Shown here in pieces: positions 1 through 64,000 of a stretch of 64,000 nt of DNA. The position numbers and the translations under genes are program-made. How positions within the stretch are numbered: position 1 is the stretch's first letter; each line of letters begins with the position of its first letter. The stretch spans positions 1 through 64,000 of the forward strand of contig CACFOQ010000006.1 of NCBI GenBank assembly GCA_902567855.1, given 5' to 3'. Source of the DNA: an uncultured Alphaproteobacteria bacterium (GTDB lineage: Bacteria; Pseudomonadota; Alphaproteobacteria; HIMB59; GCA-002718135). The notes under the pieces were generated by a model. The model was not told the origin of the DNA and made no database searches. It saw only the letters and a list, made by a program, of their open reading frames with translations.

Positions 1-603
1 AAAATCAGGCCATAAAGTTTGAGTAAAAAACAAATCTGAATAAGATAAATTTAATAAAATAAAATTACTTAATCTTTGAAATCCTCCTGTTCTAATTAAT
101 ATTTCAGGATCAGGTATATCACTCAAGTACATTTTTTTTCTTATCATCTTTAAATTTATTTTTTTTACATTACTTTTAATAAAATTCTCAATAATATTTT
201 TAATCTCATATTGAGTTCCATAATTAAAGGCTATATTTAATTGCAAATTATTATCATCATAGTATTTAATTTTTTTAAAAATTTTAAGTATATCTTCAGG
301 TAAATTTTTTTTTTCACCTATAATATTTATATTAACTTTTTTATTATTTAAATCTTTTAATAATTTTTTGTAAATGGTTCTTATAACTTTAAATATTAAA
401 TATGATGAATTTCTTTTTATATTTTCAGATGAAAGTGCAAATACGGTGATATATTTTATATTAATTTTTAAACAATAATTAACAATTTTTTCTAAATTAT
501 CAAAGCCTGCTAAATAACCTTCTTCAATTTTTTTTTTATTTTTTTTTGACCATCTTTGATTGCCATCCATTATGAAAGCTATATGTTCTATATTCTGTTT
601 CAA
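1..603 (-). CDS. uppS: Undecaprenyl diphosphate synthase (isoprenyl transferase), 3' end cut by the window edge, probable TTG start
   Basis: Reverse-strand translation reads LKQNIEHIAFIMDGNQRWSKKNKKK..., with the UppS IMDGNxRW motif, downstream of frr; no stop before position 1. Confidence 0.85.
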   Translation of the reverse strand, partial: MKQNIEHIAFIMDGNQRWSKKNKKKIEEGYLAGFDNLEKIVNYCLKINIKYITVFALSSENIKRNSSYLIFKVIRTIYKKLLKDLNNKKVNINIIGEKKNLPEDILKIFKKIKYYDDNNLQLNIAFNYGTQYEIKNIIENFIKSNVKKINLKMIRKKMYLSDIPDPEILIRTGGFQRLSNFILLNLSYSDLFFTQTLWPDF

Positions 604-607
604 GAAA

Positions 608-1156
608 TTATACTGTTAGAATTTCATTTTTTTTTGCATGAGCAATTTCTTCAATTTTTTTTGTAAAATCATCTGTAATTTTTTGTATCTCTGATGTATG
701 TTTTTTTAAATCATCCTGTGATATTTCTTTTTCTTTTTCAGCAATTTTGTACTCATCAATAGAGTCTCTTCTAATATTTCTAATACTTATTTTTGCATTT
801 TCAGAATATTGTGAAGCTATTTTAGTTAATTCAAGTCTTCTTTCTTCACTTAATTTTGGTATTGGAAGTCTAATAATATTACCATCACTTTGTGGGTTAA
901 TGCCTAAATTTGACTCTATAATAGCAGTTTCAATATTTTTTATTAATGAATTATCCCATACTTGAATAGTAAGTGTACTTGAGTCTGGAACACTAATATT
1001 TGCCAATTGAGAAATAGGTGTTTTAGAATTATAAGCATCTACTATAATATTATCAAGCATTGAAGTTGATGCTCTTGATGTTCTTATTGAAGCAAGCTCT
1101 TTCTCATAATGAGTGATTGCATTTTCCATTTTTGTATTTAGAGTATTATAATCCAT
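608..1156 (-). CDS. frr: Ribosome recycling factor
   Basis: 182 aa; LASIRTSRAS and IRRDSIDEYK motifs; pyrH-frr-uppS order. Confidence 0.95.
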   Translation of the reverse strand: MDYNTLNTKMENAITHYEKELASIRTSRASTSMLDNIIVDAYNSKTPISQLANISVPDSSTLTIQVWDNSLIKNIETAIIESNLGINPQSDGNIIRLPIPKLSEERRLELTKIASQYSENAKISIRNIRRDSIDEYKIAEKEKEISQDDLKKHTSEIQKITDDFTKKIEEIAHAKKNEILTV

Positions 1157-1165
1157 ATTGATTAT

Positions 1166-1876
1166 TTAACTAATTTTGCTAAATTTTCCAATACCATTAA
1201 TAGCATTTATTATTGAATTTTCTTCGTTTATATTTGTTATTAGTATAGGAATTTTTGATTCTTTAGCCAAACTGATTGCTGTACTATCCATTACTTTTAA
1301 ATCATTTCCAAGAACTTTTGTATATGAGATTTCATCATAAAATTTAGCATCTTCATATTTAACTGGATCTTTATCATATATACCGTCTACTTTAGTAGCT
1401 TTAATAATGATTGAACAATTCATTTCTGAAGCTCTTAAAGCTGCAGCAGTATCAGTAGAAAAAAATGGATTGCCAGTACCTGCAGCAAATATTACAATTC
1501 TTTTTTTTTCTAAATGTCTAATTGCTTTTCTTCTAATATAGGGTTCAGCTATTTGTGACATACTTATGGCAGATTGCACCCTTGTCGGAACTTTGGCAGT
1601 TTCCAAAATACTTTGCATAGATAAAGCATTCATAATTGTAGCAAGCATCCCCATATAATCTGAGGTTGAACGATCAATTCCTTCTGCAGCACCTTTTATT
1701 CCTCTATAAATATTACCTCCACCAATAATTAAACAGATTTGATAATCTTTTTCATAAATTTTTTTTATTTCTTTAGCAATAAATTTTGCAGTTGAAATAT
1801 CTAAACCATAATTAGATTCACCCATTAATGATTCACCAGAAATTTTTAAAAGAATTCTTTTAGATAAAGTCATCAA
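1166..1876 (-). CDS. pyrH: UMP kinase
   Basis: KRILLKISGESLMG and GGGNIYRG motifs. Confidence 0.96.
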   Translation of the reverse strand: MMTLSKRILLKISGESLMGESNYGLDISTAKFIAKEIKKIYEKDYQICLIIGGGNIYRGIKGAAEGIDRSTSDYMGMLATIMNALSMQSILETAKVPTRVQSAISMSQIAEPYIRRKAIRHLEKKRIVIFAAGTGNPFFSTDTAAALRASEMNCSIIIKATKVDGIYDKDPVKYEDAKFYDEISYTKVLGNDLKVMDSTAISLAKESKIPILITNINEENSIINAINGIGKFSKIS

Positions 1877-2736
1877 GATTCTAATGAAACTAAATTATAA
1901 TTGATAATTTCAAAGTTATTTTTTTTAGAAAATTCATTAATAACTTTATCAACAGTTAAATCTGGATCAAGAATATAATTTTGATTTAATAAAGTAGAGT
2001 CAGAATAGAATTTATGCATTTTACCATCAAGAATTTTTGCAATTATATTTTCTGGTTTACCGCTAGACTTTATTAAATCTAATTGTATCTCTCTTTCTTT
2101 ATCAACAAGATCTTTATTAAGATTTTCTACATTTAATGCTAAAGGTTTGCTAGCAGCAATATGCATACAAAGATTTTTTGCTAATAATTTTGATTCATCA
2201 TTGTCTTCATTTGATTGATAAGAGATAAATGAAGCTATTTTACCAATATTTTTTTTATATGAATTGTGAACATAATAAGAATAATAATTTTCTTTGTGTT
2301 CATTTATATATAATTTAGTTAAAATTATATTTTCACCGATTTTTGCAATTATATCCTTAAAATAATCAGAAATTTTTCTTCCATTTTGAGTAGATTCAAG
2401 AAAATTTTCAATTGAAAAATTAATATCTTTAATTTCAAGTGAATATTTTCCAATTTCATCCATAAAATTTAAAAATACTTCATTTTTTGCAGCAAAATCA
2501 GTTTCGGTGTTAATTTGAATAATAGTACAGATATTATCATTTGAATAAATCCCTATTGCACCTTCTTTAGCTTCTCTTGAAGATTTTTTATTTGCTTTAG
2601 ACAGACCTTTTTTTCTTAAAAAATCAATTGATAAATCTATATCATGATTATTTTCTTCTAATGCCTTTTTACAATCTAAAAATCCAGCTCCTGTTATTTC
2701 TCTTAGATTCTTAATACCTTCTATTAAATCGTTCAT
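1873..2736 (-). CDS. tsf: Elongation factor Ts
   Basis: IKNLREITGAGFLDCKKAL and INTETDFAAKNEVF motifs; downstream of rpsB. Confidence 0.96.
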   Translation of the reverse strand: MNDLIEGIKNLREITGAGFLDCKKALEENNHDIDLSIDFLRKKGLSKANKKSSREAKEGAIGIYSNDNICTIIQINTETDFAAKNEVFLNFMDEIGKYSLEIKDINFSIENFLESTQNGRKISDYFKDIIAKIGENIILTKLYINEHKENYYSYYVHNSYKKNIGKIASFISYQSNEDNDESKLLAKNLCMHIAASKPLALNVENLNKDLVDKEREIQLDLIKSSGKPENIIAKILDGKMHKFYSDSTLLNQNYILDPDLTVDKVINEFSKKNNFEIINYNLVSLES

Positions 2737-2763
2737 TAAAAATTCTCCTAATTATAATAGTAA

Positions 2764-3501
2764 TTATTTTTCTTTTTCTTCATCAATTTTTTCTTTTTGA
2801 ATATTTTTAGATAATTCCCTTGCATCAGATAATGTAGCTTTAAAATAATTTGCATATAAATTAATAGATCTTATGGCATCATCATTACCAGGGATAATGT
2901 AATCTATTGGTTCAGGATCTGAATTAGTATCAGCAATTGCTATAATGGGAATACCAAGTTTTTTAGCTTCTAATACTGCTAATTTGTCTTTAACAGTATC
3001 AAAGATAACTAGTAAATCTGGCATTCCAGATAAATTTCTTATACCGCCAATATTTGAAAGTAATTTATCTCTTTCTCTGGATAAATCTAACAATTCTTTT
3101 TTTGAAAGATTACTTGAAATTTTTTCATCTCCCAAAGTACTCTCTAATTCATTCAAACGATTTATCGAATTAGAAATAGTTTTCCAATTAGTTAATGTGC
3201 CACCTAACCATCTTTTATTAATATAAAACTGGTCATTTTCTGTTGCAAGTTCTTTAACAATCAAAGAGCATTGTTTTTTTGTTCCTACAAAAAGCACTTT
3301 TCCTGATTTAGAAATAACATCATGAAGTTTTTCAAGTGCTTTATTTATTAAAGGTGCAGTAAGTCTTAAATCAAATATATGTATATTATTTCGTACTCCA
3401 AAAATGTACTCTTCCATTTTTGGATTCCATCTTCTAACATTGTGCCCAAAATGAACACCAGACTCTAACAATTCTTCTATAGTAATTTCAGGAAGATTCA
3501 T
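2764..3501 (-). CDS. rpsB: 30S ribosomal protein S2
   Basis: [25 protein letters not shown] motif. Confidence 0.97.
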
Positions 3502-3515
3502 TTTTTACTCCGGTT

Positions 3516-3553
3516 AAACCTCCACAGAAATAAAAACACCGGTTTTTTCTGTG
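3516..3553 (-). promoter_or_regulatory. Candidate rpsB 5' leader structure (H-type pseudoknot)
   Basis: On the minus strand, CACAGAAA (3553-3546) pairs with TTTCTGTG (3530-3523). Loop AAACC (3545-3541) can pair with GGTTT (3520-3516) just before the rpsB RBS. Confidence 0.5.
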
Positions 3554-3598
3554 TGCTAGCTTTATTAGATCGGCAGATACTAAAAATAATTTGAAAAT

Positions 3599-6500
3599 TC
3601 AAGCATTTTCTAAAAATTCTATAGAATAATCTATTTTTTTGCTATCCATTAACTTATCCATATTTTTATAAGATATAATCTTATATTTTTTAGAAAAATC
3701 AAAAGATAATAATTTTCCATTTTTATTCATATATACAAACAAATTTTCATTTGAATGTTCGCATTCTTCAATAATAGAGTGTAAAAAATCATAATCTGAA
3801 TTTTTTTGAAGATAAATATTTATTGTTTTATTATTTTCATGAAATGTTTTATCAAAGTCTTTAATTTTTCTTATCACAAGTCTAATGTTTTCATTATTTC
3901 TTGAAATATCAATGTAGAACAAAAGAACATTTCCTTCTTTAATATAGTTTCTATATTCACTTAATTGATCATTAAAAATAGATAATTCAACTTGAGATTC
4001 TAAAGTTGATATAGTTAAAAAAGCATATTTTTTTCCTTCTTTATTTGATCTTTCTTTTATATCTAAAATTGATCCTACTATTTTGGCATTACTAATTTCA
4101 GAATTATTAATTATATCTTGATAATTAAGAATATTATTGTGTTCAAAATAATTTTTTGGATATAATGATAGAGGATGATTAGAAAAATAAAATCCAATTA
4201 CGTCTAATTCACTTTTTAACAAAAATCCTGTATTCCATAAATCAATATTTTGCTCAAATAAATTTTCATCTAAAAAACTAATTTTAGAGTCTTCAAAAAG
4301 TGATGATTGATCTAAATTTATTTCTTTATTTCCACCAAAAATTTCTACAAAATTTTTAACATTTGCAAATAGTTTTGCTCTATTTTTTTCTATTCCATCA
4401 AAACAACCTGCTTGAATTAATTTTTCTAATTGCCTTTTATTTATTACTTCTCCTTTTAATCTAGACATAAAATCAATAATATCTTCATACTTTCCATTTT
4501 TATTTCTTTCATCTACTAAGTACTGCATAGATTTCATCCCTACACCTTTAATAGCAGCTAAGCCAAATCTTATTGATTTAATTCCATTATCTTCTTCAAT
4601 AGAAAAATCAGCTGAGGAAAAATTAATATCTGGTTTTTTAAATTCAATATTCAGTCTGGCAATCTCTTTCTTTAGTAGGATAATTCTATCTGTCCTATCA
4701 ATAGAATAATTTAAAGTTGCGGTCATAAACTCAAAAGGAAATGTAGTTTTTAAATATGCTGTTTGATATGCTAAAAGAGCATAACCTGCAGCATGACTTT
4801 TGTTGAAACCATAACCAGCAAATTTGTTTACTAAATCAAAAATCTTAGAAGATTCATTGAATTGAATTTTATTTTTTTTTGCCCCATCAATAAATCGATT
4901 TTTTTGGGCATCCATTTCTTTTTGAATTTTTTTTCCCATAGCTCTTCTAAGTAAATCTGCTTCACCTAAAGAATAATTTGAGAGAACTTGAGCTATTTCC
5001 ATAACTTGTTCTTGGTAAACTATAATACCATAAGTCTCTTTCAAAACATTCTTCAACAAAGGATGAATATAATTAATATCTTCTTTTCCATGTTTTCTAT
5101 TACAAAAAGATGGAATATTATCCATTGGGCCAGGTCTAAAAAGTGCAACTACTGCAATAATTTCTTCAAATTTATTTGGCTGCAATTGCCTTAATACGCT
5201 TCCCATACCATTACTTTCTAACTGAAAAATTCCTATAGTTTCTCCATTACTTAGATTTTCAAATGTTTTTTTATCATTCATTGTAATGCTTTTGAGGTTA
5301 AAATTATTAATTCTTTTTTTAATTAAATTGGTTGTATCTTGGATAATAGATAAAGTAGTTAATCCTAAAAAATCAAATTTAATCAATCCAGCTTTTTCAA
5401 CATACTTCATTGAAAATTGGGTAGCATTAACTGAGGTATTTGGATCTTTATATAAAGGAACATTTTCTATAATTTTGGTATCTCCAATCACAACGCCAGC
5501 TGCATGAGTTGAAGCATGTCTATGTAAACCCTCTAATTTTAAACTTATATCTACAACATTAGAAATTCTTTCATCATTTTTAACAATATCCTTTAAATTG
5601 ATATCTGAATTAATTGATTCTTCTAAAGATAAAGGGTTGGCTGGATTATATGGAATTAATTTAGCAAATTGATCAACTTCTGAATATGGAATTTCTAAAA
5701 CTCTTCCAACATCTCTAAAAGCAGCTCTAGATGCCAAAGTTCCAAAAGTAATAATATGAGCAACAGAATCTTTGCCATATTTATTATTTACATATTCAAT
5801 AACTTCATCCCGCCTATTTTGACAAAAATCAATATCAAAATCAGGCATAGAAATTCTTTCAGGATTCAAAAAGCGTTCAAATAATAAATTATATTGCAAA
5901 GGGTCTAAGTCAGTAATTAATAAAGACCATGCTACTACGCTACCTGCCCCTGAGCCTCTTCCAGGACCGACAGCAATATTATTATTTTTTGCCCAGTTGA
6001 CAAAATCTGAAACAATCAAAAAATAACCTGCAAATCCCATTTTATTGATGATATCTAATTCATATTTCAATCTTTTTTCATAAGGCTCACGAGATTTAAT
6101 TTCATTTTCTTTAATTCTTTTTTCTAGACCAAGATTAGATTTTTCATTTAATAGTTCAGATTCAGTTAACGAGGCATCTGTAGAAAATTTAGGTAATCTT
6201 GGATTTATTTCTATAGGAAAATAATTACATTTTTTAGCAATAGATAAATTATTATCAATGACTTCAGGTATATCAGAAAATATTTGTAACATTTGTTCAG
6301 AATCTTTAAAATATAACTCTGGATTTGAGGTTTTTCTATTTGTTTGATTAATTGTAGTTTTTTGAGCAATACATAGTAACGCATCATGAGATAAAAAATC
6401 TTCTTTATTTTCAAACTTAATATTATTTGAAGCTATTAAAGGAACATTAAATTCATTAGCATAAACAATAAATTCATTTTCAAATTCATCTATTTCATTA

Positions 6501-7015
6501 TTATTAACCCTTTGTATTTCAAATAAAAAATCTTCTTGAAAAGATTTTATAAAATATTCAATGAATTCTTTTATCAAATGATCTTTCTTTTGATTTTTTA
6601 ATATTAGTAAAGGGTTATATTCACCTCCAACATAGCATATTAACCCTTTAGTATGATTGATTAAATCTTTAGCAAAAATACCTATAGGATTATTTTCAGA
6701 TGTATGTGATAGTGATGATAAATATAAGAGATTTTTATAACCTTCTTCATTTTTAACTAAAAAATTAATTTGAGAAGAAAAATTATTATTTTTTATATCT
6801 AAAAAATTAATGCTAGTACCTATAATTGGCTGTATTCCATTTTGAGAAGCTTCTATTGCAAATTCTAATACACCAAACATGTTATTATTATCTGTTAACG
6901 CTATGGCAGGCATATTATTTTTTTTGGCTAAATTAATTAGTTTTGGAATTTTTAGAGTGCTTTCTGCCAAGGAATAAGAAGATAAAGTTCTAAGATGTAT
7001 AAAAGGATTTTTCAT
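3599..7015 (-). CDS. dnaE: DNA polymerase III subunit alpha
   Basis: 1138 aa; PHP domain N-terminus (FIHLRTLSSYSLAEST), PDFDIDFCQNRRDEVI, VGPGRGSGAGS motifs. Confidence 0.96.
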   Translation of the reverse strand: MKNPFIHLRTLSSYSLAESTLKIPKLINLAKKNNMPAIALTDNNNMFGVLEFAIEASQNGIQPIIGTSINFLDIKNNNFSSQINFLVKNEEGYKNLLYLSSLSHTSENNPIGIFAKDLINHTKGLICYVGGEYNPLLILKNQKKDHLIKEFIEYFIKSFQEDFLFEIQRVNNNEIDEFENEFIVYANEFNVPLIASNNIKFENKEDFLSHDALLCIAQKTTINQTNRKTSNPELYFKDSEQMLQIFSDIPEVIDNNLSIAKKCNYFPIEINPRLPKFSTDASLTESELLNEKSNLGLEKRIKENEIKSREPYEKRLKYELDIINKMGFAGYFLIVSDFVNWAKNNNIAVGPGRGSGAGSVVAWSLLITDLDPLQYNLLFERFLNPERISMPDFDIDFCQNRRDEVIEYVNNKYGKDSVAHIITFGTLASRAAFRDVGRVLEIPYSEVDQFAKLIPYNPANPLSLEESINSDINLKDIVKNDERISNVVDISLKLEGLHRHASTHAAGVVIGDTKIIENVPLYKDPNTSVNATQFSMKYVEKAGLIKFDFLGLTTLSIIQDTTNLIKKRINNFNLKSITMNDKKTFENLSNGETIGIFQLESNGMGSVLRQLQPNKFEEIIAVVALFRPGPMDNIPSFCNRKHGKEDINYIHPLLKNVLKETYGIIVYQEQVMEIAQVLSNYSLGEADLLRRAMGKKIQKEMDAQKNRFIDGAKKNKIQFNESSKIFDLVNKFAGYGFNKSHAAGYALLAYQTAYLKTTFPFEFMTATLNYSIDRTDRIILLKKEIARLNIEFKKPDINFSSADFSIEEDNGIKSIRFGLAAIKGVGMKSMQYLVDERNKNGKYEDIIDFMSRLKGEVINKRQLEKLIQAGCFDGIEKNRAKLFANVKNFVEIFGGNKEINLDQSSLFEDSKISFLDENLFEQNIDLWNTGFLLKSELDVIGFYFSNHPLSLYPKNYFEHNNILNYQDIINNSEISNAKIVGSILDIKERSNKEGKKYAFLTISTLESQVELSIFNDQLSEYRNYIKEGNVLLFYIDISRNNENIRLVIRKIKDFDKTFHENNKTINIYLQKNSDYDFLHSIIEECEHSNENLFVYMNKNGKLLSFDFSKKYKIISYKNMDKLMDSKKIDYSIEFLENA

Positions 7016-7695
7016 TAAACTTTATGAATTTGATTATTTGATATTTCAAAGGCTTTATTAGCTTTTTTAGCATATTTTGAATTATGAGTGACATAAATAA
7101 GTGTTTGATTATTAGAAGATATCTTTTCTAAAAAAAACTCAAATACAGCATCAGCTGTTTTTTCATCTAAGTTTCCTGTCATTTCATCAGCGATTATTAG
7201 TTCTGGATTATTTATTAGAGCTCTTGCAATTGCAACCCTTTGTTGTTCTCCTCCTGATAAATAGGTTGGTTTTGAATACATACGATTTTCTAATCCACAA
7301 TTTATTATTATTTCTTTAGCCAATTCATTAGATTTTCTCATATGATTATTAAGTATTAAATTAGGCAATGATACATTTTCCAAAACAGTTAATTCAGGGA
7401 TTAAATAAAAGAATTGATGAACAAAACCAATAGATTTATTTCTAATAATATTTTTTTCATTGCTTTTTAGAAGACTAACATTAAAATTTAAAAATTCATA
7501 AGATCCTTTAAATACAGAATCTAATAAACCCAAAATATTTAAAAATGTAGATTTACCTGATCCGGAAGGACCTGAAATAGAAATAACATCTCCTTTAAAA
7601 ATATCAAAATTTATATTTTTTAAAATACAGGTTCTATTTTTATTTACTAAAAATTCTTTAGATAAATTATTAATAGAAATTAATTTTTTAGTCAT
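7015..7695 (-). CDS. lolD: Lipoprotein-releasing ABC transporter ATP-binding protein
   Basis: Walker A GPSGSGKST, signature LSGGEQQRVAIARAL; next to a LolC/E-type permease. Confidence 0.88.
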   Translation of the reverse strand: MTKKLISINNLSKEFLVNKNRTCILKNINFDIFKGDVISISGPSGSGKSTFLNILGLLDSVFKGSYEFLNFNVSLLKSNEKNIIRNKSIGFVHQFFYLIPELTVLENVSLPNLILNNHMRKSNELAKEIIINCGLENRMYSKPTYLSGGEQQRVAIARALINNPELIIADEMTGNLDEKTADAVFEFFLEKISSNNQTLIYVTHNSKYAKKANKAFEISNNQIHKV

Positions 7696-8935
7696 TTTTT
7701 AATGATTTAATTGGATCTATTTTTATTGATCTTAAAGCAGGAAATGTTGTTGCTATAAGACATATTAAAATTGATATTAACAAGACTACAAAAACTTCTA
7801 TAAATATTAATTTTGAAGGTAAATTTGATAAATAATAAATTTCTTTAGAAAATAAAGTTGTATTAAATAATTTTTCAATAAAATTCTGAATAGATCTGAT
7901 ATTAATAGAAAATATAATTCCTAATAAACCTCCAAAAAAAGTACCTATTAAGCCAATAAGAAAACCAATTGAAATAAAAATTTTTACCAAACTATAATTA
8001 CTTAAACCAAGAGTTTTTAAAATACCAATATCTTTATTTTTTTCTTTAACAAAAATTATTAATCCAGAAATTATATTCATGGAAGCTACAATTATTATCA
8101 AAGAAAGAATTATAAACATAACATTTTTTTCAATATTTAAAGCATTAATTAATGCAGAATTATTTTGTTTCCAATTTTCAGTATAAAAATCCAAGTTATT
8201 ATCATTAATTATTTTATTAATAATTCTTTGGTCATTTTCTATTAAATTTGGATTATCAATAAATACCTCAATTTTATTGAAACTTTCTTTATTTATTAAT
8301 ATTAATTTATTAGCGATCTCAGAATTAGTAAAAACAAAATTTGAGTCATATTCATACATTCCTAAATTAAAAATTCCTACAATATTTAGTGTTTTAAACC
8401 TAGGTATATTTCCAAAAATTGTTTTATCAGTTTTTGGTATGGCAATTTTAATTTTGTCACCGATCTGTAATCCTAAATTTTTGGCAAGAGCATAACCTAT
8501 GATTATTTCATTTTTATTAGAGAATAATTTTCCTTGTTTTATCTTATTATATATAAAATGACTTTCTGAAAGAAAATTTAAATCATAACCTCTTAAAAAA
8601 ACTCCTTTAGATGAGTCTTTTGATATTAATAAGGCTTGTGTTTGTGTCAAAGGAGATAAAAGAATATTAGTATTTAATTGTAAAAAATAATCTAATTCAT
8701 CTTTTAAAATTTCATTTTTATCACTATAAATGTTTAAATGTCCATTGATTCCTAATAACCTTGAAGTTATTTCTTCTCTAAATCCATTCATTACAGACAT
8801 AACAATAATTATTGCTCCCACTCCTATTGTTATTCCAATAATAGAAATCCATGAAAATATAGATATAAATCCATCAGATTTTTTTGAATAAAGAAAACGT
8901 AAAATTAATAATTTTTCATATGAAGTAAATAACAT
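7688..8935 (-). CDS. lolC: Lipoprotein-releasing ABC transporter permease (LolC/LolE family)
   Basis: 415 aa; MSVMNGFREEI and C-terminal FtsX-like TM block; overlaps lolD. Confidence 0.87.
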   Translation of the reverse strand: MLFTSYEKLLILRFLYSKKSDGFISIFSWISIIGITIGVGAIIIVMSVMNGFREEITSRLLGINGHLNIYSDKNEILKDELDYFLQLNTNILLSPLTQTQALLISKDSSKGVFLRGYDLNFLSESHFIYNKIKQGKLFSNKNEIIIGYALAKNLGLQIGDKIKIAIPKTDKTIFGNIPRFKTLNIVGIFNLGMYEYDSNFVFTNSEIANKLILINKESFNKIEVFIDNPNLIENDQRIINKIINDNNLDFYTENWKQNNSALINALNIEKNVMFIILSLIIIVASMNIISGLIIFVKEKNKDIGILKTLGLSNYSLVKIFISIGFLIGLIGTFFGGLLGIIFSINIRSIQNFIEKLFNTTLFSKEIYYLSNLPSKLIFIEVFVVLLISILICLIATTFPALRSIKIDPIKSLKND

Positions 8936-8938
8936 TAT

Positions 8939-10231
8939 TTATAAATTAATTTTTTGTGAAACAATATTAACAGCTTCATCTATAGAAATTTTTTTTGATT
9001 CATTGGTTTGTCTAATTTTAAATTCAATTAAGTGATCCTTAACATCTCTTTTACCAATAATTATTTGATATGGAATACCTATGAGATCATTATCAGATAA
9101 CTTTTTACCAATGCTACAATCTCTATCGTCATATAAAATTTCAAATTTATTACTTAATTGATTATAAAAATTATCTGCAACTTTTTTACAGTTTTCATCA
9201 TCTATCATTAAATTTATAATAGAAGCTTTAAAGGGGGCAATATTTAAAGGCCATATTATTCCTTTATCATCGTGTGATGCTTCAATAACTGCTCCGACCA
9301 ACCTAGAAACTCCTATACCATATGAGCCCATATGAACAGGAACATTCTCCCCTTTATTATTTTGAACAAAAGCTCCAAGTTTTTCTGAATATTTTGTTCC
9401 AAAATAAAAAATATGGCCAACTTCAATACCCTTAGCAATTTTTAATTGATGTTTTTCAATTGGACATTTAGTTTGATCATGAAGATCATCAACAGCAGCA
9501 TAATATGATTGTAATTTTTTAGTATCAATATTTTTAGGATCGATTTGTTCTAAATCTTTATCGTAATAAAGAGTACTTTCGCCAGTTTTTGCCAATATTT
9601 GAAATTCATGACTTAAGCTTCCTCCTATTGGACCTGTTTCAGCTCTTAAAGAAATAGGTATTAAACCAAGACGTAAAAAAGTTTTTATATAAGCTTCAAA
9701 CATTTTGTTATACGAGATAATTGCATCTTGTTCAGATAAATCAAAAGAGTAGTTGTCTTTCATTAGAAATTCTCTACCTCTCATAACTCCAAATCTTGGT
9801 CTTACTTCGTCTCTAAACTTCCATTGAATATGATATAAATTTTTTGGAAGATCTTTATATGAATTAATATAAGATTGAAAAATATCGGTAATTAATTCTT
9901 CATTAGTAGGTCCATATAAAATTTCTCTACCACTTCTATCTGTAATTCTAAGCATTTCTTTTCCATACTCATTGTATCTTCCTGATTTAATCCATAAGTC
10001 TGCAGATTGAATAGTTGGCATTAATAATTCCACAGCACCTGCTTTATTTTGTTCATCTCTAACTATATTTTCAATATTTTTTAATACTCTTAAACCAAGA
10101 GGTAACCATGAATATATTCCAGCACTAGACTGTTTTATCATGCCAGATCTAATCATTAACTGATGTGAAATAATTTCAGCTTCTGCTGGCACATTCTTTA
10201 AAGTGGGGCTAAAAAAATTAGAAAATTTCAT
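8939..10231 (-). CDS. proS: Prolyl-tRNA synthetase, short form lacking the editing insertion
   Basis: 430 aa; GIYSWLPLGLRVLKNIE, RPRFGVMRGREFLMKDNYSFD motifs. Confidence 0.95.
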   Translation of the reverse strand: MKFSNFFSPTLKNVPAEAEIISHQLMIRSGMIKQSSAGIYSWLPLGLRVLKNIENIVRDEQNKAGAVELLMPTIQSADLWIKSGRYNEYGKEMLRITDRSGREILYGPTNEELITDIFQSYINSYKDLPKNLYHIQWKFRDEVRPRFGVMRGREFLMKDNYSFDLSEQDAIISYNKMFEAYIKTFLRLGLIPISLRAETGPIGGSLSHEFQILAKTGESTLYYDKDLEQIDPKNIDTKKLQSYYAAVDDLHDQTKCPIEKHQLKIAKGIEVGHIFYFGTKYSEKLGAFVQNNKGENVPVHMGSYGIGVSRLVGAVIEASHDDKGIIWPLNIAPFKASIINLMIDDENCKKVADNFYNQLSNKFEILYDDRDCSIGKKLSDNDLIGIPYQIIIGKRDVKDHLIEFKIRQTNESKKISIDEAVNIVSQKINL

Positions 10232-10325
10232 AACAAATAAATATTACACCTAAAATATATTTAAAGACAAACAAAAAAACATAATCAACGTTGATATATT
10301 AGTTAATATAACTTAATTAAGATTC

Positions 10326-12014
10326 TTATAACCTTATTATATGAGATTTTACATCTGGTTTTTTAAATAATTGAGATTTTAAAGATTGCCTTATTAACTT
10401 TTTAAGCAAATTTGAAACAATTTCATTAGAATTTTTTTGGTTATCACTAATCTTTGTATATTCTTGAACTAATAATTCTTTAAAATCATTTTCTAGTAAT
10501 CTTTCATCATAATCAGGAAGTCCTTTTGAAGTAATCATTATTTTATTATTTATTGATAAATCTGCATTAATAATAATTGAAATCAAAATCATTCCTTCGA
10601 AAGAAATTTTTCTTCTATCTTTAATAAAATTTGATTCAGAATCATACAAATTTTTTCCTTCAACAATTAATTTACCAGTATTTAAAAATCCACAAATCTT
10701 GGGGTTTTCTGGTGCTAGCTTAATACATTTACCGTTATCTAATATTCTAGTTATTGGAACTTGGCTAGCTTGTGCTAGTTGAGAATGAGCAAATAAATGC
10801 TTTGCCTCACCGTGTACTGGTATAGATATATAAGGGCGAGTCCATTGATACATTTTTTTTATTTCTTCAGCATATCCATGACCTGAAACATGTACTAGAT
10901 CATCATCTGCTGTAATCACTTCAACATTTTGTGCATAAAGTAAATTTTTTAAATTATTTATAGCTTTTTCATTACCAGGGATATCTTTGGAGCTAAATAT
11001 TACAAGATCATTTTCTTCTAAATATATATTGTTATGAGAATTATATGCTATTCTAAATAAAGCAGATCTTTTTTCTCCTTGGCTACCTGTACATATTACT
11101 ACTAAATTTTCTTTTGGAATTAAAGAGGCTTCGTCTTCAGTAATAAAAGAGATATCTTTATCAATAATATTATTTTCAATTGCTGCTGTTATAGTTTTTT
11201 TCATACTTCTTCCAACTAAAGCAACTTTTCTATTATTTTTTTTTGCAGCGATAAATATACTTTCCATTCTTTCAATATTAGATGAAAAACATGTTATAAC
11301 AATTCGATTATTGTATCTTGAGAAAATTTTAATTAATTCTTCTCTAACTTCTGATTCGGATTTTGAATAACCAGGTACATCAGCATTAGTTGAATCACCA
11401 ATTAAAGCAAGCAATCCTTCATTACCAATTTTTTCAAATTGTTCTTGATTTATTTGAGCGCCTATTGCTGAATTAAAATCTATTTTCCAATCTGCTGTAT
11501 GAAGTAAATTACCATATTTAGTTTTAATTAAAATTGCATGTGGCTCAGGTATTGAGTGTGAAGTAGAAATAAAACTTAAATTAAAATTATTTAATTTAAT
11601 ATCTTTATCATTTTCTATGGTTATAATATTAATTTTATCTAAAAAGCCAAATTCTTTTAATCTATTTTCAATTAATGATCTTGCAAAACCAGTTGCATAA
11701 ACTGGGCAATCGATCTTATCAGCAAAATAAGCTACTGCTCCTGAATGATCTTCATGACCATGACTAATGATTATGGCTTCTAATTTTTGAGAAATAGATT
11801 CGATAAAATCAATTTTTGGTAATAATAAATCTATTCCTGGAAATTTTTCATCTGCAAAAGATAAACCTAAATCAATCATAATCCATTTATCATCGCAGCA
11901 ATATAAATAGCAATTTGCACCTATCTCACCTATTCCCCCTAAAGATAAAAAATAAATTCCTTCTGAAGAGATATTTAGAGAATTTTGATTTTCAATCATG
12001 ATTTTGTAAGCCAA
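10326..12014 (-). CDS. rnj: Ribonuclease J
   Basis: Metallo-beta-lactamase motif SHGHEDHSG; LGGIGEIGANCYLY; HVSGHGYAEE; ~560 aa. Confidence 0.92.
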   Translation of the reverse strand: MAYKIMIENQNSLNISSEGIYFLSLGGIGEIGANCYLYCCDDKWIMIDLGLSFADEKFPGIDLLLPKIDFIESISQKLEAIIISHGHEDHSGAVAYFADKIDCPVYATGFARSLIENRLKEFGFLDKINIITIENDKDIKLNNFNLSFISTSHSIPEPHAILIKTKYGNLLHTADWKIDFNSAIGAQINQEQFEKIGNEGLLALIGDSTNADVPGYSKSESEVREELIKIFSRYNNRIVITCFSSNIERMESIFIAAKKNNRKVALVGRSMKKTITAAIENNIIDKDISFITEDEASLIPKENLVVICTGSQGEKRSALFRIAYNSHNNIYLEENDLVIFSSKDIPGNEKAINNLKNLLYAQNVEVITADDDLVHVSGHGYAEEIKKMYQWTRPYISIPVHGEAKHLFAHSQLAQASQVPITRILDNGKCIKLAPENPKICGFLNTGKLIVEGKNLYDSESNFIKDRRKISFEGMILISIIINADLSINNKIMITSKGLPDYDERLLENDFKELLVQEYTKISDNQKNSNEIVSNLLKKLIRQSLKSQLFKKPDVKSHIIRL

Positions 12015-12744
12015 TAAGATACAAGCCTTCTAAAGTCAAATTAGGCTCATAATAACTATTAAATTTTATTTCTTTCTTATATATTTGAGCCAATCCTCCA
12101 GTTAAAATTATTTTAGGTTTATATTTTTTTTCTATTATAATTTTTTTTATAATTCCATTTATAAGATTTACATAACCCCAATAAAATCCTGCTCTCATAG
12201 ATTGTTCAGTATTTTTTCCTATTACTGAACTAATTTGTTTGATTGAAATTTTTTTTAATTTAGATGCTTTTTTAATCAATGATTCGTGAGAAACTATTAT
12301 TCCTGGAGCTATTGTACCACCAATATAAACATTATTTTTTATTACATCAAAAGTTGTAGCAGTTCCAAAATCAATAATTATTAAATTACTTCCATATTTA
12401 TTTACTCCTGAAAAGGAGTTAGCAATTCTATCAGCACCTAATTGACTTTTGGCATATTTAAATTTAATTTTTTTAGGTATATTTTGAATATTGATATTTT
12501 TTATTTTAAAACTATTTTTTTTAAGTAAAAAAGCAATAATCTTATTTACCTCAGGTACAACAGAAGAAATCAAACAAATTTTTTCATTTGATTTAAGGTT
12601 AAAAATTATATTTTTCTTAAAAAATTCAGAAATATTTTTTTTAAAATTTTTATTTTTAGTTTCTATTCTATAAGTTTTATATAATTTTTTTTTTTTATAA
12701 ATGCCAATAACAGTATCAGAATTACCTATGTCCATAACAATCAT
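11992..12744 (-). CDS. coaX: Type III pantothenate kinase
   Basis: MIVMDIGNSDTVIG, GADRIANSFSG, IIDFGTATTFDV motifs. Confidence 0.93.
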   Translation of the reverse strand: MIVMDIGNSDTVIGIYKKKKLYKTYRIETKNKNFKKNISEFFKKNIIFNLKSNEKICLISSVVPEVNKIIAFLLKKNSFKIKNINIQNIPKKIKFKYAKSQLGADRIANSFSGVNKYGSNLIIIDFGTATTFDVIKNNVYIGGTIAPGIIVSHESLIKKASKLKKISIKQISSVIGKNTEQSMRAGFYWGYVNLINGIIKKIIIEKKYKPKIILTGGLAQIYKKEIKFNSYYEPNLTLEGLYLIGLQNHD

Positions 12745-13490
12745 AAAACAATTTTCCCACTATATAAGTTTAAAATTTTATTGTTACTTTCTAACATAAG
12801 GGAGCCTCTATTATCTATTCCTAGTAATTTACCTTTAATAATTTTTTTATCTTGTGTCATAATTTTTATATTTTCATTTAAAAACATTAAATTTGTATTA
12901 AAATACTCAATAATCTTTTTATTATTTACAGAAAATAATTTTTTTAAATTAATGAATAATACTTGAAAAATTTCATGTAAAAATAAAGAAATTTCTATTT
13001 CTTTATAAAATGAACTTATAAAAGTTGTTGGATATTCATTAATCTTAGGAGAATTATAAATATTTATTCCAAAACCAGAAATTATACATGTCTCACCTTT
13101 TGAATTAGTATAAGTTTCAGAAATAACTCCACAAAATTTCTGTTTTTTAAAAAAAATATCATTTGGCCATTTAAACAAAATATTATCTAATTTAAATTTT
13201 TCTAAAACTTTTTTTATTGAAGTAACTATTAAGATATTAAACAAAAAAAAATCTTTAATTTTAATTTTGCCATTAAAATTCATAGAACAATATATATTTC
13301 CTTTTGGACTTTGCCAGATACTCCCTCTTCTTCCTACCCCATTAGTTTGTTCATCAGCTATAATTATATAATTTTTATTTTTAATATTATATAACTCTTT
13401 TAAAGCTAGCATTGTTGACTTACATTTCTTTTTATAAACAAATTCATATTGATTATTTGTAGCTATTCTTTTTATTTTTTCAAAAGACAT
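12741..13490 (-). CDS. birA: Biotin--[acetyl-CoA-carboxylase] ligase
   Basis: ADEQTNGVGRRGSIWQSPKGNIYCS, FKWPNDIFF, SGFGINIY motifs. Confidence 0.93.
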   Translation of the reverse strand: MSFEKIKRIATNNQYEFVYKKKCKSTMLALKELYNIKNKNYIIIADEQTNGVGRRGSIWQSPKGNIYCSMNFNGKIKIKDFFLFNILIVTSIKKVLEKFKLDNILFKWPNDIFFKKQKFCGVISETYTNSKGETCIISGFGINIYNSPKINEYPTTFISSFYKEIEISLFLHEIFQVLFINLKKLFSVNNKKIIEYFNTNLMFLNENIKIMTQDKKIIKGKLLGIDNRGSLMLESNNKILNLYSGKIVL

Positions 13491-13493
13491 TAA

Positions 13494-14951
13494 TTAATTA
13501 AAATATACATTGCTTAAATTAGAAAGAGGAGAAACAAATAACGAAGGATAAAATATAAAAAATGTAATTATTATTATGCTTAAAGCTAGAATAATTATAG
13601 ACTGTCTAGAAATAATAATAGAAAACTGCGAGATATCTGCATCATCAAAATACATTATTTTTATTATCTTTAAGTAATAAAATGCTGAAATTACACTTGA
13701 TATCACTCCTAATATAGCCAAAATAATTAAATCTGCTTTTAAAGCAGCTACGAATATATAAAATTTAGCAAAAAAACCTGCAAAAGGTGGTATTCCTGCC
13801 ATAGACAACATTACTATTGCAAAACTAAGAGCAATTAAAGGTTTATATTTACTTAAGCCTGCATAATCAGATATTTTTTCAATAAAATTATTATTATTCT
13901 TTAATGAAAGAATAATAATAAAAACAGCTATATTCATTATTACATATGTGCTCAAATAAAATGAAATACCTTTAATACTTTCTTCATTAGCAGCTGCAAC
14001 TCCTATTAATATATAGCCTACATGTCCAATAGAACTATAAGCTAAAAGTCTTTTAATATTTTTTTGAGCTATTGCAGCAATTGCACCTAAAAACATTGAT
14101 GCAATAGATAAAAAAATTATTATCTGGCTCCATTCACTATAGAAATGATAAAAAGGTTCCATACAAAATCTATAAATTAAAACTACTGCAGATATTTTTG
14201 GAACAATTGCAAAAAAAGCAGTTATAGATGTAGGGGCGCCTTCATAAACATCTGGTGTCCACATATGAAAAGGAACAGCAGAAACTTTAAAGGCTAATCC
14301 GACTAAAACAAAAACTAAACCAAAAATTAACCCTAGATTTAAAGATTTAATTGATAATAAAGAATTATAAATTTCTGAAAAATTAGTTGTACCTGTAAAA
14401 CCATAAATTAAAGAACATCCATATAAAAGTATTCCCGAAGATAATGCTCCCAATATAAAATATTTCACTCCAGATTCAGAAGATTGAAGTGAATCCCTTT
14501 TTATTGCAGCTAAAACATAAAGAGCAAGACTTTGCAGTTCTATTCCTAAATACATAGAAATTAAATTATTAGAAGAAATCATAACCATCATACCTAAGCA
14601 TGAAAATAAGATCAGAATAGGTATTTCAAAACTCACTAATTTAACATCTATAAAATATTTTTTTGTAATAATTAAACTACTAAAGCATCCAAAAATTATT
14701 AAGAATTTAAAAAAATTTATAAAAAAATTGTTTATAAAAAAATAATTATAATTTGAACTAGAAATATTAATATCTAAAAAAACTAATAAGAATACAAAAA
14801 ATAAAGTTATGCAAGATAATAAATTAATTAATTTAAATGAATTATTTTTTTTAAACAAGCCAATTAATATCAATAATAATATTAATATTGTAAAAAATAT
14901 TTCTGGAATTAATAAATAATTAAAAAGATTATTTTCCATTAGCAAACTCAT
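13494..14951 (-). CDS. nuoN: NADH-quinone oxidoreductase subunit N
   Basis: Polytopic; FKVSAVPFHMWTPDVYEGAPTSITAFF motif; last nuo gene. Confidence 0.96.
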   Translation of the reverse strand: MSLLMENNLFNYLLIPEIFFTILILLLILIGLFKKNNSFKLINLLSCITLFFVFLLVFLDINISSSNYNYFFINNFFINFFKFLIIFGCFSSLIITKKYFIDVKLVSFEIPILILFSCLGMMVMISSNNLISMYLGIELQSLALYVLAAIKRDSLQSSESGVKYFILGALSSGILLYGCSLIYGFTGTTNFSEIYNSLLSIKSLNLGLIFGLVFVLVGLAFKVSAVPFHMWTPDVYEGAPTSITAFFAIVPKISAVVLIYRFCMEPFYHFYSEWSQIIIFLSIASMFLGAIAAIAQKNIKRLLAYSSIGHVGYILIGVAAANEESIKGISFYLSTYVIMNIAVFIIILSLKNNNNFIEKISDYAGLSKYKPLIALSFAIVMLSMAGIPPFAGFFAKFYIFVAALKADLIILAILGVISSVISAFYYLKIIKIMYFDDADISQFSIIISRQSIIILALSIIIITFFIFYPSLFVSPLSNLSNVYFN

Positions 14952-16416
14952 AGTTAATAATAATTTGTTCTATTGACATTCTCATTGGATCTAAAAATAT
15001 ATTAGGGAAAATACCTATTATAATTACAGCAAGTACCAAAGGATATAGAATTAATTTTTCACGTAGATTTAAATCTAAAATTTCTTTAAGTTTTTCATTT
15101 TCTAAAGTTCCAAAAATAATTTTTTTATATAAATATAACATATAAATTGCACCTAGTATAATTCCAAGGGCTGCAAATAATGCAATAAAAGAATTTTTTT
15201 GAAATGCTCCTAAAATAACCAAAAATTCTCCTATAAATCCACTTGTACCAGGCAATCCAATTGAGGCTAAAACAAACAACATAAACACAATTGAATATTT
15301 TGGCATTTTGTTAACCAAACCTCCGTAGAAATTTATATTTCTTGTATGCATTCTATCATAGATAACACCGACACATAAAAAAAGGGCAGCTGAAACTATT
15401 CCATGACTAATCATTTGAATCATAGCCCCTTCTAACCCTTGTTGATTAACTATAAATATTCCTATCGTAACTATTCCCATATGAGCGACAGAAGAATAAG
15501 CAATAAGTTTTTTTATATCCTCTTGGGCTAGTGCTACTAATGAAGTATATATAATGGCTATAGAACTTAATATTATAATTAATGGCATAAAGAAAGCTGA
15601 TGCTTCAGGAAGGATTCCTAGAGAAAATCTAATAAATCCATATCCTCCCATTTTTAACAAAACACCTGCTAAAATAACTGAACCTGCAGTGGGTGCCTCT
15701 ACATGGGCATCAGGAAGCCAAGTATGAAAAGGCCACATTGGTATTTTAACAGCAAAAGAAGCAAAAAAAGCTAACCAAAGATAAATTTGAACTTTTTTAC
15801 TAAAAAAATAATTACCTTGTAAAAAATTAATATTCATAGAATTAGTTTTTTGATAAATAAAAATAATAGCTATTAACATTAGTACTGATCCTAAAAGGGT
15901 ATATAAAAAAAATTTAAAGGAAGCATAAATTCTTCTTTCTCCACCCCAAATTCCAATAATCAAAAACATTGGTATAAGTACTGCTTCAAAAAAAACATAA
16001 AATAATAAGATATCAATAGAGCAAAACATTCCTATCATAACTGTTTCTAAAAAAAGAAAAGCAATCATATATTCTTTAATTCCTTTCTTAATATTTTCCC
16101 AGCTAGCTAAAATACAAAAAGGGGTTAAAAAAGTACTTAATAAAATCATAAATAATGAAATTCCATCAACTCCTACGTGATAATAAAAATTAAAATCACT
16201 GAACCATTTATGCTTTTCAACTAATTGATATTGAGAAGTTGAGTGATCAAATTGAAACCAAATTAAGCAACTTAAAACAAAAGTTCCTATAGAGGTCCAA
16301 AGCGCAGCCCATTTTATATTATTAGAAGTTGTTTCATCTTCTTTAATTAAAAAAATTATTAAGGATCCAATAAGAGGTAAAAAAATAGTAGCAGAAATTA
16401 TTGGCCAATCAATCAT
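14929..16416 (-). CDS. nuoM: NADH-quinone oxidoreductase subunit M
   Basis: FAVKIPMWPFHTWLPDAHVEAPTAGSVILAG motif. Confidence 0.97.
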   Translation of the reverse strand: MIDWPIISATIFLPLIGSLIIFLIKEDETTSNNIKWAALWTSIGTFVLSCLIWFQFDHSTSQYQLVEKHKWFSDFNFYYHVGVDGISLFMILLSTFLTPFCILASWENIKKGIKEYMIAFLFLETVMIGMFCSIDILLFYVFFEAVLIPMFLIIGIWGGERRIYASFKFFLYTLLGSVLMLIAIIFIYQKTNSMNINFLQGNYFFSKKVQIYLWLAFFASFAVKIPMWPFHTWLPDAHVEAPTAGSVILAGVLLKMGGYGFIRFSLGILPEASAFFMPLIIILSSIAIIYTSLVALAQEDIKKLIAYSSVAHMGIVTIGIFIVNQQGLEGAMIQMISHGIVSAALFLCVGVIYDRMHTRNINFYGGLVNKMPKYSIVFMLFVLASIGLPGTSGFIGEFLVILGAFQKNSFIALFAALGIILGAIYMLYLYKKIIFGTLENEKLKEILDLNLREKLILYPLVLAVIIIGIFPNIFLDPMRMSIEQIIINYEFANGK

Positions 16417-16417
16417 T

Positions 16418-18326
16418 TTAATAGAAAATAAACCAAGATAAAATTATTACCAAACCTCCAAGCATTGTAAATGCATAGTGATATAGGTAACCAGATTGAA
16501 ATATACTTAAGCTTTTTGAGAAAATATTGATTATTTTTGAAACGCCATTAGGCCCGTATGTATCAATAGTATTGATGTCACCTTTTTTCCAAAAAAAAGT
16601 AGCTAAATAAAAAATTGGTTTAACAAATATTTTTCTATAGAGTTCATCAACATACCATTTGTTTAAAGACAACAAATAAAAAAAAGATAATTTTTTTGAT
16701 AATATTAAAGATAAGTTCTTATTATAAAAATATAATAAAGAAGCAGCTAAAATACCTATAGCTACAGAAGACTTAATTAATAAAGTTTGGGAAAAAGGCA
16801 TATAATGATAATGCTCATGAGCTAAAATAATAGAGTTATACCAAAAAACATCACTATTTTTACCAATAAAGAAATCAGTTAAAAATATTCCAGAAAATAT
16901 AGAGCCAATTGCTAATAAGAATAAAGGTAATGTCATTACCTTAGGAGATTCTTTAACATTTAATAATATTGTTTTTGATGACTTAAAATCTCCATGAAAA
17001 GTCATAAATAATAATCTCCAAGAATAAAAAGCTGTAAGTAAAGCAGTAATAATACCTACTATATAGGCATAATTTGCCATGTTTGAGGAAGCAAAATAAG
17101 CATTTTCTAAAATACTTTCTTTAGAATAATATCCTGAAAAAAATGGAAAGCCTATTATTGCTAATGAACCAGTCCACATCATAACTCCAGTAAAAGGAAT
17201 TTTAAAAAATAAGCCTCCCATTTTTTCTCATATCTTGTTGGTGGTGCATTGCATGAATCACAGATCCGGCAGATAGAAAAAGCAAAGCTTTAAAAAAGCC
17301 ATGTGTCATTAAATGAAAAATAGAAGCATTATATGCTCCCAATCCAGCAGCAAAAAACATGTACCCTAGCTGACTACAAGTAGAATAAGCAATTACTTTT
17401 TTAATATCATTTTGAGTTAATGCTATACTCGCAGCAAAAATAGCCGTTGTTGATCCAATAAAAATAATAAATAAATTTGTAAATTCAGCAAATTCAAACA
17501 TTGGGCTCATTCGCGCAACCATAAATACTCCGGCAGTAACCATAGTGGCAGCATGAATTAAAGCTGAAACAGGAGTGGGGCCTTCCATCGCATCAGGTAA
17601 CCAAGTATGTAATCCTAATTGGGCAGACTTTCCCATTGCTCCTATAAATAATAAAAAACAAAGGGTATCAATTATGTTTAAATTAAAACCTAAAAAATAA
17701 AAGCTTTTTTCTTTATAAAGATATGCATTATCAAAAATGACTTGCAAATCTACTGACCCAAAAATAAAATAAATTCCTACTATTCCTAGCGCAAAACCAA
17801 AATCACCTATTCTATTAACTATAAAAGCTTTAATCGCAGCTAAATTAGCGGTATTTTTTTTAAACCAAAAACCTATTAATAAATATGATGCAAGTCCAAC
17901 ACCTTCCCATCCAAAAAACATTTGTAAAAGATTATTGCTTGTTACTAAAACAAGCATAAAAAATGTAAATAAACTTAAATAACCCATAAATCTATTAATA
18001 GATTTATCGTCCTTCATGTAACCTATAGAATAAAGATGTACACATGCCGAAACTGTAGTAACAACTATCAACATTGTAGATGTTAAGGCGTCTATTCTAA
18101 AAGCCCAATCAACAGAAAAATTTCCAGAGGTTAACCAATTAAAAATATATAATTGTTCTGTTTCTTTTTTTTTCAGATATTTAAAAAAAATAATCCACGA
18201 GAAAATAGAAGAAACAAACAATAATACGGTTGTTATAACTTGAGAATAAATATCATTGAATTTTTTTCCAAAAAAAGCACAAAATAGAAAACCAATTAAA
18301 GGCAAAAAAACTACAAAAAATATCAT
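16418..18326 (-). CDS. nuoL: NADH-quinone oxidoreductase subunit L, split by a +1 frameshift (ORFs 17202-18326 and 16418-17221)
   Basis: The upstream ORF ends ...[17 protein letters not shown] and the downstream ORF starts [12 protein letters not shown].... Removing one A from the A6 run (17221-17226) restores ...[22 protein letters not shown].... Confidence 0.93.
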
Positions 18327-18329
18327 TAT

Positions 18330-18638
18330 TTAGCCTTTTAATTTATTAATTTTTTGAACTTCAATAGATCCTAAATTTCTAAAAAAAGCAACTAAGATAG
18401 CAAGGCCGATTGCAGCTTCTGCTGCAGCAACAGTCAAAGTAAACATTGCAAAAATTTGACCTGACAAATTTCCAAGATAAGTAGAAAAGGCAACTAAATT
18501 AATATTAACTGATAATAAAATTAGTTCTATAGACATTAAGATTATTATTACATTTTTTTTATTAAGAAAAATTCCAATAACACCTATTGTAAAAATAATT
18601 GCTCCTAAGAATAAATAATGATTTAAAGTAATATCCAT
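18330..18638 (-). CDS. nuoK: NADH-quinone oxidoreductase subunit K
   Basis: 102 aa; [18 protein letters not shown] motif. Confidence 0.96.
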
Positions 18639-19249
18639 TATATACCTTCTCCAAGATTAATTTTTTTCTTAATAATAGATTTTGAAGCTTTTATTGTATT
18701 TTGCTCAGAGATTACTTGTTTTTTTGATCTATCTTTGTTTCTCAAAGTTAAAGTAATTGAGCCAATCATTGCTACTAATAAAATTATTCCAGACACTTGG
18801 AAAAGAAAAAAATATTTAGTGTATAACACAGAGCCTATTAACTTAGTATTTTCAACATTAGAAAAATTAGAAAAATAATCTTCTTTAAAGGTAGACGTAT
18901 TGGGGAAATTTTTTGTTAAAAACAAAATTCCTAACTCAATTATCAACACAATTCCTAATAATAAACCAAAAGGCAAATATTGAAGAAAACCTTCTCTTAA
19001 CTTAACGAAATTTATATCAAGCATCATTACTACAAATAAAAATAAAACTGCAACAGCTCCAACATATACTACTACTAAAATCATTGCTAAAAACTCTGCT
19101 CCCAATAATACAAATAAACCAGCAGCGTTAACAAAACTAAGAATAAGAAATAAAACTGAATGAACAGGATTCTTAGCACTTATAACCATTAAAGCTGAAA
19201 AAACAGCTACAGTAGAAAAGAGATAAAATGTTAAACTATAGATAATCAT
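18638..19249 (-). CDS. nuoJ: NADH-quinone oxidoreductase subunit J
   Basis: [53 protein letters not shown]. Confidence 0.96.
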
Positions 19250-19251
19250 AT

Positions 19252-19740
19252 TTATCGATAAGGTGAATCTAATTCTAGATTTTGAGAAATTTCATATTCC
19301 CATTTATCACCATTAGAAAGAAGTTTTTCTTTGTTATACATTAACTCTTCTCTAGTCTCTGTTGCAAATTCAAAATTAGGACCTTCAACTATTGCATCTA
19401 CAGGACAAGATTCCTGACACAAACCACAATAAATACATTTGCTCATATCAATATCATATCTAGTAGTTCTTCTACTTCCATCTTCTCTCGGTTCAGCATC
19501 AATTGTAATGGCCTGTGCTGGGCACACTGCTTCACAAAGCTTGCAAGCTATACATCTTTCTTCTCCATTAGGATATCTTCTAAGAGCGTGTTCTCCTCTA
19601 AATCTTGGACTTAAAGGTCCTTTTTCATGAGGGTAGTTTATTGTTACCTTTGATTTAAACATATATTTTAAAGTTAAAAACATACCTAAAAAAAGTTCAT
19701 AAAGTGCAAAAGATTTAATATTTTTTATAATAAAATTCAT
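19252..19740 (-). CDS. nuoI: NADH-quinone oxidoreductase subunit I
   Basis: Two 4Fe-4S motifs: [12 protein letters not shown] and [12 protein letters not shown]. Confidence 0.97.
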
Positions 19741-19742
19741 AT

Positions 19743-20747
19743 TTAATTTGGCACAATATCAAAAGTTACTAGAAAACCTGCAGTGATAACTACCCAAAAT
19801 AATGATAAAGGTAAAAAAACCTTCCATCCCAATCTCATTAATTGATCATAGCGATAACGCGGAAATGTTCCCCTCACCCATATAAATAAAAATAATACAA
19901 ACATTATTTTTACAGTAAACCATATTACTCCAGGAATTATATTTAAAGGATATATATCAAAAAGAGGTAACCACCCTCCCAAAAATAATATAACAGTCAT
20001 GGCACTCATTAAAATCATACTTGCATATTCTGCTAAAAAGAAAAGTACAAATGACGCTGATGAATACTCAGTAAAAAAACCAGCTACCAAAGTAGATTCA
20101 TCTTCTGGTAAATCAAAAGGTAACCTGTTTGTTTCAGCTAATGCTGAAATAAAAAAAATTATAAACATAGGCAATAAAGGAATTGCAAACCAAACTGTTT
20201 GTTGAGCTTCAACTATTTTAGTTAAGTTTAATGACCCTACACAAAGAAGAACAGTAATTATTACAAAACCAATTGAAACTTCATAAGATACCATTTGAGC
20301 AGCTGATCGTAATGCACCTAAAAAAGGATATTTGGAATTACTTGCCCAACCAGCCATAATTATTCCATAAACACCTAATGATGAAATTGCAAAAAGATAC
20401 ATTATTCCAACATTGATATCAGATATTACCCAACCAGGAGCAAAAGGTATAACTGCCCAAGCAGCTAAACTCAAAACCATTGTTACAATAGGAGCTAAAA
20501 GAAAAACTATTTTATTAGATCCACTTGGTAAAATATTTTCTTTTGTAATAAGCTTTAAAGCATCTGCAAAACTTTGCAATAATCCAAAAGGACCTACAAC
20601 ATTTGGCCCTTTTCTTAATTGTATTAATGCTAAAATTTTCCTTTCAGCATAAACTAAAAAAGCAACTGATATTAATACTGGAGCTATAACAGCCATTATT
20701 TGAGCTACAATAATTAGTAACTGTAAAATATAATCATATAACATCAC
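19743..20747 (-). CDS. nuoH: NADH-quinone oxidoreductase subunit H
   Basis: [52 protein letters not shown]. Confidence 0.97.
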
Positions 20748-22786
20748 GCTACTCGATTTAAAATTTCTTTTGTACAGTTAGCCATATTTACTGAAGCTCT
20801 CGAGATAGAGTCAGTCATATAAAAATTCTTAATATTATATTCTATTTCGTTATTATCAATTATATGACTTTTACCAAAATTTACTTCACTTTTATTTGGC
20901 AAGATATTTAATTGATTTAAATGAGGAAACTTTTTTATAATTTCTTGTCTTAATTCTTTCAAATTATTAAATTTTAGTTGGTCTTTAAATTCTTGACTTA
21001 ATGCACGGAATATTTTCCATTCTTCTTTAGCTTCACCAATGGGATTAAAACACTTAGTAGTTTGCAACACTCTGCCTTCAATATTAACAAAAGTAGATGT
21101 TTTTTCTGGAAAAGCTGGGGATGGTAAAATTATATCTGCATTGTTAGCTCCTTCGTCTCCGTGATGACCAACATAAATAATAAATGAGTCTTTTAAAGAT
21201 GAAAAATTGATCTCATCTAATCCTAATAAAAAAACTACTGGATTTGTATCTCTGATATGTTTAGTTAAAGAGACTTTAAAATCTCTATCAAAATTTTTAG
21301 AGTAAAAACCTATATCTAGAGCTCCTACTCTGGAAATATTTTGATTAAGAATATTAAATCCATTTTCAGATTCATTAACTATATTAAGTTTATTGCAAAT
21401 TTCAGCACAAATTTTTAAAATTTCAATACCGTCATTATAATTAATTGCTGAGGAACCAATTAACATTAAAGGGTTTTTAGCATTTTTTAGGTGTTCTAAA
21501 AAATCTGATTTTTCATTTAAGATATTATTTAAATAAGAAATATCATTAGATAAGTGGGTATACTTATATGTAAGATTTATTTTTGGGCCAATCAACGCAA
21601 TTTTACAATTATTATTTAAGTATGCTTTTCTTATTCTTGAATTAAGAACTGCTGCTTCCCATTTTGGATTACTTCCTATAATTAAAATTGCATCTGCCTC
21701 ATCAATTTTTTGAATAGATGAATTAAAAAGATAACTGCTCCTGTGACCAGGAATAAATTGAGTGTTATCAAAACGACAATCATAAAATTCTGAGTTTAAT
21801 AAATTTAAAAAATTTTTTGTTGAATAAAGACTTTCTATGTCAGAAAATTTACCACTGAACGCAGAAGTATTTTCTGCTCCTCTTTTTTTAATTTCTGATG
21901 CCACTAATTTAAGTGCAGTATCCCAGCTAGTGGCTTCTAATTTGTTATCAATTTTAATATATGGTTTGTCTAAACGTTGTCTAGATAAGCCATCTATAGC
22001 AAATCTTGTTTTATCATTAATCCATTCTTCATTAATTTCTTCGTTTAATCTTGGCAAAACTCTTAGTACATTCTTTCCCTTAGAATCTATTCGAATACTT
22101 GCGCCCATGCCATCAAAAACATCAACAGATTCAGTTTTCTTTAATTCCCAAGGCCTGGATTGAAAAGCATAAGGTTTATTAGTTAGGGCTCCTACAGGGC
22201 AAAGATCAATGACATTGCCAGATAGTTCAGACTCAATAGTTTTTTCTAAATAAGTTGTAATTTCTGCATTTTCTCCCCTACCTAATAAGCCAATATCATC
22301 AACTCCAGCAATTTCTGTTGAAAAGCGAACACATCTGGTACAGTGAATACACCTAGTCATGATAGTGCTAACTAATGGTCCCATATATTTATTCTTAACA
22401 GCTCTTTTGTTTTCTTCGTATCTAGATTTGTCAAAGCCATAATGCAAAGCTTGATCTTGTAAATCACATTCTCCACCTTGATCACATATAGGACAGTCTA
22501 AAGGATGATTAATAAGCAAAAATTCCATAACACCTTGTCTAGCTTTTTTAACTAATTCAGTATTAGTTTTTATATTCATACCTTCTGCAGCTGGCATCGC
22601 ACATGAAGCAATAGGCTTAGGGGATTTTTCCATTTCAACCAAGCACATTCTACAATTACCTGCAATTGACAATTTGTCATGATAACAAAAACGAGGGATT
22701 TCTACATCAGCAAGTTCACATGCCTGCATAACTGTCATGCCATCTTGAAAATCTATAACTTTATTATTAATTGTTATTTTTGGCAT
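20744..22786 (-). CDS. nuoG: NADH-quinone oxidoreductase subunit G
   Basis: [37 protein letters not shown] motifs. Confidence 0.96.
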
Positions 22787-24066
22787 TAAGCTACTTCTCT
22801 TTTTGAAATATTTTCATTAATTCTTCTCTCAACTTCACTTCTAAAATGTCTAATTAATCCTTGTATTGGCCAAGCAGCTGCATCTCCTAAAGCACAAATA
22901 GTATGTCCTTCTATTTGCTTAGTGACATCTAATAATTTATCAATATCATCATTTTCTATATTACCATTAATCATCTTACTCATCATTCTATACATCCATC
23001 CAGTTCCTTCTCGACATGGCGTACATTGTCCGCAACTTTCATGTTTATAAAAATGTGACAATCTAGCAATAGCTTCAACAATATCTGTACTTTTGTTCAT
23101 TACTATTACAGCTGCAGTGCCAAGACCACTTTGAGCTTCTTTTAAACTATCAAAATCCATTTTAACTGTATCACAAATAGATTTTGGAATTAGAGGGACA
23201 CTTGCCCCTCCCGGTATAACTGCAAGTAAATTATCCCATCCTCCAATTACACCTCCAGCATGAGTTTCTATTAATTTTTTTAGTGGTATTCCCATTTCTT
23301 CTTCTACGTTACAAGGATTGTTAACGTGACCAGATATGCTAAATATTTTAGTACCTGTATTTTTTGGATTTCCAAGACTAGAAAACCAATTAGCTCCTCT
23401 TCTTAAAATTGTTGGGGCAACTGCAATAGTCTCTACGTTTGTAACAGTAGAAGGGCACCCATACAAACCAGATCCTGCAGGAAATGGAGGCTTTAATCTA
23501 GGTTGACCTTTCTTACCTTCAAGACTTTCTAAAAGTGCAGTTTCTTCTCCACATATATAAGCTCCAGCTCCTCGATGTAAAAAAATATCAAAATCCCAGT
23601 TTGTGCCACAAGCATTTTTACCTAATAAATTAGATTTATAAGCTTCATCTATGGCTTTTTGTAAATTAGAAGACTCATTATAATATTCACCTCTAATGTA
23701 AATATAACAAGTATGAGCATGCATTGCAAAGCCAGCAATCAAACAACCTTCAAGTAATAAATGAGGATCATTTCTTAAAATTTCTCTATCCTTGCATGTG
23801 CCAGGTTCAGATTCATCTGCATTAACTATTAAATAGTGAGGTTTACCTGAATCTTTTGGCATGAAAGACCACTTTAGACCTGCTGGAAAACCAGCGCCAC
23901 CTCTTCCTCTTAAATCGCTTTTTTTAATTTCATCAATAATATTATCACTACCCATTGAAATCAAATCTTTAGTATTATTCCATATACCTCTTTTTAATGC
24001 ACCAGTAAGAGACCAATCATCCTCTCCATATAAATTTTTAAAAATTTTATCTTCTTTTTTTAACAT
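22786..24066 (-). CDS. nuoF: NADH-quinone oxidoreductase subunit F
   Basis: [35 protein letters not shown]. Confidence 0.97.
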
Positions 24067-24660
24067 TTAATTTTTTCTCTTAGGGTTTGAAGATAATCTG
24101 CCAATTTGAGATCCTTTACTAATTTCTTTATCATCTTTTAAATTTATTAATAATCTTTTAAAATTATCTTCATTCAAGTCTTCAAAATAATCATCATTAA
24201 TTTGAACCATAGGTGCATTACAACAAGCTCCTAAACATTCTACTTCAACAACAGTAAATCTTTTATCTTTAGAAGTTTCACCTAAAGAACAGCCAGTGAC
24301 TTCTTTTGCGATATTTAATAGTTTATCACTTCCTCTTAGCCAGCAAGGAGTTGTTCTACAAATTTGAATATAATTTTTTCCGATTGGCTTCAAATTAAAC
24401 ATAGAATAAAACGTAGCAACTTCTAAAACACGAATAAAAGACATACTTAATGTTTCAGCTACTTTTTCCAAAGCTTTTTTATTTAACCAACCTTTGTTTT
24501 GTCTTTGAGCTAAATCTAGCAATGGGATAACAGCACTTTGTTTTCTTCCACTAGGATATTTTTCAATTATTTTTTTAACTTTTAAAAAATTAGTTTCTGA
24601 CCATTCAAACAAATCTTTTTCATTATCTTTTATAGAGTTAATAAGACCTGGATGCTTCAT
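24067..24660 (-). CDS. nuoE: NADH-quinone oxidoreductase subunit E
   Basis: 2Fe-2S ligands [10 protein letters not shown] and [10 protein letters not shown]. Confidence 0.95.
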
Positions 24661-25835
24661 CTATCTACTTCTCCAAAAACTATATCTAAACTTCCTAAGA
24701 TTGCTGCTATATCTGCCATTAAGTGCCCTCTTGATAGATGATTTAAAGTTTGTAAGTGCGCAAATCCTGGAGCTCTTATCTTACATCTATATGGTTTACT
24801 GGAACCGTCAGATACTAGAAAAACTCCAAATTCACCTTTGGGAGCTTCTACTGCACAATATGTTTCTCCTGTAGGGACTCTGTATCCTTCAGTAAACAAT
24901 TTAAAATGATGTATTAGTGACTCCATAGATTTTTTCATTGTATTTCTCTTTGGAGGAGTAATTTTATTGTCATTTACAGATATAATGCCAGGTTTAATTT
25001 GTTCTAAGCATTGATTAATAATTTTGATACTTTGACGCATTTCTTCTATTCTTATTAAATACCTATCGAAACAATCTCCTTTTTTCCCAATCGGAACTTC
25101 AAAATCTACTTTATTGTAAGCATCGTAAGGCTGGCTTCTTCTTAAATCCCATGCAACTCCAGAACTTCTTAAAACTGGACCAGAGCATCCCCAATCTATA
25201 GCCTCTTGTTTAGTAATTATTCCAATATCAACAGATCTTTGTCGCAAAATTCTATTATTAGTCAGCAATTCTTCAAGATCATCTATAAATTTTGGTAGAG
25301 TATTAATATAATCATATAATTTTTCTTCCATTCCTTTAGGCATGTCTTGATGAACACCACCTGGACGAAAGTAAGCTGCATGAAATCTTGCTCCTGACAC
25401 CGCTTCATGAAATTCTAATAATTTCTCTCTTTTTTCAAAACACCATAAAAAAGGCGTCACTGCCCCAATATCTGCAGCATAAGCAGGAATATTAAGAAGA
25501 TGATTTAAAATCCTAGTGATTTCAGAAAAAATAACTCTAATATATTGAGCTCTGATGGGCACTTCCAAACTTAATAATTTTTCTGTTGAAAGGGCAAAAG
25601 CATGTTCTTGACACATTGGAGATACATAATCTAGTCTGTCAAAATATGGTACTGCCTGAAGATATGTTTTATATTCAATAAGCTTTTCAGTACCTCGATG
25701 AAGCAAGCCAATATGAGGCTCTGCTCTTTCAACAACTTCTCCATCAAGGTCAACAACTAAACGAAGTACTCCATGAGCAGCAGGATGTTGTGGTCCAAAA
25801 TTTAAAGTTGTAGAATTTATTTCAACTTCTTTCAT
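24657..25835 (-). CDS. nuoD: NADH-quinone oxidoreductase subunit D
   Basis: [22 protein letters not shown] motif. Confidence 0.97.
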
Positions 25836-26437
25836 TAATTATCTTTATCTTTTGATTTTTCATCACCTATTAATTCATTCTCAAAACCTTCCCAAGGGCT
25901 CATATAATCAAAATTTCTAAATTCTTGATTTAACTGAACAGGCTCATAAACAACTTTTTTTTCCAAGTCATCATAACGAACTTCAGTATGGCCGGTTAAA
26001 GGAAAATCTTTTCTTAAAGGATGTCCTTCAAAATTATAATCAGTCATAATTCTTCTTAAGTCTGGATGATTTAAAAAATAAATTCCAAATAAGTCATAAC
26101 ACTCCCTTTCAAACCAATTGGCAGATTTATATAAAGAAGAAATTGATTCAATTTTATCTTCTATTTTTATTGAAGATTTTATAACAATCCTTGAATTTAG
26201 AGTCATACTCAAAAATAGATAAATTAACTCAAACCTCTCTTCTCGAGAAGGATAATCAACTGCAGTTAAGTCAGTGAGCTGGTCATAACATAATTCAGGA
26301 TCTTCTTTGATTTTTTTTATAGTGTCAAAAATTTCATCTTTTTTAATATAAATTTCATAGTATTCTTTTTTATAAATAATTTTAAAGTTAGGAAATCTTT
26401 CTTCTAAAATTTTTTTAATTGGAGGCTCATCTATCAT
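25835..26437 (-). CDS. nuoC: NADH-quinone oxidoreductase subunit C
   Basis: [40 protein letters not shown]. Confidence 0.96.
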
Positions 26438-26442
26438 TAATT

Positions 26443-26949
26443 TTATCTATTATCTTTGTTCTTTTTTTTAATTTTTTTTTGTAATTGCATAATTCCATAA
26501 ACTAAAGCTTCAGCTGTTGGAGGACATCCTGGAACATAAATATCTACTGGCACAATTCTGTCACAACCCCTTACAACAGAATAAGAATAATGATAATAAC
26601 CTCCACCATTTGCGCATGAGCCCATAGAGATTACCCATCTAGGTTCAGGCATCTGATCATAAACTTTTCTTAGAGCTGGGGCCATTTTATTTGTAAGAGT
26701 TCCAGCTACTATCATAACATCTGACTGTCTTGGGCTACCTCTAGGTATAACACCATATCTGTCTAAATCATAACGACTCATGTATGCATGCATCATTTCG
26801 ACTCCACAACAAGCTAAGCCAAAGGTCATAGGCCATAAAGATCCAGTTCTAGCCCAAGTTAATAGATCATTATATTTCGCTAACAAGAATCCTTTTTGTC
26901 TTACATCCTTTTGAACTTCTTCTATTGATTGAAAATCATCTATTCCCAT
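26443..26949 (-). CDS. nuoB: NADH-quinone oxidoreductase subunit B; ORF extends to 26970 but the MGIDDF start is more likely
   Basis: [52 protein letters not shown]. Confidence 0.95.
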
Positions 26950-27305
26950 TCCAAAGCCCCTTTTTTCCATTCATAAATGAAGCCAATAGTTAAAATTAGC
27001 AAAAATATCATCATGGACCAGAAACCAAAAAGGCCAATTGAACCCAAAGAAATTGCCCAAGGAAAGAGAAAAGCAACTTCTAAATCAAAAATTATAAATA
27101 AAATAGCTACTAAATAAAATCTTACATCAAATCTTCCTCTAGCATCATCAAAAGCTTCAAATCCACATTCGTAAGCAGATAACTTTTCACTATCAGGCTT
27201 AGATTCACCAGCTATAAAAGATAGCAAAGTCATACCTATTGCAATTCCAAGTCCAATAAAAATAAAAATTAATATCGGAAGATATTCGTGTAAAAAAATT
27301 GTCAC
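26940..27305 (-). CDS. nuoA: NADH-quinone oxidoreductase subunit A
   Basis: [42 protein letters not shown]. Confidence 0.96.
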
Positions 27306-27396
27306 AACTAACTATATAGTATCAAATTTATAAAGGGATAACTAATATATTTATAAAATTATACAAGTTATACTGACATGATCAGCAATGAATTAA

Positions 27397-27473
27397 TGGC
27401 GCGAGAGACGGGACTCGAACCCGCGACCTCCTGCGTGACAGGCAGGCGTTCTAACCAACTGAACTACTCCCGC
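27397..27473 (-). tRNA. tRNA-Asp(GTC), CCA encoded
   Basis: GCGGGAGTAGTTCAGTTGGTTAGAACGCCTGCCTGTCACGCAGGAGGTCGCGGGTTCGAGTCCCGTCTCTCGCGCCA folds as a cloverleaf. Confidence 0.96.
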
Positions 27474-27478
27474 GCATA

Positions 27479-27554
27479 TGGTGGGTGTTGAGAGACTCGA
27501 ACTCCCGACCCTCTCGGTGTAAACGAGATGCTCTACCAACTGAGCTAAACACCC
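27479..27554 (-). tRNA. tRNA-Val(TAC), CCA encoded
   Basis: GGGTGTTTAGCTCAGTTGGTAGAGCATCTCGTTTACACCGAGAGGGTCGGGAGTTCGAGTCTCTCAACACCCACCA. Confidence 0.96.
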
Positions 27555-27562
27555 AAAACAAA

Positions 27563-27592
27563 ACCGGCTGTTAATCGTATTTAACAGCCGGT
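27563..27592 (-). terminator. Intrinsic terminator of hup
   Basis: ACCGGCTGTTAA ... TTAACAGCCGGT 12-bp stem followed on the minus strand by TTTGTTTTG. Confidence 0.75.
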
Positions 27593-27613
27593 GCAAGAAA
27601 AATTCTATAAAAA

Positions 27614-27889
27614 TTAATTGTTTACCGCATCTTTTAAAGCTTTTCCCACAGTAAATTTTGGTCTTTTTGAAGCTGGAATTTGTATAGACTCACCAGTTCT
27701 TGGATTTCTTCCAGTAGTTGCTTTTCTATGGCTAACACTGAAATTTCCAAAACCAACAATACTAACCTTTTCATCTCGTTTTAGAGCATTAGTAACTGCA
27801 TCTAAAAAACTTTCAATTGAACGAGTTGCATCAGATTTGGACAAGCCAGCTGATGAAGCTACAGAAGCTATTAAATCATTTTTATTCAC
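27614..27889 (-). CDS. hup: HU family DNA-binding protein
   Basis: 91 aa; GFGNFSVSHRKATTGRNPRTGESIQIPASKRPKFTVGKALK. Confidence 0.96.
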   Translation of the reverse strand: MNKNDLIASVASSAGLSKSDATRSIESFLDAVTNALKRDEKVSIVGFGNFSVSHRKATTGRNPRTGESIQIPASKRPKFTVGKALKDAVNN

Positions 27890-27922
27890 TTTAGACTCCT
27901 TTAATTATATCTTGATAAGGTG

Positions 27923-27949
27923 ATATTATTTAGAACAGATATAAGTCAA
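27923..27949 (-). promoter_or_regulatory. Candidate sigma70-type promoter of hup
   Basis: Minus strand TTGACT (27949-27944), 15-nt spacer, TAATAT (27928-27923), upstream of the hup ATG. Confidence 0.35.
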
Positions 27950-28012
27950 TAATTTAATTTAAATAATCCCAGAATATAAGGAAAATAATAAAAAAATGGC
28001 TGTATATATGTA

Positions 28013-30406
28013 TTAATGAGTAATAGATTTATCTAAATTTACTGAAGATATTGGGGATTTTTGAGATTTAATAATATCTGATTCGCTTAAATTAAGAGGA
28101 GTTATAGATTTAATCAAACTATATTCAAGGATAGATTTTGCATCATTAACACTTACAATTTTAATGCTACTAGTAATATCTTTATCAATTTCACTTAAGT
28201 CTTTTTTGTTTTCTTCAGGAATTAAAACTGTTTTGATCCCTGCTCTCGAAGCAGCATATAATTTTTCTTTTAATCCTCCTATCGGAAGAACTCTTCCTCT
28301 TAAGGTTATTTCTCCAGTCATTGCAATATCTTTTTTTATTTTAATACCAGTAAGTGAAGAAACAAGACTATTAAATATAGCTATCCCAGCGCTAGGACCA
28401 TCTTTTGGAGTTGCTCCTTCAGGGACATGCACATGTATATCATATTTATCAAAATCTAATGGATTGATTCCAAGACTTAAAGCTTGAGATCTAACATATG
28501 AACTGGCAGCCTGAATGGATTCTTTCATAACATCACCAAGTTTTCCAGTTATAGTTAATTTTCCTTTTCCAATTGATAAAAGAACTTCAATTGATAATAT
28601 CTCACCACCTACTTCTGTCCAAGCTAAACCGTTTGTTATACCAATCATATTTTTCTTTTCAATTTCATTATTTCTGTATTTTTCTACACCTAAATAATTT
28701 TGTATAGATTTTTTATCTAATAAAGTTTTTCTTTTTGTCTTAGTTTCTAAATCCTTAACGACTTTTCTGCATATTTTTGAAATTTCTTTTTCTAGCCCTC
28801 GTACTCCTGCTTCTCTAGTATAATATCTAATAATTTGTTTAATTAAAGTGGAGTTAAAATTTATTTCTGAGTTTTTTAAACCATTATTTTTAATTTGTTT
28901 TGGTACTAAATATCTTTTTGCAATTTGATTTTTTTCATTTTCAGTATAGCCTGGTATTCTTATTATCTCCATCCTATCTAATAAAGCAGGAGGTATATTA
29001 AGAGTATTTGCAGTACATACAAACATCACATCTGATAAATCGTAATCTAGCTCTAAATAATGGTCATTAAATTTATTATTTTGCTCAGGATCTAATACTT
29101 CAAGTAATGCTGATGATGGATCACCTCTCCAATCAGAGCCTAATTTATCGATTTCGTCTAATAAAATAAGAGGATTAGAAGTCTTTGACTTTTTCATAGC
29201 CTGTAAAAATCTTCCAGGCATTGATCCGATATATGTTTTTCTGTGACCTCGAATTTCAGCTTCATCCCTTACGCCACCTAATGACATTCTAACAAAGTTT
29301 CTTCCTGTAGAATTAGCAATGGACTTCCCTAAAGAAGTTTTGCCAACTCCTGGAGGGCCTACTAAGCAAAGAATTGGACCTTTAATTTTATTAATTCTTT
29401 TTTGAACAGCTAAATATTCTAAAATTCTATCTTTAACTTTTTCTAAACCATAATGATCGGACTCAAGAATAGACTTAGCTTTTTTAATATTTTTTGAAAT
29501 TGCTGAAGGATTATTCCAAGGTATACTAATCACCCAATCGAGATAATTTCTTATTACAGTTGCTTCTGCAGACATGGGGCTCATATTTTTTAATTTTTTT
29601 ATTTCAGATTTACATTTTTCACGGGCTTCAGAACTTAAATTTAATTTCTTTAGTTTATTTTCAATTTCAGCAATATCATCAACTTCATCATTATCACCCA
29701 ATTCTTTTTGGATAGCTTTCATCTGTTCATTTAAGTAATATTCTTTTTGTGTTTTTTCCATTTGCCTTTTTACCCGACCTTTAATTTTTTTTTCAATTTG
29801 CATTGAGTCAATTTCAGCAATTAAATATCCATAAACTTTATCTAAAGATTTTTCCAAAGAAGTAGTTTCTAGTAATTCTTGTTTTTGATTTAAATTTATA
29901 TTTAAATTAGCAATCACTACATCTGTAAATTTATTATAATCATTGTAAGTTTTTAAATTGTTAATTATCTCAGGTGATATTTTTTTATTAATTTTTTGAT
30001 AAGATTCAAATTGATCTAATATTATTTTAATTAAAGCCCTAATATTAGAATTATTTTTAGACTTAATCTTTAGTAATGAGTAATTAGCAATTAGATAATC
30101 ATTTTTAGAAATAAATTCTTTTATATTAACTCTTTCTAAACCTTCAACTAATACCTTTATAGTTCCATCAGGAAGTTTTAATAATTGTAATACTTTAGCT
30201 AATGTGCCAACTTTATAAAGATGTTCAGAATTTGGAGAATCAACTTCAGGATTGATCTGAGTAACAAGTAGAATTTTTTTATCTTTTATCATTACATTAT
30301 TAAGAGCGTTAACAGAAGGTTTTCTACCAACAAATAAGGGTGCTACCATATGAGGAAAGACTACTATGTCTCTCAAGGGTAAAACAGGTATAGAATTAGA
30401 GTTCAT
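28013..30406 (-). CDS. lon: ATP-dependent protease La
   Basis: 797 aa; GPPGVGKTSLGKSIA; PKDGPSAGIAI catalytic region. Confidence 0.97.
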   Translation of the reverse strand: MNSNSIPVLPLRDIVVFPHMVAPLFVGRKPSVNALNNVMIKDKKILLVTQINPEVDSPNSEHLYKVGTLAKVLQLLKLPDGTIKVLVEGLERVNIKEFISKNDYLIANYSLLKIKSKNNSNIRALIKIILDQFESYQKINKKISPEIINNLKTYNDYNKFTDVVIANLNINLNQKQELLETTSLEKSLDKVYGYLIAEIDSMQIEKKIKGRVKRQMEKTQKEYYLNEQMKAIQKELGDNDEVDDIAEIENKLKKLNLSSEAREKCKSEIKKLKNMSPMSAEATVIRNYLDWVISIPWNNPSAISKNIKKAKSILESDHYGLEKVKDRILEYLAVQKRINKIKGPILCLVGPPGVGKTSLGKSIANSTGRNFVRMSLGGVRDEAEIRGHRKTYIGSMPGRFLQAMKKSKTSNPLILLDEIDKLGSDWRGDPSSALLEVLDPEQNNKFNDHYLELDYDLSDVMFVCTANTLNIPPALLDRMEIIRIPGYTENEKNQIAKRYLVPKQIKNNGLKNSEINFNSTLIKQIIRYYTREAGVRGLEKEISKICRKVVKDLETKTKRKTLLDKKSIQNYLGVEKYRNNEIEKKNMIGITNGLAWTEVGGEILSIEVLLSIGKGKLTITGKLGDVMKESIQAASSYVRSQALSLGINPLDFDKYDIHVHVPEGATPKDGPSAGIAIFNSLVSSLTGIKIKKDIAMTGEITLRGRVLPIGGLKEKLYAASRAGIKTVLIPEENKKDLSEIDKDITSSIKIVSVNDAKSILEYSLIKSITPLNLSESDIIKSQKSPISSVNLDKSITH

Positions 30407-30439
30407 TGTTTATCTAAAATATGTATTATTTATTAATTT

Positions 30440-31699
30440 TCAAGATTTGTTAACAGCTATTTTTTCATTGCTTTTAGGCGCAAATAGAAGCACAGGCTCA
30501 ATTTTTTTTGTTACTACATCCCTATTTATAACTATTTTATTTAAATCTTTCTGATCTGGAGATTCATACATTAGATCTACTAATAAATCTTCCATGATTG
30601 ATCTTAATCCTCTGGCACCAGTTTTTCTGTTTACTGCAAGTTTAGCTATTTCAATCAAAGCATCATTTTTAATTTCTAGATCAATATTATCCATTTTAAA
30701 TAAAACTTCAAATTGCTTTGTTATAGCATTTTTTGGTTCTTTCATAATGCGAACTAGCATTTTTTCGTTAAGCTCAGTCAATGTTGCACAAACAGGTAAA
30801 CGACCAACAAATTCAGGTATCATTCCAAATTTTAATAAATCTTCATTTTCTATCCTAGATAAAATATCACCTATATTATTTGATTCAAAATTTGAAAGAC
30901 TAGAATTAAATCCTATAGAAGTTCCTTTGATTCTTGAATTAATAATATTCTCTATACCAGCAAAAGCTCCTCCACATATAAAAAGTATATTTGAAGTATC
31001 TATATGTAGAAATTCTTGTTGAGGGTGTTTTCTTCCTCCTTGTGGGGGAACACTAGCAACTGTTCCTTCCATTATTTTTAACAATGCTTGTTGTACACCT
31101 TCACCTGAAACATCTCTAGTAATTGAAGGATTGTCACTTTTTCTACCTATCTTATCTATTTCATCAATGTATACTATTCCTTTTTGAGCTCTTTCAACAT
31201 TATAATCGGAAGCTTGAAGTAATTTTAAAATAATATTCTCTACATCCTCACCTACATACCCAGCTTCTGTTAAACTAGTCGCATCTGCCATAGTAAATGG
31301 AACATCTAATATTCTTGCTAAAGTTTGTGCTAATAATGTTTTGCCTGTTCCTGTAGGGCCAATTAATAATATATTTGATTTAGAAATTTCTACATCTGAA
31401 GAAGCAATATTTGATAATCTTTTATAATGGTTATAAACTGCAACAGACAAAGTTTTTTTTGCATCTTCTTGGCCTATAACATAGTCATTTAATATTGAAT
31501 TAATTTCTCTGGGTTTTGGTATATCTTGCTTAATTTTTATTTTGCTGTTTTTAGTATCTTCCTTAATTATGTCCATACATAATTCAACACATTCATCGCA
31601 CACAAAAACTGTAGGTCCAGCAATTAATTTTTTTACCTCTTTCTGGCTTTTTCCACAAAAAGAACAGAACAAAGAATCTTTTTCATTTTTTTTATTCAT
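30440..31699 (-). CDS. clpX: ATP-dependent Clp protease ATP-binding subunit ClpX
   Basis: N-terminal zinc domain CSFCGKSQ...[23 protein letters not shown]. Confidence 0.97.
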
Positions 31700-32310
31700 T
31701 ATTTTCTATCTTCAACAATTTTATCAATTAATCCAAATTTAATTGCCTCTTGAGGAGAAAAATATTTATCCCTTTCCATAATTTCCTCAATTTCTTTTAT
31801 ATTTTTTCCAGTATGTTTAGCATAAATTTCATTTAATCTTTTTTTAGTTTTAATAATTTCTTTTGTTTGTATTTCAATATCTGTTACTTGCCCTTGATAG
31901 CCTCCGCTTGGTTGATGCATCATAATTCTAGAATTTGGAAGAGAATATCTCATATTGCCTGCTCCAGCAGTTAATAATAATGAACCAGCAGAAGCTGCTT
32001 GACCAATACATATTGTCATAATTTTTGATGATATATATTGCATTGTATCATACATAGCCAAACCCGACCAAACTATTCCTCCAGGAGAATTTATATAAAA
32101 AGAAATTTCTTTTTTAGGATTTTCAGATTCCAAAAATAATAATTGAGCACAAATTAAGCTTGCAATATTATCATCTATTGGACCTGTTAAGAAAATAATT
32201 CTTTCTTTCAAGAGTCTAGAGTAAATATCATAAGCTCTTTCACCCCTTGAAGATTGTTCTACCACCATTGGTATTAAATTGTTTGTTAAATTGTCTATAG
32301 GGTCTTTCAT
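31699..32310 (-). CDS. clpP: ATP-dependent Clp protease proteolytic subunit
   Basis: [47 protein letters not shown]. Confidence 0.97.
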
Positions 32311-33656
32311 TTTAATTCCTTATTTTGAAATATTTCAATGTTTAATTTTTCAAATTTTTTAATATCTATTTTCTCATTTTTCAACTTAACTTTTGAAATT
32401 ATATTATCAACTATTTTTTGTTCAAATATTGGACCACGAATTGTTTCAATACTGGAAGGATTTTTTTTGAAATAATCAAATATTTGTTTTTCTTGACCAG
32501 GGTATTGAGATGCATAATTAATCATACCATCAGTTAACTCTTTTTCTGTTACTGTAATATTATCAATAACTGCTATATGTTGCATTAAAACAGCAAGTTT
32601 AACTCTTCTTAATGCTATTTTTTTATATCTTTTCTTTAATTCTTCATCAGATAAATTTTTATCATCTTCATCAAGACTATTATCTTTCTTAGCTTGATCT
32701 AATCTTGACATAATAGAACTAAATTCCTCATCTAATATACCTTCAGGTACATCAAATTTATTTTTTTTCTCTAAAATATCCATTAATTCTTTTTTTTGTA
32801 TTTGTTTCAATGATTCTTGATATTGTTTTATTAAATTTTGTTCCAAATTGTCTTTTAATTGCTTTTCATCTTTCAGATTATTTTTTTCTAAAAATTCTTT
32901 AGTAATTTCAAATTCATGAAGCTGTTCTAAGGAAACTATTTCTATTTCAAATTCAACTTCTTTCTTTTCTTTTTGTTTTAAGGCTTCTTTTAAATCAAAT
33001 TTTAAATTAATCTTATCTCCTACTTTTACTTTTTTGTTTACTAATAAAGGGCCAATATCAGGTAGTATCTGGTAATCTGAATCAGTTATAATAGGCATAT
33101 TATTTTGAGATTTTAAAAACTCTGGAACTGACTCATCTTTTGTTGTTATATTAGCAATAATTTTATCTGATATTTTGGCAACTCTATCATCTTTAACTTT
33201 ATGATAATGTTTTTGTGAATTAATAAATTGATTATAGTTTTCATCAATTCTTTTTTTATCTACATCAATAGTTCTATTAACTAATTCTATTTCTTCAAAG
33301 GGGCTAACTTCTATATTAGGCTCAAGATCTATTTTGATTGAAATTTCTACTGGTTGATTTTTTTCATATTTTTTTAATTCAACCTTAGGTTGCCGAAAAG
33401 GTTTAAGTTTTTTTTCATCTATTAGTTTTTTTGTATTTTGCTCAACAATTTTTTCTATAACTTCAGAAAGAACATTATTTTCATATTTTTTTTTAACAAT
33501 ATTAAGAGGTGCTTTTCCTTTTCTAAAACCAGGCAAAGAAACAGTTGGCATTAATTTATTAATTTTATCATTTATAGAGTCGTCTATATCTTTGTAAGGA
33601 ATTTGAATTTCAAATTCTTTAAATAATTTTTTTGAATTAATTTCTTTAATATTCAT
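32307..33656 (-). CDS. tig: Trigger factor
   Basis: [18 protein letters not shown]; upstream of clpP-clpX-lon. Confidence 0.94.
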
Positions 33657-33666
33657 AGTTCTTCTT

Positions 33667-33751
33667 TGGTAGGCCGGAAAGGACTTGAACCTTCACACCT
33701 CGCGGCATAGGAACCTAAATCCTACGTGTCTACCAATTCCACCACCGGCCC
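33667..33751 (-). tRNA. tRNA-Leu(TAG), CCA encoded
   Basis: 85 nt, long variable arm; anticodon loop TTTAGGT; GGGCCGG/CCGGCCT acceptor. Confidence 0.95.
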
Positions 33752-33876
33752 TTTAATTTTCGCTTTTATGTTGAACTCAATTAATAAACAACAAAGAATA
33801 TAATTTTTTTAATAAAATATTTTAGCTATTTTCTAGTAAAAAAAGCTCAAATATAAGATTTGGGTGGTAAAAAAAA

Positions 33877-33954
33877 TGGGGCGAACGAAGGGATTCGAAC
33901 CCTCGACATCGGGCACCACAAGCCCGCGCTCTAACCAACTGAGCTACGTTCGCC
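33877..33954 (-). tRNA. tRNA-His(GTG), G-1 and CCA encoded
   Basis: GGCGAACGTAGCTCAGTTGGTTAGAGCGCGGGCTTGTGGTGCCCGATGTCGAGGGTTCGAATCCCTTCGTTCGCCCCA. Confidence 0.96.
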
Positions 33955-34001
33955 ATAAATAATTTGTGTTTTTTATATAATTTTTCCGGTATATCAAAAG
34001 A

Positions 34002-35159
34002 ATGCACGTTTCCAAAAGATTATTTGAATTAGAAACAGAATCTGCTTTTGCTATACTAGCAAAAGCAAATAAATTGCAATCTGAAGGAAAAGACATAGTA
34101 AATTTAGGAATTGGCCAACCTGATTTTCCTACCCCTCAGAATATTTTGGAAGCTGCAAAAAAAGCTATAAGTGACGGTCATCATGGATATACACCTTCAA
34201 ATGGAATACTACCTTTAAGAGAGGCAGTTTCTGAATATATTTATAATAATTATCAAATATCTGTAAGCCCAGATAGAATTTTAATTACCCCAGGAGGAAA
34301 ACCAGTAATTTTTTTTGCTGCTTTAATTTTAGGAGATAAAAACAAAGAAATTATTTATCCTGATCCTGGTTTCCCAATTTATAGATCTATGATTAAATAT
34401 AGTGGAGCTAAAGCAGTGCCATTAGTTTTGGATGAAAAAGATAACTTTGAAATAAATATAGATAAACTTGAAGACATTATCACTGAAAAAACTAGTCTTA
34501 TAATAGTTAATAATCCAAATAATCCTACAGGCTCATTCATGCATTTGGAAAAAATAAACAAATTAATTAACCTATTAGAAAAATATCCCAATGTAGCTAT
34601 TTTAAGTGATGAGATTTATAGTAAAATTATTTTTGAAAATAATTCTATGCCTACTTTATTAAAATATGAATCAATTAAAGATCGTTTAATAATATTAGAA
34701 GGTTGGAGTAAAACATATTGTATGACTGGTTGGAGACTTGGATGGAGTGTTTGGCCAGAAAAAATTTATGATTTTGCAAATAAACTTTGTGTTAATGATC
34801 ATTCATGTCCTAATTCAATAAGTCAGTATGCTGGCATTGAAGCATTGAGAGGCAATCAAGATGAAGTAATTAAAATATCTAAAGAATTTGAAAAAAGAAA
34901 AAATTTTATTTATGAAAAGTTAAATAGCTTGGAAAGAATAAAATGTTTTAAACCTGGGGGAGCTTTTTATGCTTTTCCTAATATTTCAAATACAAAAATG
35001 ACTGGAAAAGAATTTGCAGATCTTGCTTTGGAAAAACATGGTGTTGCTATTGTTCCGGGAACAAGTTTTGGAGATAGCGTTAATGATTTCGTTAGACTTA
35101 GTTATGCTAATTCAATAGAAAATATAGAAAAAGCAATTTATAGATTGTCAAAAATATGA
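34002..35159 (+). CDS. Pyridoxal-phosphate class I/II aminotransferase (aspartate-aminotransferase-like)
   Basis: LGIGQPDFPTPQNI, NPNNPTGS, SDEIYSKI, SWSKTYCMTGWRLG-like motifs. Confidence 0.9.
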   Translation: MHVSKRLFELETESAFAILAKANKLQSEGKDIVNLGIGQPDFPTPQNILEAAKKAISDGHHGYTPSNGILPLREAVSEYIYNNYQISVSPDRILITPGGKPVIFFAALILGDKNKEIIYPDPGFPIYRSMIKYSGAKAVPLVLDEKDNFEINIDKLEDIITEKTSLIIVNNPNNPTGSFMHLEKINKLINLLEKYPNVAILSDEIYSKIIFENNSMPTLLKYESIKDRLIILEGWSKTYCMTGWRLGWSVWPEKIYDFANKLCVNDHSCPNSISQYAGIEALRGNQDEVIKISKEFEKRKNFIYEKLNSLERIKCFKPGGAFYAFPNISNTKMTGKEFADLALEKHGVAIVPGTSFGDSVNDFVRLSYANSIENIEKAIYRLSKI

Positions 35160-35497
35160 AAAAAATTGAATCAATAATTAAACCTTCAAAATTATCTAAT
35201 GTTAAAGATGCTCTTCACGATATAGGTTTATCAGGAATGACAGTATCTGATGTAAAAGGATTTGGTCGTCAAAGAGGGCAAGACGGAGGTTTAAACAGTA
35301 GTCTTGATTACGATGATGAATTTAGAGTAAAAATTAAAATTGAGTTAATAGTTGAAGACAGGATTGTTGAAAAAGCATTAGAGGCTATAAAAAAAGCAGC
35401 ATATTCAGGAAAAATTGGAGATGGAAAAATATTTATATACACTATTGATCAAGTAATTAGAATTAGAACTGGGGAAAAAGGCAGTGATGCTGTCTAA
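35156..35497 (+). CDS. glnB: Nitrogen regulatory protein PII with divergent T-loop
   Basis: MKKIESIIKPSKLSNVKDAL...VKGFGRQRGQ; TGKIGDGKIF-like SGKIGDGKIFIYTIDQVIRIRTGE. Confidence 0.92.
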   Translation: MKKIESIIKPSKLSNVKDALHDIGLSGMTVSDVKGFGRQRGQDGGLNSSLDYDDEFRVKIKIELIVEDRIVEKALEAIKKAAYSGKIGDGKIFIYTIDQVIRIRTGEKGSDAV

Positions 35498-35538
35498 ATT
35501 AACTTTACAAGAATTAAAAAATCAATAAAAAGGTTTTA

Positions 35539-35594
35539 ATCGTTCAATTTAAATTTATTTAAATCGGAAGTAGATCTAACGATCGAAGGAACGC
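35539..35594 (+). ncRNA. glnA-type glutamine riboswitch aptamer, copy 1
   Basis: CGTTCA - AT-rich hairpin - CGGAAGTA - GATC/taac/GATC hairpin - GAAGGAACGC; P1 CGTTC/GAACG; upstream of glnA. Confidence 0.8.
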
Positions 35595-35609
35595 ATGCAA
35601 AAGTTATAA

Positions 35610-35660
35610 ATCGTTCAACCTTTGCAAAGGTCGGAAGTAAGCAACAGCTGAAGGAACGCG
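35610..35660 (+). ncRNA. glnA-type glutamine riboswitch aptamer, copy 2
   Basis: CGTTCA - ACCTTtgcaAAGGT - CGGAAGTA - AGCaacaGCT - GAAGGAACGCG; same core as copy 1 with different, compensated stems. Confidence 0.85.
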
Positions 35661-35697
35661 CATAAAGCAGATTTCATAACTAGAGCATGGATAGAAT

Positions 35698-35729
35698 TAA
35701 ACTATACTTAATTATGAGTTTAGTTTTTT
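35698..35729 (+). terminator. Possible terminator-like hairpin in the glnA leader (candidate expression platform)
   Basis: TAAACT ... AGTTTA then GTTTTTT, between the second aptamer and the glnA RBS. Confidence 0.35.
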
Positions 35730-35745
35730 AAAGCGTGAGGTAATT

Positions 35746-37179
35746 ATGAAATATAACTGTAAAACACCAAAAGAACTTTTAAAAAAAGTAAAAAATGAAG
35801 ATATTAAAATGGTTGATCTTCGTTTCACTGATATGCCTGGTTCAACTCATCATATATCAATCCCATTTAAATACCTTAAAGAAGATTTATTTAAAGATGG
35901 AGTAGGTTTTGATGGTTCTTCAGTAAGAGGTTTCCAATCTATAGAAAATAGTGATATGGCAATGGTGCCAGATGTTACTACAGCTTATATAGATCCCTTT
36001 TACTCAGAAAAAACAATTGCATTTTACTGTGATGTTGTCGACCCTATAAGTTATGAAAGTTATGAAAAAGATCCTAGATACATAGCAAAAAAAGCAGAAA
36101 AATATTTAAAATCCTCAGGTATGGGTGATACTGCATATTTTGGACCAGAAGCAGAATTTTTTGTTTTTAATGATGTAAAGTATGATTCCGGATCTAATTT
36201 TGCATTTCATGAAGTTGATTCAACTGAAGGGTCTTGGAATACAGGAAAAGATGAAAATCCAAACCTAGGACATAAACCAAGGCATAAAGGAGGCTACTTT
36301 CCTCTCCCTCCATCTGATAGTTTACAAGATGTTAGAACTGAAATGGTATTAACAATGGAAGAAATAGGAATAAATGTTGAAGCTTCACATCATGAAGTCG
36401 CTACAGGTGGTCAGTGTGAAATTGATTTAGAATTTTCTCCACTACTGTCTATGGCTGATGATCTTCTAAGATATAAATATGTCGTTAAAAATGTTGCTAA
36501 ACAATATGGAATGACTGCTACTTTTATGCCTAAACCGCTTTTTGAAGATAATGGCTCTGGTATGCATGTTCATTCAAGTATATGGAAAAAAAATAAAACT
36601 TTAATGTATAAAAAAGGTAATTATGCTGATTTAAGTGATTTTGCATTACATTACATAGGGGGAATATTAAAACACGCTCCATCTTTATTAGCTTTTTGTG
36701 CACCTACTACTAACTCTTATAAAAGATTAGTTCCTGGTTTTGAGGCTCCGGTAAATATAGCTTATTCTCAAGCGAATAGAACTGCATCAGTAAGAATACC
36801 TAATAACTATACTGCGAGTCCAAAAGCTAAAAGAGTTGAATTTAGATGTCCAGATCCTTCTTCAAATCCCTACCTTGCATTTTCAGCAATTTTAATGGCA
36901 GGTTTAGATGGGGTTAAAAATAAGATTAATCCTGGAAAACCAACAGACATAAATATTTATGAAGCGCCAGCTAGCGTGCTTGCTAAGATTCCTTCAACTC
37001 CTGGATCTTTATCTGAGTCACTAAGTGCACTGGAAAAAGATCACAAATATTTACTTCAAGGAGGAGTATTTACAAAGGATAACATTGAAACATATATATC
37101 TTACAAAAGAGAAAATGAAGTTAGTCCAATGGATCTTAGACCTCATCCACATGAATTTCATTTATATTACGACGCTTAA
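35746..37179 (+). CDS. glnA: Type I glutamine synthetase
   Basis: 477 aa; [48 protein letters not shown]. Confidence 0.97.
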
Positions 37180-37191
37180 ATAATTTTTTTT

Positions 37192-37228
37192 AAAAAACCG
37201 CTTTGAATATATCATAGCGGTTTTTTTT
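37192..37228 (+). terminator. Intrinsic terminator of glnA
   Basis: AAAAAACCGCT ... AGCGGTTTTTTTT. Confidence 0.8.
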
Positions 37229-37268
37229 ATGTCAAATCACCAATAATTTTGTTAAATAATTTATATTT

Positions 37269-39197
37269 ATGACTAAAAGCAAAACCTATGGTGCAAAGGA
37301 TATTGAGGTACTAGAAGGCTTGCTTCCAGTACGAAAAAGGCCTGGAATGTATATTGGTAATACCAATATTGAAGGACTGCATCATCTTGTCAATGAAATT
37401 TTAGATAATTCAATAGATGAAGTAGTTGCTGGATATGCCAAAAAAATTGATTTTAAATATAGTTTAGATAACTCAATTACTATCAAGGATGATGGAAGAG
37501 GTATTCCTATAGATTTTCACCCTAAATTTAAAAATAAAAGAGCTTTTGAGATTGTTTTAACAACTTTACATTCAGGAGGAAAGTTTACAAATAATGCTTA
37601 TAAAACTTCTGGGGGACTTCATGGAGTTGGTATATCTGTTGTAAATGCTCTTAGTGAAAAACTTGAAATTAAGATTTACAACAAATCTAAATTATATTCT
37701 CAAACCTATTCTAAAGGTAAAGCAAAAACAAAAGTAAAAATAGAAAAATGCAATAAAAATCTTAAAGGAACTGAGATTAAGTTTATTCCTGATAAAGAAA
37801 TTTTTGAAAGTATATTATTTTCTCCTAAAAAACTTTACTCTTTTATTAAAATGAAAGCTGTTTTGGTGAAGGGCACTAAAATTACTTTTAATATAAGCAA
37901 AGAATTAATTGAAGATAAAACTCCAAATAGAGAAGAGTTTTTATATGTAAAAGGAATTGCTGATTTTATGCAGTCAAATTTTCAGCAAAGAAAAAAAATT
38001 ACGAATAAATATTTCTATGCATCCTTAACATTTAATTCCAATGAAAAATGTGAAATTTACATATCATTTAATGAATTAGAGCAGTCCTCATTGATGTCAT
38101 TTTGTAACACTATTGAAACACCAGATGGAGGATCTCACGAAAATTCTCTTAAAAATTCTTTTATGAAAGCAATTAAAATTTTTAGTCATAAAAATCAATT
38201 AACTAAATATCTAAATATAAATACCAATGACATATTTGACTATGCTGATACATTAATTTCTATTTTTATTAATTCTCCAAGTTTTGAAGGACAAACAAAA
38301 AAAAGAATTACAATGCCAAAATTACAAAAACAATTGGAAGAATTATTGCAAAACCAAATTTTATTGTGGTTAAACAGTAATAAAAAAGAATCATTAAAGC
38401 TTATAGAAATACTAATTGAACGTGCATTATTAAGAACGGATTTATCTAAGATAAAAAAATTAGATAGAAAATCAATAAAAGAAAAAAATAGGTTGCCTGG
38501 AAAATTAGTAGATTGTACTAGTAACACAATACAAAATACTGAACTCTTTATAGTTGAAGGAGATAGTGCTGGTGGTTCAGCAAAACAAGCAAGATTCAGA
38601 TCTACTCAAGCCATTCTGCCCCTTAAAGGAAAAATATTAAATGTTTATAGTGTTTCATTATCAAAAATTGCAGATAATAACGAAATTCAAAATCTTGTTC
38701 ACTCTCTTGGTTGTGGGCTGGGAAAAAATTTTCAATTATCTAAATTAAGATATGAAAAAATTATTTTGATGACAGATGCAGATGTTGATGGATCTCATAT
38801 AGCTACTTTATTAATTACTTTTTTTTATAAATATATGAGAAAAATTATTGAAGAAGGTAAACTTTATTTAGCAATGCCTCCTTTATATAAAATTTCTTAT
38901 AACCAGGAAAATTTTTTTGCTTACAATGAAAAAGATAAGGAAAAAATACTTAACAATAATAAGGGATCGCCTCAACTTACTCGTTTTAAAGGACTGGGAG
39001 AGATGCCTGCTAATCAACTAAAAGATACAACGATGGATCCTGAAAAAAGATCTTTAATACAATTAAAATTAGCTGATGGTATTAAATATACTAAACAGAC
39101 TGAAAAACTGTTTGAAGCCTTAATGGGTAAAAAAGCAGAGAAAAGATTTAATTTTATTCAAGAGAACGCTAACTTTATAAATAACCTTGACATATAA
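37269..39197 (+). CDS. parE: DNA topoisomerase IV subunit B
   Basis: YGAKDIEVLEGLLPVRKRPGMYIG; EGDSAGGSAKQARFRSTQAILPLKGKILNV. Confidence 0.92.
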   Translation: MTKSKTYGAKDIEVLEGLLPVRKRPGMYIGNTNIEGLHHLVNEILDNSIDEVVAGYAKKIDFKYSLDNSITIKDDGRGIPIDFHPKFKNKRAFEIVLTTLHSGGKFTNNAYKTSGGLHGVGISVVNALSEKLEIKIYNKSKLYSQTYSKGKAKTKVKIEKCNKNLKGTEIKFIPDKEIFESILFSPKKLYSFIKMKAVLVKGTKITFNISKELIEDKTPNREEFLYVKGIADFMQSNFQQRKKITNKYFYASLTFNSNEKCEIYISFNELEQSSLMSFCNTIETPDGGSHENSLKNSFMKAIKIFSHKNQLTKYLNINTNDIFDYADTLISIFINSPSFEGQTKKRITMPKLQKQLEELLQNQILLWLNSNKKESLKLIEILIERALLRTDLSKIKKLDRKSIKEKNRLPGKLVDCTSNTIQNTELFIVEGDSAGGSAKQARFRSTQAILPLKGKILNVYSVSLSKIADNNEIQNLVHSLGCGLGKNFQLSKLRYEKIILMTDADVDGSHIATLLITFFYKYMRKIIEEGKLYLAMPPLYKISYNQENFFAYNEKDKEKILNNNKGSPQLTRFKGLGEMPANQLKDTTMDPEKRSLIQLKLADGIKYTKQTEKLFEALMGKKAEKRFNFIQENANFINNLDI

Positions 39198-39203
39198 TTT
39201 TTT

Positions 39204-40688
39204 ATGAAAAAATTTATAGTTTCTATAGATCAAGGAACTACTAGCTCTAAGGTTGTATTATATAATAAAAATTTTCATGTTATTGATACTTTACAAAAAG
39301 AATTTAGACAATTCTTTCCTAAAAATGGCTGGGTAGAACATGACCCTATAACAATATTTAAAGATGTTAAATTTTTAGTAAATAAATTAATAAAAAAAAA
39401 TAATATAAAATGCTCTGAAATTCTTTCAATAGGTATAGCTAATCAACGAGAAACAACTGTTCTGTGGGATAAACTATCTGGTCGACCAGTATATAATGCT
39501 ATCGTATGGCAAGATAGAAGAACCATACCCATGTGCGAAAAATTGATAAATAAGAAACTAGCCTATAAAATTCAAAAAATTACTGGATTAGTAATTGACC
39601 CATATTTCTCCGCAACAAAAATTAAATGGATATTAAATAATGTTAAAAAAACAAAAAAATTATTAAAAGAAAATAGACTCTTATTTGGTACAATTGATAC
39701 TTGGTTATTATGGAATTTGACAGAAAAAAAATCACATTTTACTGATATTACAAATGCATCTAGAACGATGCTTTATGACTCAAAAAAAGAAGAATGGTCT
39801 AAATCAATACTTAAACATCTTCAAATACCGCATAAAATTTTACCTCAAGTTAAACCAAATGTATATGATTTTGGATATACAAAAATTTTTGGATCAGCAA
39901 TAAATATTGGAGGTATGGCAGGAGATCAGCAAGCATCAGCTATAGGTCATACATGTTTTACTTTAGGAAAAGCCAAAAGCACATATGGAACAGGTTGTTT
40001 TTTATTAATGAATATTGGTAATCAATTTAAGATATCAAAAAATAAACTATTAACTAGTGTAGCTTATAAAATAGGAGATAAAAAAATGTATTGTTATGAA
40101 GGTAGTATATTTGTTGCCGGTTCTTCAATACAATGGCTAAGAGATAAATTATTAATGTTTAAAGAATCTAAAGATACAGACGAGCTATACTCAAATGCAA
40201 ATAAAGATGAAAATGTAATTTCTATACCAGCGCTAACTGGATTAGGCGCTCCTCATTGGCAACCACAAGTGAGAGGTGCTTTTTTTGGATTAACAAGAAA
40301 TACATCCAGAAATGAAATAGTTAAATCAATCTTAGAGAGCTTAGGTTTTCAAACATTGGAATTAGTTAATTGCATGGAAAAAGATTCAAAAATTAAGATT
40401 AAAGAAATGAGAGTAGATGGAGGTATGACAAAAAATGATAGTTTCGTTCAGAGTTTATGCAATATTTTACAAATAAAAATTATTAAACCAAATAATACTG
40501 AAACTACCTCTCTTGGAGTGGCATATTTATCTGGGTTACATAGTGGCTTAATAAAAAATGTAGATGAAATTTCGAAACTATGGAATAGAAAAAAGATTTA
40601 TAATTCAAAAATAAGTAAATCAATTATAAAAAAACAATTTTTTAAATGGCAAGAAGCTATAAAATTATTAATTAAATTTCACTCTTAA
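39204..40688 (+). CDS. glpK: Glycerol kinase
   Basis: SIDQGTTSSKVVLYN; GIANQRETTVLWDKLSGRPVYNAIVWQDRRT; MAGDQQASAIGH. Confidence 0.94.
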   Translation: MKKFIVSIDQGTTSSKVVLYNKNFHVIDTLQKEFRQFFPKNGWVEHDPITIFKDVKFLVNKLIKKNNIKCSEILSIGIANQRETTVLWDKLSGRPVYNAIVWQDRRTIPMCEKLINKKLAYKIQKITGLVIDPYFSATKIKWILNNVKKTKKLLKENRLLFGTIDTWLLWNLTEKKSHFTDITNASRTMLYDSKKEEWSKSILKHLQIPHKILPQVKPNVYDFGYTKIFGSAINIGGMAGDQQASAIGHTCFTLGKAKSTYGTGCFLLMNIGNQFKISKNKLLTSVAYKIGDKKMYCYEGSIFVAGSSIQWLRDKLLMFKESKDTDELYSNANKDENVISIPALTGLGAPHWQPQVRGAFFGLTRNTSRNEIVKSILESLGFQTLELVNCMEKDSKIKIKEMRVDGGMTKNDSFVQSLCNILQIKIIKPNNTETTSLGVAYLSGLHSGLIKNVDEISKLWNRKKIYNSKISKSIIKKQFFKWQEAIKLLIKFHS

Positions 40689-41502
40689 GATACTCTAGCC
40701 AATTTTTAAGTTCAATGGTATGAATCTCGTCAACAATTAATGTATCAGATATTGATAATTCATTCTTAAGTTTATGATTCTGAAATATATTTGTAAAAAA
40801 AGAATGTAATTTTTCATATTCTTCTTCAGTAGAAAAAATATTATTATCTAATAATAATTTTTTTCTCTGATCCATTAATCCTGACATCCAATGAGGATTA
40901 AATTCAGGATGGTATTGAACTGCCCATACTTTAGATTGATTTTTTGAAAAAGAAATAGATTGCACCTTACTTTGATCATTAGAAGACAATACTAAAGTTT
41001 CATTAGGCAACCTTTCTATTTCGTCGTAATGCCAACAAAAAGAATCAAAAACTTTCGGTTTTCCTTTATACATTGGATGATTATTTCCTCTTTCATTTAA
41101 AGTAATGTTTTTAGCAATCACTGCCTCTAATCCTTTAGGATTCTTTCTGACAGATCCACCAGCAGCAGTTGCTAATACTTGCAAACCCCAACAACTCCCA
41201 AATATTTTGTTTTCTTTAGTAAAAAGATTTTTTGCTAGATCAATTTGACGTTCTATTGAAGGGCCATAATCATATATATTAAGCACACTACCTGTCCAAA
41301 CTATGCCATCAAAATCATCTAAATTTATTCCTTTAGGTAAAAAATCATTAAAATTTGCAGGATGAATAACTATTATTTCTAATTCTATATCCGCAATATT
41401 TTCTAAAACTTTTTTGTATACTTCATATTGCGTAAGCATACCAAGCTCAGTATAACGATCAGATGCAGATTTTTCGTTTCCATCAACTATTAAAACTTTC
41501 AT
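40672..41502 (-). CDS. Class I glutamine amidotransferase-like protein
   Basis: IFGSCWGLQVLATAAGG nucleophile elbow; VQYHPEF. Confidence 0.85.
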   Translation of the reverse strand: MKVLIVDGNEKSASDRYTELGMLTQYEVYKKVLENIADIELEIIVIHPANFNDFLPKGINLDDFDGIVWTGSVLNIYDYGPSIERQIDLAKNLFTKENKIFGSCWGLQVLATAAGGSVRKNPKGLEAVIAKNITLNERGNNHPMYKGKPKVFDSFCWHYDEIERLPNETLVLSSNDQSKVQSISFSKNQSKVWAVQYHPEFNPHWMSGLMDQRKKLLLDNNIFSTEEEYEKLHSFFTNIFQNHKLKNELSISDTLIVDEIHTIELKNWLEYLKSEI

Positions 41503-41570
41503 TATTTATTCATTTAAATTATACTTTTAAATAATGAAATATATAAATAATTATAATAATATAAAAAATT

Positions 41571-42464
41571 ATGAAAATTAATTTAGGAATAGCTCCAATA
41601 GCCTGGAGTAATGATGATATGCCAGAACTTGGAGGAGATACTCCAATAGAAACTTGCCTAGAAGAAGCTTCTAGATCTGGATTTAGTGGAATTGAACTTG
41701 GGGGAAAATTTCCTCGTAATCCCGGAATAATAAAGTTTTTATTAAATAAATATCAATTAAAAATGCCTGGTGGATGGTATGGTTCATTACTAAGAAAAAG
41801 ATCTGTAGAAGAAGAATGGTCTGCTATGAAAGATCATATAGATCTTCTTAAATTTGTTAAATCTGATGTCTTTGTTTTTGCTGACGTATCTGACTCAATT
41901 CAAAGCTTAGGAGATATACCTTTAAAATCTAGACCAAAATTAAAAGATAATGAATGGACATCATATGGAAAAAAAATATCAGAAATTTCTAATAGGTTAT
42001 TTGATATAGGTTTGCCAATGTCTTATCACGAACATATGGGTACAATTATTCAAACTGAAGAAGATGTAGACAGATTCATCAATGAAACAAATGATAAAAC
42101 TTTTCTTCTTTATGATACTGGTCACTTACTATTTGCAGAAGCAAATTATGAAAATATTTTAAAAAAATACATATCTCGTATCAATCATGTGCATTGTAAG
42201 GATATTAGAAAAAATATTTTAGAAAATTCCTTATCAAATAACTTAAGTTTTAGAGATTCTTTTTTAAAAGGTGTTTTTACAGTTCCTGGAGATGGATGTA
42301 TTGATTATTTGCCTTTACTTAAAATTTTATATCAAAATAAATACAATAAATGGCTAGTTATTGAAGCAGAACAAGATCCAGATAAAGCCAATCCATATAT
42401 ATATGCTAAAAAAGGGTACTCATATTTAAAAAGTGTAATTGATGATATTGGATATATAATTTAA
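41571..42464 (+). CDS. iolE: Inosose dehydratase-like sugar-phosphate isomerase/epimerase (TIM barrel)
   Basis: GIAPIAWSNDDMPELGGDTPIETCLEEASRSGFSGIELGGKFPR; HVHCKDIR. Confidence 0.8.
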   Translation: MKINLGIAPIAWSNDDMPELGGDTPIETCLEEASRSGFSGIELGGKFPRNPGIIKFLLNKYQLKMPGGWYGSLLRKRSVEEEWSAMKDHIDLLKFVKSDVFVFADVSDSIQSLGDIPLKSRPKLKDNEWTSYGKKISEISNRLFDIGLPMSYHEHMGTIIQTEEDVDRFINETNDKTFLLYDTGHLLFAEANYENILKKYISRINHVHCKDIRKNILENSLSNNLSFRDSFLKGVFTVPGDGCIDYLPLLKILYQNKYNKWLVIEAEQDPDKANPYIYAKKGYSYLKSVIDDIGYII

Positions 42465-42473
42465 TTTTAATAA

Positions 42474-43187
42474 TTAATTATTTAATCTGAGATGAGGATT
42501 ATATTTCCATTCTAAGTATTTAACTAGTTGAACCATTAAAAAATTTAAAAATAAATAAAGTATACCTGCGGCAACAAATGCTTCAACAGGAGCAAATGTT
42601 TTGGCCATAATTTTTCTCGCAATACCTGTCATCTCCATATAAGTTGTTAAACTCACTAAAGAAGTTGCTTTAACCATAAGAATTAATTCATTACCATAAG
42701 TAGGAAGTACTTGCCTTAAAGCAATTGGAAAGACTATTCGCCTATATAATTTTATTTTTGAAAAACCTAATGCTTGACCAGATTCAATTTGTCCTTTTGT
42801 TACCGATTGTATTCCACCTCTAAAAATTTCAGCACCGTATGCAACAGTATTAATAGTTAAAGCTAAAACACCGCACCAAAAAGGTTCTTTCAATAATGCC
42901 CATAAAATACTTTCCCTTATTGCTTTTACAGAACCTAAACCGAAATAAATTAAATAAATTTGTACAAGTAATGGAGTTCCTCTAATTGTAAAAATATAAC
43001 TGGCTACTGCCCTTGAAATTAAAGTATTTTTAGATATTCTTCCTAAAGCAAAAATTAATGAAAGAACAAAACCTAATGGTAAAGAAATCAAAAGCAATAA
43101 TAAAGTTTCATCTAATGCACTAAATATTAATATAAAATTTTTATAAATTAATGTTTCAGTTATGTAAGATGAGATATTAAAAAACAT
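42474..43187 (-). CDS. Polar amino-acid ABC transporter permease (HisM/GlnP family)
   Basis: IRGTPLLVQIYLIYFGLG; EIFRGGIQSVTKGQIESGQALGFSKIKLYRRIVFPIALRQVLP. Confidence 0.9.
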   Translation of the reverse strand: MFFNISSYITETLIYKNFILIFSALDETLLLLLISLPLGFVLSLIFALGRISKNTLISRAVASYIFTIRGTPLLVQIYLIYFGLGSVKAIRESILWALLKEPFWCGVLALTINTVAYGAEIFRGGIQSVTKGQIESGQALGFSKIKLYRRIVFPIALRQVLPTYGNELILMVKATSLVSLTTYMEMTGIARKIMAKTFAPVEAFVAAGILYLFLNFLMVQLVKYLEWKYNPHLRLNN

Positions 43188-43892
43188 TTATGCATAACCT
43201 TTGTTTGTTTTTCGTTCTAAGAAATTAAAAAATTTAGAAGAAAAAGTTGTTAGAAATAAATATAGAAAAGCAGCAGTTATTAAAAAAGTTAAAGGAGAAT
43301 GCTCAACATTTGAAGCTATTCGTGTTTGCCTCATTATTTCTACTAAGCCTGTAACAGATATTAAAGAAGTATCTTTTAAGGTTACTTGCCAAACATTGCC
43401 TAAGCCAGGAATTGCATGTCTTAAAATTTGTGGAGTAAGAATTTTATAAAAAATTTGCAGCTTTGAAAGACCTAGAGATTTAGCTGCTTCTGTTTGACCT
43501 TTCGGAATAGATAAAAAAGCAGCTCTCAGTACTTCACTGGAATAAGTTGCAGAAATAATACCTATAGCAATAACACTGATAGTGATCGCATTAAGTTCTA
43601 AATAACCATCATATCCAAAAACTTTAGCTATTTTCATAACTAATGAACTACCTCCAAAAAAAATAAGATAGATAACTAGAAGTTCAGGTATTCCACGAAT
43701 TACTGTAGTATAGAAACTAGCAATAAATTTAAGAGTTCTTGAATAAGTTAATTTTGCCCAGGCAGTAAAAATAGCAATAAATATACCTAGTCCCATGGAT
43801 AAAACACTAACAACTAAAGTCATTAGCATTGCTAAAAGAAATTCGTCTCCCCAGCCTAAATCTCCAAAAACTAACTTTTCAAACTTAAACAT
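43188..43892 (-). CDS. Polar amino-acid ABC transporter permease (HisQ family)
   Basis: VIRGIPELLVIYLIFFGG; EVLRAAFLSIPKGQTEAAKSLGLSKLQIFYKILTPQILRHAIPG. Confidence 0.9.
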   Translation of the reverse strand: MFKFEKLVFGDLGWGDEFLLAMLMTLVVSVLSMGLGIFIAIFTAWAKLTYSRTLKFIASFYTTVIRGIPELLVIYLIFFGGSSLVMKIAKVFGYDGYLELNAITISVIAIGIISATYSSEVLRAAFLSIPKGQTEAAKSLGLSKLQIFYKILTPQILRHAIPGLGNVWQVTLKDTSLISVTGLVEIMRQTRIASNVEHSPLTFLITAAFLYLFLTTFSSKFFNFLERKTNKGYA

Positions 43893-43946
43893 AATTTTCA
43901 GCCATGTTTAAAGATCGAATTTTATGTTGTCCAATTCAATATGAGG

Positions 43947-44924
43947 TTATTCGAGGAGTTTATTAATCTTATCTATTACATATTCAGCAGGAATAGAATC
44001 TATCTTGTTGTTTTTGCTAAATTTAGAAGCAGAAATAGTATGTATATTAATATTGGATGGAGTAAATTTTAAAGATTCTTTTGGGCCAAATAATTTGATT
44101 AGAGGACAATAACTAGTTGAAAGCATATGACTAATGCCACTATCATTACATAATGCAAACTTAAGATATTTAGTTGAAGCAATAACAGTTTCAATATTAG
44201 AAAAATTTGAAATTAATTCTTCAGGAATTATTGCTTCTGGAAATTCATGAAGAATTTTTTCTCTTAAATGCTTTTCTTCAGGTCCCAGAAATAAGACAGC
44301 TTTATAATTTTTATCTAAGAAATATTTTCCTACATTAATAAAATTCATTAAAGGCCATATTTTATTTTTCTCTCCTGCCCCAGGAGCAATTCCAAAATAT
44401 TTTTGATCTTTCTTAAAAAATTTTTTTAAATTTAAATCTAGATCATCAGGTATCTTAATTTTAAAATTTTCTTCTATTTTGGACTTTTTAATTAAATCTA
44501 AAAGATCAAATAAATCATCTAAATAATATCTTCTTTTATTTTTTTTAATAAATTTTATAGATGAAAATAAACTATTAGCTGTAGCAGAAATAAATTGTCT
44601 ATTTTTAATTCTTTTTAAGGCAATCGTTCTATAAAAAGATTTTTGAGTATCTAAAATATATTCATAAAAACTATTTTCAAAATCATAATTTTTAGATACC
44701 TTCATCCAAAAAAAGGGGCTTAAATCTGCTTTCTCAATTATTTCATCTATATATTGTTCAGCTATAAATTTTAATTTATCTCTATAAGCTGTTGAACCTT
44801 TATTGGTAACCCACACTAATTTATATTCAGGTAGTCTTTTTTTTATTTCATATAAAAGAGGTAATTTTATAATTCCATCACCTATTTTTTCGCCGTTAGA
44901 AAATACTAATATTTTTTTTTCCAT
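43947..44924 (-). CDS. Glycosyltransferase family 9 (heptosyltransferase-like)
   Basis: FSNGEKIGDGIIKLPLLYEIKKR; FGIAPGAGEKNKIWPLMNF; ALCNDSGISHMLS. Confidence 0.75.
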   Translation of the reverse strand: MEKKILVFSNGEKIGDGIIKLPLLYEIKKRLPEYKLVWVTNKGSTAYRDKLKFIAEQYIDEIIEKADLSPFFWMKVSKNYDFENSFYEYILDTQKSFYRTIALKRIKNRQFISATANSLFSSIKFIKKNKRRYYLDDLFDLLDLIKKSKIEENFKIKIPDDLDLNLKKFFKKDQKYFGIAPGAGEKNKIWPLMNFINVGKYFLDKNYKAVLFLGPEEKHLREKILHEFPEAIIPEELISNFSNIETVIASTKYLKFALCNDSGISHMLSTSYCPLIKLFGPKESLKFTPSNINIHTISASKFSKNNKIDSIPAEYVIDKINKLLE

Positions 44925-44967
44925 ATAATACTATTACAATAAGAACTTATACTCATGTAAAAAAAGA

Positions 44968-45043
44968 TGGTGCCCAGACGTGGAATTGAACCACGGACAC
45001 AAGGATTTTCAGTCCTTTGCTCTACCAACTGAGCTATCTGGGC
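44968..45043 (-). tRNA. tRNA-Phe(GAA), CCA encoded
   Basis: GCCCAGATAGCTCAGTTGGTAGAGCAAAGGACTGAAAATCCTTGTGTCCGTGGTTCAATTCCACGTCTGGGCACCA. Confidence 0.96.
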
Positions 45044-45107
45044 AAAAAAACTCGTGATAAATTGTTTTTTTAACTTATTCAATTATATTTTTATAATTTA
45101 AGATTAT

Positions 45108-45284
45108 TTATTCATTTAAATTTATATAATTTTCATCAGAAAGCCATTTCATCAAATCCAAATCACTACATTTTTTTGAACAAAAGGGTGAAAATTCATT
45201 AATAGATTTATTTTTACAAATCGGACATTTGGCTATTTTAGAGTGTTTCTTAGGCTTAGTAATTTTATTTTTTTTTACTTCCAT
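45108..45284 (-). CDS. yacG: DNA gyrase inhibitor YacG-like zinc protein (58 aa, absent from the ORF track)
   Basis: Translation [58 protein letters not shown] with CPIC...FCSxxCxxxDLxxW; start overlaps the infA stop. Confidence 0.85.
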
Positions 45285-45493
45285 CTAAACGTTATTCGGC
45301 CTTTTGTAAGATCATATGGCGTCATTTCAACGGTCACTTTATCTCCGGCTAATACTCTAATTCTATTTTTTCTCATTTTTCCAGATGAGTGAGCTAATAT
45401 TTCATGATCATTTTGTAGTTTTACTTTAAACATCGCATTTGGAAGTAACTCTAATACTACTCCTTGAAACTCAATTGATCCTTCTTTTGGCAT
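45275..45493 (-). CDS. infA: Translation initiation factor IF-1
   Basis: 72 aa; [63 protein letters not shown]. Confidence 0.97.
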
Positions 45494-45526
45494 TAAAACT
45501 CCATAAATATTAAAATATCTATATAT

Positions 45527-46822
45527 TTATTTTTTATCATTTTGTCTAATTTTTACAGATAATTTATGACCTTCAAGATTTTCAATATTTGCCATCTTAG
45601 CAACTTTAGAAGCATATTTTTGGTAGCCAGAAAAATTCATCTCAACTATTGAAGTTCTTTTCATAAAATCCAAAACACCAAGGCCTGAAGAAAACTTAGC
45701 CGCTCCTGATGTAGGTAAAATATGATTTGTTCCAACAATATAATCACCAAAAACTTCTGATGAATATTTACCTAAGAAAATAGCTCCAGCATTAATTACT
45801 TTCTTATAAATTTTATTTCGATCTTTATTTTGAAGATGTAAATGTTCAGGAGCAATATTGTTAATTATATTATGACAATTTTTAAAATCATCTACTAAAA
45901 TTATTAATCCATATGTATCAAGACTTTTTTTAATAGTATTCTTTTTTGGCAAATTAGTAATTAAATCCTTAATTGAAGATAGCACTTTATTTCCAAAATG
46001 CTTACTATCAGTTATTAATATTGATTGAGCTTTTTCATCATGCTCTGCTTGAGCAATTAAATCTGATGCAACCCATTTTGGATCATTTTTAGAATCTGCT
46101 ACAACGACTATTTCAGAAGGACCTGCAATTAAATCAATACCAACATCTCCAAAAATTTGTTTTTTGGCACTAGCTACATAAGCATTTCCAGGTCCAAATA
46201 TCTTATTAACTGGTTTTATGCTTTCTGTTCCAAAAGCTAAAGCTGCAATAGAATGAGCTCCACCGATTTGGTAAATTTCACTTAATTTTAATTCATCAAT
46301 TAAAGCTAGTATATATGGATTAATTTTATTTGATTTTGAAGGAGTCATAAGTACTATTCTTTTAACTCCAGAAACTTTAGCAGGAATAGCATTCATAATT
46401 AATGAAGAAGGATAGGACGCTAATCCTCCAGGAATGTAAAGGCCTGCCGATTGTATTGGAGTCCATTTAGAGCCTGTTTTGACTCCATGCTTTTTGATTT
46501 GAAAACTTTTAGGCATTTGTTTCTTATGAAAATTTGTAATATTGCGAATTGCAATTCTAAAAGCTTTTAATATGTCGTTATCTATTTTATTTTTATAAGA
46601 TTGTAAAACTTCTTTAGATAATAATATATTTTTTTTATTAATAGAAGATTTATCAAATTTTTTTGCATATTTAAATAATGCTTTATCTCCATGAGATTTT
46701 ACTTGTTGTATTATTTGATATACTTCACTATCTACTTTTGCAGAACTATTATGCGATCTTTTTTTTAATAATAAATCAAGTTCCTTGTAAAATAATTTAT
46801 TATTAATATTTAGAAATTTCAT
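45527..46822 (-). CDS. hisD: Histidinol dehydrogenase
   Basis: AGLYIPGGLASYPSSLIMNAIPAKVSGV; FGDVGIDLIAGPSEIVVVAD. Confidence 0.95.
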   Translation of the reverse strand: MKFLNINNKLFYKELDLLLKKRSHNSSAKVDSEVYQIIQQVKSHGDKALFKYAKKFDKSSINKKNILLSKEVLQSYKNKIDNDILKAFRIAIRNITNFHKKQMPKSFQIKKHGVKTGSKWTPIQSAGLYIPGGLASYPSSLIMNAIPAKVSGVKRIVLMTPSKSNKINPYILALIDELKLSEIYQIGGAHSIAALAFGTESIKPVNKIFGPGNAYVASAKKQIFGDVGIDLIAGPSEIVVVADSKNDPKWVASDLIAQAEHDEKAQSILITDSKHFGNKVLSSIKDLITNLPKKNTIKKSLDTYGLIILVDDFKNCHNIINNIAPEHLHLQNKDRNKIYKKVINAGAIFLGKYSSEVFGDYIVGTNHILPTSGAAKFSSGLGVLDFMKRTSIVEMNFSGYQKYASKVAKMANIENLEGHKLSVKIRQNDKK

Positions 46823-47469
46823 TAAATAATATTTTCTATTTCATTAATAATAGACTCAATTTTTTTGGTTTCTGTTTTATATGCTGATCTGTTAATAATT
46901 AATTTAGACTCAACATCAATAATCTTTTCTACTTCTTTTAAGCCATTTTCTTTTAAAGTTTTGCCTGAAGAAACTAAATCAACAATTCTTCTGCACATAG
47001 ATAAGGAAGGAGCCAATTCCATTGATCCATTAAGTTTTATTGTTTCTACCTGTATACTTTTAGATGCAAAAAATTTCTTAGAAAGATTTGGATATTTTGT
47101 AGCTATTCGAATATTACTCCAAGTTGATGGATCTTCTTTGTTAATAAGTTTTAGAGGAGCTGCCACAGAAAGTCTGCAATGACCTATATTTAATTTTAAA
47201 GGTGCATAAACTTCAGAATAAGAAAACTCTTGAATAATATCATCTCCGGCTATGCCTATTTGAGCAGCACCAAAGGCAACAAAAGTGCAAACATCAAAAG
47301 CCCTAACTTTAATATATTTAATATTCTTTTTTTTTGATTCAAAAGTTAGTTTTCTTGTTTTAGAATCAAATAGTAAAGGATCAGGAGCAAAAGAAGTTTT
47401 GTTTAAAATCTTTTCTGATTCTTCAATTATTCTACCCCGTGGTACAGCTATAATAATATCTTTTTTCAT
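46822..47469 (-). CDS. hisG: ATP phosphoribosyltransferase, short form
   Basis: 215 aa; AVPRGRIIEES; NGSMELAPSLSMCRRIVDLVSSGKTLKENGL. Confidence 0.93.
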   Translation of the reverse strand: MKKDIIIAVPRGRIIEESEKILNKTSFAPDPLLFDSKTRKLTFESKKKNIKYIKVRAFDVCTFVAFGAAQIGIAGDDIIQEFSYSEVYAPLKLNIGHCRLSVAAPLKLINKEDPSTWSNIRIATKYPNLSKKFFASKSIQVETIKLNGSMELAPSLSMCRRIVDLVSSGKTLKENGLKEVEKIIDVESKLIINRSAYKTETKKIESIINEIENII

Positions 47470-47519
47470 AATAAATTTAGCTCGTTTTATACTTGTATAT
47501 AAAAACTTCTATAAAAATT

Positions 47520-48773
47520 TTATTTTTCTCTTTTTATGATGGGTCCATAAATACCAAGAGTTTCCTCAATTTTTTCATATCCCCTATCTAAATGATAAAC
47601 TCTATTTACTGTAGTCTCCCCTTTTGCACATAGACCTGCAAGTACTAAACTAACACTAGCTCGTAAATCACTAGCCATTACTTGAGCTCCTTTAAATTGC
47701 TTATTCCCTTCTATAAATGCTGTATCTTTTTTAATTTTTATATTTGCTCCCAATCTATTTAATTCAGATACATGCATGAATCTATTTTCAAAAATTTTTT
47801 CTTTAATTGTAGAAGGTCCATCTGCCATACACATTAAAGCCATTATTTGAGCCTGGAGATCAGTTGGGAAACCTGGATAAGGAGCTGTTTCTATATTAAT
47901 ACCTATTATTTTTTTTGAAGGTAATATTGTAATATCGTTATCATTAACAATTAAATTGGCTTTCATTTTTATTAGGGTTTGAATTAAAGATTCTAGATAT
48001 TTAGGCTTAATATTTTTAACAGTAAATTTTTTATTAATCATAACTGCAGCCAAAATATATGTACCTGCAACTATTCTATCAAACATAATATCATAACTTG
48101 AATCATGTAATTGATTCACTCCTTCAATGTTAATTGTATTAGTTCCATGCCCAATAATTTTTGCACCCATAGAATTAAGACACTCGCCTAAATCTATTAT
48201 CTCTGGTTCCTTTGCTGCATTATTAATTATTGTTTTCCCTTTTGCTAAAATTGCTGCCATTATTACATTTTCAGTTGCCCCTACACTTGGAAATGGTAAG
48301 TCAATTATATTTCCAATTAATTCATTTTTAACTAATCCACTTATAAAACCATTTTCAATTTCAAAATTAATACCTAATTTATTCAAACTATTTAAATGAA
48401 TATCAATTGGTCTAGTACCGATTGAGCATCCTCCTGGTAACGAAATCTTAGCTTGTTTAAAACGAGCAAGTAAAGGGCCCAAAACTAAAATAGATGCTCT
48501 CATTTTTCTAACTAAATCATAATCTGCAATATTATTTTTTAAATCTTTAGCGTTCAAAGTAAGTTTAGAATCATTTTCATTTATTTTTACGCCAAAACTT
48601 TCCAATAATAGTATCATGGATTTTACATCTTGCAGCTTTGGAATATTAGTAAGATTTAAATTTTTTTCACTCAGTAAAGATGCTATTAATATTGGAAGCG
48701 ATGCATTTTTAGATCCAGGAATATCTATTGAACCAAATAGATCAGATTCTCCTTGGATAATTAATTTATCCAT
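47520..48773 (-). CDS. murA: UDP-N-acetylglucosamine 1-carboxyvinyltransferase
   Basis: IPGSKNASLPILIASLL; LPGGCSIGTRPIDIHL; AAKEPEIIDLGECLNSMGAKI. Confidence 0.96.
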   Translation of the reverse strand: MDKLIIQGESDLFGSIDIPGSKNASLPILIASLLSEKNLNLTNIPKLQDVKSMILLLESFGVKINENDSKLTLNAKDLKNNIADYDLVRKMRASILVLGPLLARFKQAKISLPGGCSIGTRPIDIHLNSLNKLGINFEIENGFISGLVKNELIGNIIDLPFPSVGATENVIMAAILAKGKTIINNAAKEPEIIDLGECLNSMGAKIIGHGTNTINIEGVNQLHDSSYDIMFDRIVAGTYILAAVMINKKFTVKNIKPKYLESLIQTLIKMKANLIVNDNDITILPSKKIIGINIETAPYPGFPTDLQAQIMALMCMADGPSTIKEKIFENRFMHVSELNRLGANIKIKKDTAFIEGNKQFKGAQVMASDLRASVSLVLAGLCAKGETTVNRVYHLDRGYEKIEETLGIYGPIIKREK

Positions 48774-48906
48774 TTTTTATCTTCTTAGTATTTTTCTTTC
48801 TTTTTATTAAATTCATCTTCATTTTTTCTTCTAATTTTTTAATTCGTAACTTTGTTAATGCCTCTTTATGTTTAGATTTAGATGATATATCTTTATTTTT
48901 AGTCAT
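48766..48906 (-). CDS. Small basic protein (46 aa) overlapping the murA start; function unknown
   Basis: Translation MTKNKDISSKSKHKEALTKLRIKKLEEKMKMNLIKRKKNTKKIKNG; stop overlaps the murA ATG (ATGGATAA). Confidence 0.5.
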   Translation of the reverse strand: MTKNKDISSKSKHKEALTKLRIKKLEEKMKMNLIKRKKNTKKIKNG

Positions 48907-48962
48907 AATATGAGTTGGCAAATTACAATAAAATATTTAGAATTATATAAAAAGGACATATC

Positions 48963-49169
48963 ATGAATGAAGATAATTTAAATATGGAAATTAGAAAATT
49001 TCTAAAAAAAGTAGGAATTACATCTCAAAGAATATTAGAAAATGAAATTAATTTAGCTGACAAAAAAGGGTTAATTAAATCAGGAAATTCTATTGATATT
49101 CAGATGCAACTAAAAATAGAATCTATTGGATTAGCAAATACAATTTCTGGAAAGATCAATATAGAATAA
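48963..49169 (+). CDS. Small conserved protein, DUF6494-like
   Basis: MNEDNLNMEIRKFLKKVGITSQRILENEI...; 68 aa, divergent from murA. Confidence 0.6.
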   Translation: MNEDNLNMEIRKFLKKVGITSQRILENEINLADKKGLIKSGNSIDIQMQLKIESIGLANTISGKINIE

Positions 49170-49191
49170 CAAAACTTTATTTTTAGATCAT

Positions 49192-50355
49192 TTATTCAAA
49201 AAAATACATATATCCATATGCAACTAATATAGCTGGTATGGCACTATACAACGTAGCAATTATTGCAGCTTTAGGAGCTAGCGCTATAGCTGGGAAAAGG
49301 GCATCTCCATCATTTGAAATTGCATTTCCGATTTCTGCTGAAAAAGGTATAAATCCATTAAGATAAAAAGTTGCAACAACAACTTGAGGGCCACAACCAG
49401 GAAGAAAGCCAAACAAAATTGCAATTAATGGAACAAATGGGAGCCAAATATTAAAAAAAACTTTTAAATCTATTGAGGAAAAAAACATAAAAATTTCAAA
49501 AACTAAAAAACCACAAATTACCCAAGTTGAAACAAAATTTGTTGTATCAACTACTCTTGATAATAAACCTCTTGATTTATCAGTTGAGCATTGAAAATCA
49601 CTTAGAGGATTTAATGACCACATAAAAATTGATAAAATTGCACCAGCTGAGCCAATTATTGGTAATAAACTTATTTTATCTGATATAATTAAATATTCAG
49701 AAATATTGATTTGAAAAGCAACTAAAATTCCCACTATGAAACCTGGTAAAAAAATAGCCAGCCAAATAAAATTAAATTTAGAAACAAATGTTTTATCTAA
49801 TTTTTCAGAAATTTTAATTTTAGAAGTAGGATTAATTAAATAATTAGAACCATGGATAATATCTATAATATAACCACTTATAATTCCTACTATAGCACCA
49901 ATAACAAATATCAAAATACCAGTGCTTGGTTCGATGGCCAATATTAAAAATGCAGCATCCCCCATTGTTGCAGTTAAAACTGCTACTAAAGAACCAAAAC
50001 CTATTCTTCCTTGAATATATTGTGTAACAACAATAATTGCACCGCCGCATCCTGGTAGAGCACCAAGAATAGCAGCAATTGGAACATGAATTTTTTTAGT
50101 TTTAATTAGAAATGAGGCAATATCAAATTTTGTTAAACTATCTAAGCCTATAAAAATAAATAATGTAAAACCTACAAAAACTGAAACTTGTAAATAAGCA
50201 TCAGTCATTGATTCTCTGATTATAATACCAAATTCACCAGGTTGAAAAGCACATGCTAAAATTATTAATCCAAAAAAAGATTTTTTTAATAATCTACCAT
50301 CATTTGCTAAAGCAATATTACCTCTATCTTTAATGGCATTAAAAAGTGCATTCAT
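49192..50355 (-). CDS. Putative manganese transporter (ArsP_2-like polytopic permease)
   Basis: Polytopic; PIAAILGALPGCGGAIIVVTQYIQG and LPGCGPQVVVATFYLNG repeats; divergent from an MntR-like regulator. Confidence 0.75.
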   Translation of the reverse strand: MNALFNAIKDRGNIALANDGRLLKKSFFGLIILACAFQPGEFGIIIRESMTDAYLQVSVFVGFTLFIFIGLDSLTKFDIASFLIKTKKIHVPIAAILGALPGCGGAIIVVTQYIQGRIGFGSLVAVLTATMGDAAFLILAIEPSTGILIFVIGAIVGIISGYIIDIIHGSNYLINPTSKIKISEKLDKTFVSKFNFIWLAIFLPGFIVGILVAFQINISEYLIISDKISLLPIIGSAGAILSIFMWSLNPLSDFQCSTDKSRGLLSRVVDTTNFVSTWVICGFLVFEIFMFFSSIDLKVFFNIWLPFVPLIAILFGFLPGCGPQVVVATFYLNGFIPFSAEIGNAISNDGDALFPAIALAPKAAIIATLYSAIPAILVAYGYMYFFE

Positions 50356-50391
50356 ATAAATTCCTCAATTAATATACATATATAGCTAATA

Positions 50392-50411
50392 TTTATAGCT
50401 ATGGCTATATT
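50392..50411. promoter_or_regulatory. Candidate MntR operator
   Basis: ATAGC-TATG-GCTAT inverted repeat (50395-50408) in the divergent spacer; same half-sites and spacing as the E. coli MntR box core ATAGCAAAGGCTAT. Confidence 0.65.
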
Positions 50412-50453
50412 TATTCTTAATGAAAAAATATCAAAAATAAGGTATTAAAAAGC

Positions 50454-50849
50454 ATGTCTTTTACAAAAGTAAGAAATGCACATAAAACTGAGAATACAGA
50501 GGATTACCTTGAACTCATAGCCGAATTATTAAATAGAAATGGAGAAGCTCGTATTGTTGATATAGCTAATGCTCTGGATATTGCCCAGGCCACTGCTAAT
50601 AAGACGATTAAAAGACTTCATTCACAAGGTTTTATAAAAAAAGAACCTTACAGGTCTATATTTCTTACAGTTAAGGGTCAAAAGATAGCAAGTATATCAA
50701 AAAAAAGACATAACATAGTTTACAATTTTTTGATAAATCTTGGTTTAGATCAAAAAGTAGCTGCAGCCGATGCTGAAGGGATTGAGCATCATGTTAGTAA
50801 TAAAACATTGATGAAAATGCAAAAGTTTAACAAAATTAAAAATTTATAA
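50454..50849 (+). CDS. mntR: DtxR-family manganese-responsive regulator MntR
   Basis: TEDYLELIAELLNRNGEARIVDIANALDIAQATANKTIKRL; DAEGIEHHVSNKTL. Confidence 0.88.
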   Translation: MSFTKVRNAHKTENTEDYLELIAELLNRNGEARIVDIANALDIAQATANKTIKRLHSQGFIKKEPYRSIFLTVKGQKIASISKKRHNIVYNFLINLGLDQKVAAADAEGIEHHVSNKTLMKMQKFNKIKNL

Positions 50850-50860
50850 TTAATAAATAA

Positions 50861-50898
50861 AAAAAGAAGGGATAACGGCGTCTTACCCCTTCTTTTTA
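50861..50898 (+). terminator. Intrinsic terminator downstream of mntR
   Basis: AAAAAGAAGGG ... CCCCTTCTTTTT. Confidence 0.75.
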
Positions 50899-50976
50899 AA
50901 ATGGTTTAGGATAGAAGATAAACCAAGTGAATAATATCCGATTCTCTATTTTTAAACAAATTTATAAAAAAGTTTA

Positions 50977-51600
50977 TTAAATCTTTTTTAATAATCCTAT
51001 CTTAATTTTAATTTTATTATTAAAATCTTTGTTTTTAGGCAAATATAGCAATTTTCTTGATATAAATATATTTTGCCATTTATTAGATAAATCACTTAAA
51101 ATTTTATCAAAATTTTGTTTCTGCCATAAATCTACTCTATGAGAAAATATAAAAAATCCTGATTTTTTAGTTATATTACTAACTTTTAGTAATAATTTTT
51201 GAGGATTGTTATTATACGTGAGTGAACCAATGCATGTAATGAGATTATATTTTTTCTTAAAAATAAAATTCTTGTTAAAATCACTAACAAATAACCTTTT
51301 GTATACTTTCTTTAATTTAGCATGAGATAAAGATTTTGTTGAAATATCTGCGCCATCAATAGATGATTTTGGATAAATTTTTTTTAATTCTTTACCAAAT
51401 AAACCAGTTCCACATGCTAAATCTAATATTTCATTTGGATTTTTATTGAGGAATTTTTTTAGAATTTTAGAGGAAGATTTTGGTGCATGATAATTCCATT
51501 GATTTAAAACTTTATCATAATCTTTAGACCATTCATCATAATATTTTTTCGTTTTAACACTAGTTCCAATTCCATTAATAAGAGCGTTATATTTAATCAT
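50977..51600 (-). CDS. Class I SAM-dependent methyltransferase
   Basis: ILDLACGTGLFGKELKK motif I; overlaps the upstream hydrolase gene. Confidence 0.8.
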   Translation of the reverse strand: MIKYNALINGIGTSVKTKKYYDEWSKDYDKVLNQWNYHAPKSSSKILKKFLNKNPNEILDLACGTGLFGKELKKIYPKSSIDGADISTKSLSHAKLKKVYKRLFVSDFNKNFIFKKKYNLITCIGSLTYNNNPQKLLLKVSNITKKSGFFIFSHRVDLWQKQNFDKILSDLSNKWQNIFISRKLLYLPKNKDFNNKIKIKIGLLKKI

Positions 51601-52399
51601 TATAAATTGATGGAACTCTTTTTCTAACTCTATTAATTTCTTTTAAATCAATAGTCGTATTAATAATCTTAGTTTTTGATAAAGCATGATTTAATTTGAT
51701 CCCCCAAGGATTAAATATAATAGAGTTACCATAAGTTTTTCTACCAGAATGATGTGAACCACACATGTTTGTAGCAACAATATAAACAGAATTCTCAATA
51801 GCTCTTGCTCTTACTAAAGTATTCCAATGGGCCTCACCTGTAGGAACAGTAAATGCAGCAGGTATTAATATGATTTCAGCACCTTTTTTAGCAAGATATC
51901 TATATAAATCAGGAAATCTTAGATCATAACAAATAGTCAATCCTATTTTGACATTTTTAATTTTACTCAAAACTTTTCTTTTCCCTTTAATAAAAAAATG
52001 AGATTCTCTATGTGTTTCTCTAGAACTAATATTTACATCAAACAAATGTATTTTATCATAGGTAGATTTAATTTTTCCATTATTATCAATTAATATTGAT
52101 CGATTAACTAACTTTTTATTTTCTTTTAACTTAAGTAATAAAGAGCCAATATTAATAAAAACTTTATTTTGCTTAGCAAAAATTTTGGCTTTTTTGATAA
52201 TTGGACAATTATATTGGTAAGTAGAATTATTTATTAAATACTTTTTATCATGAGTTATAATATTGCTACATTCAGGAGTGCAAATTAAATCAGGTTTAAA
52301 TTTTAAAGTTTTTTGAAAAAGTTTTTCCAATAAAAATGCATTTTCTAATGGCGTATCTTTAGCTTCGAATTGTATTTGTGATATTTTAAACTTATTCAT
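51593..52399 (-). CDS. Carbon-nitrogen hydrolase (nitrilase superfamily)
   Basis: CTPECSN; YDKIHLFD; GLTICYDLRFPDLYRYLAKKGAEIILIPAAF (Glu-Lys-Cys triad). Confidence 0.88.
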   Translation of the reverse strand: MNKFKISQIQFEAKDTPLENAFLLEKLFQKTLKFKPDLICTPECSNIITHDKKYLINNSTYQYNCPIIKKAKIFAKQNKVFINIGSLLLKLKENKKLVNRSILIDNNGKIKSTYDKIHLFDVNISSRETHRESHFFIKGKRKVLSKIKNVKIGLTICYDLRFPDLYRYLAKKGAEIILIPAAFTVPTGEAHWNTLVRARAIENSVYIVATNMCGSHHSGRKTYGNSIIFNPWGIKLNHALSKTKIINTTIDLKEINRVRKRVPSIYND

Positions 52400-52422
52400 A
52401 TACTTAATAACATTTAAAAATC

Positions 52423-52587
52423 TTAACTATCTTTTCTAAAAAAGGGTATCAAAAAAATTATACATGCTACTAAAAAAAAAATACTACCGAACATACTCCA
52501 AAAATTTCCTAAGCTAGATATCAAGAACCCTATTGCCGAAACTATAAATAATATCCATCCAAGGATGTTAATTTGTCTATTATTCAT
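52423..52587 (-). CDS. Small membrane protein (54 aa, absent from the ORF track)
   Basis: Translation MNNRQINILGWILFIVSAIGFLISSLGNFWSMFGSIFFLVACIIFLIPFFRKDS; two predicted TM helices. Confidence 0.6.
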   Translation of the reverse strand: MNNRQINILGWILFIVSAIGFLISSLGNFWSMFGSIFFLVACIIFLIPFFRKDS

Positions 52588-52627
52588 AAATAATTAAATT
52601 AATATTATTTATAAAAATTCGCAAACA

Positions 52628-54439
52628 TTATTCATTTTTTTCTTCCAATTCTATTAAAAATAACCATCTTTCTTCTTTAATTGACAATATTTTTTTTAAT
52701 TCTAACATTTCATTGGTGATTTCATTAAATCTATTTGCATCACTCAGATATAAATTTGAATTTTTTAATTCTTTAGTAATATCATCAATTTTATTTTCAA
52801 CATCTTCAATCTCTTTTGGCAAATTTTCTAATTCATATTTATATTTAAAGGATAGTTTCTTATTATTTTTTGAAGAAACAACTTTATAATTATTTTTTTT
52901 CTTTGAGGTCGATTTAATTATTTTTTCATTTTGCTGACTTTTAAGAAAGTCACTGTATCCTCCAAGAAAAATGGAGACTTGCCCTTTTTCATCAAAATAT
53001 AATATTTTATTAACAGTTTGATCTAAAAAATCTCTATCATGAGATACAATAAGCAAAGTACCAGAATAATTTGATAACATTTCAGTTAATAAATCCATTG
53101 TTTCTAAATCTAAATCATTTGTAGGTTCATCAAGTATCAATCCTGTTTGAGGATTAGCAAGCACTTTTGCAAGAAGTAATCTATTTTGTTGACCACCAGA
53201 TAAAGTACTAATACTGTCAGTGGCTTTAGATGGATCAAACATAAAATCCTTTAAATAAGAGCACACATGTCTATCTTTACCTTGAACCTTTAAATAATCA
53301 CCTCCACTAGGCACTAATATTTTTTTTAGCGAATTATCAGTATTAAGATCATTGCGTAGTTGATCAAAATAAGAAAAATTCATATTCTTTTTTAATTTAA
53401 TTGTACCTTTTTGACTTTTAATTTCTCCCAACAAAGCCTTTAAAAATGTCGATTTGCCTGTTCCGTTCTTGCCAATAAGACCTATTCTATCTTTTTTATT
53501 AATTTTTAAATTAATATCTTTTAGAATTGTTTTTTTTGGAATTTCATAACCAACGCTTACTTTATGAAACTCAGCTATAAATTTAGAATTATCTAAGCCT
53601 GGAATAATTTTATTTATTTTAACAGTTTGAATAGCTTTACGATATGAAGATTCATCTTTTTCAAGCTGATCTTTTAATTCTTTAGCTCTTTCTAATCTTT
53701 TAACATTTCTTTTGACTCTAGCTTTGACACCTTTGTTGGCCCATTCAACTTCAATATTAACAAATTGTTTTCTATTTTTTAGTTCTCTTGCCTCTTGTTC
53801 AAACATTTCTTGCGACCATCGATCAAAATTTTTAAATCCTGATGGGCTTACTCTTAAATTTCCTCTATCTAACCAAAAAACTTTATTGGTAAAATTACTT
53901 AAAAAAGTTCTATCATGACTTACACAAATTATAGATCCTTTGAAGGTTTTTAAATAATTTTCTAACCAAATAATACATTCTAAATCTAGATGATTAGTAG
54001 GCTCATCTAACAATAGTATATCTGATTCATTAATTAGAGACTTAATTAATCCAACTCTTCTTTTTTGACCTCCTGATAAATTTTTAATAATATCTTTTTT
54101 ATTTAATTGTAAATTATTACAAAAAATATCTATTTTAAATGATTCTTCTTCATTATCTAAAATATTTAATAATTCTTTTTCAATTGAATAAGATTCCTCT
54201 AATTCAAATTTTTGACTAAAAAAACTTACCCGTATATTATTTAACTTCCAAACTTCGCCTTGATCTAAATCTTGTTGATCACTAATTATTCTCATAAGAG
54301 TTGATTTCCCAACTCCATTTTTTCCTATTAGTGCTATTAAATCTTTTCTATGTATATTAACATCAAGATTATCAAAAATTATTTTTTTGCCAAAACTAAC
54401 TGAAGTTTCTCTTAAAGAAAAAATTAAATCACTTGCCAT
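52628..54439 (-). CDS. uup: ABC-F family ATPase (Uup-like)
   Basis: Two Walker A sites (GKNGVGKST, GKNGTGKST), two signatures (LSGGQKRR, LSGGQQNR), C-terminal coiled coil. Confidence 0.85.
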   Translation of the reverse strand: MASDLIFSLRETSVSFGKKIIFDNLDVNIHRKDLIALIGKNGVGKSTLMRIISDQQDLDQGEVWKLNNIRVSFFSQKFELEESYSIEKELLNILDNEEESFKIDIFCNNLQLNKKDIIKNLSGGQKRRVGLIKSLINESDILLLDEPTNHLDLECIIWLENYLKTFKGSIICVSHDRTFLSNFTNKVFWLDRGNLRVSPSGFKNFDRWSQEMFEQEARELKNRKQFVNIEVEWANKGVKARVKRNVKRLERAKELKDQLEKDESSYRKAIQTVKINKIIPGLDNSKFIAEFHKVSVGYEIPKKTILKDINLKINKKDRIGLIGKNGTGKSTFLKALLGEIKSQKGTIKLKKNMNFSYFDQLRNDLNTDNSLKKILVPSGGDYLKVQGKDRHVCSYLKDFMFDPSKATDSISTLSGGQQNRLLLAKVLANPQTGLILDEPTNDLDLETMDLLTEMLSNYSGTLLIVSHDRDFLDQTVNKILYFDEKGQVSIFLGGYSDFLKSQQNEKIIKSTSKKKNNYKVVSSKNNKKLSFKYKYELENLPKEIEDVENKIDDITKELKNSNLYLSDANRFNEITNEMLELKKILSIKEERWLFLIELEEKNE

Positions 54440-54992
54440 TTTTTAAGTGCCAAATTTCAAACTCACAATTATTTAGAAAAAAATGAATTATTCTTGAAAT
54501 AAAAGTACCATGACAAATTACAGCAATAGTTTTTTCTTCTCTTTTTTTTATCCAATTTTTAAATTTTTCTACACGCATATCTAATTCATTTATAGTTTCA
54601 TGATTAATTTTTTTTTCGTTGATAGGAATATCATTGTTCCACCAATATTTATTGATATGTGAAAAATCATGATTGGGAAAATCTTTTTTTAATAAATAAG
54701 GCTGTCTACCTATATCACAAGAGTGTTCAAGATATTCTCTTATTAATGGCAAGATTATTGTATTGGAAATGGGTTTAGGAAATATGATATCAAACGTTTG
54801 CAAAGTTCGTGTCATAGGAGAGCAAACCATTAAATCAAAATTAATATTTTTTAGTTTCTCTTTAGCATTTAATGCTTGTTTTTCTCCCACTTTAGTTATT
54901 GGAGCATCATAATAATAAGTAGGATTATCTAAATCTGCAGCTATATTGGCTTCAGATTGAGCATGACGAATAAGGTAAATTTTTTTGGTCAT
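54429..54992 (-). CDS. Histidine phosphatase family protein
   Basis: YLIRHAQSEAN (RHG-type motif); ICHGTFISRI. Confidence 0.85.
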   Translation of the reverse strand: MTKKIYLIRHAQSEANIAADLDNPTYYYDAPITKVGEKQALNAKEKLKNINFDLMVCSPMTRTLQTFDIIFPKPISNTIILPLIREYLEHSCDIGRQPYLLKKDFPNHDFSHINKYWWNNDIPINEKKINHETINELDMRVEKFKNWIKKREEKTIAVICHGTFISRIIHFFLNNCEFEIWHLKNGK

Positions 54993-55127
54993 ATTTTATT
55001 TATCAGGAAAAATCAATTTTTTGGTAATATAATAGAATGCTTGTTAATGAAATAGCAAAAAAAAATTAAATAAATTATAATTAATATGTTAACTTAATTT
55101 GAACATTTTTTTGAGTATACTATTATT

Positions 55128-55631
55128 ATGACTAATATTTTTAAATTTGTAACTATTATAACTCTATTTTTTATTTATTCGTGCTCTAATACTTCACCTA
55201 CAATTGTTCAAAATACAGATGCCCAAAAAGTTACAGCTGTTGAATATGGTACTATCAAAACTTCTTTACCAGTTAAAATTAAAGGAGAGAGTGATTGGAT
55301 TGGTGCCACTGCTGGAGGATTAATTGGAGCTTTGCTTGGAGCGCATATTTGTGGAGAAGAAGAAGTTGCTGGAACTAAATGTCAAGATATTGGTATAGTT
55401 TTTGGGACTGTAGGCGGTGCTGCAGCTGGGTCAGTAATACAAGCTGCATTAGGAAACCATGATGGTTTTCAATATATTATTAATATTGATAGTTGTGGGG
55501 AAAGTACTTTGAGTTGTGAAAATAATCAGGATAAAGCTTTTGTACAAGGTGATAAAGATCCCCTTCCTAACAATCAAAGAGTAATTATTATTTATGGAAA
55601 CACTATAAGAATTATACCTTATGAAAATTAA
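55128..55631 (+). CDS. Lipoprotein with glycine-zipper domain
   Basis: Signal peptide with lipobox FIYSC; GATAGGLIGALLGAH ... GTVGGAAAGSVIQAALG. Confidence 0.65.
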   Translation: MTNIFKFVTIITLFFIYSCSNTSPTIVQNTDAQKVTAVEYGTIKTSLPVKIKGESDWIGATAGGLIGALLGAHICGEEEVAGTKCQDIGIVFGTVGGAAAGSVIQAALGNHDGFQYIINIDSCGESTLSCENNQDKAFVQGDKDPLPNNQRVIIIYGNTIRIIPYEN

Positions 55632-55666
55632 TTAAATCTAAAATTTTTGAAATCTATATAAATAAA

Positions 55667-56263
55667 TTAATTTAAATTTGACCATTTAATACAATCTTCA
55701 AGTCTATCATCTCCCCAAAAAACTTCATCGTTATAAATAAAAGTTGGACTACCAAAAATTTTTTTACTCTTCGCTATTTCAGTTTGATTTAAATATTTTT
55801 GATTTATATTTTCACTTTTTGCCAATTCTATAGTTTTAATAGGATCTAATTCTAGTTGATTTAGTATCTCAGTAACATTTGGTTCTAAAGCTGGCTCCAA
55901 GCTTTGCTGAAACCATCTTCGATAAGTTTTTTTAACATAAGGAATACCCCATTCTTGATCCATTCCTAGAACTGCAATTTTATTTGCTAAATCAAATTCT
56001 TTTAAAGGGTATGGTGCGGGAACTTTTGCTTCAAACCCATAAAATTTAGCTCTTCTTTCTATATCTCTCCACATGTAATCAGATTTATTTTTCTTTGGAG
56101 GCGGTGTAAAAGGAACATTTTCCATCTCAATCATTATTTGTCTTACGCTAAAAGGTTTCCAAATAAATTTAACATTGTGTTCTTTTTCAACAGAAAAAAT
56201 TCTCTCAACGGTTAAATAAGTATATGTACTTCCAATAGAAAACCAAAATTCAATTTCTTTCAT
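55667..56263 (-). CDS. 2-hydroxychromene-2-carboxylate isomerase / DsbA-family protein
   Basis: EFWFSIGSTYTYLT; WKPFSVRQIM; FGSPTFIYNDEVFWGDDRLE. Confidence 0.82.
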   Translation of the reverse strand: MKEIEFWFSIGSTYTYLTVERIFSVEKEHNVKFIWKPFSVRQIMIEMENVPFTPPPKKNKSDYMWRDIERRAKFYGFEAKVPAPYPLKEFDLANKIAVLGMDQEWGIPYVKKTYRRWFQQSLEPALEPNVTEILNQLELDPIKTIELAKSENINQKYLNQTEIAKSKKIFGSPTFIYNDEVFWGDDRLEDCIKWSNLN

Positions 56264-56292
56264 AATTTTAATTTAAAACAAAATTCAATTAT

Positions 56293-56694
56293 CTACAAAT
56301 ATTTTTTATTATTAAAAATAAATAATATTGTTAGCAATGAACAAAAAGAGAAGATTGATGCGTTAATAGATATTGTAAAAAGATCTGTCTCACCTGGACT
56401 ATCAGTTAATATATATCTCCAAAAATTTAATGAAATAATTAATTGTATAAGCAATATTGTTATAAATAATGGTAGTTGATTCTCTATTCCTTTATATAAA
56501 ATTATAATTAAACCTATTGATAATGAGAGAAAAATAATACCTAATATTTCTGATAAACCTGCTATAGCATGGTTAAATGCACCAATATTCCTAAGAGCAA
56601 ATTCATCTGTAAAAACTAAAAGTTGAAAAGAATAATAAATAAAAAAAAGAATATTTATACTTAATATGAATAAATCAATTTTTTTAATCTTCAT
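56293..56694 (-). CDS. Small polytopic membrane protein, function unknown
   Basis: 133 aa with about four hydrophobic segments. Confidence 0.55.
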   Translation of the reverse strand: MKIKKIDLFILSINILFFIYYSFQLLVFTDEFALRNIGAFNHAIAGLSEILGIIFLSLSIGLIIILYKGIENQLPLFITILLIQLIISLNFWRYILTDSPGETDLFTISINASIFSFCSLLTILFIFNNKKYL

Positions 56695-56729
56695 GGTTTT
56701 ATCATATATTATATGATATTTAGTTAGTA

Positions 56730-57746
56730 ATGAATTTAAAAAAGTTTAAGCGATATCCATTAACTTTTGGAGTAACACCAATAGAGCATTTACCGAGACT
56801 TTCTAGAGAATTACAAGGTAATTTAGAAATTTATGCAAAGCGAGATGACTGTAATTCAGGTTTAGCTTTTGGAGGAAACAAACTAAGAAAACTTGAATAT
56901 ATTGTTCCTGATGCAATTGATTCTGGTGCTGATACCTTAGTTTCAATTGGTGGCGTTCAATCCAACCATACTAGAATGGTTGCAGCAACAGCTGCTAAAA
57001 TAGGAATGAAATGCAGACTTGTTCAGGAAAAGTGGGTTCCACATTATGATGGAGTATATGATCGAGTTGGTAACATACTTTTAACTCGTTTAATGGGCGC
57101 TGATAGCCGATTAGTTAATGATGGTTTTGATATAGGTATTAGAAAAAGTTATGAAGAAGCTATTCAAGCTGTAAAAGATGAAGGTGGAAAACCTTACGGT
57201 ATTCCAGCTGGAGCATCAGTTCATAAATATGGTGGACTTGGTTATGTAGGCTTTGCTGAAGAAGTAAAAGAGCAAGAAAAGGAATTAGGATTTAAATTTG
57301 ATTACATTATTGTGTGTGTAGTAACAGGATCTACTCATGCTGGGATGATTGTGGGTTTTGCAGATGATAATAGAGCTGACCGTGTCATAGGAATAGATGC
57401 TTCGGCAACTTATGAGCAAACAAGATCTCAAGTTAAACAAATTGTTTCTAATACCGCTAAACTAGTTGAGCTTGGAAGAGAAATTAAGGATGATGAAATA
57501 ATTATAAATCCTGATTATGCTTACCCATCTTATGGAGTACCAAGTGAAGAAACTAATGATGCAATTCGGTTAGCAGCTAAAACAGAAGGAATGATAACTG
57601 ACCCAGTTTATGAAGGAAAATCAATGCAAGGCTTAATTGATCTCGCTAAAAAGAAATTTTTTCCTGATGGATCTAAAATTTTATATGCTCATCTAGGTGG
57701 AGCTCCAGCTATAAATGGATATAGTTATTATTATAAGGATGGTTAA
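56730..57746 (+). CDS. acdS: 1-aminocyclopropane-1-carboxylate deaminase
   Basis: 338 aa; [12 protein letters not shown] lysine; Glu295 ([11 protein letters not shown]) and Leu322 (YAHLGGAPA) at the AcdS-diagnostic positions. Confidence 0.92.
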
Positions 57747-57777
57747 AGATTGTTAATTTATCTATAAGATTAATTAA

Positions 57778-58260
57778 ATGACAGATACTCTCCCCCAAAT
57801 AAGAAAGTTTTTAGAAAGTACAAATATAGAATTTGAAATAATGGACTGTGATCCTAATATGGCGGACACCCAAGTATTTTGTAAAGAATATAATATTAAA
57901 CTTGAAGACTCAGTTAATGCCATTATTGTAAAAACTAAAACAGGTGAATTAAAATATGTTACTTGCGCATTGTTAGCTACAAATAGATTAAATATAAATA
58001 ATGTGATCAGAAAAAAATTAGAAGCAAGAAAGGTTTCTTTTGCTAATGCTGCTGAAACTATTAAATTAACAAATATGGAAATAGGAGGTGTTACTCCATT
58101 TACTTTACCAGATAATTTACCAATATGGATTGACTCAAAAATAATGAATCGAGATTATGTAATATTAGGAGGAGGCAATCGCTCTTCAAAAATTAAAATT
58201 TCTCCCAAAATTTTTAATTTTACTAATAATACTGAAATAGTTGAAAATTTAGCCAATTAA
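57778..58260 (+). CDS. YbaK/EbsC-type aminoacyl-tRNA deacylase-like protein
   Basis: Central NAIIVKTKTGELKYVTCALLAT and GGVTPFTLPDNLPIWID; ILGGGNRSSKIKISP. Confidence 0.8.
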   Translation: MTDTLPQIRKFLESTNIEFEIMDCDPNMADTQVFCKEYNIKLEDSVNAIIVKTKTGELKYVTCALLATNRLNINNVIRKKLEARKVSFANAAETIKLTNMEIGGVTPFTLPDNLPIWIDSKIMNRDYVILGGGNRSSKIKISPKIFNFTNNTEIVENLAN

Positions 58261-58345
58261 ATTTCATCAAATATTTTGTGAATAATCTCATTGTTTTATT
58301 TTTTTTATAACAAATAATTTGTACACATGATATTTAGCTAATTGT

Positions 58346-58420
58346 GCCGCAGTAACTCAGGGGTAGAGTAATTCATTGGTAATGAATAAGCCGGCAGTTC
58401 GATTCTGCCCTGTGGCACCA
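58346..58420 (+). tRNA. tRNA-Thr(GGT), CCA encoded
   Basis: GCCGCAGTAACTCAGGGGTAGAGTAATTCATTGGTAATGAATAAGCCGGCAGTTCGATTCTGCCCTGTGGCACCA; ATTCA-TTGGTAA-TGAAT anticodon arm. Confidence 0.96.
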
Positions 58421-58425
58421 TTAAT
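58375..58425 (+). repeat. att-like direct repeat, copy 0 (inside tRNA-Thr 3' half)
   Basis: ATTGGTAATGAATAAGCCGGCAGTTCGATTCTGCCCTGTGGCACCATTAAT, identical to 61012-61062. Confidence 0.9.
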
Positions 58426-58428
58426 TAA

Positions 58429-58463
58429 CCACTTGTACTTAAAACAAAAGTGGGCATTTTTTT
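58429..58463 (+). terminator. tRNA-Thr terminator A
   Basis: CCACTT ... AAGTGG then GCATTTTTTT; near-copy at 60923-60957. Confidence 0.7.
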
Positions 58464-58541
58464 GTCATTTAGATAAATATTGTCAGATTTGTATTAGATT
58501 CTTACTACTAATTGTAGTTTGATTAAATAATATAAATTTTA

Positions 58542-59252
58542 TTAATGAAACTTTTCTAAAATATATTCGTTTATATTAACTTCCCAAAATGCAGTTGCTA
58601 AAGCATTATTTTTATAACCATCACCAAAACTTAAACTCTTTAATGTAGGATCTGAATTAAGAAACTCTTTTGCTTTTCTCATGTCATTATCGTTGTCCCA
58701 TTTATCCTTATTATTATCTTCAAGAATATCTAAAAGTTTATTTCCTAAAAACTGTCCCTTTTGAGATTGATTTGTAGGATTTTTTGCATAAAAGATAAAT
58801 TCTTCATTAAGCTTAAATCCTAATTCAGGACATAAATTATAATATATCAACTGAACAGCTAAGCCTTTGTCTAACTGCGTTGCTTTTTGAGTAAATGGCT
58901 TTAACCACCAACTAATTAACGTGCCATTAAAACCTGCAATTAACTCATCTCTCCAAATTGTGTTTGAAAACTTGCTACCTAAAGAGTCTTTAACTGGATT
59001 GTATAATGATTCAATTAGTGCATAAACCATCATACTTCCAGCTTTTAATTCTTCAGGTATATTATCTAAATCTTTTTTAGTAAGCTCTCTATCATCATCT
59101 TTTTTTACTTCATCTGCAAATGTAGATGCAGCTTTTTTAAGTGCACTGCCATATTTCTTTGTTTCTTGTTTTATTTTTTCGCCTGATGGATTTTTTCCTT
59201 TGAAAAGTAAGTAGGCTAGTATGATTATTACAATGATTAAAAAAAATTCCAT
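58542..59252 (-). CDS. Hypothetical protein, N-terminal TM anchor
   Basis: 236 aa; starts MEFFLIIVIIILAYLLFKGKNP; last gene of the element 1 operon. Confidence 0.6.
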   Translation of the reverse strand: MEFFLIIVIIILAYLLFKGKNPSGEKIKQETKKYGSALKKAASTFADEVKKDDDRELTKKDLDNIPEELKAGSMMVYALIESLYNPVKDSLGSKFSNTIWRDELIAGFNGTLISWWLKPFTQKATQLDKGLAVQLIYYNLCPELGFKLNEEFIFYAKNPTNQSQKGQFLGNKLLDILEDNNKDKWDNDNDMRKAKEFLNSDPTLKSLSFGDGYKNNALATAFWEVNINEYILEKFH

Positions 59253-59255
59253 AAT

Positions 59256-60086
59256 TTAAGCGATTTTTATTTTTTTTAAATTTATCATAAACCATTCATA
59301 AATATCCTGAAATGATATTTTACCAAAATATTTTCTTGATATTAGTACAATCATAAAAGCGGTCATCAATTCAATCCACAAAGGTGCACTTAAAACATAC
59401 ATAATTCCAATAAAAAGGGAGGATGTAAAACTACCCTTCTTAAATCCAGAAATAAAAAAATTATAACCTTTTTTCTTTTTGTGAAGATTGTACGCTCTAG
59501 CCATTGTTACTAGAGAAGCTACAACAACAAATGGATTTCCCCCAATCAGTCCTGAAATTAAAAGACTTGAAGCCATTTCACCAAAAAGTTCCTTGTCTTT
59601 TTTGTTCCAATTGAACATGATTGCAAACATTCCAATTGTAGCTCCTATTAATTCTGCAAGATTGACAGTTTGAATATCGTAATACCAATTAGCAGGCACT
59701 CCAAAATGATTTTTTAAATAACTAGCTGTTTTATCGTAACCTTCCTTAGATGCTGTAAACAAAGGTAATCCTGCAGGTGTTTGCAAATCTTTAAACATTG
59801 AAAAAAAGTATGCTTTTAATTCTTCAGTTCTGGAATCATCTGGAAATGTATTCTTTACTTTTTCCCACATTTCATGAGGTGTATGACTTCCATCAAATAA
59901 TCTGTGTTTCCAAGAACCAATATTAGTAGCTATATAGTTACTATCTATTGCTTTATCGTAAGCTGTAGGAGAATCGTTAACTAATGTGCCTAACCATTTC
60001 TCAAATCCTTTATGAAAATCTGTAGCAATTAAATTATTATACCAAAGCGATGCATTGTTAATAATTTCAGATTTAATTTTTTTCAT
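59256..60086 (-). CDS. Hypothetical multi-pass membrane protein
   Basis: 276 aa; soluble N-terminal part then hydrophobic helices (LAELIGATIGMFAIMF, GSFTSSLFIGIMYVL). Confidence 0.6.
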   Translation of the reverse strand: MKKIKSEIINNASLWYNNLIATDFHKGFEKWLGTLVNDSPTAYDKAIDSNYIATNIGSWKHRLFDGSHTPHEMWEKVKNTFPDDSRTEELKAYFFSMFKDLQTPAGLPLFTASKEGYDKTASYLKNHFGVPANWYYDIQTVNLAELIGATIGMFAIMFNWNKKDKELFGEMASSLLISGLIGGNPFVVVASLVTMARAYNLHKKKKGYNFFISGFKKGSFTSSLFIGIMYVLSAPLWIELMTAFMIVLISRKYFGKISFQDIYEWFMINLKKIKIA

Positions 60087-60089
60087 TCG

Positions 60090-60188
60090 TTACATTCCCC
60101 AAAACAAAATTGTCACAAATATACAAAAAAGTCCAATAATGACTGAAATTCCAAACACACTAATAAAAAATTCAAATATATTTTTCAT
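60090..60188 (-). CDS. Hypothetical single-TM microprotein (32 aa)
   Basis: Translation MKNIFEFFISVFGISVIIGLFCIFVTILFWGM; overlaps the end of the upstream ORF and abuts the downstream one. Confidence 0.4.
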   Translation of the reverse strand: MKNIFEFFISVFGISVIIGLFCIFVTILFWGM

Positions 60189-60843
60189 TTATAAACTCTA
60201 ACTCTAACCAATCAGCTCTTTGCCCTCTACAAGAATCAGCGCCATGAGCACAACCTTCTGTTACGAAAGAAAAACTATCTTCATTAATTTTATAATATTT
60301 AATTGGATTAAAAAGACTTTTGCCAGGAAGAAAGGCATTTGTTACCTTTAGATAATTACCAGTATATTCAAAGACATAGTAAGAATTAAATCTTGCTACA
60401 AAAGTACCGCACATTTTTTCTTTAATATTTACAAGATAATAATTTTTATGTTGAACAATTGGCGTATGACCAAAGAACGTCCAAGAACACTTATCATTAA
60501 TTAAAAATTCCTTCCCTGTGCTTTGTAAATTTTTCATGCAAGTAATATTAAAGATTTTGTTGTCTTCTATGCAATCAAGATAAGCGTTGTTTAAATTAGC
60601 TTTTTCTACTGAATTAAATTCTCTGGCATTCTCAGCAAAAGTAATAAAATAGTGTATGTACATAAACAAATCATCACTAATTTTTTCACCGTAATGATCT
60701 AAAAAATCATATTCTATACTTTTGTAACCCTTTTTAATTGGTTTAAATTCATTATGATATGCATCATTCAAGGGAGTAACCATATAAAAAGCAATGAAAA
60801 GTAAAAATAAGAAGATCGGATATTTTATAATCCTAGACATCAA
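60172..60843 (-). CDS. Hypothetical membrane-anchored, Cys-containing exported protein
   Basis: 223 aa; N-terminal TM (IIKYPIFLFLLFIAFYMV), several Cys in the extracytoplasmic part. Confidence 0.6.
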   Translation of the reverse strand: MMSRIIKYPIFLFLLFIAFYMVTPLNDAYHNEFKPIKKGYKSIEYDFLDHYGEKISDDLFMYIHYFITFAENAREFNSVEKANLNNAYLDCIEDNKIFNITCMKNLQSTGKEFLINDKCSWTFFGHTPIVQHKNYYLVNIKEKMCGTFVARFNSYYVFEYTGNYLKVTNAFLPGKSLFNPIKYYKINEDSFSFVTEGCAHGADSCRGQRADWLELEFINEKYI

Positions 60844-60922
60844 TTATTTTTTTAAGAAAAAAATGTGGTAACTTTAAGAATTTTACAAAGATAATGCTGC
60901 TTCAGTAGCTTATTGATTATAA

Positions 60923-60957
60923 CCACTTATTTACAAAACAAAAGTGGGCATTTTTTT
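60923..60957 (+). terminator. Terminator B, duplicate of the tRNA-Thr terminator
   Basis: CCACTT ... AAGTGG + T7; the 28 bp AAAACAAAAGTGGGCATTTTTTTGTCAT is identical at 58441-58468 and 60935-60962. Confidence 0.65.
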
Positions 60958-61011
60958 GTCATATATTTTTAAGAATCTTAATTTTCCTAGACATTTTTTT
61001 CTTGTCATACT

Positions 61012-61062
61012 ATTGGTAATGAATAAGCCGGCAGTTCGATTCTGCCCTGTGGCACCATTAAT
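61012..61062 (+). repeat. att-like direct repeat, copy 1 (tRNA-Thr 3' fragment)
   Basis: 51/51 identical to 58375-58425; no 5' half of a tRNA in front. Confidence 0.9.
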
Positions 61063-61071
61063 CTTGAATAT

Positions 61072-61099
61072 AAATAGCACTCTAATTTGAGTGCTATTT
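61072..61099 (+). terminator. Hairpin/terminator after tRNA fragment 1
   Basis: AAATAGCACTC taattt GAGTGCTATTT followed by AATTTTT. Confidence 0.6.
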
Positions 61100-61110
61100 A
61101 ATTTTTATAA

Positions 61111-61512
61111 TTATAAATTAAAATACCTAATTAAAATTACAATCATTGGAATTAATGGTCTTATAGCATTTTTAATATGGTGATCATTACCATCATGAGT
61201 TGGTAAGATTTTCATAACTAATGAGATATTGTAAACAAAAGCTAAAACAGTGAATATAAATATAGCACCAAATATTTCATTAGCAGATGTTACTCCTGCT
61301 ATTTCAAACAATGCAAAAAAAGCCATCACAACACATCCAGTCATTAAAAAACCTAACGGTCTACCCATATAAGTTGCCTGAATATTATCAAACCCAAAAT
61401 TTTTGCTAGCAAAATTCTTATTAAATGCAAAATTTAATCCAAAAAAACCTCCGAATAAAATTAAAAATACATGGCACAAAAAGGGCACCATTCCCCCTGC
61501 AGTTTCAATCAT
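61111..61512 (-). CDS. Hypothetical polytopic membrane protein
   Basis: 133 aa, about four hydrophobic segments. Confidence 0.6.
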   Translation of the reverse strand: MIETAGGMVPFLCHVFLILFGGFFGLNFAFNKNFASKNFGFDNIQATYMGRPLGFLMTGCVVMAFFALFEIAGVTSANEIFGAIFIFTVLAFVYNISLVMKILPTHDGNDHHIKNAIRPLIPMIVILIRYFNL

Positions 61513-61640
61513 AAATTCTCCTATTATTATAATTAACTATATCATTTTAAATATGATTCTGATTAAAAGACAAGTGATTGAGCCTGACATTTGTGCAAAG
61601 GTAATTAAATTAGAATTCAAATACCAGACTTAGCAAGGGT

Positions 61641-61679
61641 TAAGCCGGCAGTTCGATTCTACCCTGTGGCACCATTAAT
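61641..61679 (+). repeat. att-like direct repeat, copy 2 (tRNA-Thr 3' fragment, 38/39)
   Basis: TAAGCCGGCAGTTCGATTCTACCCTGTGGCACCATTAAT; one G>A difference from copies 0 and 1. Confidence 0.88.
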
Positions 61680-61728
61680 ATTTCATATTGAAATATTTAA
61701 TTCATTAACTAGTTAGATATTAAATATT

Positions 61729-62226
61729 ATGAAGATTCTTATTTTTTTACTTTTTCTTATTCCTAATTTAGGATTTGCAGCTTCTATGAATCATATAGGT
61801 AAAAAAGGTGAATCTTCTGAGGTAGATAGAGTTATTGAAATAAAAATGTATGATAATTATTTTGAGCCAAATGTAATAAATATAAAAAAGGGTGAAACAA
61901 TTAAATTCTTAGTCAAAAATCTTGGATTACTTGTTCATGAATTTAATATAGCGACAAAAAAAATGCATTTAAACCATCAGCCTGAAATGATGGAAATGAT
62001 GGAAAACGAAATTTTACTAGGAGACAAAATTGATTATGAAAAGATGAAAGAAATTGCAAAAACTAATCATTCCATGGCTCACTCTCATTCAAATAGTGTT
62101 TTATTAGAACCAAATAAGAGTAGCGAAATAATATGGAAATTTAATACTGATCTTAATCTAGAAGCTGCTTGTAATGTACCTGGTCATTACGAAAGTGGTA
62201 TGATTTCTAAAATCAATATCAATTAA
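61729..62226 (+). CDS. Cupredoxin/plastocyanin-like copper-binding protein, exported
   Basis: Signal peptide; YFEPNVINIKKGETIKFLVKN; ligands HEF ... CNVPGHYESGM. Confidence 0.82.
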   Translation: MKILIFLLFLIPNLGFAASMNHIGKKGESSEVDRVIEIKMYDNYFEPNVINIKKGETIKFLVKNLGLLVHEFNIATKKMHLNHQPEMMEMMENEILLGDKIDYEKMKEIAKTNHSMAHSHSNSVLLEPNKSSEIIWKFNTDLNLEAACNVPGHYESGMISKININ

Positions 62227-62235
62227 AAAATTTTA

Positions 62236-63012
62236 TTAAATTGAACCAGCTTCAACCATATAATTATTTGCTGTACACATTGAAGCATCATCTGAAGCTA
62301 AGAATAAAACCATACGAGCAACATAAACAGGCTCTATAAGATCTGGTAGACATTGACGCTTTTGTTGATTTTCTAGAGCTTCAGGAGTAACCCATAATTT
62401 TTTTTGTCTATCGGTCATAATCCATCCTGGAACGACAGTATTAACTCGAATACGATGCTGACCTAGATCTCGTGCCATTGTTCTAGTTAATCCATGAACT
62501 GCTGATTTGGCAGTAGTATATGCTGGAAATCCACCGCCCGCCTCCCACCAAGAATTTGAACCTATATTGATAATTGATCCTCCACCTTTTTTTATCATTT
62601 CAGGAGCGACATGCTGAATAGCAAAAAATTGGTGACGAAGATTTGTTGACAATCTTTCATCCCAATAATCTTCTGTTACATCTTTCCAATCGTGACGATC
62701 ATCATTTGCTGCATTATTAATCAAAATATCAGCAGATCCTATCAGTTTCTTTAAGTTTTTCATCGATGTCTGCATAGCTGAAATATTAGTTAAATCACAT
62801 ATTTCAAAATGAACATTATCTCCCAATTTTTTTGCAAGTTTTTTACTAGCATCTAAATCCAAATCAAGAAAACCAACTTTCGAACCTTGTTTAGCAAACG
62901 CTGTTACAATCTCCGCTCCAATACCTAAAGCTCCACCCGTAACAAAAACAGTTTTTTCTAATAAACTTGGATAAACTGCAAAATTTTTTGACATTATATC
63001 CTCAATTATCAC
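62236..63012 (-). CDS. SDR family oxidoreductase
   Basis: VTGGALGIGAEI; NNAAND; YTTAKSAVHGLTR. Confidence 0.9.
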   Translation of the reverse strand: MIIEDIMSKNFAVYPSLLEKTVFVTGGALGIGAEIVTAFAKQGSKVGFLDLDLDASKKLAKKLGDNVHFEICDLTNISAMQTSMKNLKKLIGSADILINNAANDDRHDWKDVTEDYWDERLSTNLRHQFFAIQHVAPEMIKKGGGSIINIGSNSWWEAGGGFPAYTTAKSAVHGLTRTMARDLGQHRIRVNTVVPGWIMTDRQKKLWVTPEALENQQKRQCLPDLIEPVYVARMVLFLASDDASMCTANNYMVEAGSI

Positions 63013-63139
63013 AATGAAGTTAAAATTTAAATGGATTTATTTATTTAATTTTTTATTAATATTTTAATAAATTATAACTGTCCTCATAAGCGTCATAATT
63101 GAAAAGCAATTAAAAAAGTATAATATAAAATAAATTATA

Positions 63140-63829
63140 ATGTCAAATTTGTTATTTAAATTAAATTCATCAAGAATTTTTCAATTTATTGTTATTACAA
63201 TAATAATTTTAAATGCTATCACACTTGGAGTTAGCACATATGAATTGAATGCATACATTACAAATTCAATAAAAATACTTGATTATTTAATCACAATTTT
63301 TTTTGTTATTGAAATTTTAATTAGATTTATAGGTGAACCAAAAAAAATTAATTTTTTTAAGAATGGATGGAATATCTTCGACACTTTAATAGTTTTAGTA
63401 TCGCTAATTCCTATTCCAAACAATTCAAGTTTTCTGTTATTAAGATTATTAAGGGTATTTAGAGTATTAAGATTAATATCAGCTATTCCAGAATTAAAGA
63501 AAATAATTGAAGCTTTAATTGATTCTATAAAAAGAGTTTTTTATGTAGGATTATTGCTTTTTATTATACTTTATATTTATGCAACAATTGGATCTATGCT
63601 CTTTGCAAGTCATATTCCTGAAAGATGGAATGATGTTGGAGTATCATTAATTACCTTATTTCAAGTTTTAACCCTATCAAGCTGGGAAACTGTCATGCTT
63701 CCTTTGCAAGAAATATTTTGGTGGGCGTGGATCTATTTTTTTAGTTTTATTATTATTTGTGCCATCACAATGCTCAATCTTCTTATTGCTATTTTAGTTG
63801 ATGTTGTAATTAACCAAAAAAAACTTTAA
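63140..63829 (+). CDS. Voltage-gated ion channel (6TM, single-domain ion transporter)
   Basis: S4-like LLRLLRVFRVLRLI; pore FQVLTLSSWETVM; six hydrophobic segments. Confidence 0.85.
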   Translation: MSNLLFKLNSSRIFQFIVITIIILNAITLGVSTYELNAYITNSIKILDYLITIFFVIEILIRFIGEPKKINFFKNGWNIFDTLIVLVSLIPIPNNSSFLLLRLLRVFRVLRLISAIPELKKIIEALIDSIKRVFYVGLLLFIILYIYATIGSMLFASHIPERWNDVGVSLITLFQVLTLSSWETVMLPLQEIFWWAWIYFFSFIIICAITMLNLLIAILVDVVINQKKL

Positions 63830-63874
63830 TTAATTATTTTAAATTGAAATATAAAAAAAGGGAACTAACGGTCA

Positions 63875-64000
63875 TTATATTGACTCATAAGAATTATTTT
63901 TCTTATCCAATAATTTAAATTTTTTTTCATGTTTAGATTTTCTACCAGATACTCTTTTGCGCCAAATTTTAAAAGAACTGGGTTTCAGGTTCTTTCTCAT
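63875..64000 (-). CDS. Small basic protein, may be truncated by the window edge
   Basis: Reverse-strand translation MRKNLKPSSFKIWRKRVSGRKSKHEKKFKLLDKKNNSYESI; ATG falls at the last base of the window. Confidence 0.35.
   Translation of the reverse strand: MRKNLKPSSFKIWRKRVSGRKSKHEKKFKLLDKKNNSYESI

Follow-up and report, generated by a model that had tools for sequence, protein, structure and literature searches.

What occupies the 248 nt that separate a PII gene from glnA in the window (the whole 64,000-nucleotide stretch of DNA analysed here), and how might it govern glnA? The initial annotation had proposed two consecutive glnA RNA units at this position, in an alphaproteobacterial context, each with the same P1 helix and with P2 and P3 differing in sequence between them. 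A cmscan of the whole window against all Rfam families returned two full-length matches (model positions 1–53 of 53) to RF01739, the glutamine riboswitch or glnA RNA (Table 1). The proposed P1 pairing is present in both units, P2 and P3 differ in sequence and remain paired, profile matches to PF00543 and TIGR00653 identify the flanking genes, and the alphaproteobacterial context is right, all as the annotation had it; the organism is a streamlined marine member of that class. The element is, judged by its sequence, a true tandem glutamine riboswitch, and glutamine binding is predicted. We put at roughly 0.75 the probability that it acts as a tandem glutamine riboswitch before glnA with one translational platform, through which the glutamine pool sets glnA translation.

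Table 1 Features of the glnB–glnA region, in positions of the window
Feature	Position	Strand	Basis
glnB-type PII protein, 113 aa, T-loop without the ELYRGAEY uridylylation segment	35156..35497	+	PF00543, 107 bits; T-loop aligned to E. coli GlnB and to the PII proteins of the sister family
Putative glnA promoter, CTTTACA then a TA-rich stretch	35503..35531	+	CTTTAC (35503-35508) kept in 18/18 relatives inspected; inferred
Glutamine riboswitch aptamer 1	35539..35597	+	RF01739, 59.6 bits, E 1.2e-10; compensatory changes in P2/P3
Aptamer 1 P1 helix	35541-35545 with 35589-35593	+	CGTTC/GAACG
Inter-aptamer linker CATGCAAAAGTTATAAAT, 5' strand of putative helix P0	35594..35611	+	16/18 positions invariant (25 leaders); complementary to block
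Glutamine riboswitch aptamer 2	35610..35662	+	RF01739, 66.3 bits, E 1.8e-12
Aptamer 2 P1 helix	35612-35616 with 35654-35658	+	CGTTC/GAACG
Invariant block ATTTCATAACTAGAGCATG, 3' strand of putative P0 and alternative partner of glnA start region 35743-35751	35671..35689	+	19/19 positions invariant (25 leaders); pair counts for both partners
Hairpin P4, probably a spacer in the translational platform; followed by T's missing from most relatives	35699..35726	+	Stem in 25/25 leaders, 0/28 positions invariant
glnA ribosome-binding site GAGG	35737..35740	+	Sequence and position ahead of start codon
glnA, type I glutamine synthetase, 477 aa	35746..37179	+	TIGR00653, 650 bits, above cut-off

Conservation of the aptamer pair

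The aptamer helices were followed through 25 diverse related leaders. P1–P3 are 96–100% paired, and two-sided changes occur at 12 pairs, all of them in P2 and P3. With the structure drawn from the window sequence, putative helix P0 included, 98.8% of cells are paired, compared with 27.6–37.9% when the partner is slid by 1–3 columns. Minimum-energy folding of the whole leader was rejected as evidence for the aptamers: it gave no excess stability (z −0.58), and the P1 strands paired across aptamers.

The genome carries five RF01739 aptamers at three loci. Besides the pair before glnA, contig C15 carries a second tandem pair, ahead of a 'marine subtype' ammonium transporter, and contig C10 carries a single aptamer ahead of another ammonium transporter. 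The lone aptamer on C10 speaks for a reading in which just one aptamer works before glnA and the other copy is a decaying duplicate. We consider this very improbable: each copy clears the gathering score of 35 bits by a wide margin, the core CGGAAGTA...GAAGGAACG is retained in both across the 25 leaders, and two aptamers are found in all 66 related glnA leaders for which upstream sequence is available. The spacing of the two is nearly equal throughout these 66 leaders, with the first aptamer about 200–219 nt upstream of the glnA start codon.

Upstream of aptamer 1, by about 30–40 nt, the motif CTTTAC recurs in all 18 relatives inspected. The consensus promoter scan reported no promoter at this putative site; the conservation of the motif suggests that glnA may have a promoter of its own, and the aptamers would then lie at the extreme 5' end of the transcript. 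Further upstream, beyond glnB, two tRNA genes lie on the minus strand (33670-33953) between a trigger-factor-like gene and an aminotransferase gene.

A probable shared platform 3' of aptamer 2

The 18-nt linker between the aptamers and a block 3' of aptamer 2 are almost frozen among relatives, and they are complementary to each other through CATGC/GCATG, AGTTAT/ATAACT and AAAT/ATTT, with small internal loops between these segments. The helix predicted from this pairing, P0, would surround aptamer 2 and lie directly beside P1 of the first aptamer. The linker:block duplex is better than dinucleotide shuffles in each of 14 leaders (p ~0.01–0.025), which are related to one another, and P0 positions hardly vary, so that covariation lends no support to P0 within the glnA leaders. 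The same block is complementary to the glnA start (ATTTCATAA/TTATGAAAT), with 7 of 9 pairs invariant and likewise without covariation support within these leaders. Because both pairings use the block, they are mutually exclusive.

The same linker–block layout is found before amtB and before an ATP-grasp operon, with changes such as ATAGCT for ATAACT. Ahead of amtB the block is altered (TTTCCATA), and in most of these leaders it is the ribosome-binding site (TATGGAG) that it matches. When block and target were swapped between glnA and amtB leaders, the blocks weakly preferred their own partners (mean −5.7 versus −5.0 and −7.2 versus −4.9 kcal/mol), with one amtB start mis-assigned, so that we attach little importance to this result.

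We found no hairpin, terminator, ribosome-binding site or conserved open reading frame in the 18-nt linker. A mini-ORF there (ATG CAA AAG TTA TAA behind AAGGA) was rejected, as its stop is lost in two leaders (L069 and L114) and the amtB and ATP-grasp linkers differ. By its sequence anatomy, the glnA leader has one candidate platform, downstream of aptamer 2. Since the linker leaves no room for a separate switch, aptamer 1 probably has no platform of its own and the pair probably shares a single translational one. Cooperative glutamine control of glnA is plausible, and gains support from the sharing of the platform.

The remaining element of the leader is hairpin P4, which the initial annotation had put forward, together with the six T's that follow it, as a possible expression platform. 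The hairpin itself is real and conserved as a structure, and its stem is longer than the 6-bp TAAACT/AGTTTA pairing first read, which forms its core; a column-by-column pair test of P4 is weak, as the cross-genus alignment is uncertain there. The rest of the proposal fits less well. The T-run is present in the window and in a few near kin and is missing in most relatives, and P4 overlaps neither the aptamers nor the block, nor any strand able to switch. We rejected hairpin plus T6 as a general terminator mechanism; with its T-run not conserved, P4 is probably not a terminator. It is read instead as a spacer that probably brings the block near the glnA start codon, and a platform made of linker, invariant block and start codon fits better.

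These observations also bear on whether the leader holds two independent riboswitches in series, with the hairpin and T6 as an intrinsic terminator. Such an arrangement would agree with a survey of 157 glutamine riboswitch doublets, which as a group were called pseudo-cooperative (PMC9481103), and with the six T's directly after the hairpin in the window. It would leave aptamer 1 without a platform, however, given the empty linker; the T-run is missing in most relatives, the terminator scan reported no intrinsic terminator, and no potential antiterminator strand overlaps the hairpin. We therefore regard independent switches as unlikely, and favour a single platform shared by both aptamers.

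Direction of control

The proposed mechanism is as follows. The two RF01739 aptamers would form the glnA leader and set translation by the glutamine pool, both feeding the one expression platform. In one state the linker would pair with the invariant block to give P0; in the other, the block would mask the glnA start codon while P4 loops out from between them. The binding of glutamine would tip the balance between the two. High glutamine is expected to lower glnA and amtB expression, and the RNA would then be the glutamine sensor that replaces the GlnD/PII-UMP signal. We favour such glutamine OFF control, with reasonable though incomplete confidence, as it is what physiology predicts for glutamine synthetase and ammonium uptake.

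The opposite sign, in which glutamine would stabilize P0, free the start codon from the block and turn glnA and amtB translation ON, is what folding leans towards. When both aptamers were enforced in silico in 67 glnA leaders, the median number of P0 pairs rose from 0.8 to 10.2, the accessibility of the start codon climbed from 0.04 to 0.56, and in amtB leaders the block:start pairing was removed; more P0 pairing and a freed start were seen in the majority of glnA and amtB leaders. The cyanobacterial glutamine riboswitches tested also activate expression (PMC6316151), but these control glutamine synthetase inhibitors, and glutamine activating glutamine synthesis and ammonium uptake would make no physiological sense. 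Nor is the folding consistent: in the window's own leader the glnA start is covered in both folded states, and single-aptamer leaders give no clear ON/OFF direction. The energy model, moreover, leaves out tertiary contacts and co-transcriptional folding. The ON/OFF call from folding, over the 67 glnA, the amtB and the single-aptamer leaders, was accordingly set aside, and ON control is in our judgement rather unlikely; glutamine OFF control is retained as the preferred direction.

Distribution, protein sensors and known systems

RF01739 is found in 106 of the 110 genomes of the window's family and in none of the 52 genomes of a sister family in the same order. In a class-wide sample of 337 genomes, it occurs only in the window's family and in one other family (f10), there as single aptamers, and the exact tandem pattern was found in no other of 399 genomes sampled across the phylum. 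Among named records, the closest glnA genes belong to marine Alphaproteobacteria assembled from single cells or metagenomes (AG-426-I04, MarineAlpha5_Bin5 and Bin7), some of them labelled Pelagibacteraceae. We would place the order around HIMB59/AEGEAN-169 (SAR11 subclade V), with the window's family adjoining HIMB59.

Several further loci were noted. Glutamine riboswitches, tandem in the window's family and single in f10, precede an operon for circularly permuted ATP-grasp, Alpha-E and transglutaminase-like proteins (L162 937-4374; also L166, L167 and L168), which suggests a role of that operon in nitrogen metabolism. A putative open reading frame of about 17–19 codons separates the riboswitch from the ATP-grasp gene and ends at or just before the start of that gene (L162, about 1110-1182, and homologous leaders), perhaps reflecting translational coupling. 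Elsewhere, near the riboswitch-controlled second ammonium transporter, lies a second gene resembling glutamine synthetase (nearest to type III, though below the cut-off; L014 5047-6462). Tandem aptamers were also sought among viral contigs and found on one of them (L135, IMGVR 3300005074_000578): a glutamine riboswitch pair (4840-5035, minus strand), whose linker differs, precedes a glutamine-synthetase-like gene.

The protein side of glutamine sensing is reduced in the window's family. GlnD (TIGR01693) was found in 0 of its 110 genomes and in 42 of 52 sister-family genomes, many of the genomes being incomplete; GlnE (PF03710) was likewise found in 0 of the 110. Ten examined family genomes that have PII carry it as a single copy, and in all ten the T-loop lacks the ELYRGAEY segment, which holds the uridylylated tyrosine; this segment is retained by the sister-family PII proteins GlnB and GlnK. 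NtrC passed its cut-off in none of 17 genomes from either family and is thus uninformative. G109, a family genome that is 93% complete, lacks RF01739, PII and GlnD alike and has apparently lost all of these glutamine sensors.

Given the loss of GlnD in the family, RNA has probably taken over glutamine sensing there, and it appears to replace the GlnD branch. A single split in the tree underlies the exclusion between GlnD and riboswitch, and in f10 three of the 4 genomes have GlnD alongside a single aptamer. A broader proposal is tentative, and we give it somewhat less than even odds: that across the family RNA has replaced the whole GlnD/GlnE/PII-UMP cascade, with the twin aptamers, joined by the linker–block helix, working as a single cooperative switch that acts on the start codon or the ribosome-binding site in front of glnA and amtB.

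The riboswitch class, its tandem form and its link to glutamine synthetase are already known from environmental sequences (PMC2864571, PMC6316151). The original description of the class drew on cyanobacteria and marine samples (PMC2864571), and according to a review, glutamine riboswitches that precede genes for glutamine synthetase, PII and ammonium transporters were known solely from uncultured strains, through environmental sequences (PMC6316151). What is new is the host family; the near-invariance of linker and block, which points to a single translational platform for both aptamers; and the fact that all this coincides with the loss of GlnD, GlnE and the PII T-loop segment. Glutamine riboswitches before these genes are now placed in a defined alphaproteobacterial family with small genomes, which offers a clean natural setting in which to ask if RNA can do the work of a protein signalling cascade in its stead, and the invariant linker and block make a concrete, testable prediction for two aptamers acting on one platform.

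The pair shares its core and its gene associations (glutamine synthetase, PII and ammonium transporters) with the glnA RNA as described (PMC2864571), but sits in a defined alphaproteobacterial family as a doublet whose frozen linker would pair with a frozen downstream block. Like the surveyed tandem glutamine riboswitches (PMC9481103), it has two aptamers of one class in a leader; those are assumed to be independent switches, whereas here aptamer 1 has no evident platform of its own and would share one, which argues against the pseudo-cooperative label. The tandem glycine riboswitch resembles it in having two similar aptamers, a short linker and one expression platform (here by sequence anatomy), although its aptamer and ligand are unrelated to those of the glutamine pair. 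The Synechocystis gifB glutamine riboswitch belongs to the same aptamer class and serves nitrogen control with RNA as the glutamine sensor, but it controls and activates an inhibitor of glutamine synthetase, whereas here the target is the gene of the enzyme itself. The GlnD/PII/GlnE cascade of Proteobacteria carries out the same task, adjusting glutamine synthetase to glutamine, with the very proteins that the window's family lacks (GlnD and GlnE) and with a PII whose uridylylation segment is here missing.

What the first reader, a model, noticed from the sequence alone, without database searches (positions are those of the whole stretch)
58346..61679. Nested integration locus: tRNA-Thr with two downstream copies of its 3' half
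Sequence: 51 bp starting at the anticodon loop and running 5 bp past the CCA (58375-58425) recurs perfectly at 61012-61062. A 39-bp version with one mismatch lies at 61641-61679. Neither copy has a 5' tRNA half. This is the geometry left by site-specific integration into a tRNA 3' end, here two stacked events. Neither segment encodes a recognisable integrase, transposase or phage gene. Inference: small cargo islands mobilised in trans, comparable in logic to satellites or to the tRNA-targeting tycheposons of Prochlorococcus.
Basis: partly seen in the sequence, partly recalled or inferred. Interest (0 to 1): 0.75.

Follow-up and report, generated by a model that had tools for sequence, protein, structure and literature searches.

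The report
Integrase-less tRNA-anchored gene cassettes
Downstream of a threonine tRNA gene in a streamlined ocean bacterium sits a 2.6-kb block of DNA that inserted precisely at the tRNA's anticodon loop without carrying its own recombinase; relatives show the empty site, other cargo and a recombinase-bearing cousin, so small gene cassettes are probably moved here by enzymes borrowed from other elements.

Summary
A perfect 51-bp copy (61012-61062) and a 38/39-bp copy (61641-61679) of the tRNA-Thr(GGT) 3' half lie downstream of the gene, and neither segment encodes an integrase. Relatives settle most of it. A same-genus genome (G002) has the empty site for the 2637-bp segment, joined exactly at the repeat; a second (G003) has no extra copy. 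G110, of another genus, carries segment 61026-61578 at 99.5% identity, fused within 9 bp (ATTGGTAAT, the anticodon loop) to its own tRNA-Thr 3' half.

In the sister family, 11 of 42 genomes have further copies of the tRNA-Thr 3' half (234-6347 bp apart; one pair inverted). Only one interval (G139) has an integrase. Two integrase-less restriction-modification cassettes share its left end (87-91%) and its paired arm repeats. The window's 2637-bp unit has the same geometry: a 46-bp arm repeat about 50-95 bp from each crossover.

The outer 617-bp segment is older and its right flank is ancestral sequence. Trans-mobilisation is well supported but not shown experimentally. The kind is known (tRNA-repeat cassettes; cis-mobilizable elements); this is a very small, helper-linked variant.

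The parts
58346..58420 (+). tRNA-Thr(GGT), the target gene; crossover in its anticodon loop TTGGTAA (58376-58382)
   Evidence: ARAGORN; crossover localised by the chimeric junction in G110
58375..58425 (+). att copy 1 (tRNA 3' half plus 5 bp)
   Evidence: 51/51 identical to 61012-61062
58426..58471 (+). left arm repeat of the 2637-bp unit, also hairpin-like with a T run
   Evidence: 87% identical over 46 nt to 60920-60965
58542..59252 (-). cargo gene P1, 236 aa, N-terminal hydrophobic segment, unknown
   Evidence: no family; AlphaFold model too poor to use
59256..60086 (-). cargo gene P2, 276 aa, predicted membrane protein; relatives lie at tRNA-Gly, tRNA-Thr and tmRNA sites in other genomes
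60172..60843 (-). cargo gene P3, 223 aa, N-terminal hydrophobic segment; a weak relative (27%) sits next to the P2 relative in G063
60920..60965 (+). right arm repeat of the 2637-bp unit
60981..61011 (+). right end (P-arm) next to the crossover; 31/31 identical next to the crossover in G110 behind a different gene
61012..61062 (+). att copy 2; right end of the 2637-bp unit and left end of the older 617-bp segment
   Evidence: continuous with the tRNA in G002
61111..61512 (-). gene M, 133 aa membrane protein; found near tRNA-Thr in many relatives; 99.5% nt identical segment in G110 of another genus
61641..61679 (+). att copy 3, older and decaying (G to A breaks the T-stem pairing)

Best explanation
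A non-autonomous integrative cassette of 2637 bp. A circular form carrying [right arm - anticodon-loop core - tRNA 3' half - left arm] recombined with tRNA-Thr(GGT) at the 7-bp anticodon loop TTGGTAA. The tRNA was rebuilt with the 3' half supplied by the cassette and the old 3' half was pushed downstream as copy 2. The cassette encodes no recombinase; a tyrosine integrase supplied by another element (a prophage or satellite of the kind seen in G139) cut and joined it, using the arm repeats kept at both ends. The cassette brought three genes for membrane or exported proteins of unknown function. The 617-bp segment downstream is the trace of an older event at the same site. Shown: the repeats, the precise empty site, the inter-genus junction, the shared ends of integrase-bearing and integrase-less elements. 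Inferred: the circular form, the helper, and that this unit is still mobile.
For: Empty site: G002 aligns 50001-58425 (96.8%) and 61012-64000 (98.4%), with the two parts overlapping by exactly the 51-bp repeat; G003 has one tRNA-Thr and no copy. Crossover: in G110 the M segment and the right end of the 2637-bp unit are fused at ATTGGTAAT to a diverged native tRNA-Thr 3' half. Recurrence: 11 of 42 genomes of the sister family with a match have two or three copies of the tRNA-Thr(GGT) 3' half; G061 has a 517-bp unit with a DUF4174 gene that is absent at the same place in relatives; tRNA-Gly(GCC) in G063 has two perfect extra copies around cargo with P2 and P3 relatives. Helper: G139 has an integrase-bearing unit at tRNA-Thr(GGT); integrase-less G136 and G148 share its left end (91% over 88 nt, 90% over 67 nt) and G126, G136 and G148 share their right ends at 95-97% over 200 nt with different restriction-modification cargo. 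Arm geometry: GGGTACAC pairs at +92/+104 and -92/-80 in G136 and G148, +92/+104 and -114/-103 in G139; the window's arm repeat is at about +51 to +96 and -92 to -47.
Against: No tRNA-Thr-specific integrase was found in this genome: its two tyrosine recombinases are one at the tRNA-Gly locus and one conserved chromosomal gene, and the genome is about 82% complete. The window's arm sequences do not match G139's; only the geometry does. No reads were available to see circles or junctions. The unit could be an immobile remnant.
Confidence: 0.77

Rival explanations
1. The unit is a dead remnant: it entered with its own integrase gene, which was later deleted. The att repeats are fossils.
For: G136 keeps a ribosome-binding site and start region resembling the G139 integrase start at the same place but has restriction-modification genes instead, so loss or replacement of an integrase does happen.
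Against: In the window the two 51-bp copies are identical, the arms are kept at both ends and all three cargo frames are open, so the event is recent. Integrase-less units outnumber integrase-bearing ones about 15 to 1 at this tRNA, and several with different cargo share the same ends.
Confidence: 0.25
2. Homologous recombination with imported DNA across the tRNA gene, with no site-specific recombinase, changed the gene content.
For: G003 differs by gene replacement upstream of the tRNA (no YbaK gene, a 73%-identical M relative, a drop in identity at the end of the neighbouring gene), which is typical of homologous replacement, so this also occurs here.
Against: Homologous recombination does not explain why every extra copy starts at the anticodon loop, the absence of 5' halves, or a G110 junction with only 9 bp of shared sequence.
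Confidence: 0.1
3. The recombinase is host-encoded: the conserved chromosomal tyrosine recombinase (354 aa, C4) moves the cassettes, as Xer recombinases do for IMEX elements.
For: An orthologous-looking gene with the same neighbours is present in G096, and a single hit of this size occurs in most genomes of the family.
Against: It is not linked to any tRNA, and tRNA-specific integrases sit beside the same kinds of tRNA target in integrase-bearing elements.
Confidence: 0.1
4. Assembly artefact across a repeat.
For: Contigs of G110 break at this repeat, and no reads were available.
Against: G002, G061 and G110 are separate assemblies with the same architecture; the 31-nt right end next to the core recurs in G110; the window contig is continuous for kilobases on both sides.
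Confidence: 0.04

Closest known systems
Additive flexible genomic islands with tRNA direct repeats in streamlined aquatic bacteria ('Ca. Actinomarinales', PMC7771536; 'Ca. Methylopumilus' tRNA-Lys island, PMC10872708)
   Same: Small gene cassettes inserted at a tRNA gene, with part of the tRNA repeated at the far end of each cassette; transfer between genera; no integrase described with the cassettes
   Different: Here the crossover is placed within the anticodon loop, both ends carry arm repeats, units are as short as 234 bp, and integrase-bearing and integrase-less units share ends
Cis-mobilizable elements, including the integrase-less ssrA islands of Dehalococcoides (PMC3146451)
   Same: Tandem att-flanked islands at one RNA gene, some lacking the integration module, thought to be moved by neighbours or relatives
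   Different: There a serine recombinase and the ssrA T-loop region; here tyrosine integrases and a tRNA anticodon loop, and far smaller units
Tycheposons of Prochlorococcus (known here only through PMC10872708, PMC11389934 and general knowledge)
   Same: Cargo elements anchored at tRNA genes with tyrosine recombinases, in streamlined marine bacteria
   Different: Described there as 4-200 kbp with a recombinase; most units here are smaller and lack one. No sequence comparison with tycheposons was made
Integron gene cassettes and CALINs
   Same: Recombinase-less cassettes stacked at one site, newest nearest the anchor, dependent on an integrase in trans (PMC11389934 for CALINs)
   Different: No attC sites and no integron integrase; each unit carries a tRNA 3' half instead
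Tyrosine-integrase prophages and satellites in tRNA genes (anticodon-loop class)
   Same: Anticodon-loop crossover, rebuilt tRNA, arm repeats flanking the core, as in G139
   Different: The window unit has no integrase or phage gene

Membership tests
Site-specific integrative element at a tRNA gene | Direct repeat of the target 3' end at the distal boundary | tested here: met
Site-specific integrative element at a tRNA gene | Precise empty site in a close relative | tested here: met
   (G002)
Site-specific integrative element at a tRNA gene | Integrase encoded by the element | tested here: not met
Cis-mobilizable element (CIME) | att sites at both ends, no recombination module | tested here: met
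Cis-mobilizable element (CIME) | Related autonomous element with compatible att sites | tested here: inconclusive
   G139 uses the same tRNA and shares ends with integrase-less units of its family, but its arms do not match those of the window
Cis-mobilizable element (CIME) | Actual mobilisation by a helper | not testable with these tools
   needs an experiment or reads
Additive flexible genomic island with tRNA repeats | Cassettes at a tRNA, each ended by a tRNA fragment repeat, variable among close relatives | tested here: met
Tycheposon | tRNA anchor | tested here: met
Tycheposon | Tyrosine recombinase in the element | tested here: not met
Tycheposon | Sequence relation to described tycheposons | not tested
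   no reference set at hand
Phage satellite | Phage-derived packaging or replication genes in the unit | tested here: not met
   for the window; G139 has a Gp2.5-like SSB
Integron cassette | attC sites and an integron integrase | not tested
   no attC search was run; boundaries are tRNA halves

The most novel reading that the evidence does not exclude
A cassette system analogous to an integron, with a tRNA gene as the landing site: promoterless or self-expressed one-to-few-gene circles, some only 234-600 bp, each carrying a tRNA 3' half and arm repeats, are captured, stacked and exchanged across genera by integrases of resident phages or satellites, and cargo families such as P2 move between different tRNA targets.
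Probability: 0.25. Interest if true: 0.75.

Novelty: new variant of a known kind. Interest (0 to 1): 0.52.

Why it matters
Streamlined ocean bacteria have few recognised mobile elements, yet their accessory genes turn over. This locus offers a concrete mechanism: very small, integrase-less units that borrow an integrase at a tRNA gene. It comes with empty sites, shared ends and a candidate helper, so the mechanism can be tested directly. The published work on the HIMB59 order that was searched here does not describe tRNA-anchored cassettes; PMC10734472 notes the absence of tRNA genes at the boundaries of its phosphate island.

Tried and rejected
IMG/VR scans for the core, the right end and P2 were attempted nine times and never answered, so phage genomes carrying this attP were not surveyed there. 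The genome-contig scan with P2 peptides found none; the scan with the right-end motif found only G061's record and one unrelated hit. Phage DNA and protein searches were empty. AlphaFold models of P1 and P2 had mean pLDDT about 43 and were not used. PDB sequence search for P3 was empty. The shared motif TTTTCCTMGACA between G000 and G061 was considered as a common integrase arm but two sites are too few. The idea that the left flank of copy 3 is an attP arm was dropped once G070 showed it to be native sequence upstream of M. No integrase was found beside tRNA-Thr(GGT) in the 26 loci of the own family.

Full report
Observation. The three copies are real and at the stated coordinates. They are the only matches to the core in the genome. 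The first two are identical over 51 bp; the third is 38/39 and carries a G to A change in the T stem.

Identity of the organism. The window lies in an 82%-complete, 1.35-Mb assembly of 36 contigs. The order has two families in the held set. G061, which has a matching unit, has a contig of the same length (130,620 bases) as contig NODE_3 of the single-cell genome AG-915-C06, an uncultured alphaproteobacterium. Two families, low GC and 1.3-1.6 Mb genomes fit the order HIMB59 / AEGEAN-169 (PMC10734472, PMC10308909).

Empty site. In G002 the sequence runs from 58425 straight into 61012; the two alignments (96.8% and 98.4%) overlap by exactly the 51-bp repeat. G002 therefore lacks the 2637-bp unit but has the 617-bp segment. 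G003 has a single tRNA-Thr followed directly by the sequence that follows copy 3 in the window, and so lacks both, though its upstream side has been replaced by a different arrangement. The order of events is: copy 3 and the 617-bp segment first, the 2637-bp unit last and nearest to the tRNA.

Crossover point. Contig C6 of G110, another genus, begins within the tRNA-Thr 3' half, continues with the window's 61026-61578 at 99.5% identity, switches to 60981-61020 and then, after ATTGGTAAT, to the 3' half of G110's own diverged tRNA-Thr(GGT), whose intact gene lies at the end of contig C9. Only nine bases are shared at that switch, too few for assembly overlap or homologous recombination. They are the anticodon loop and its neighbours. 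Integrase-bearing elements at tRNA-Gly, -Arg, -Gln and -Leu genes in the same order also have repeats that begin at the anticodon loop.

Recurrence. In the sister family, 42 of the searched genomes match the tRNA-Thr(GGT) 3' half and 11 have two or three copies on one contig, 234 to 6347 bp apart, with one inverted pair. Some genomes are empty at the same neighbourhood (G129, G140, G151), one has a 234-bp unit without a gene (G156) and one a 1688-bp unit (G141). Cargo includes C5 methylases with a HaeIII-like endonuclease, a polysaccharide lyase and an esterase-like protein. In the own family, G061 has a 517-bp unit with one DUF4174 gene.

Helper and shared ends. Of the 12 units delimited by direct copies at tRNA-Thr(GGT) in the sister family, only that of G139 has an integrase; it also has a Gp2.5-like single-strand binding protein. 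Integrase-less G136 and G148 share its left end; G126, G136 and G148 share right ends at 95-97% over 200 nt although their cargo differs. The octamer GGGTACAC occurs twice at +92/+104 and twice at -92/-80 from the crossover in G136 and G148, and at +92/+104 and -114/-103 in G139. Such paired repeats either side of a core are what is expected of arm-type integrase sites (general knowledge of tyrosine integrases). The window's unit has its own 46-bp repeat at comparable distances. Integrase detection in the sister family used a small profile built from three local integrases, so a very divergent one could be missed.

What the 617-bp segment is. Gene M occurs near tRNA-Thr in many relatives. In G070 the sequence upstream of M matches the window up to a few bases before copy 3, without any copy. 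The right side of this segment is thus ancestral sequence and not a P-arm, and the event that left copy 3 is not reconstructed. That M can travel is shown by G110.

Cargo. P2 has relatives at 42-49% identity in four other genomes: beside tRNA-Gly in G063 with two nested tRNA repeats and a PLD-family gene, beside tRNA-Thr in G144, beside a tmRNA in G368, and on a short contig with DUF1376 and HNH-like genes in G124. P2 is therefore a gene family that recurs at RNA-gene integration sites. Its function is unknown; a membrane-associated defence or effector role is a guess from the company it keeps.

Own recombinases. G000 has a tyrosine recombinase at the tRNA-Gly locus (with a truncated or altered tRNA-Gly beside it) and a conserved chromosomal one. 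Neither is tied to tRNA-Thr. The helper that placed the 2637-bp unit is not identified.

Verdict. A precise, recent, integrase-less insertion at a tRNA anticodon loop is shown. That it was moved in trans is the best-supported inference. The kind of thing is known; the small size, the shared ends with a helper, and the spread across tRNA targets make it a useful variant.

Noticed in passing
L112 (G063:C3), 8266-8315, 8745-8795, 11551-11625: The same nested architecture at tRNA-Gly(GCC): two perfect 50-51 bp copies of the tRNA 3' half, cargo with P3 and P2 relatives and a PLD-like protein, then a 479-bp unit; no integrase.
   Followed up: partly
L163 (G156), about 2820-3060 of the reversed strand: A 234-bp tRNA-Thr unit with no gene, apparently little more than an attachment site; its ends match those of the larger units in G123 and G141.
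   Followed up: partly
L155, L157, L164 (cargo of G123, G131, G157): Different secreted proteins start with nearly the same signal peptide (MNKFVFLFFFIPTLSWGLTF... or MKTLLALLLLIPSL...), as if a common leader is joined to varying bodies.
   Followed up: no
L001 (G000:C3), 263-1420: A tyrosine integrase beside the 5' half of tRNA-Gly(GCC) followed by an altered 3' half that ARAGORN does not accept as a tRNA; the contig ends 262 bases beyond the integrase.
   Followed up: partly
L002/L065 (G000:C4), 9749-10807 of L065: A conserved chromosomal tyrosine recombinase (352 aa) with the same neighbours in G096; one hit of this size occurs in most genomes of the family, with no second Xer-like gene reported by the Pfam search.
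   Followed up: partly
L010 (G003) compared with window 57746-58345: The YbaK-like gene upstream of tRNA-Thr is absent in G003 and replaced by a diverged copy of gene M, which suggests homologous replacement on the upstream side of the same tRNA.
   Followed up: partly
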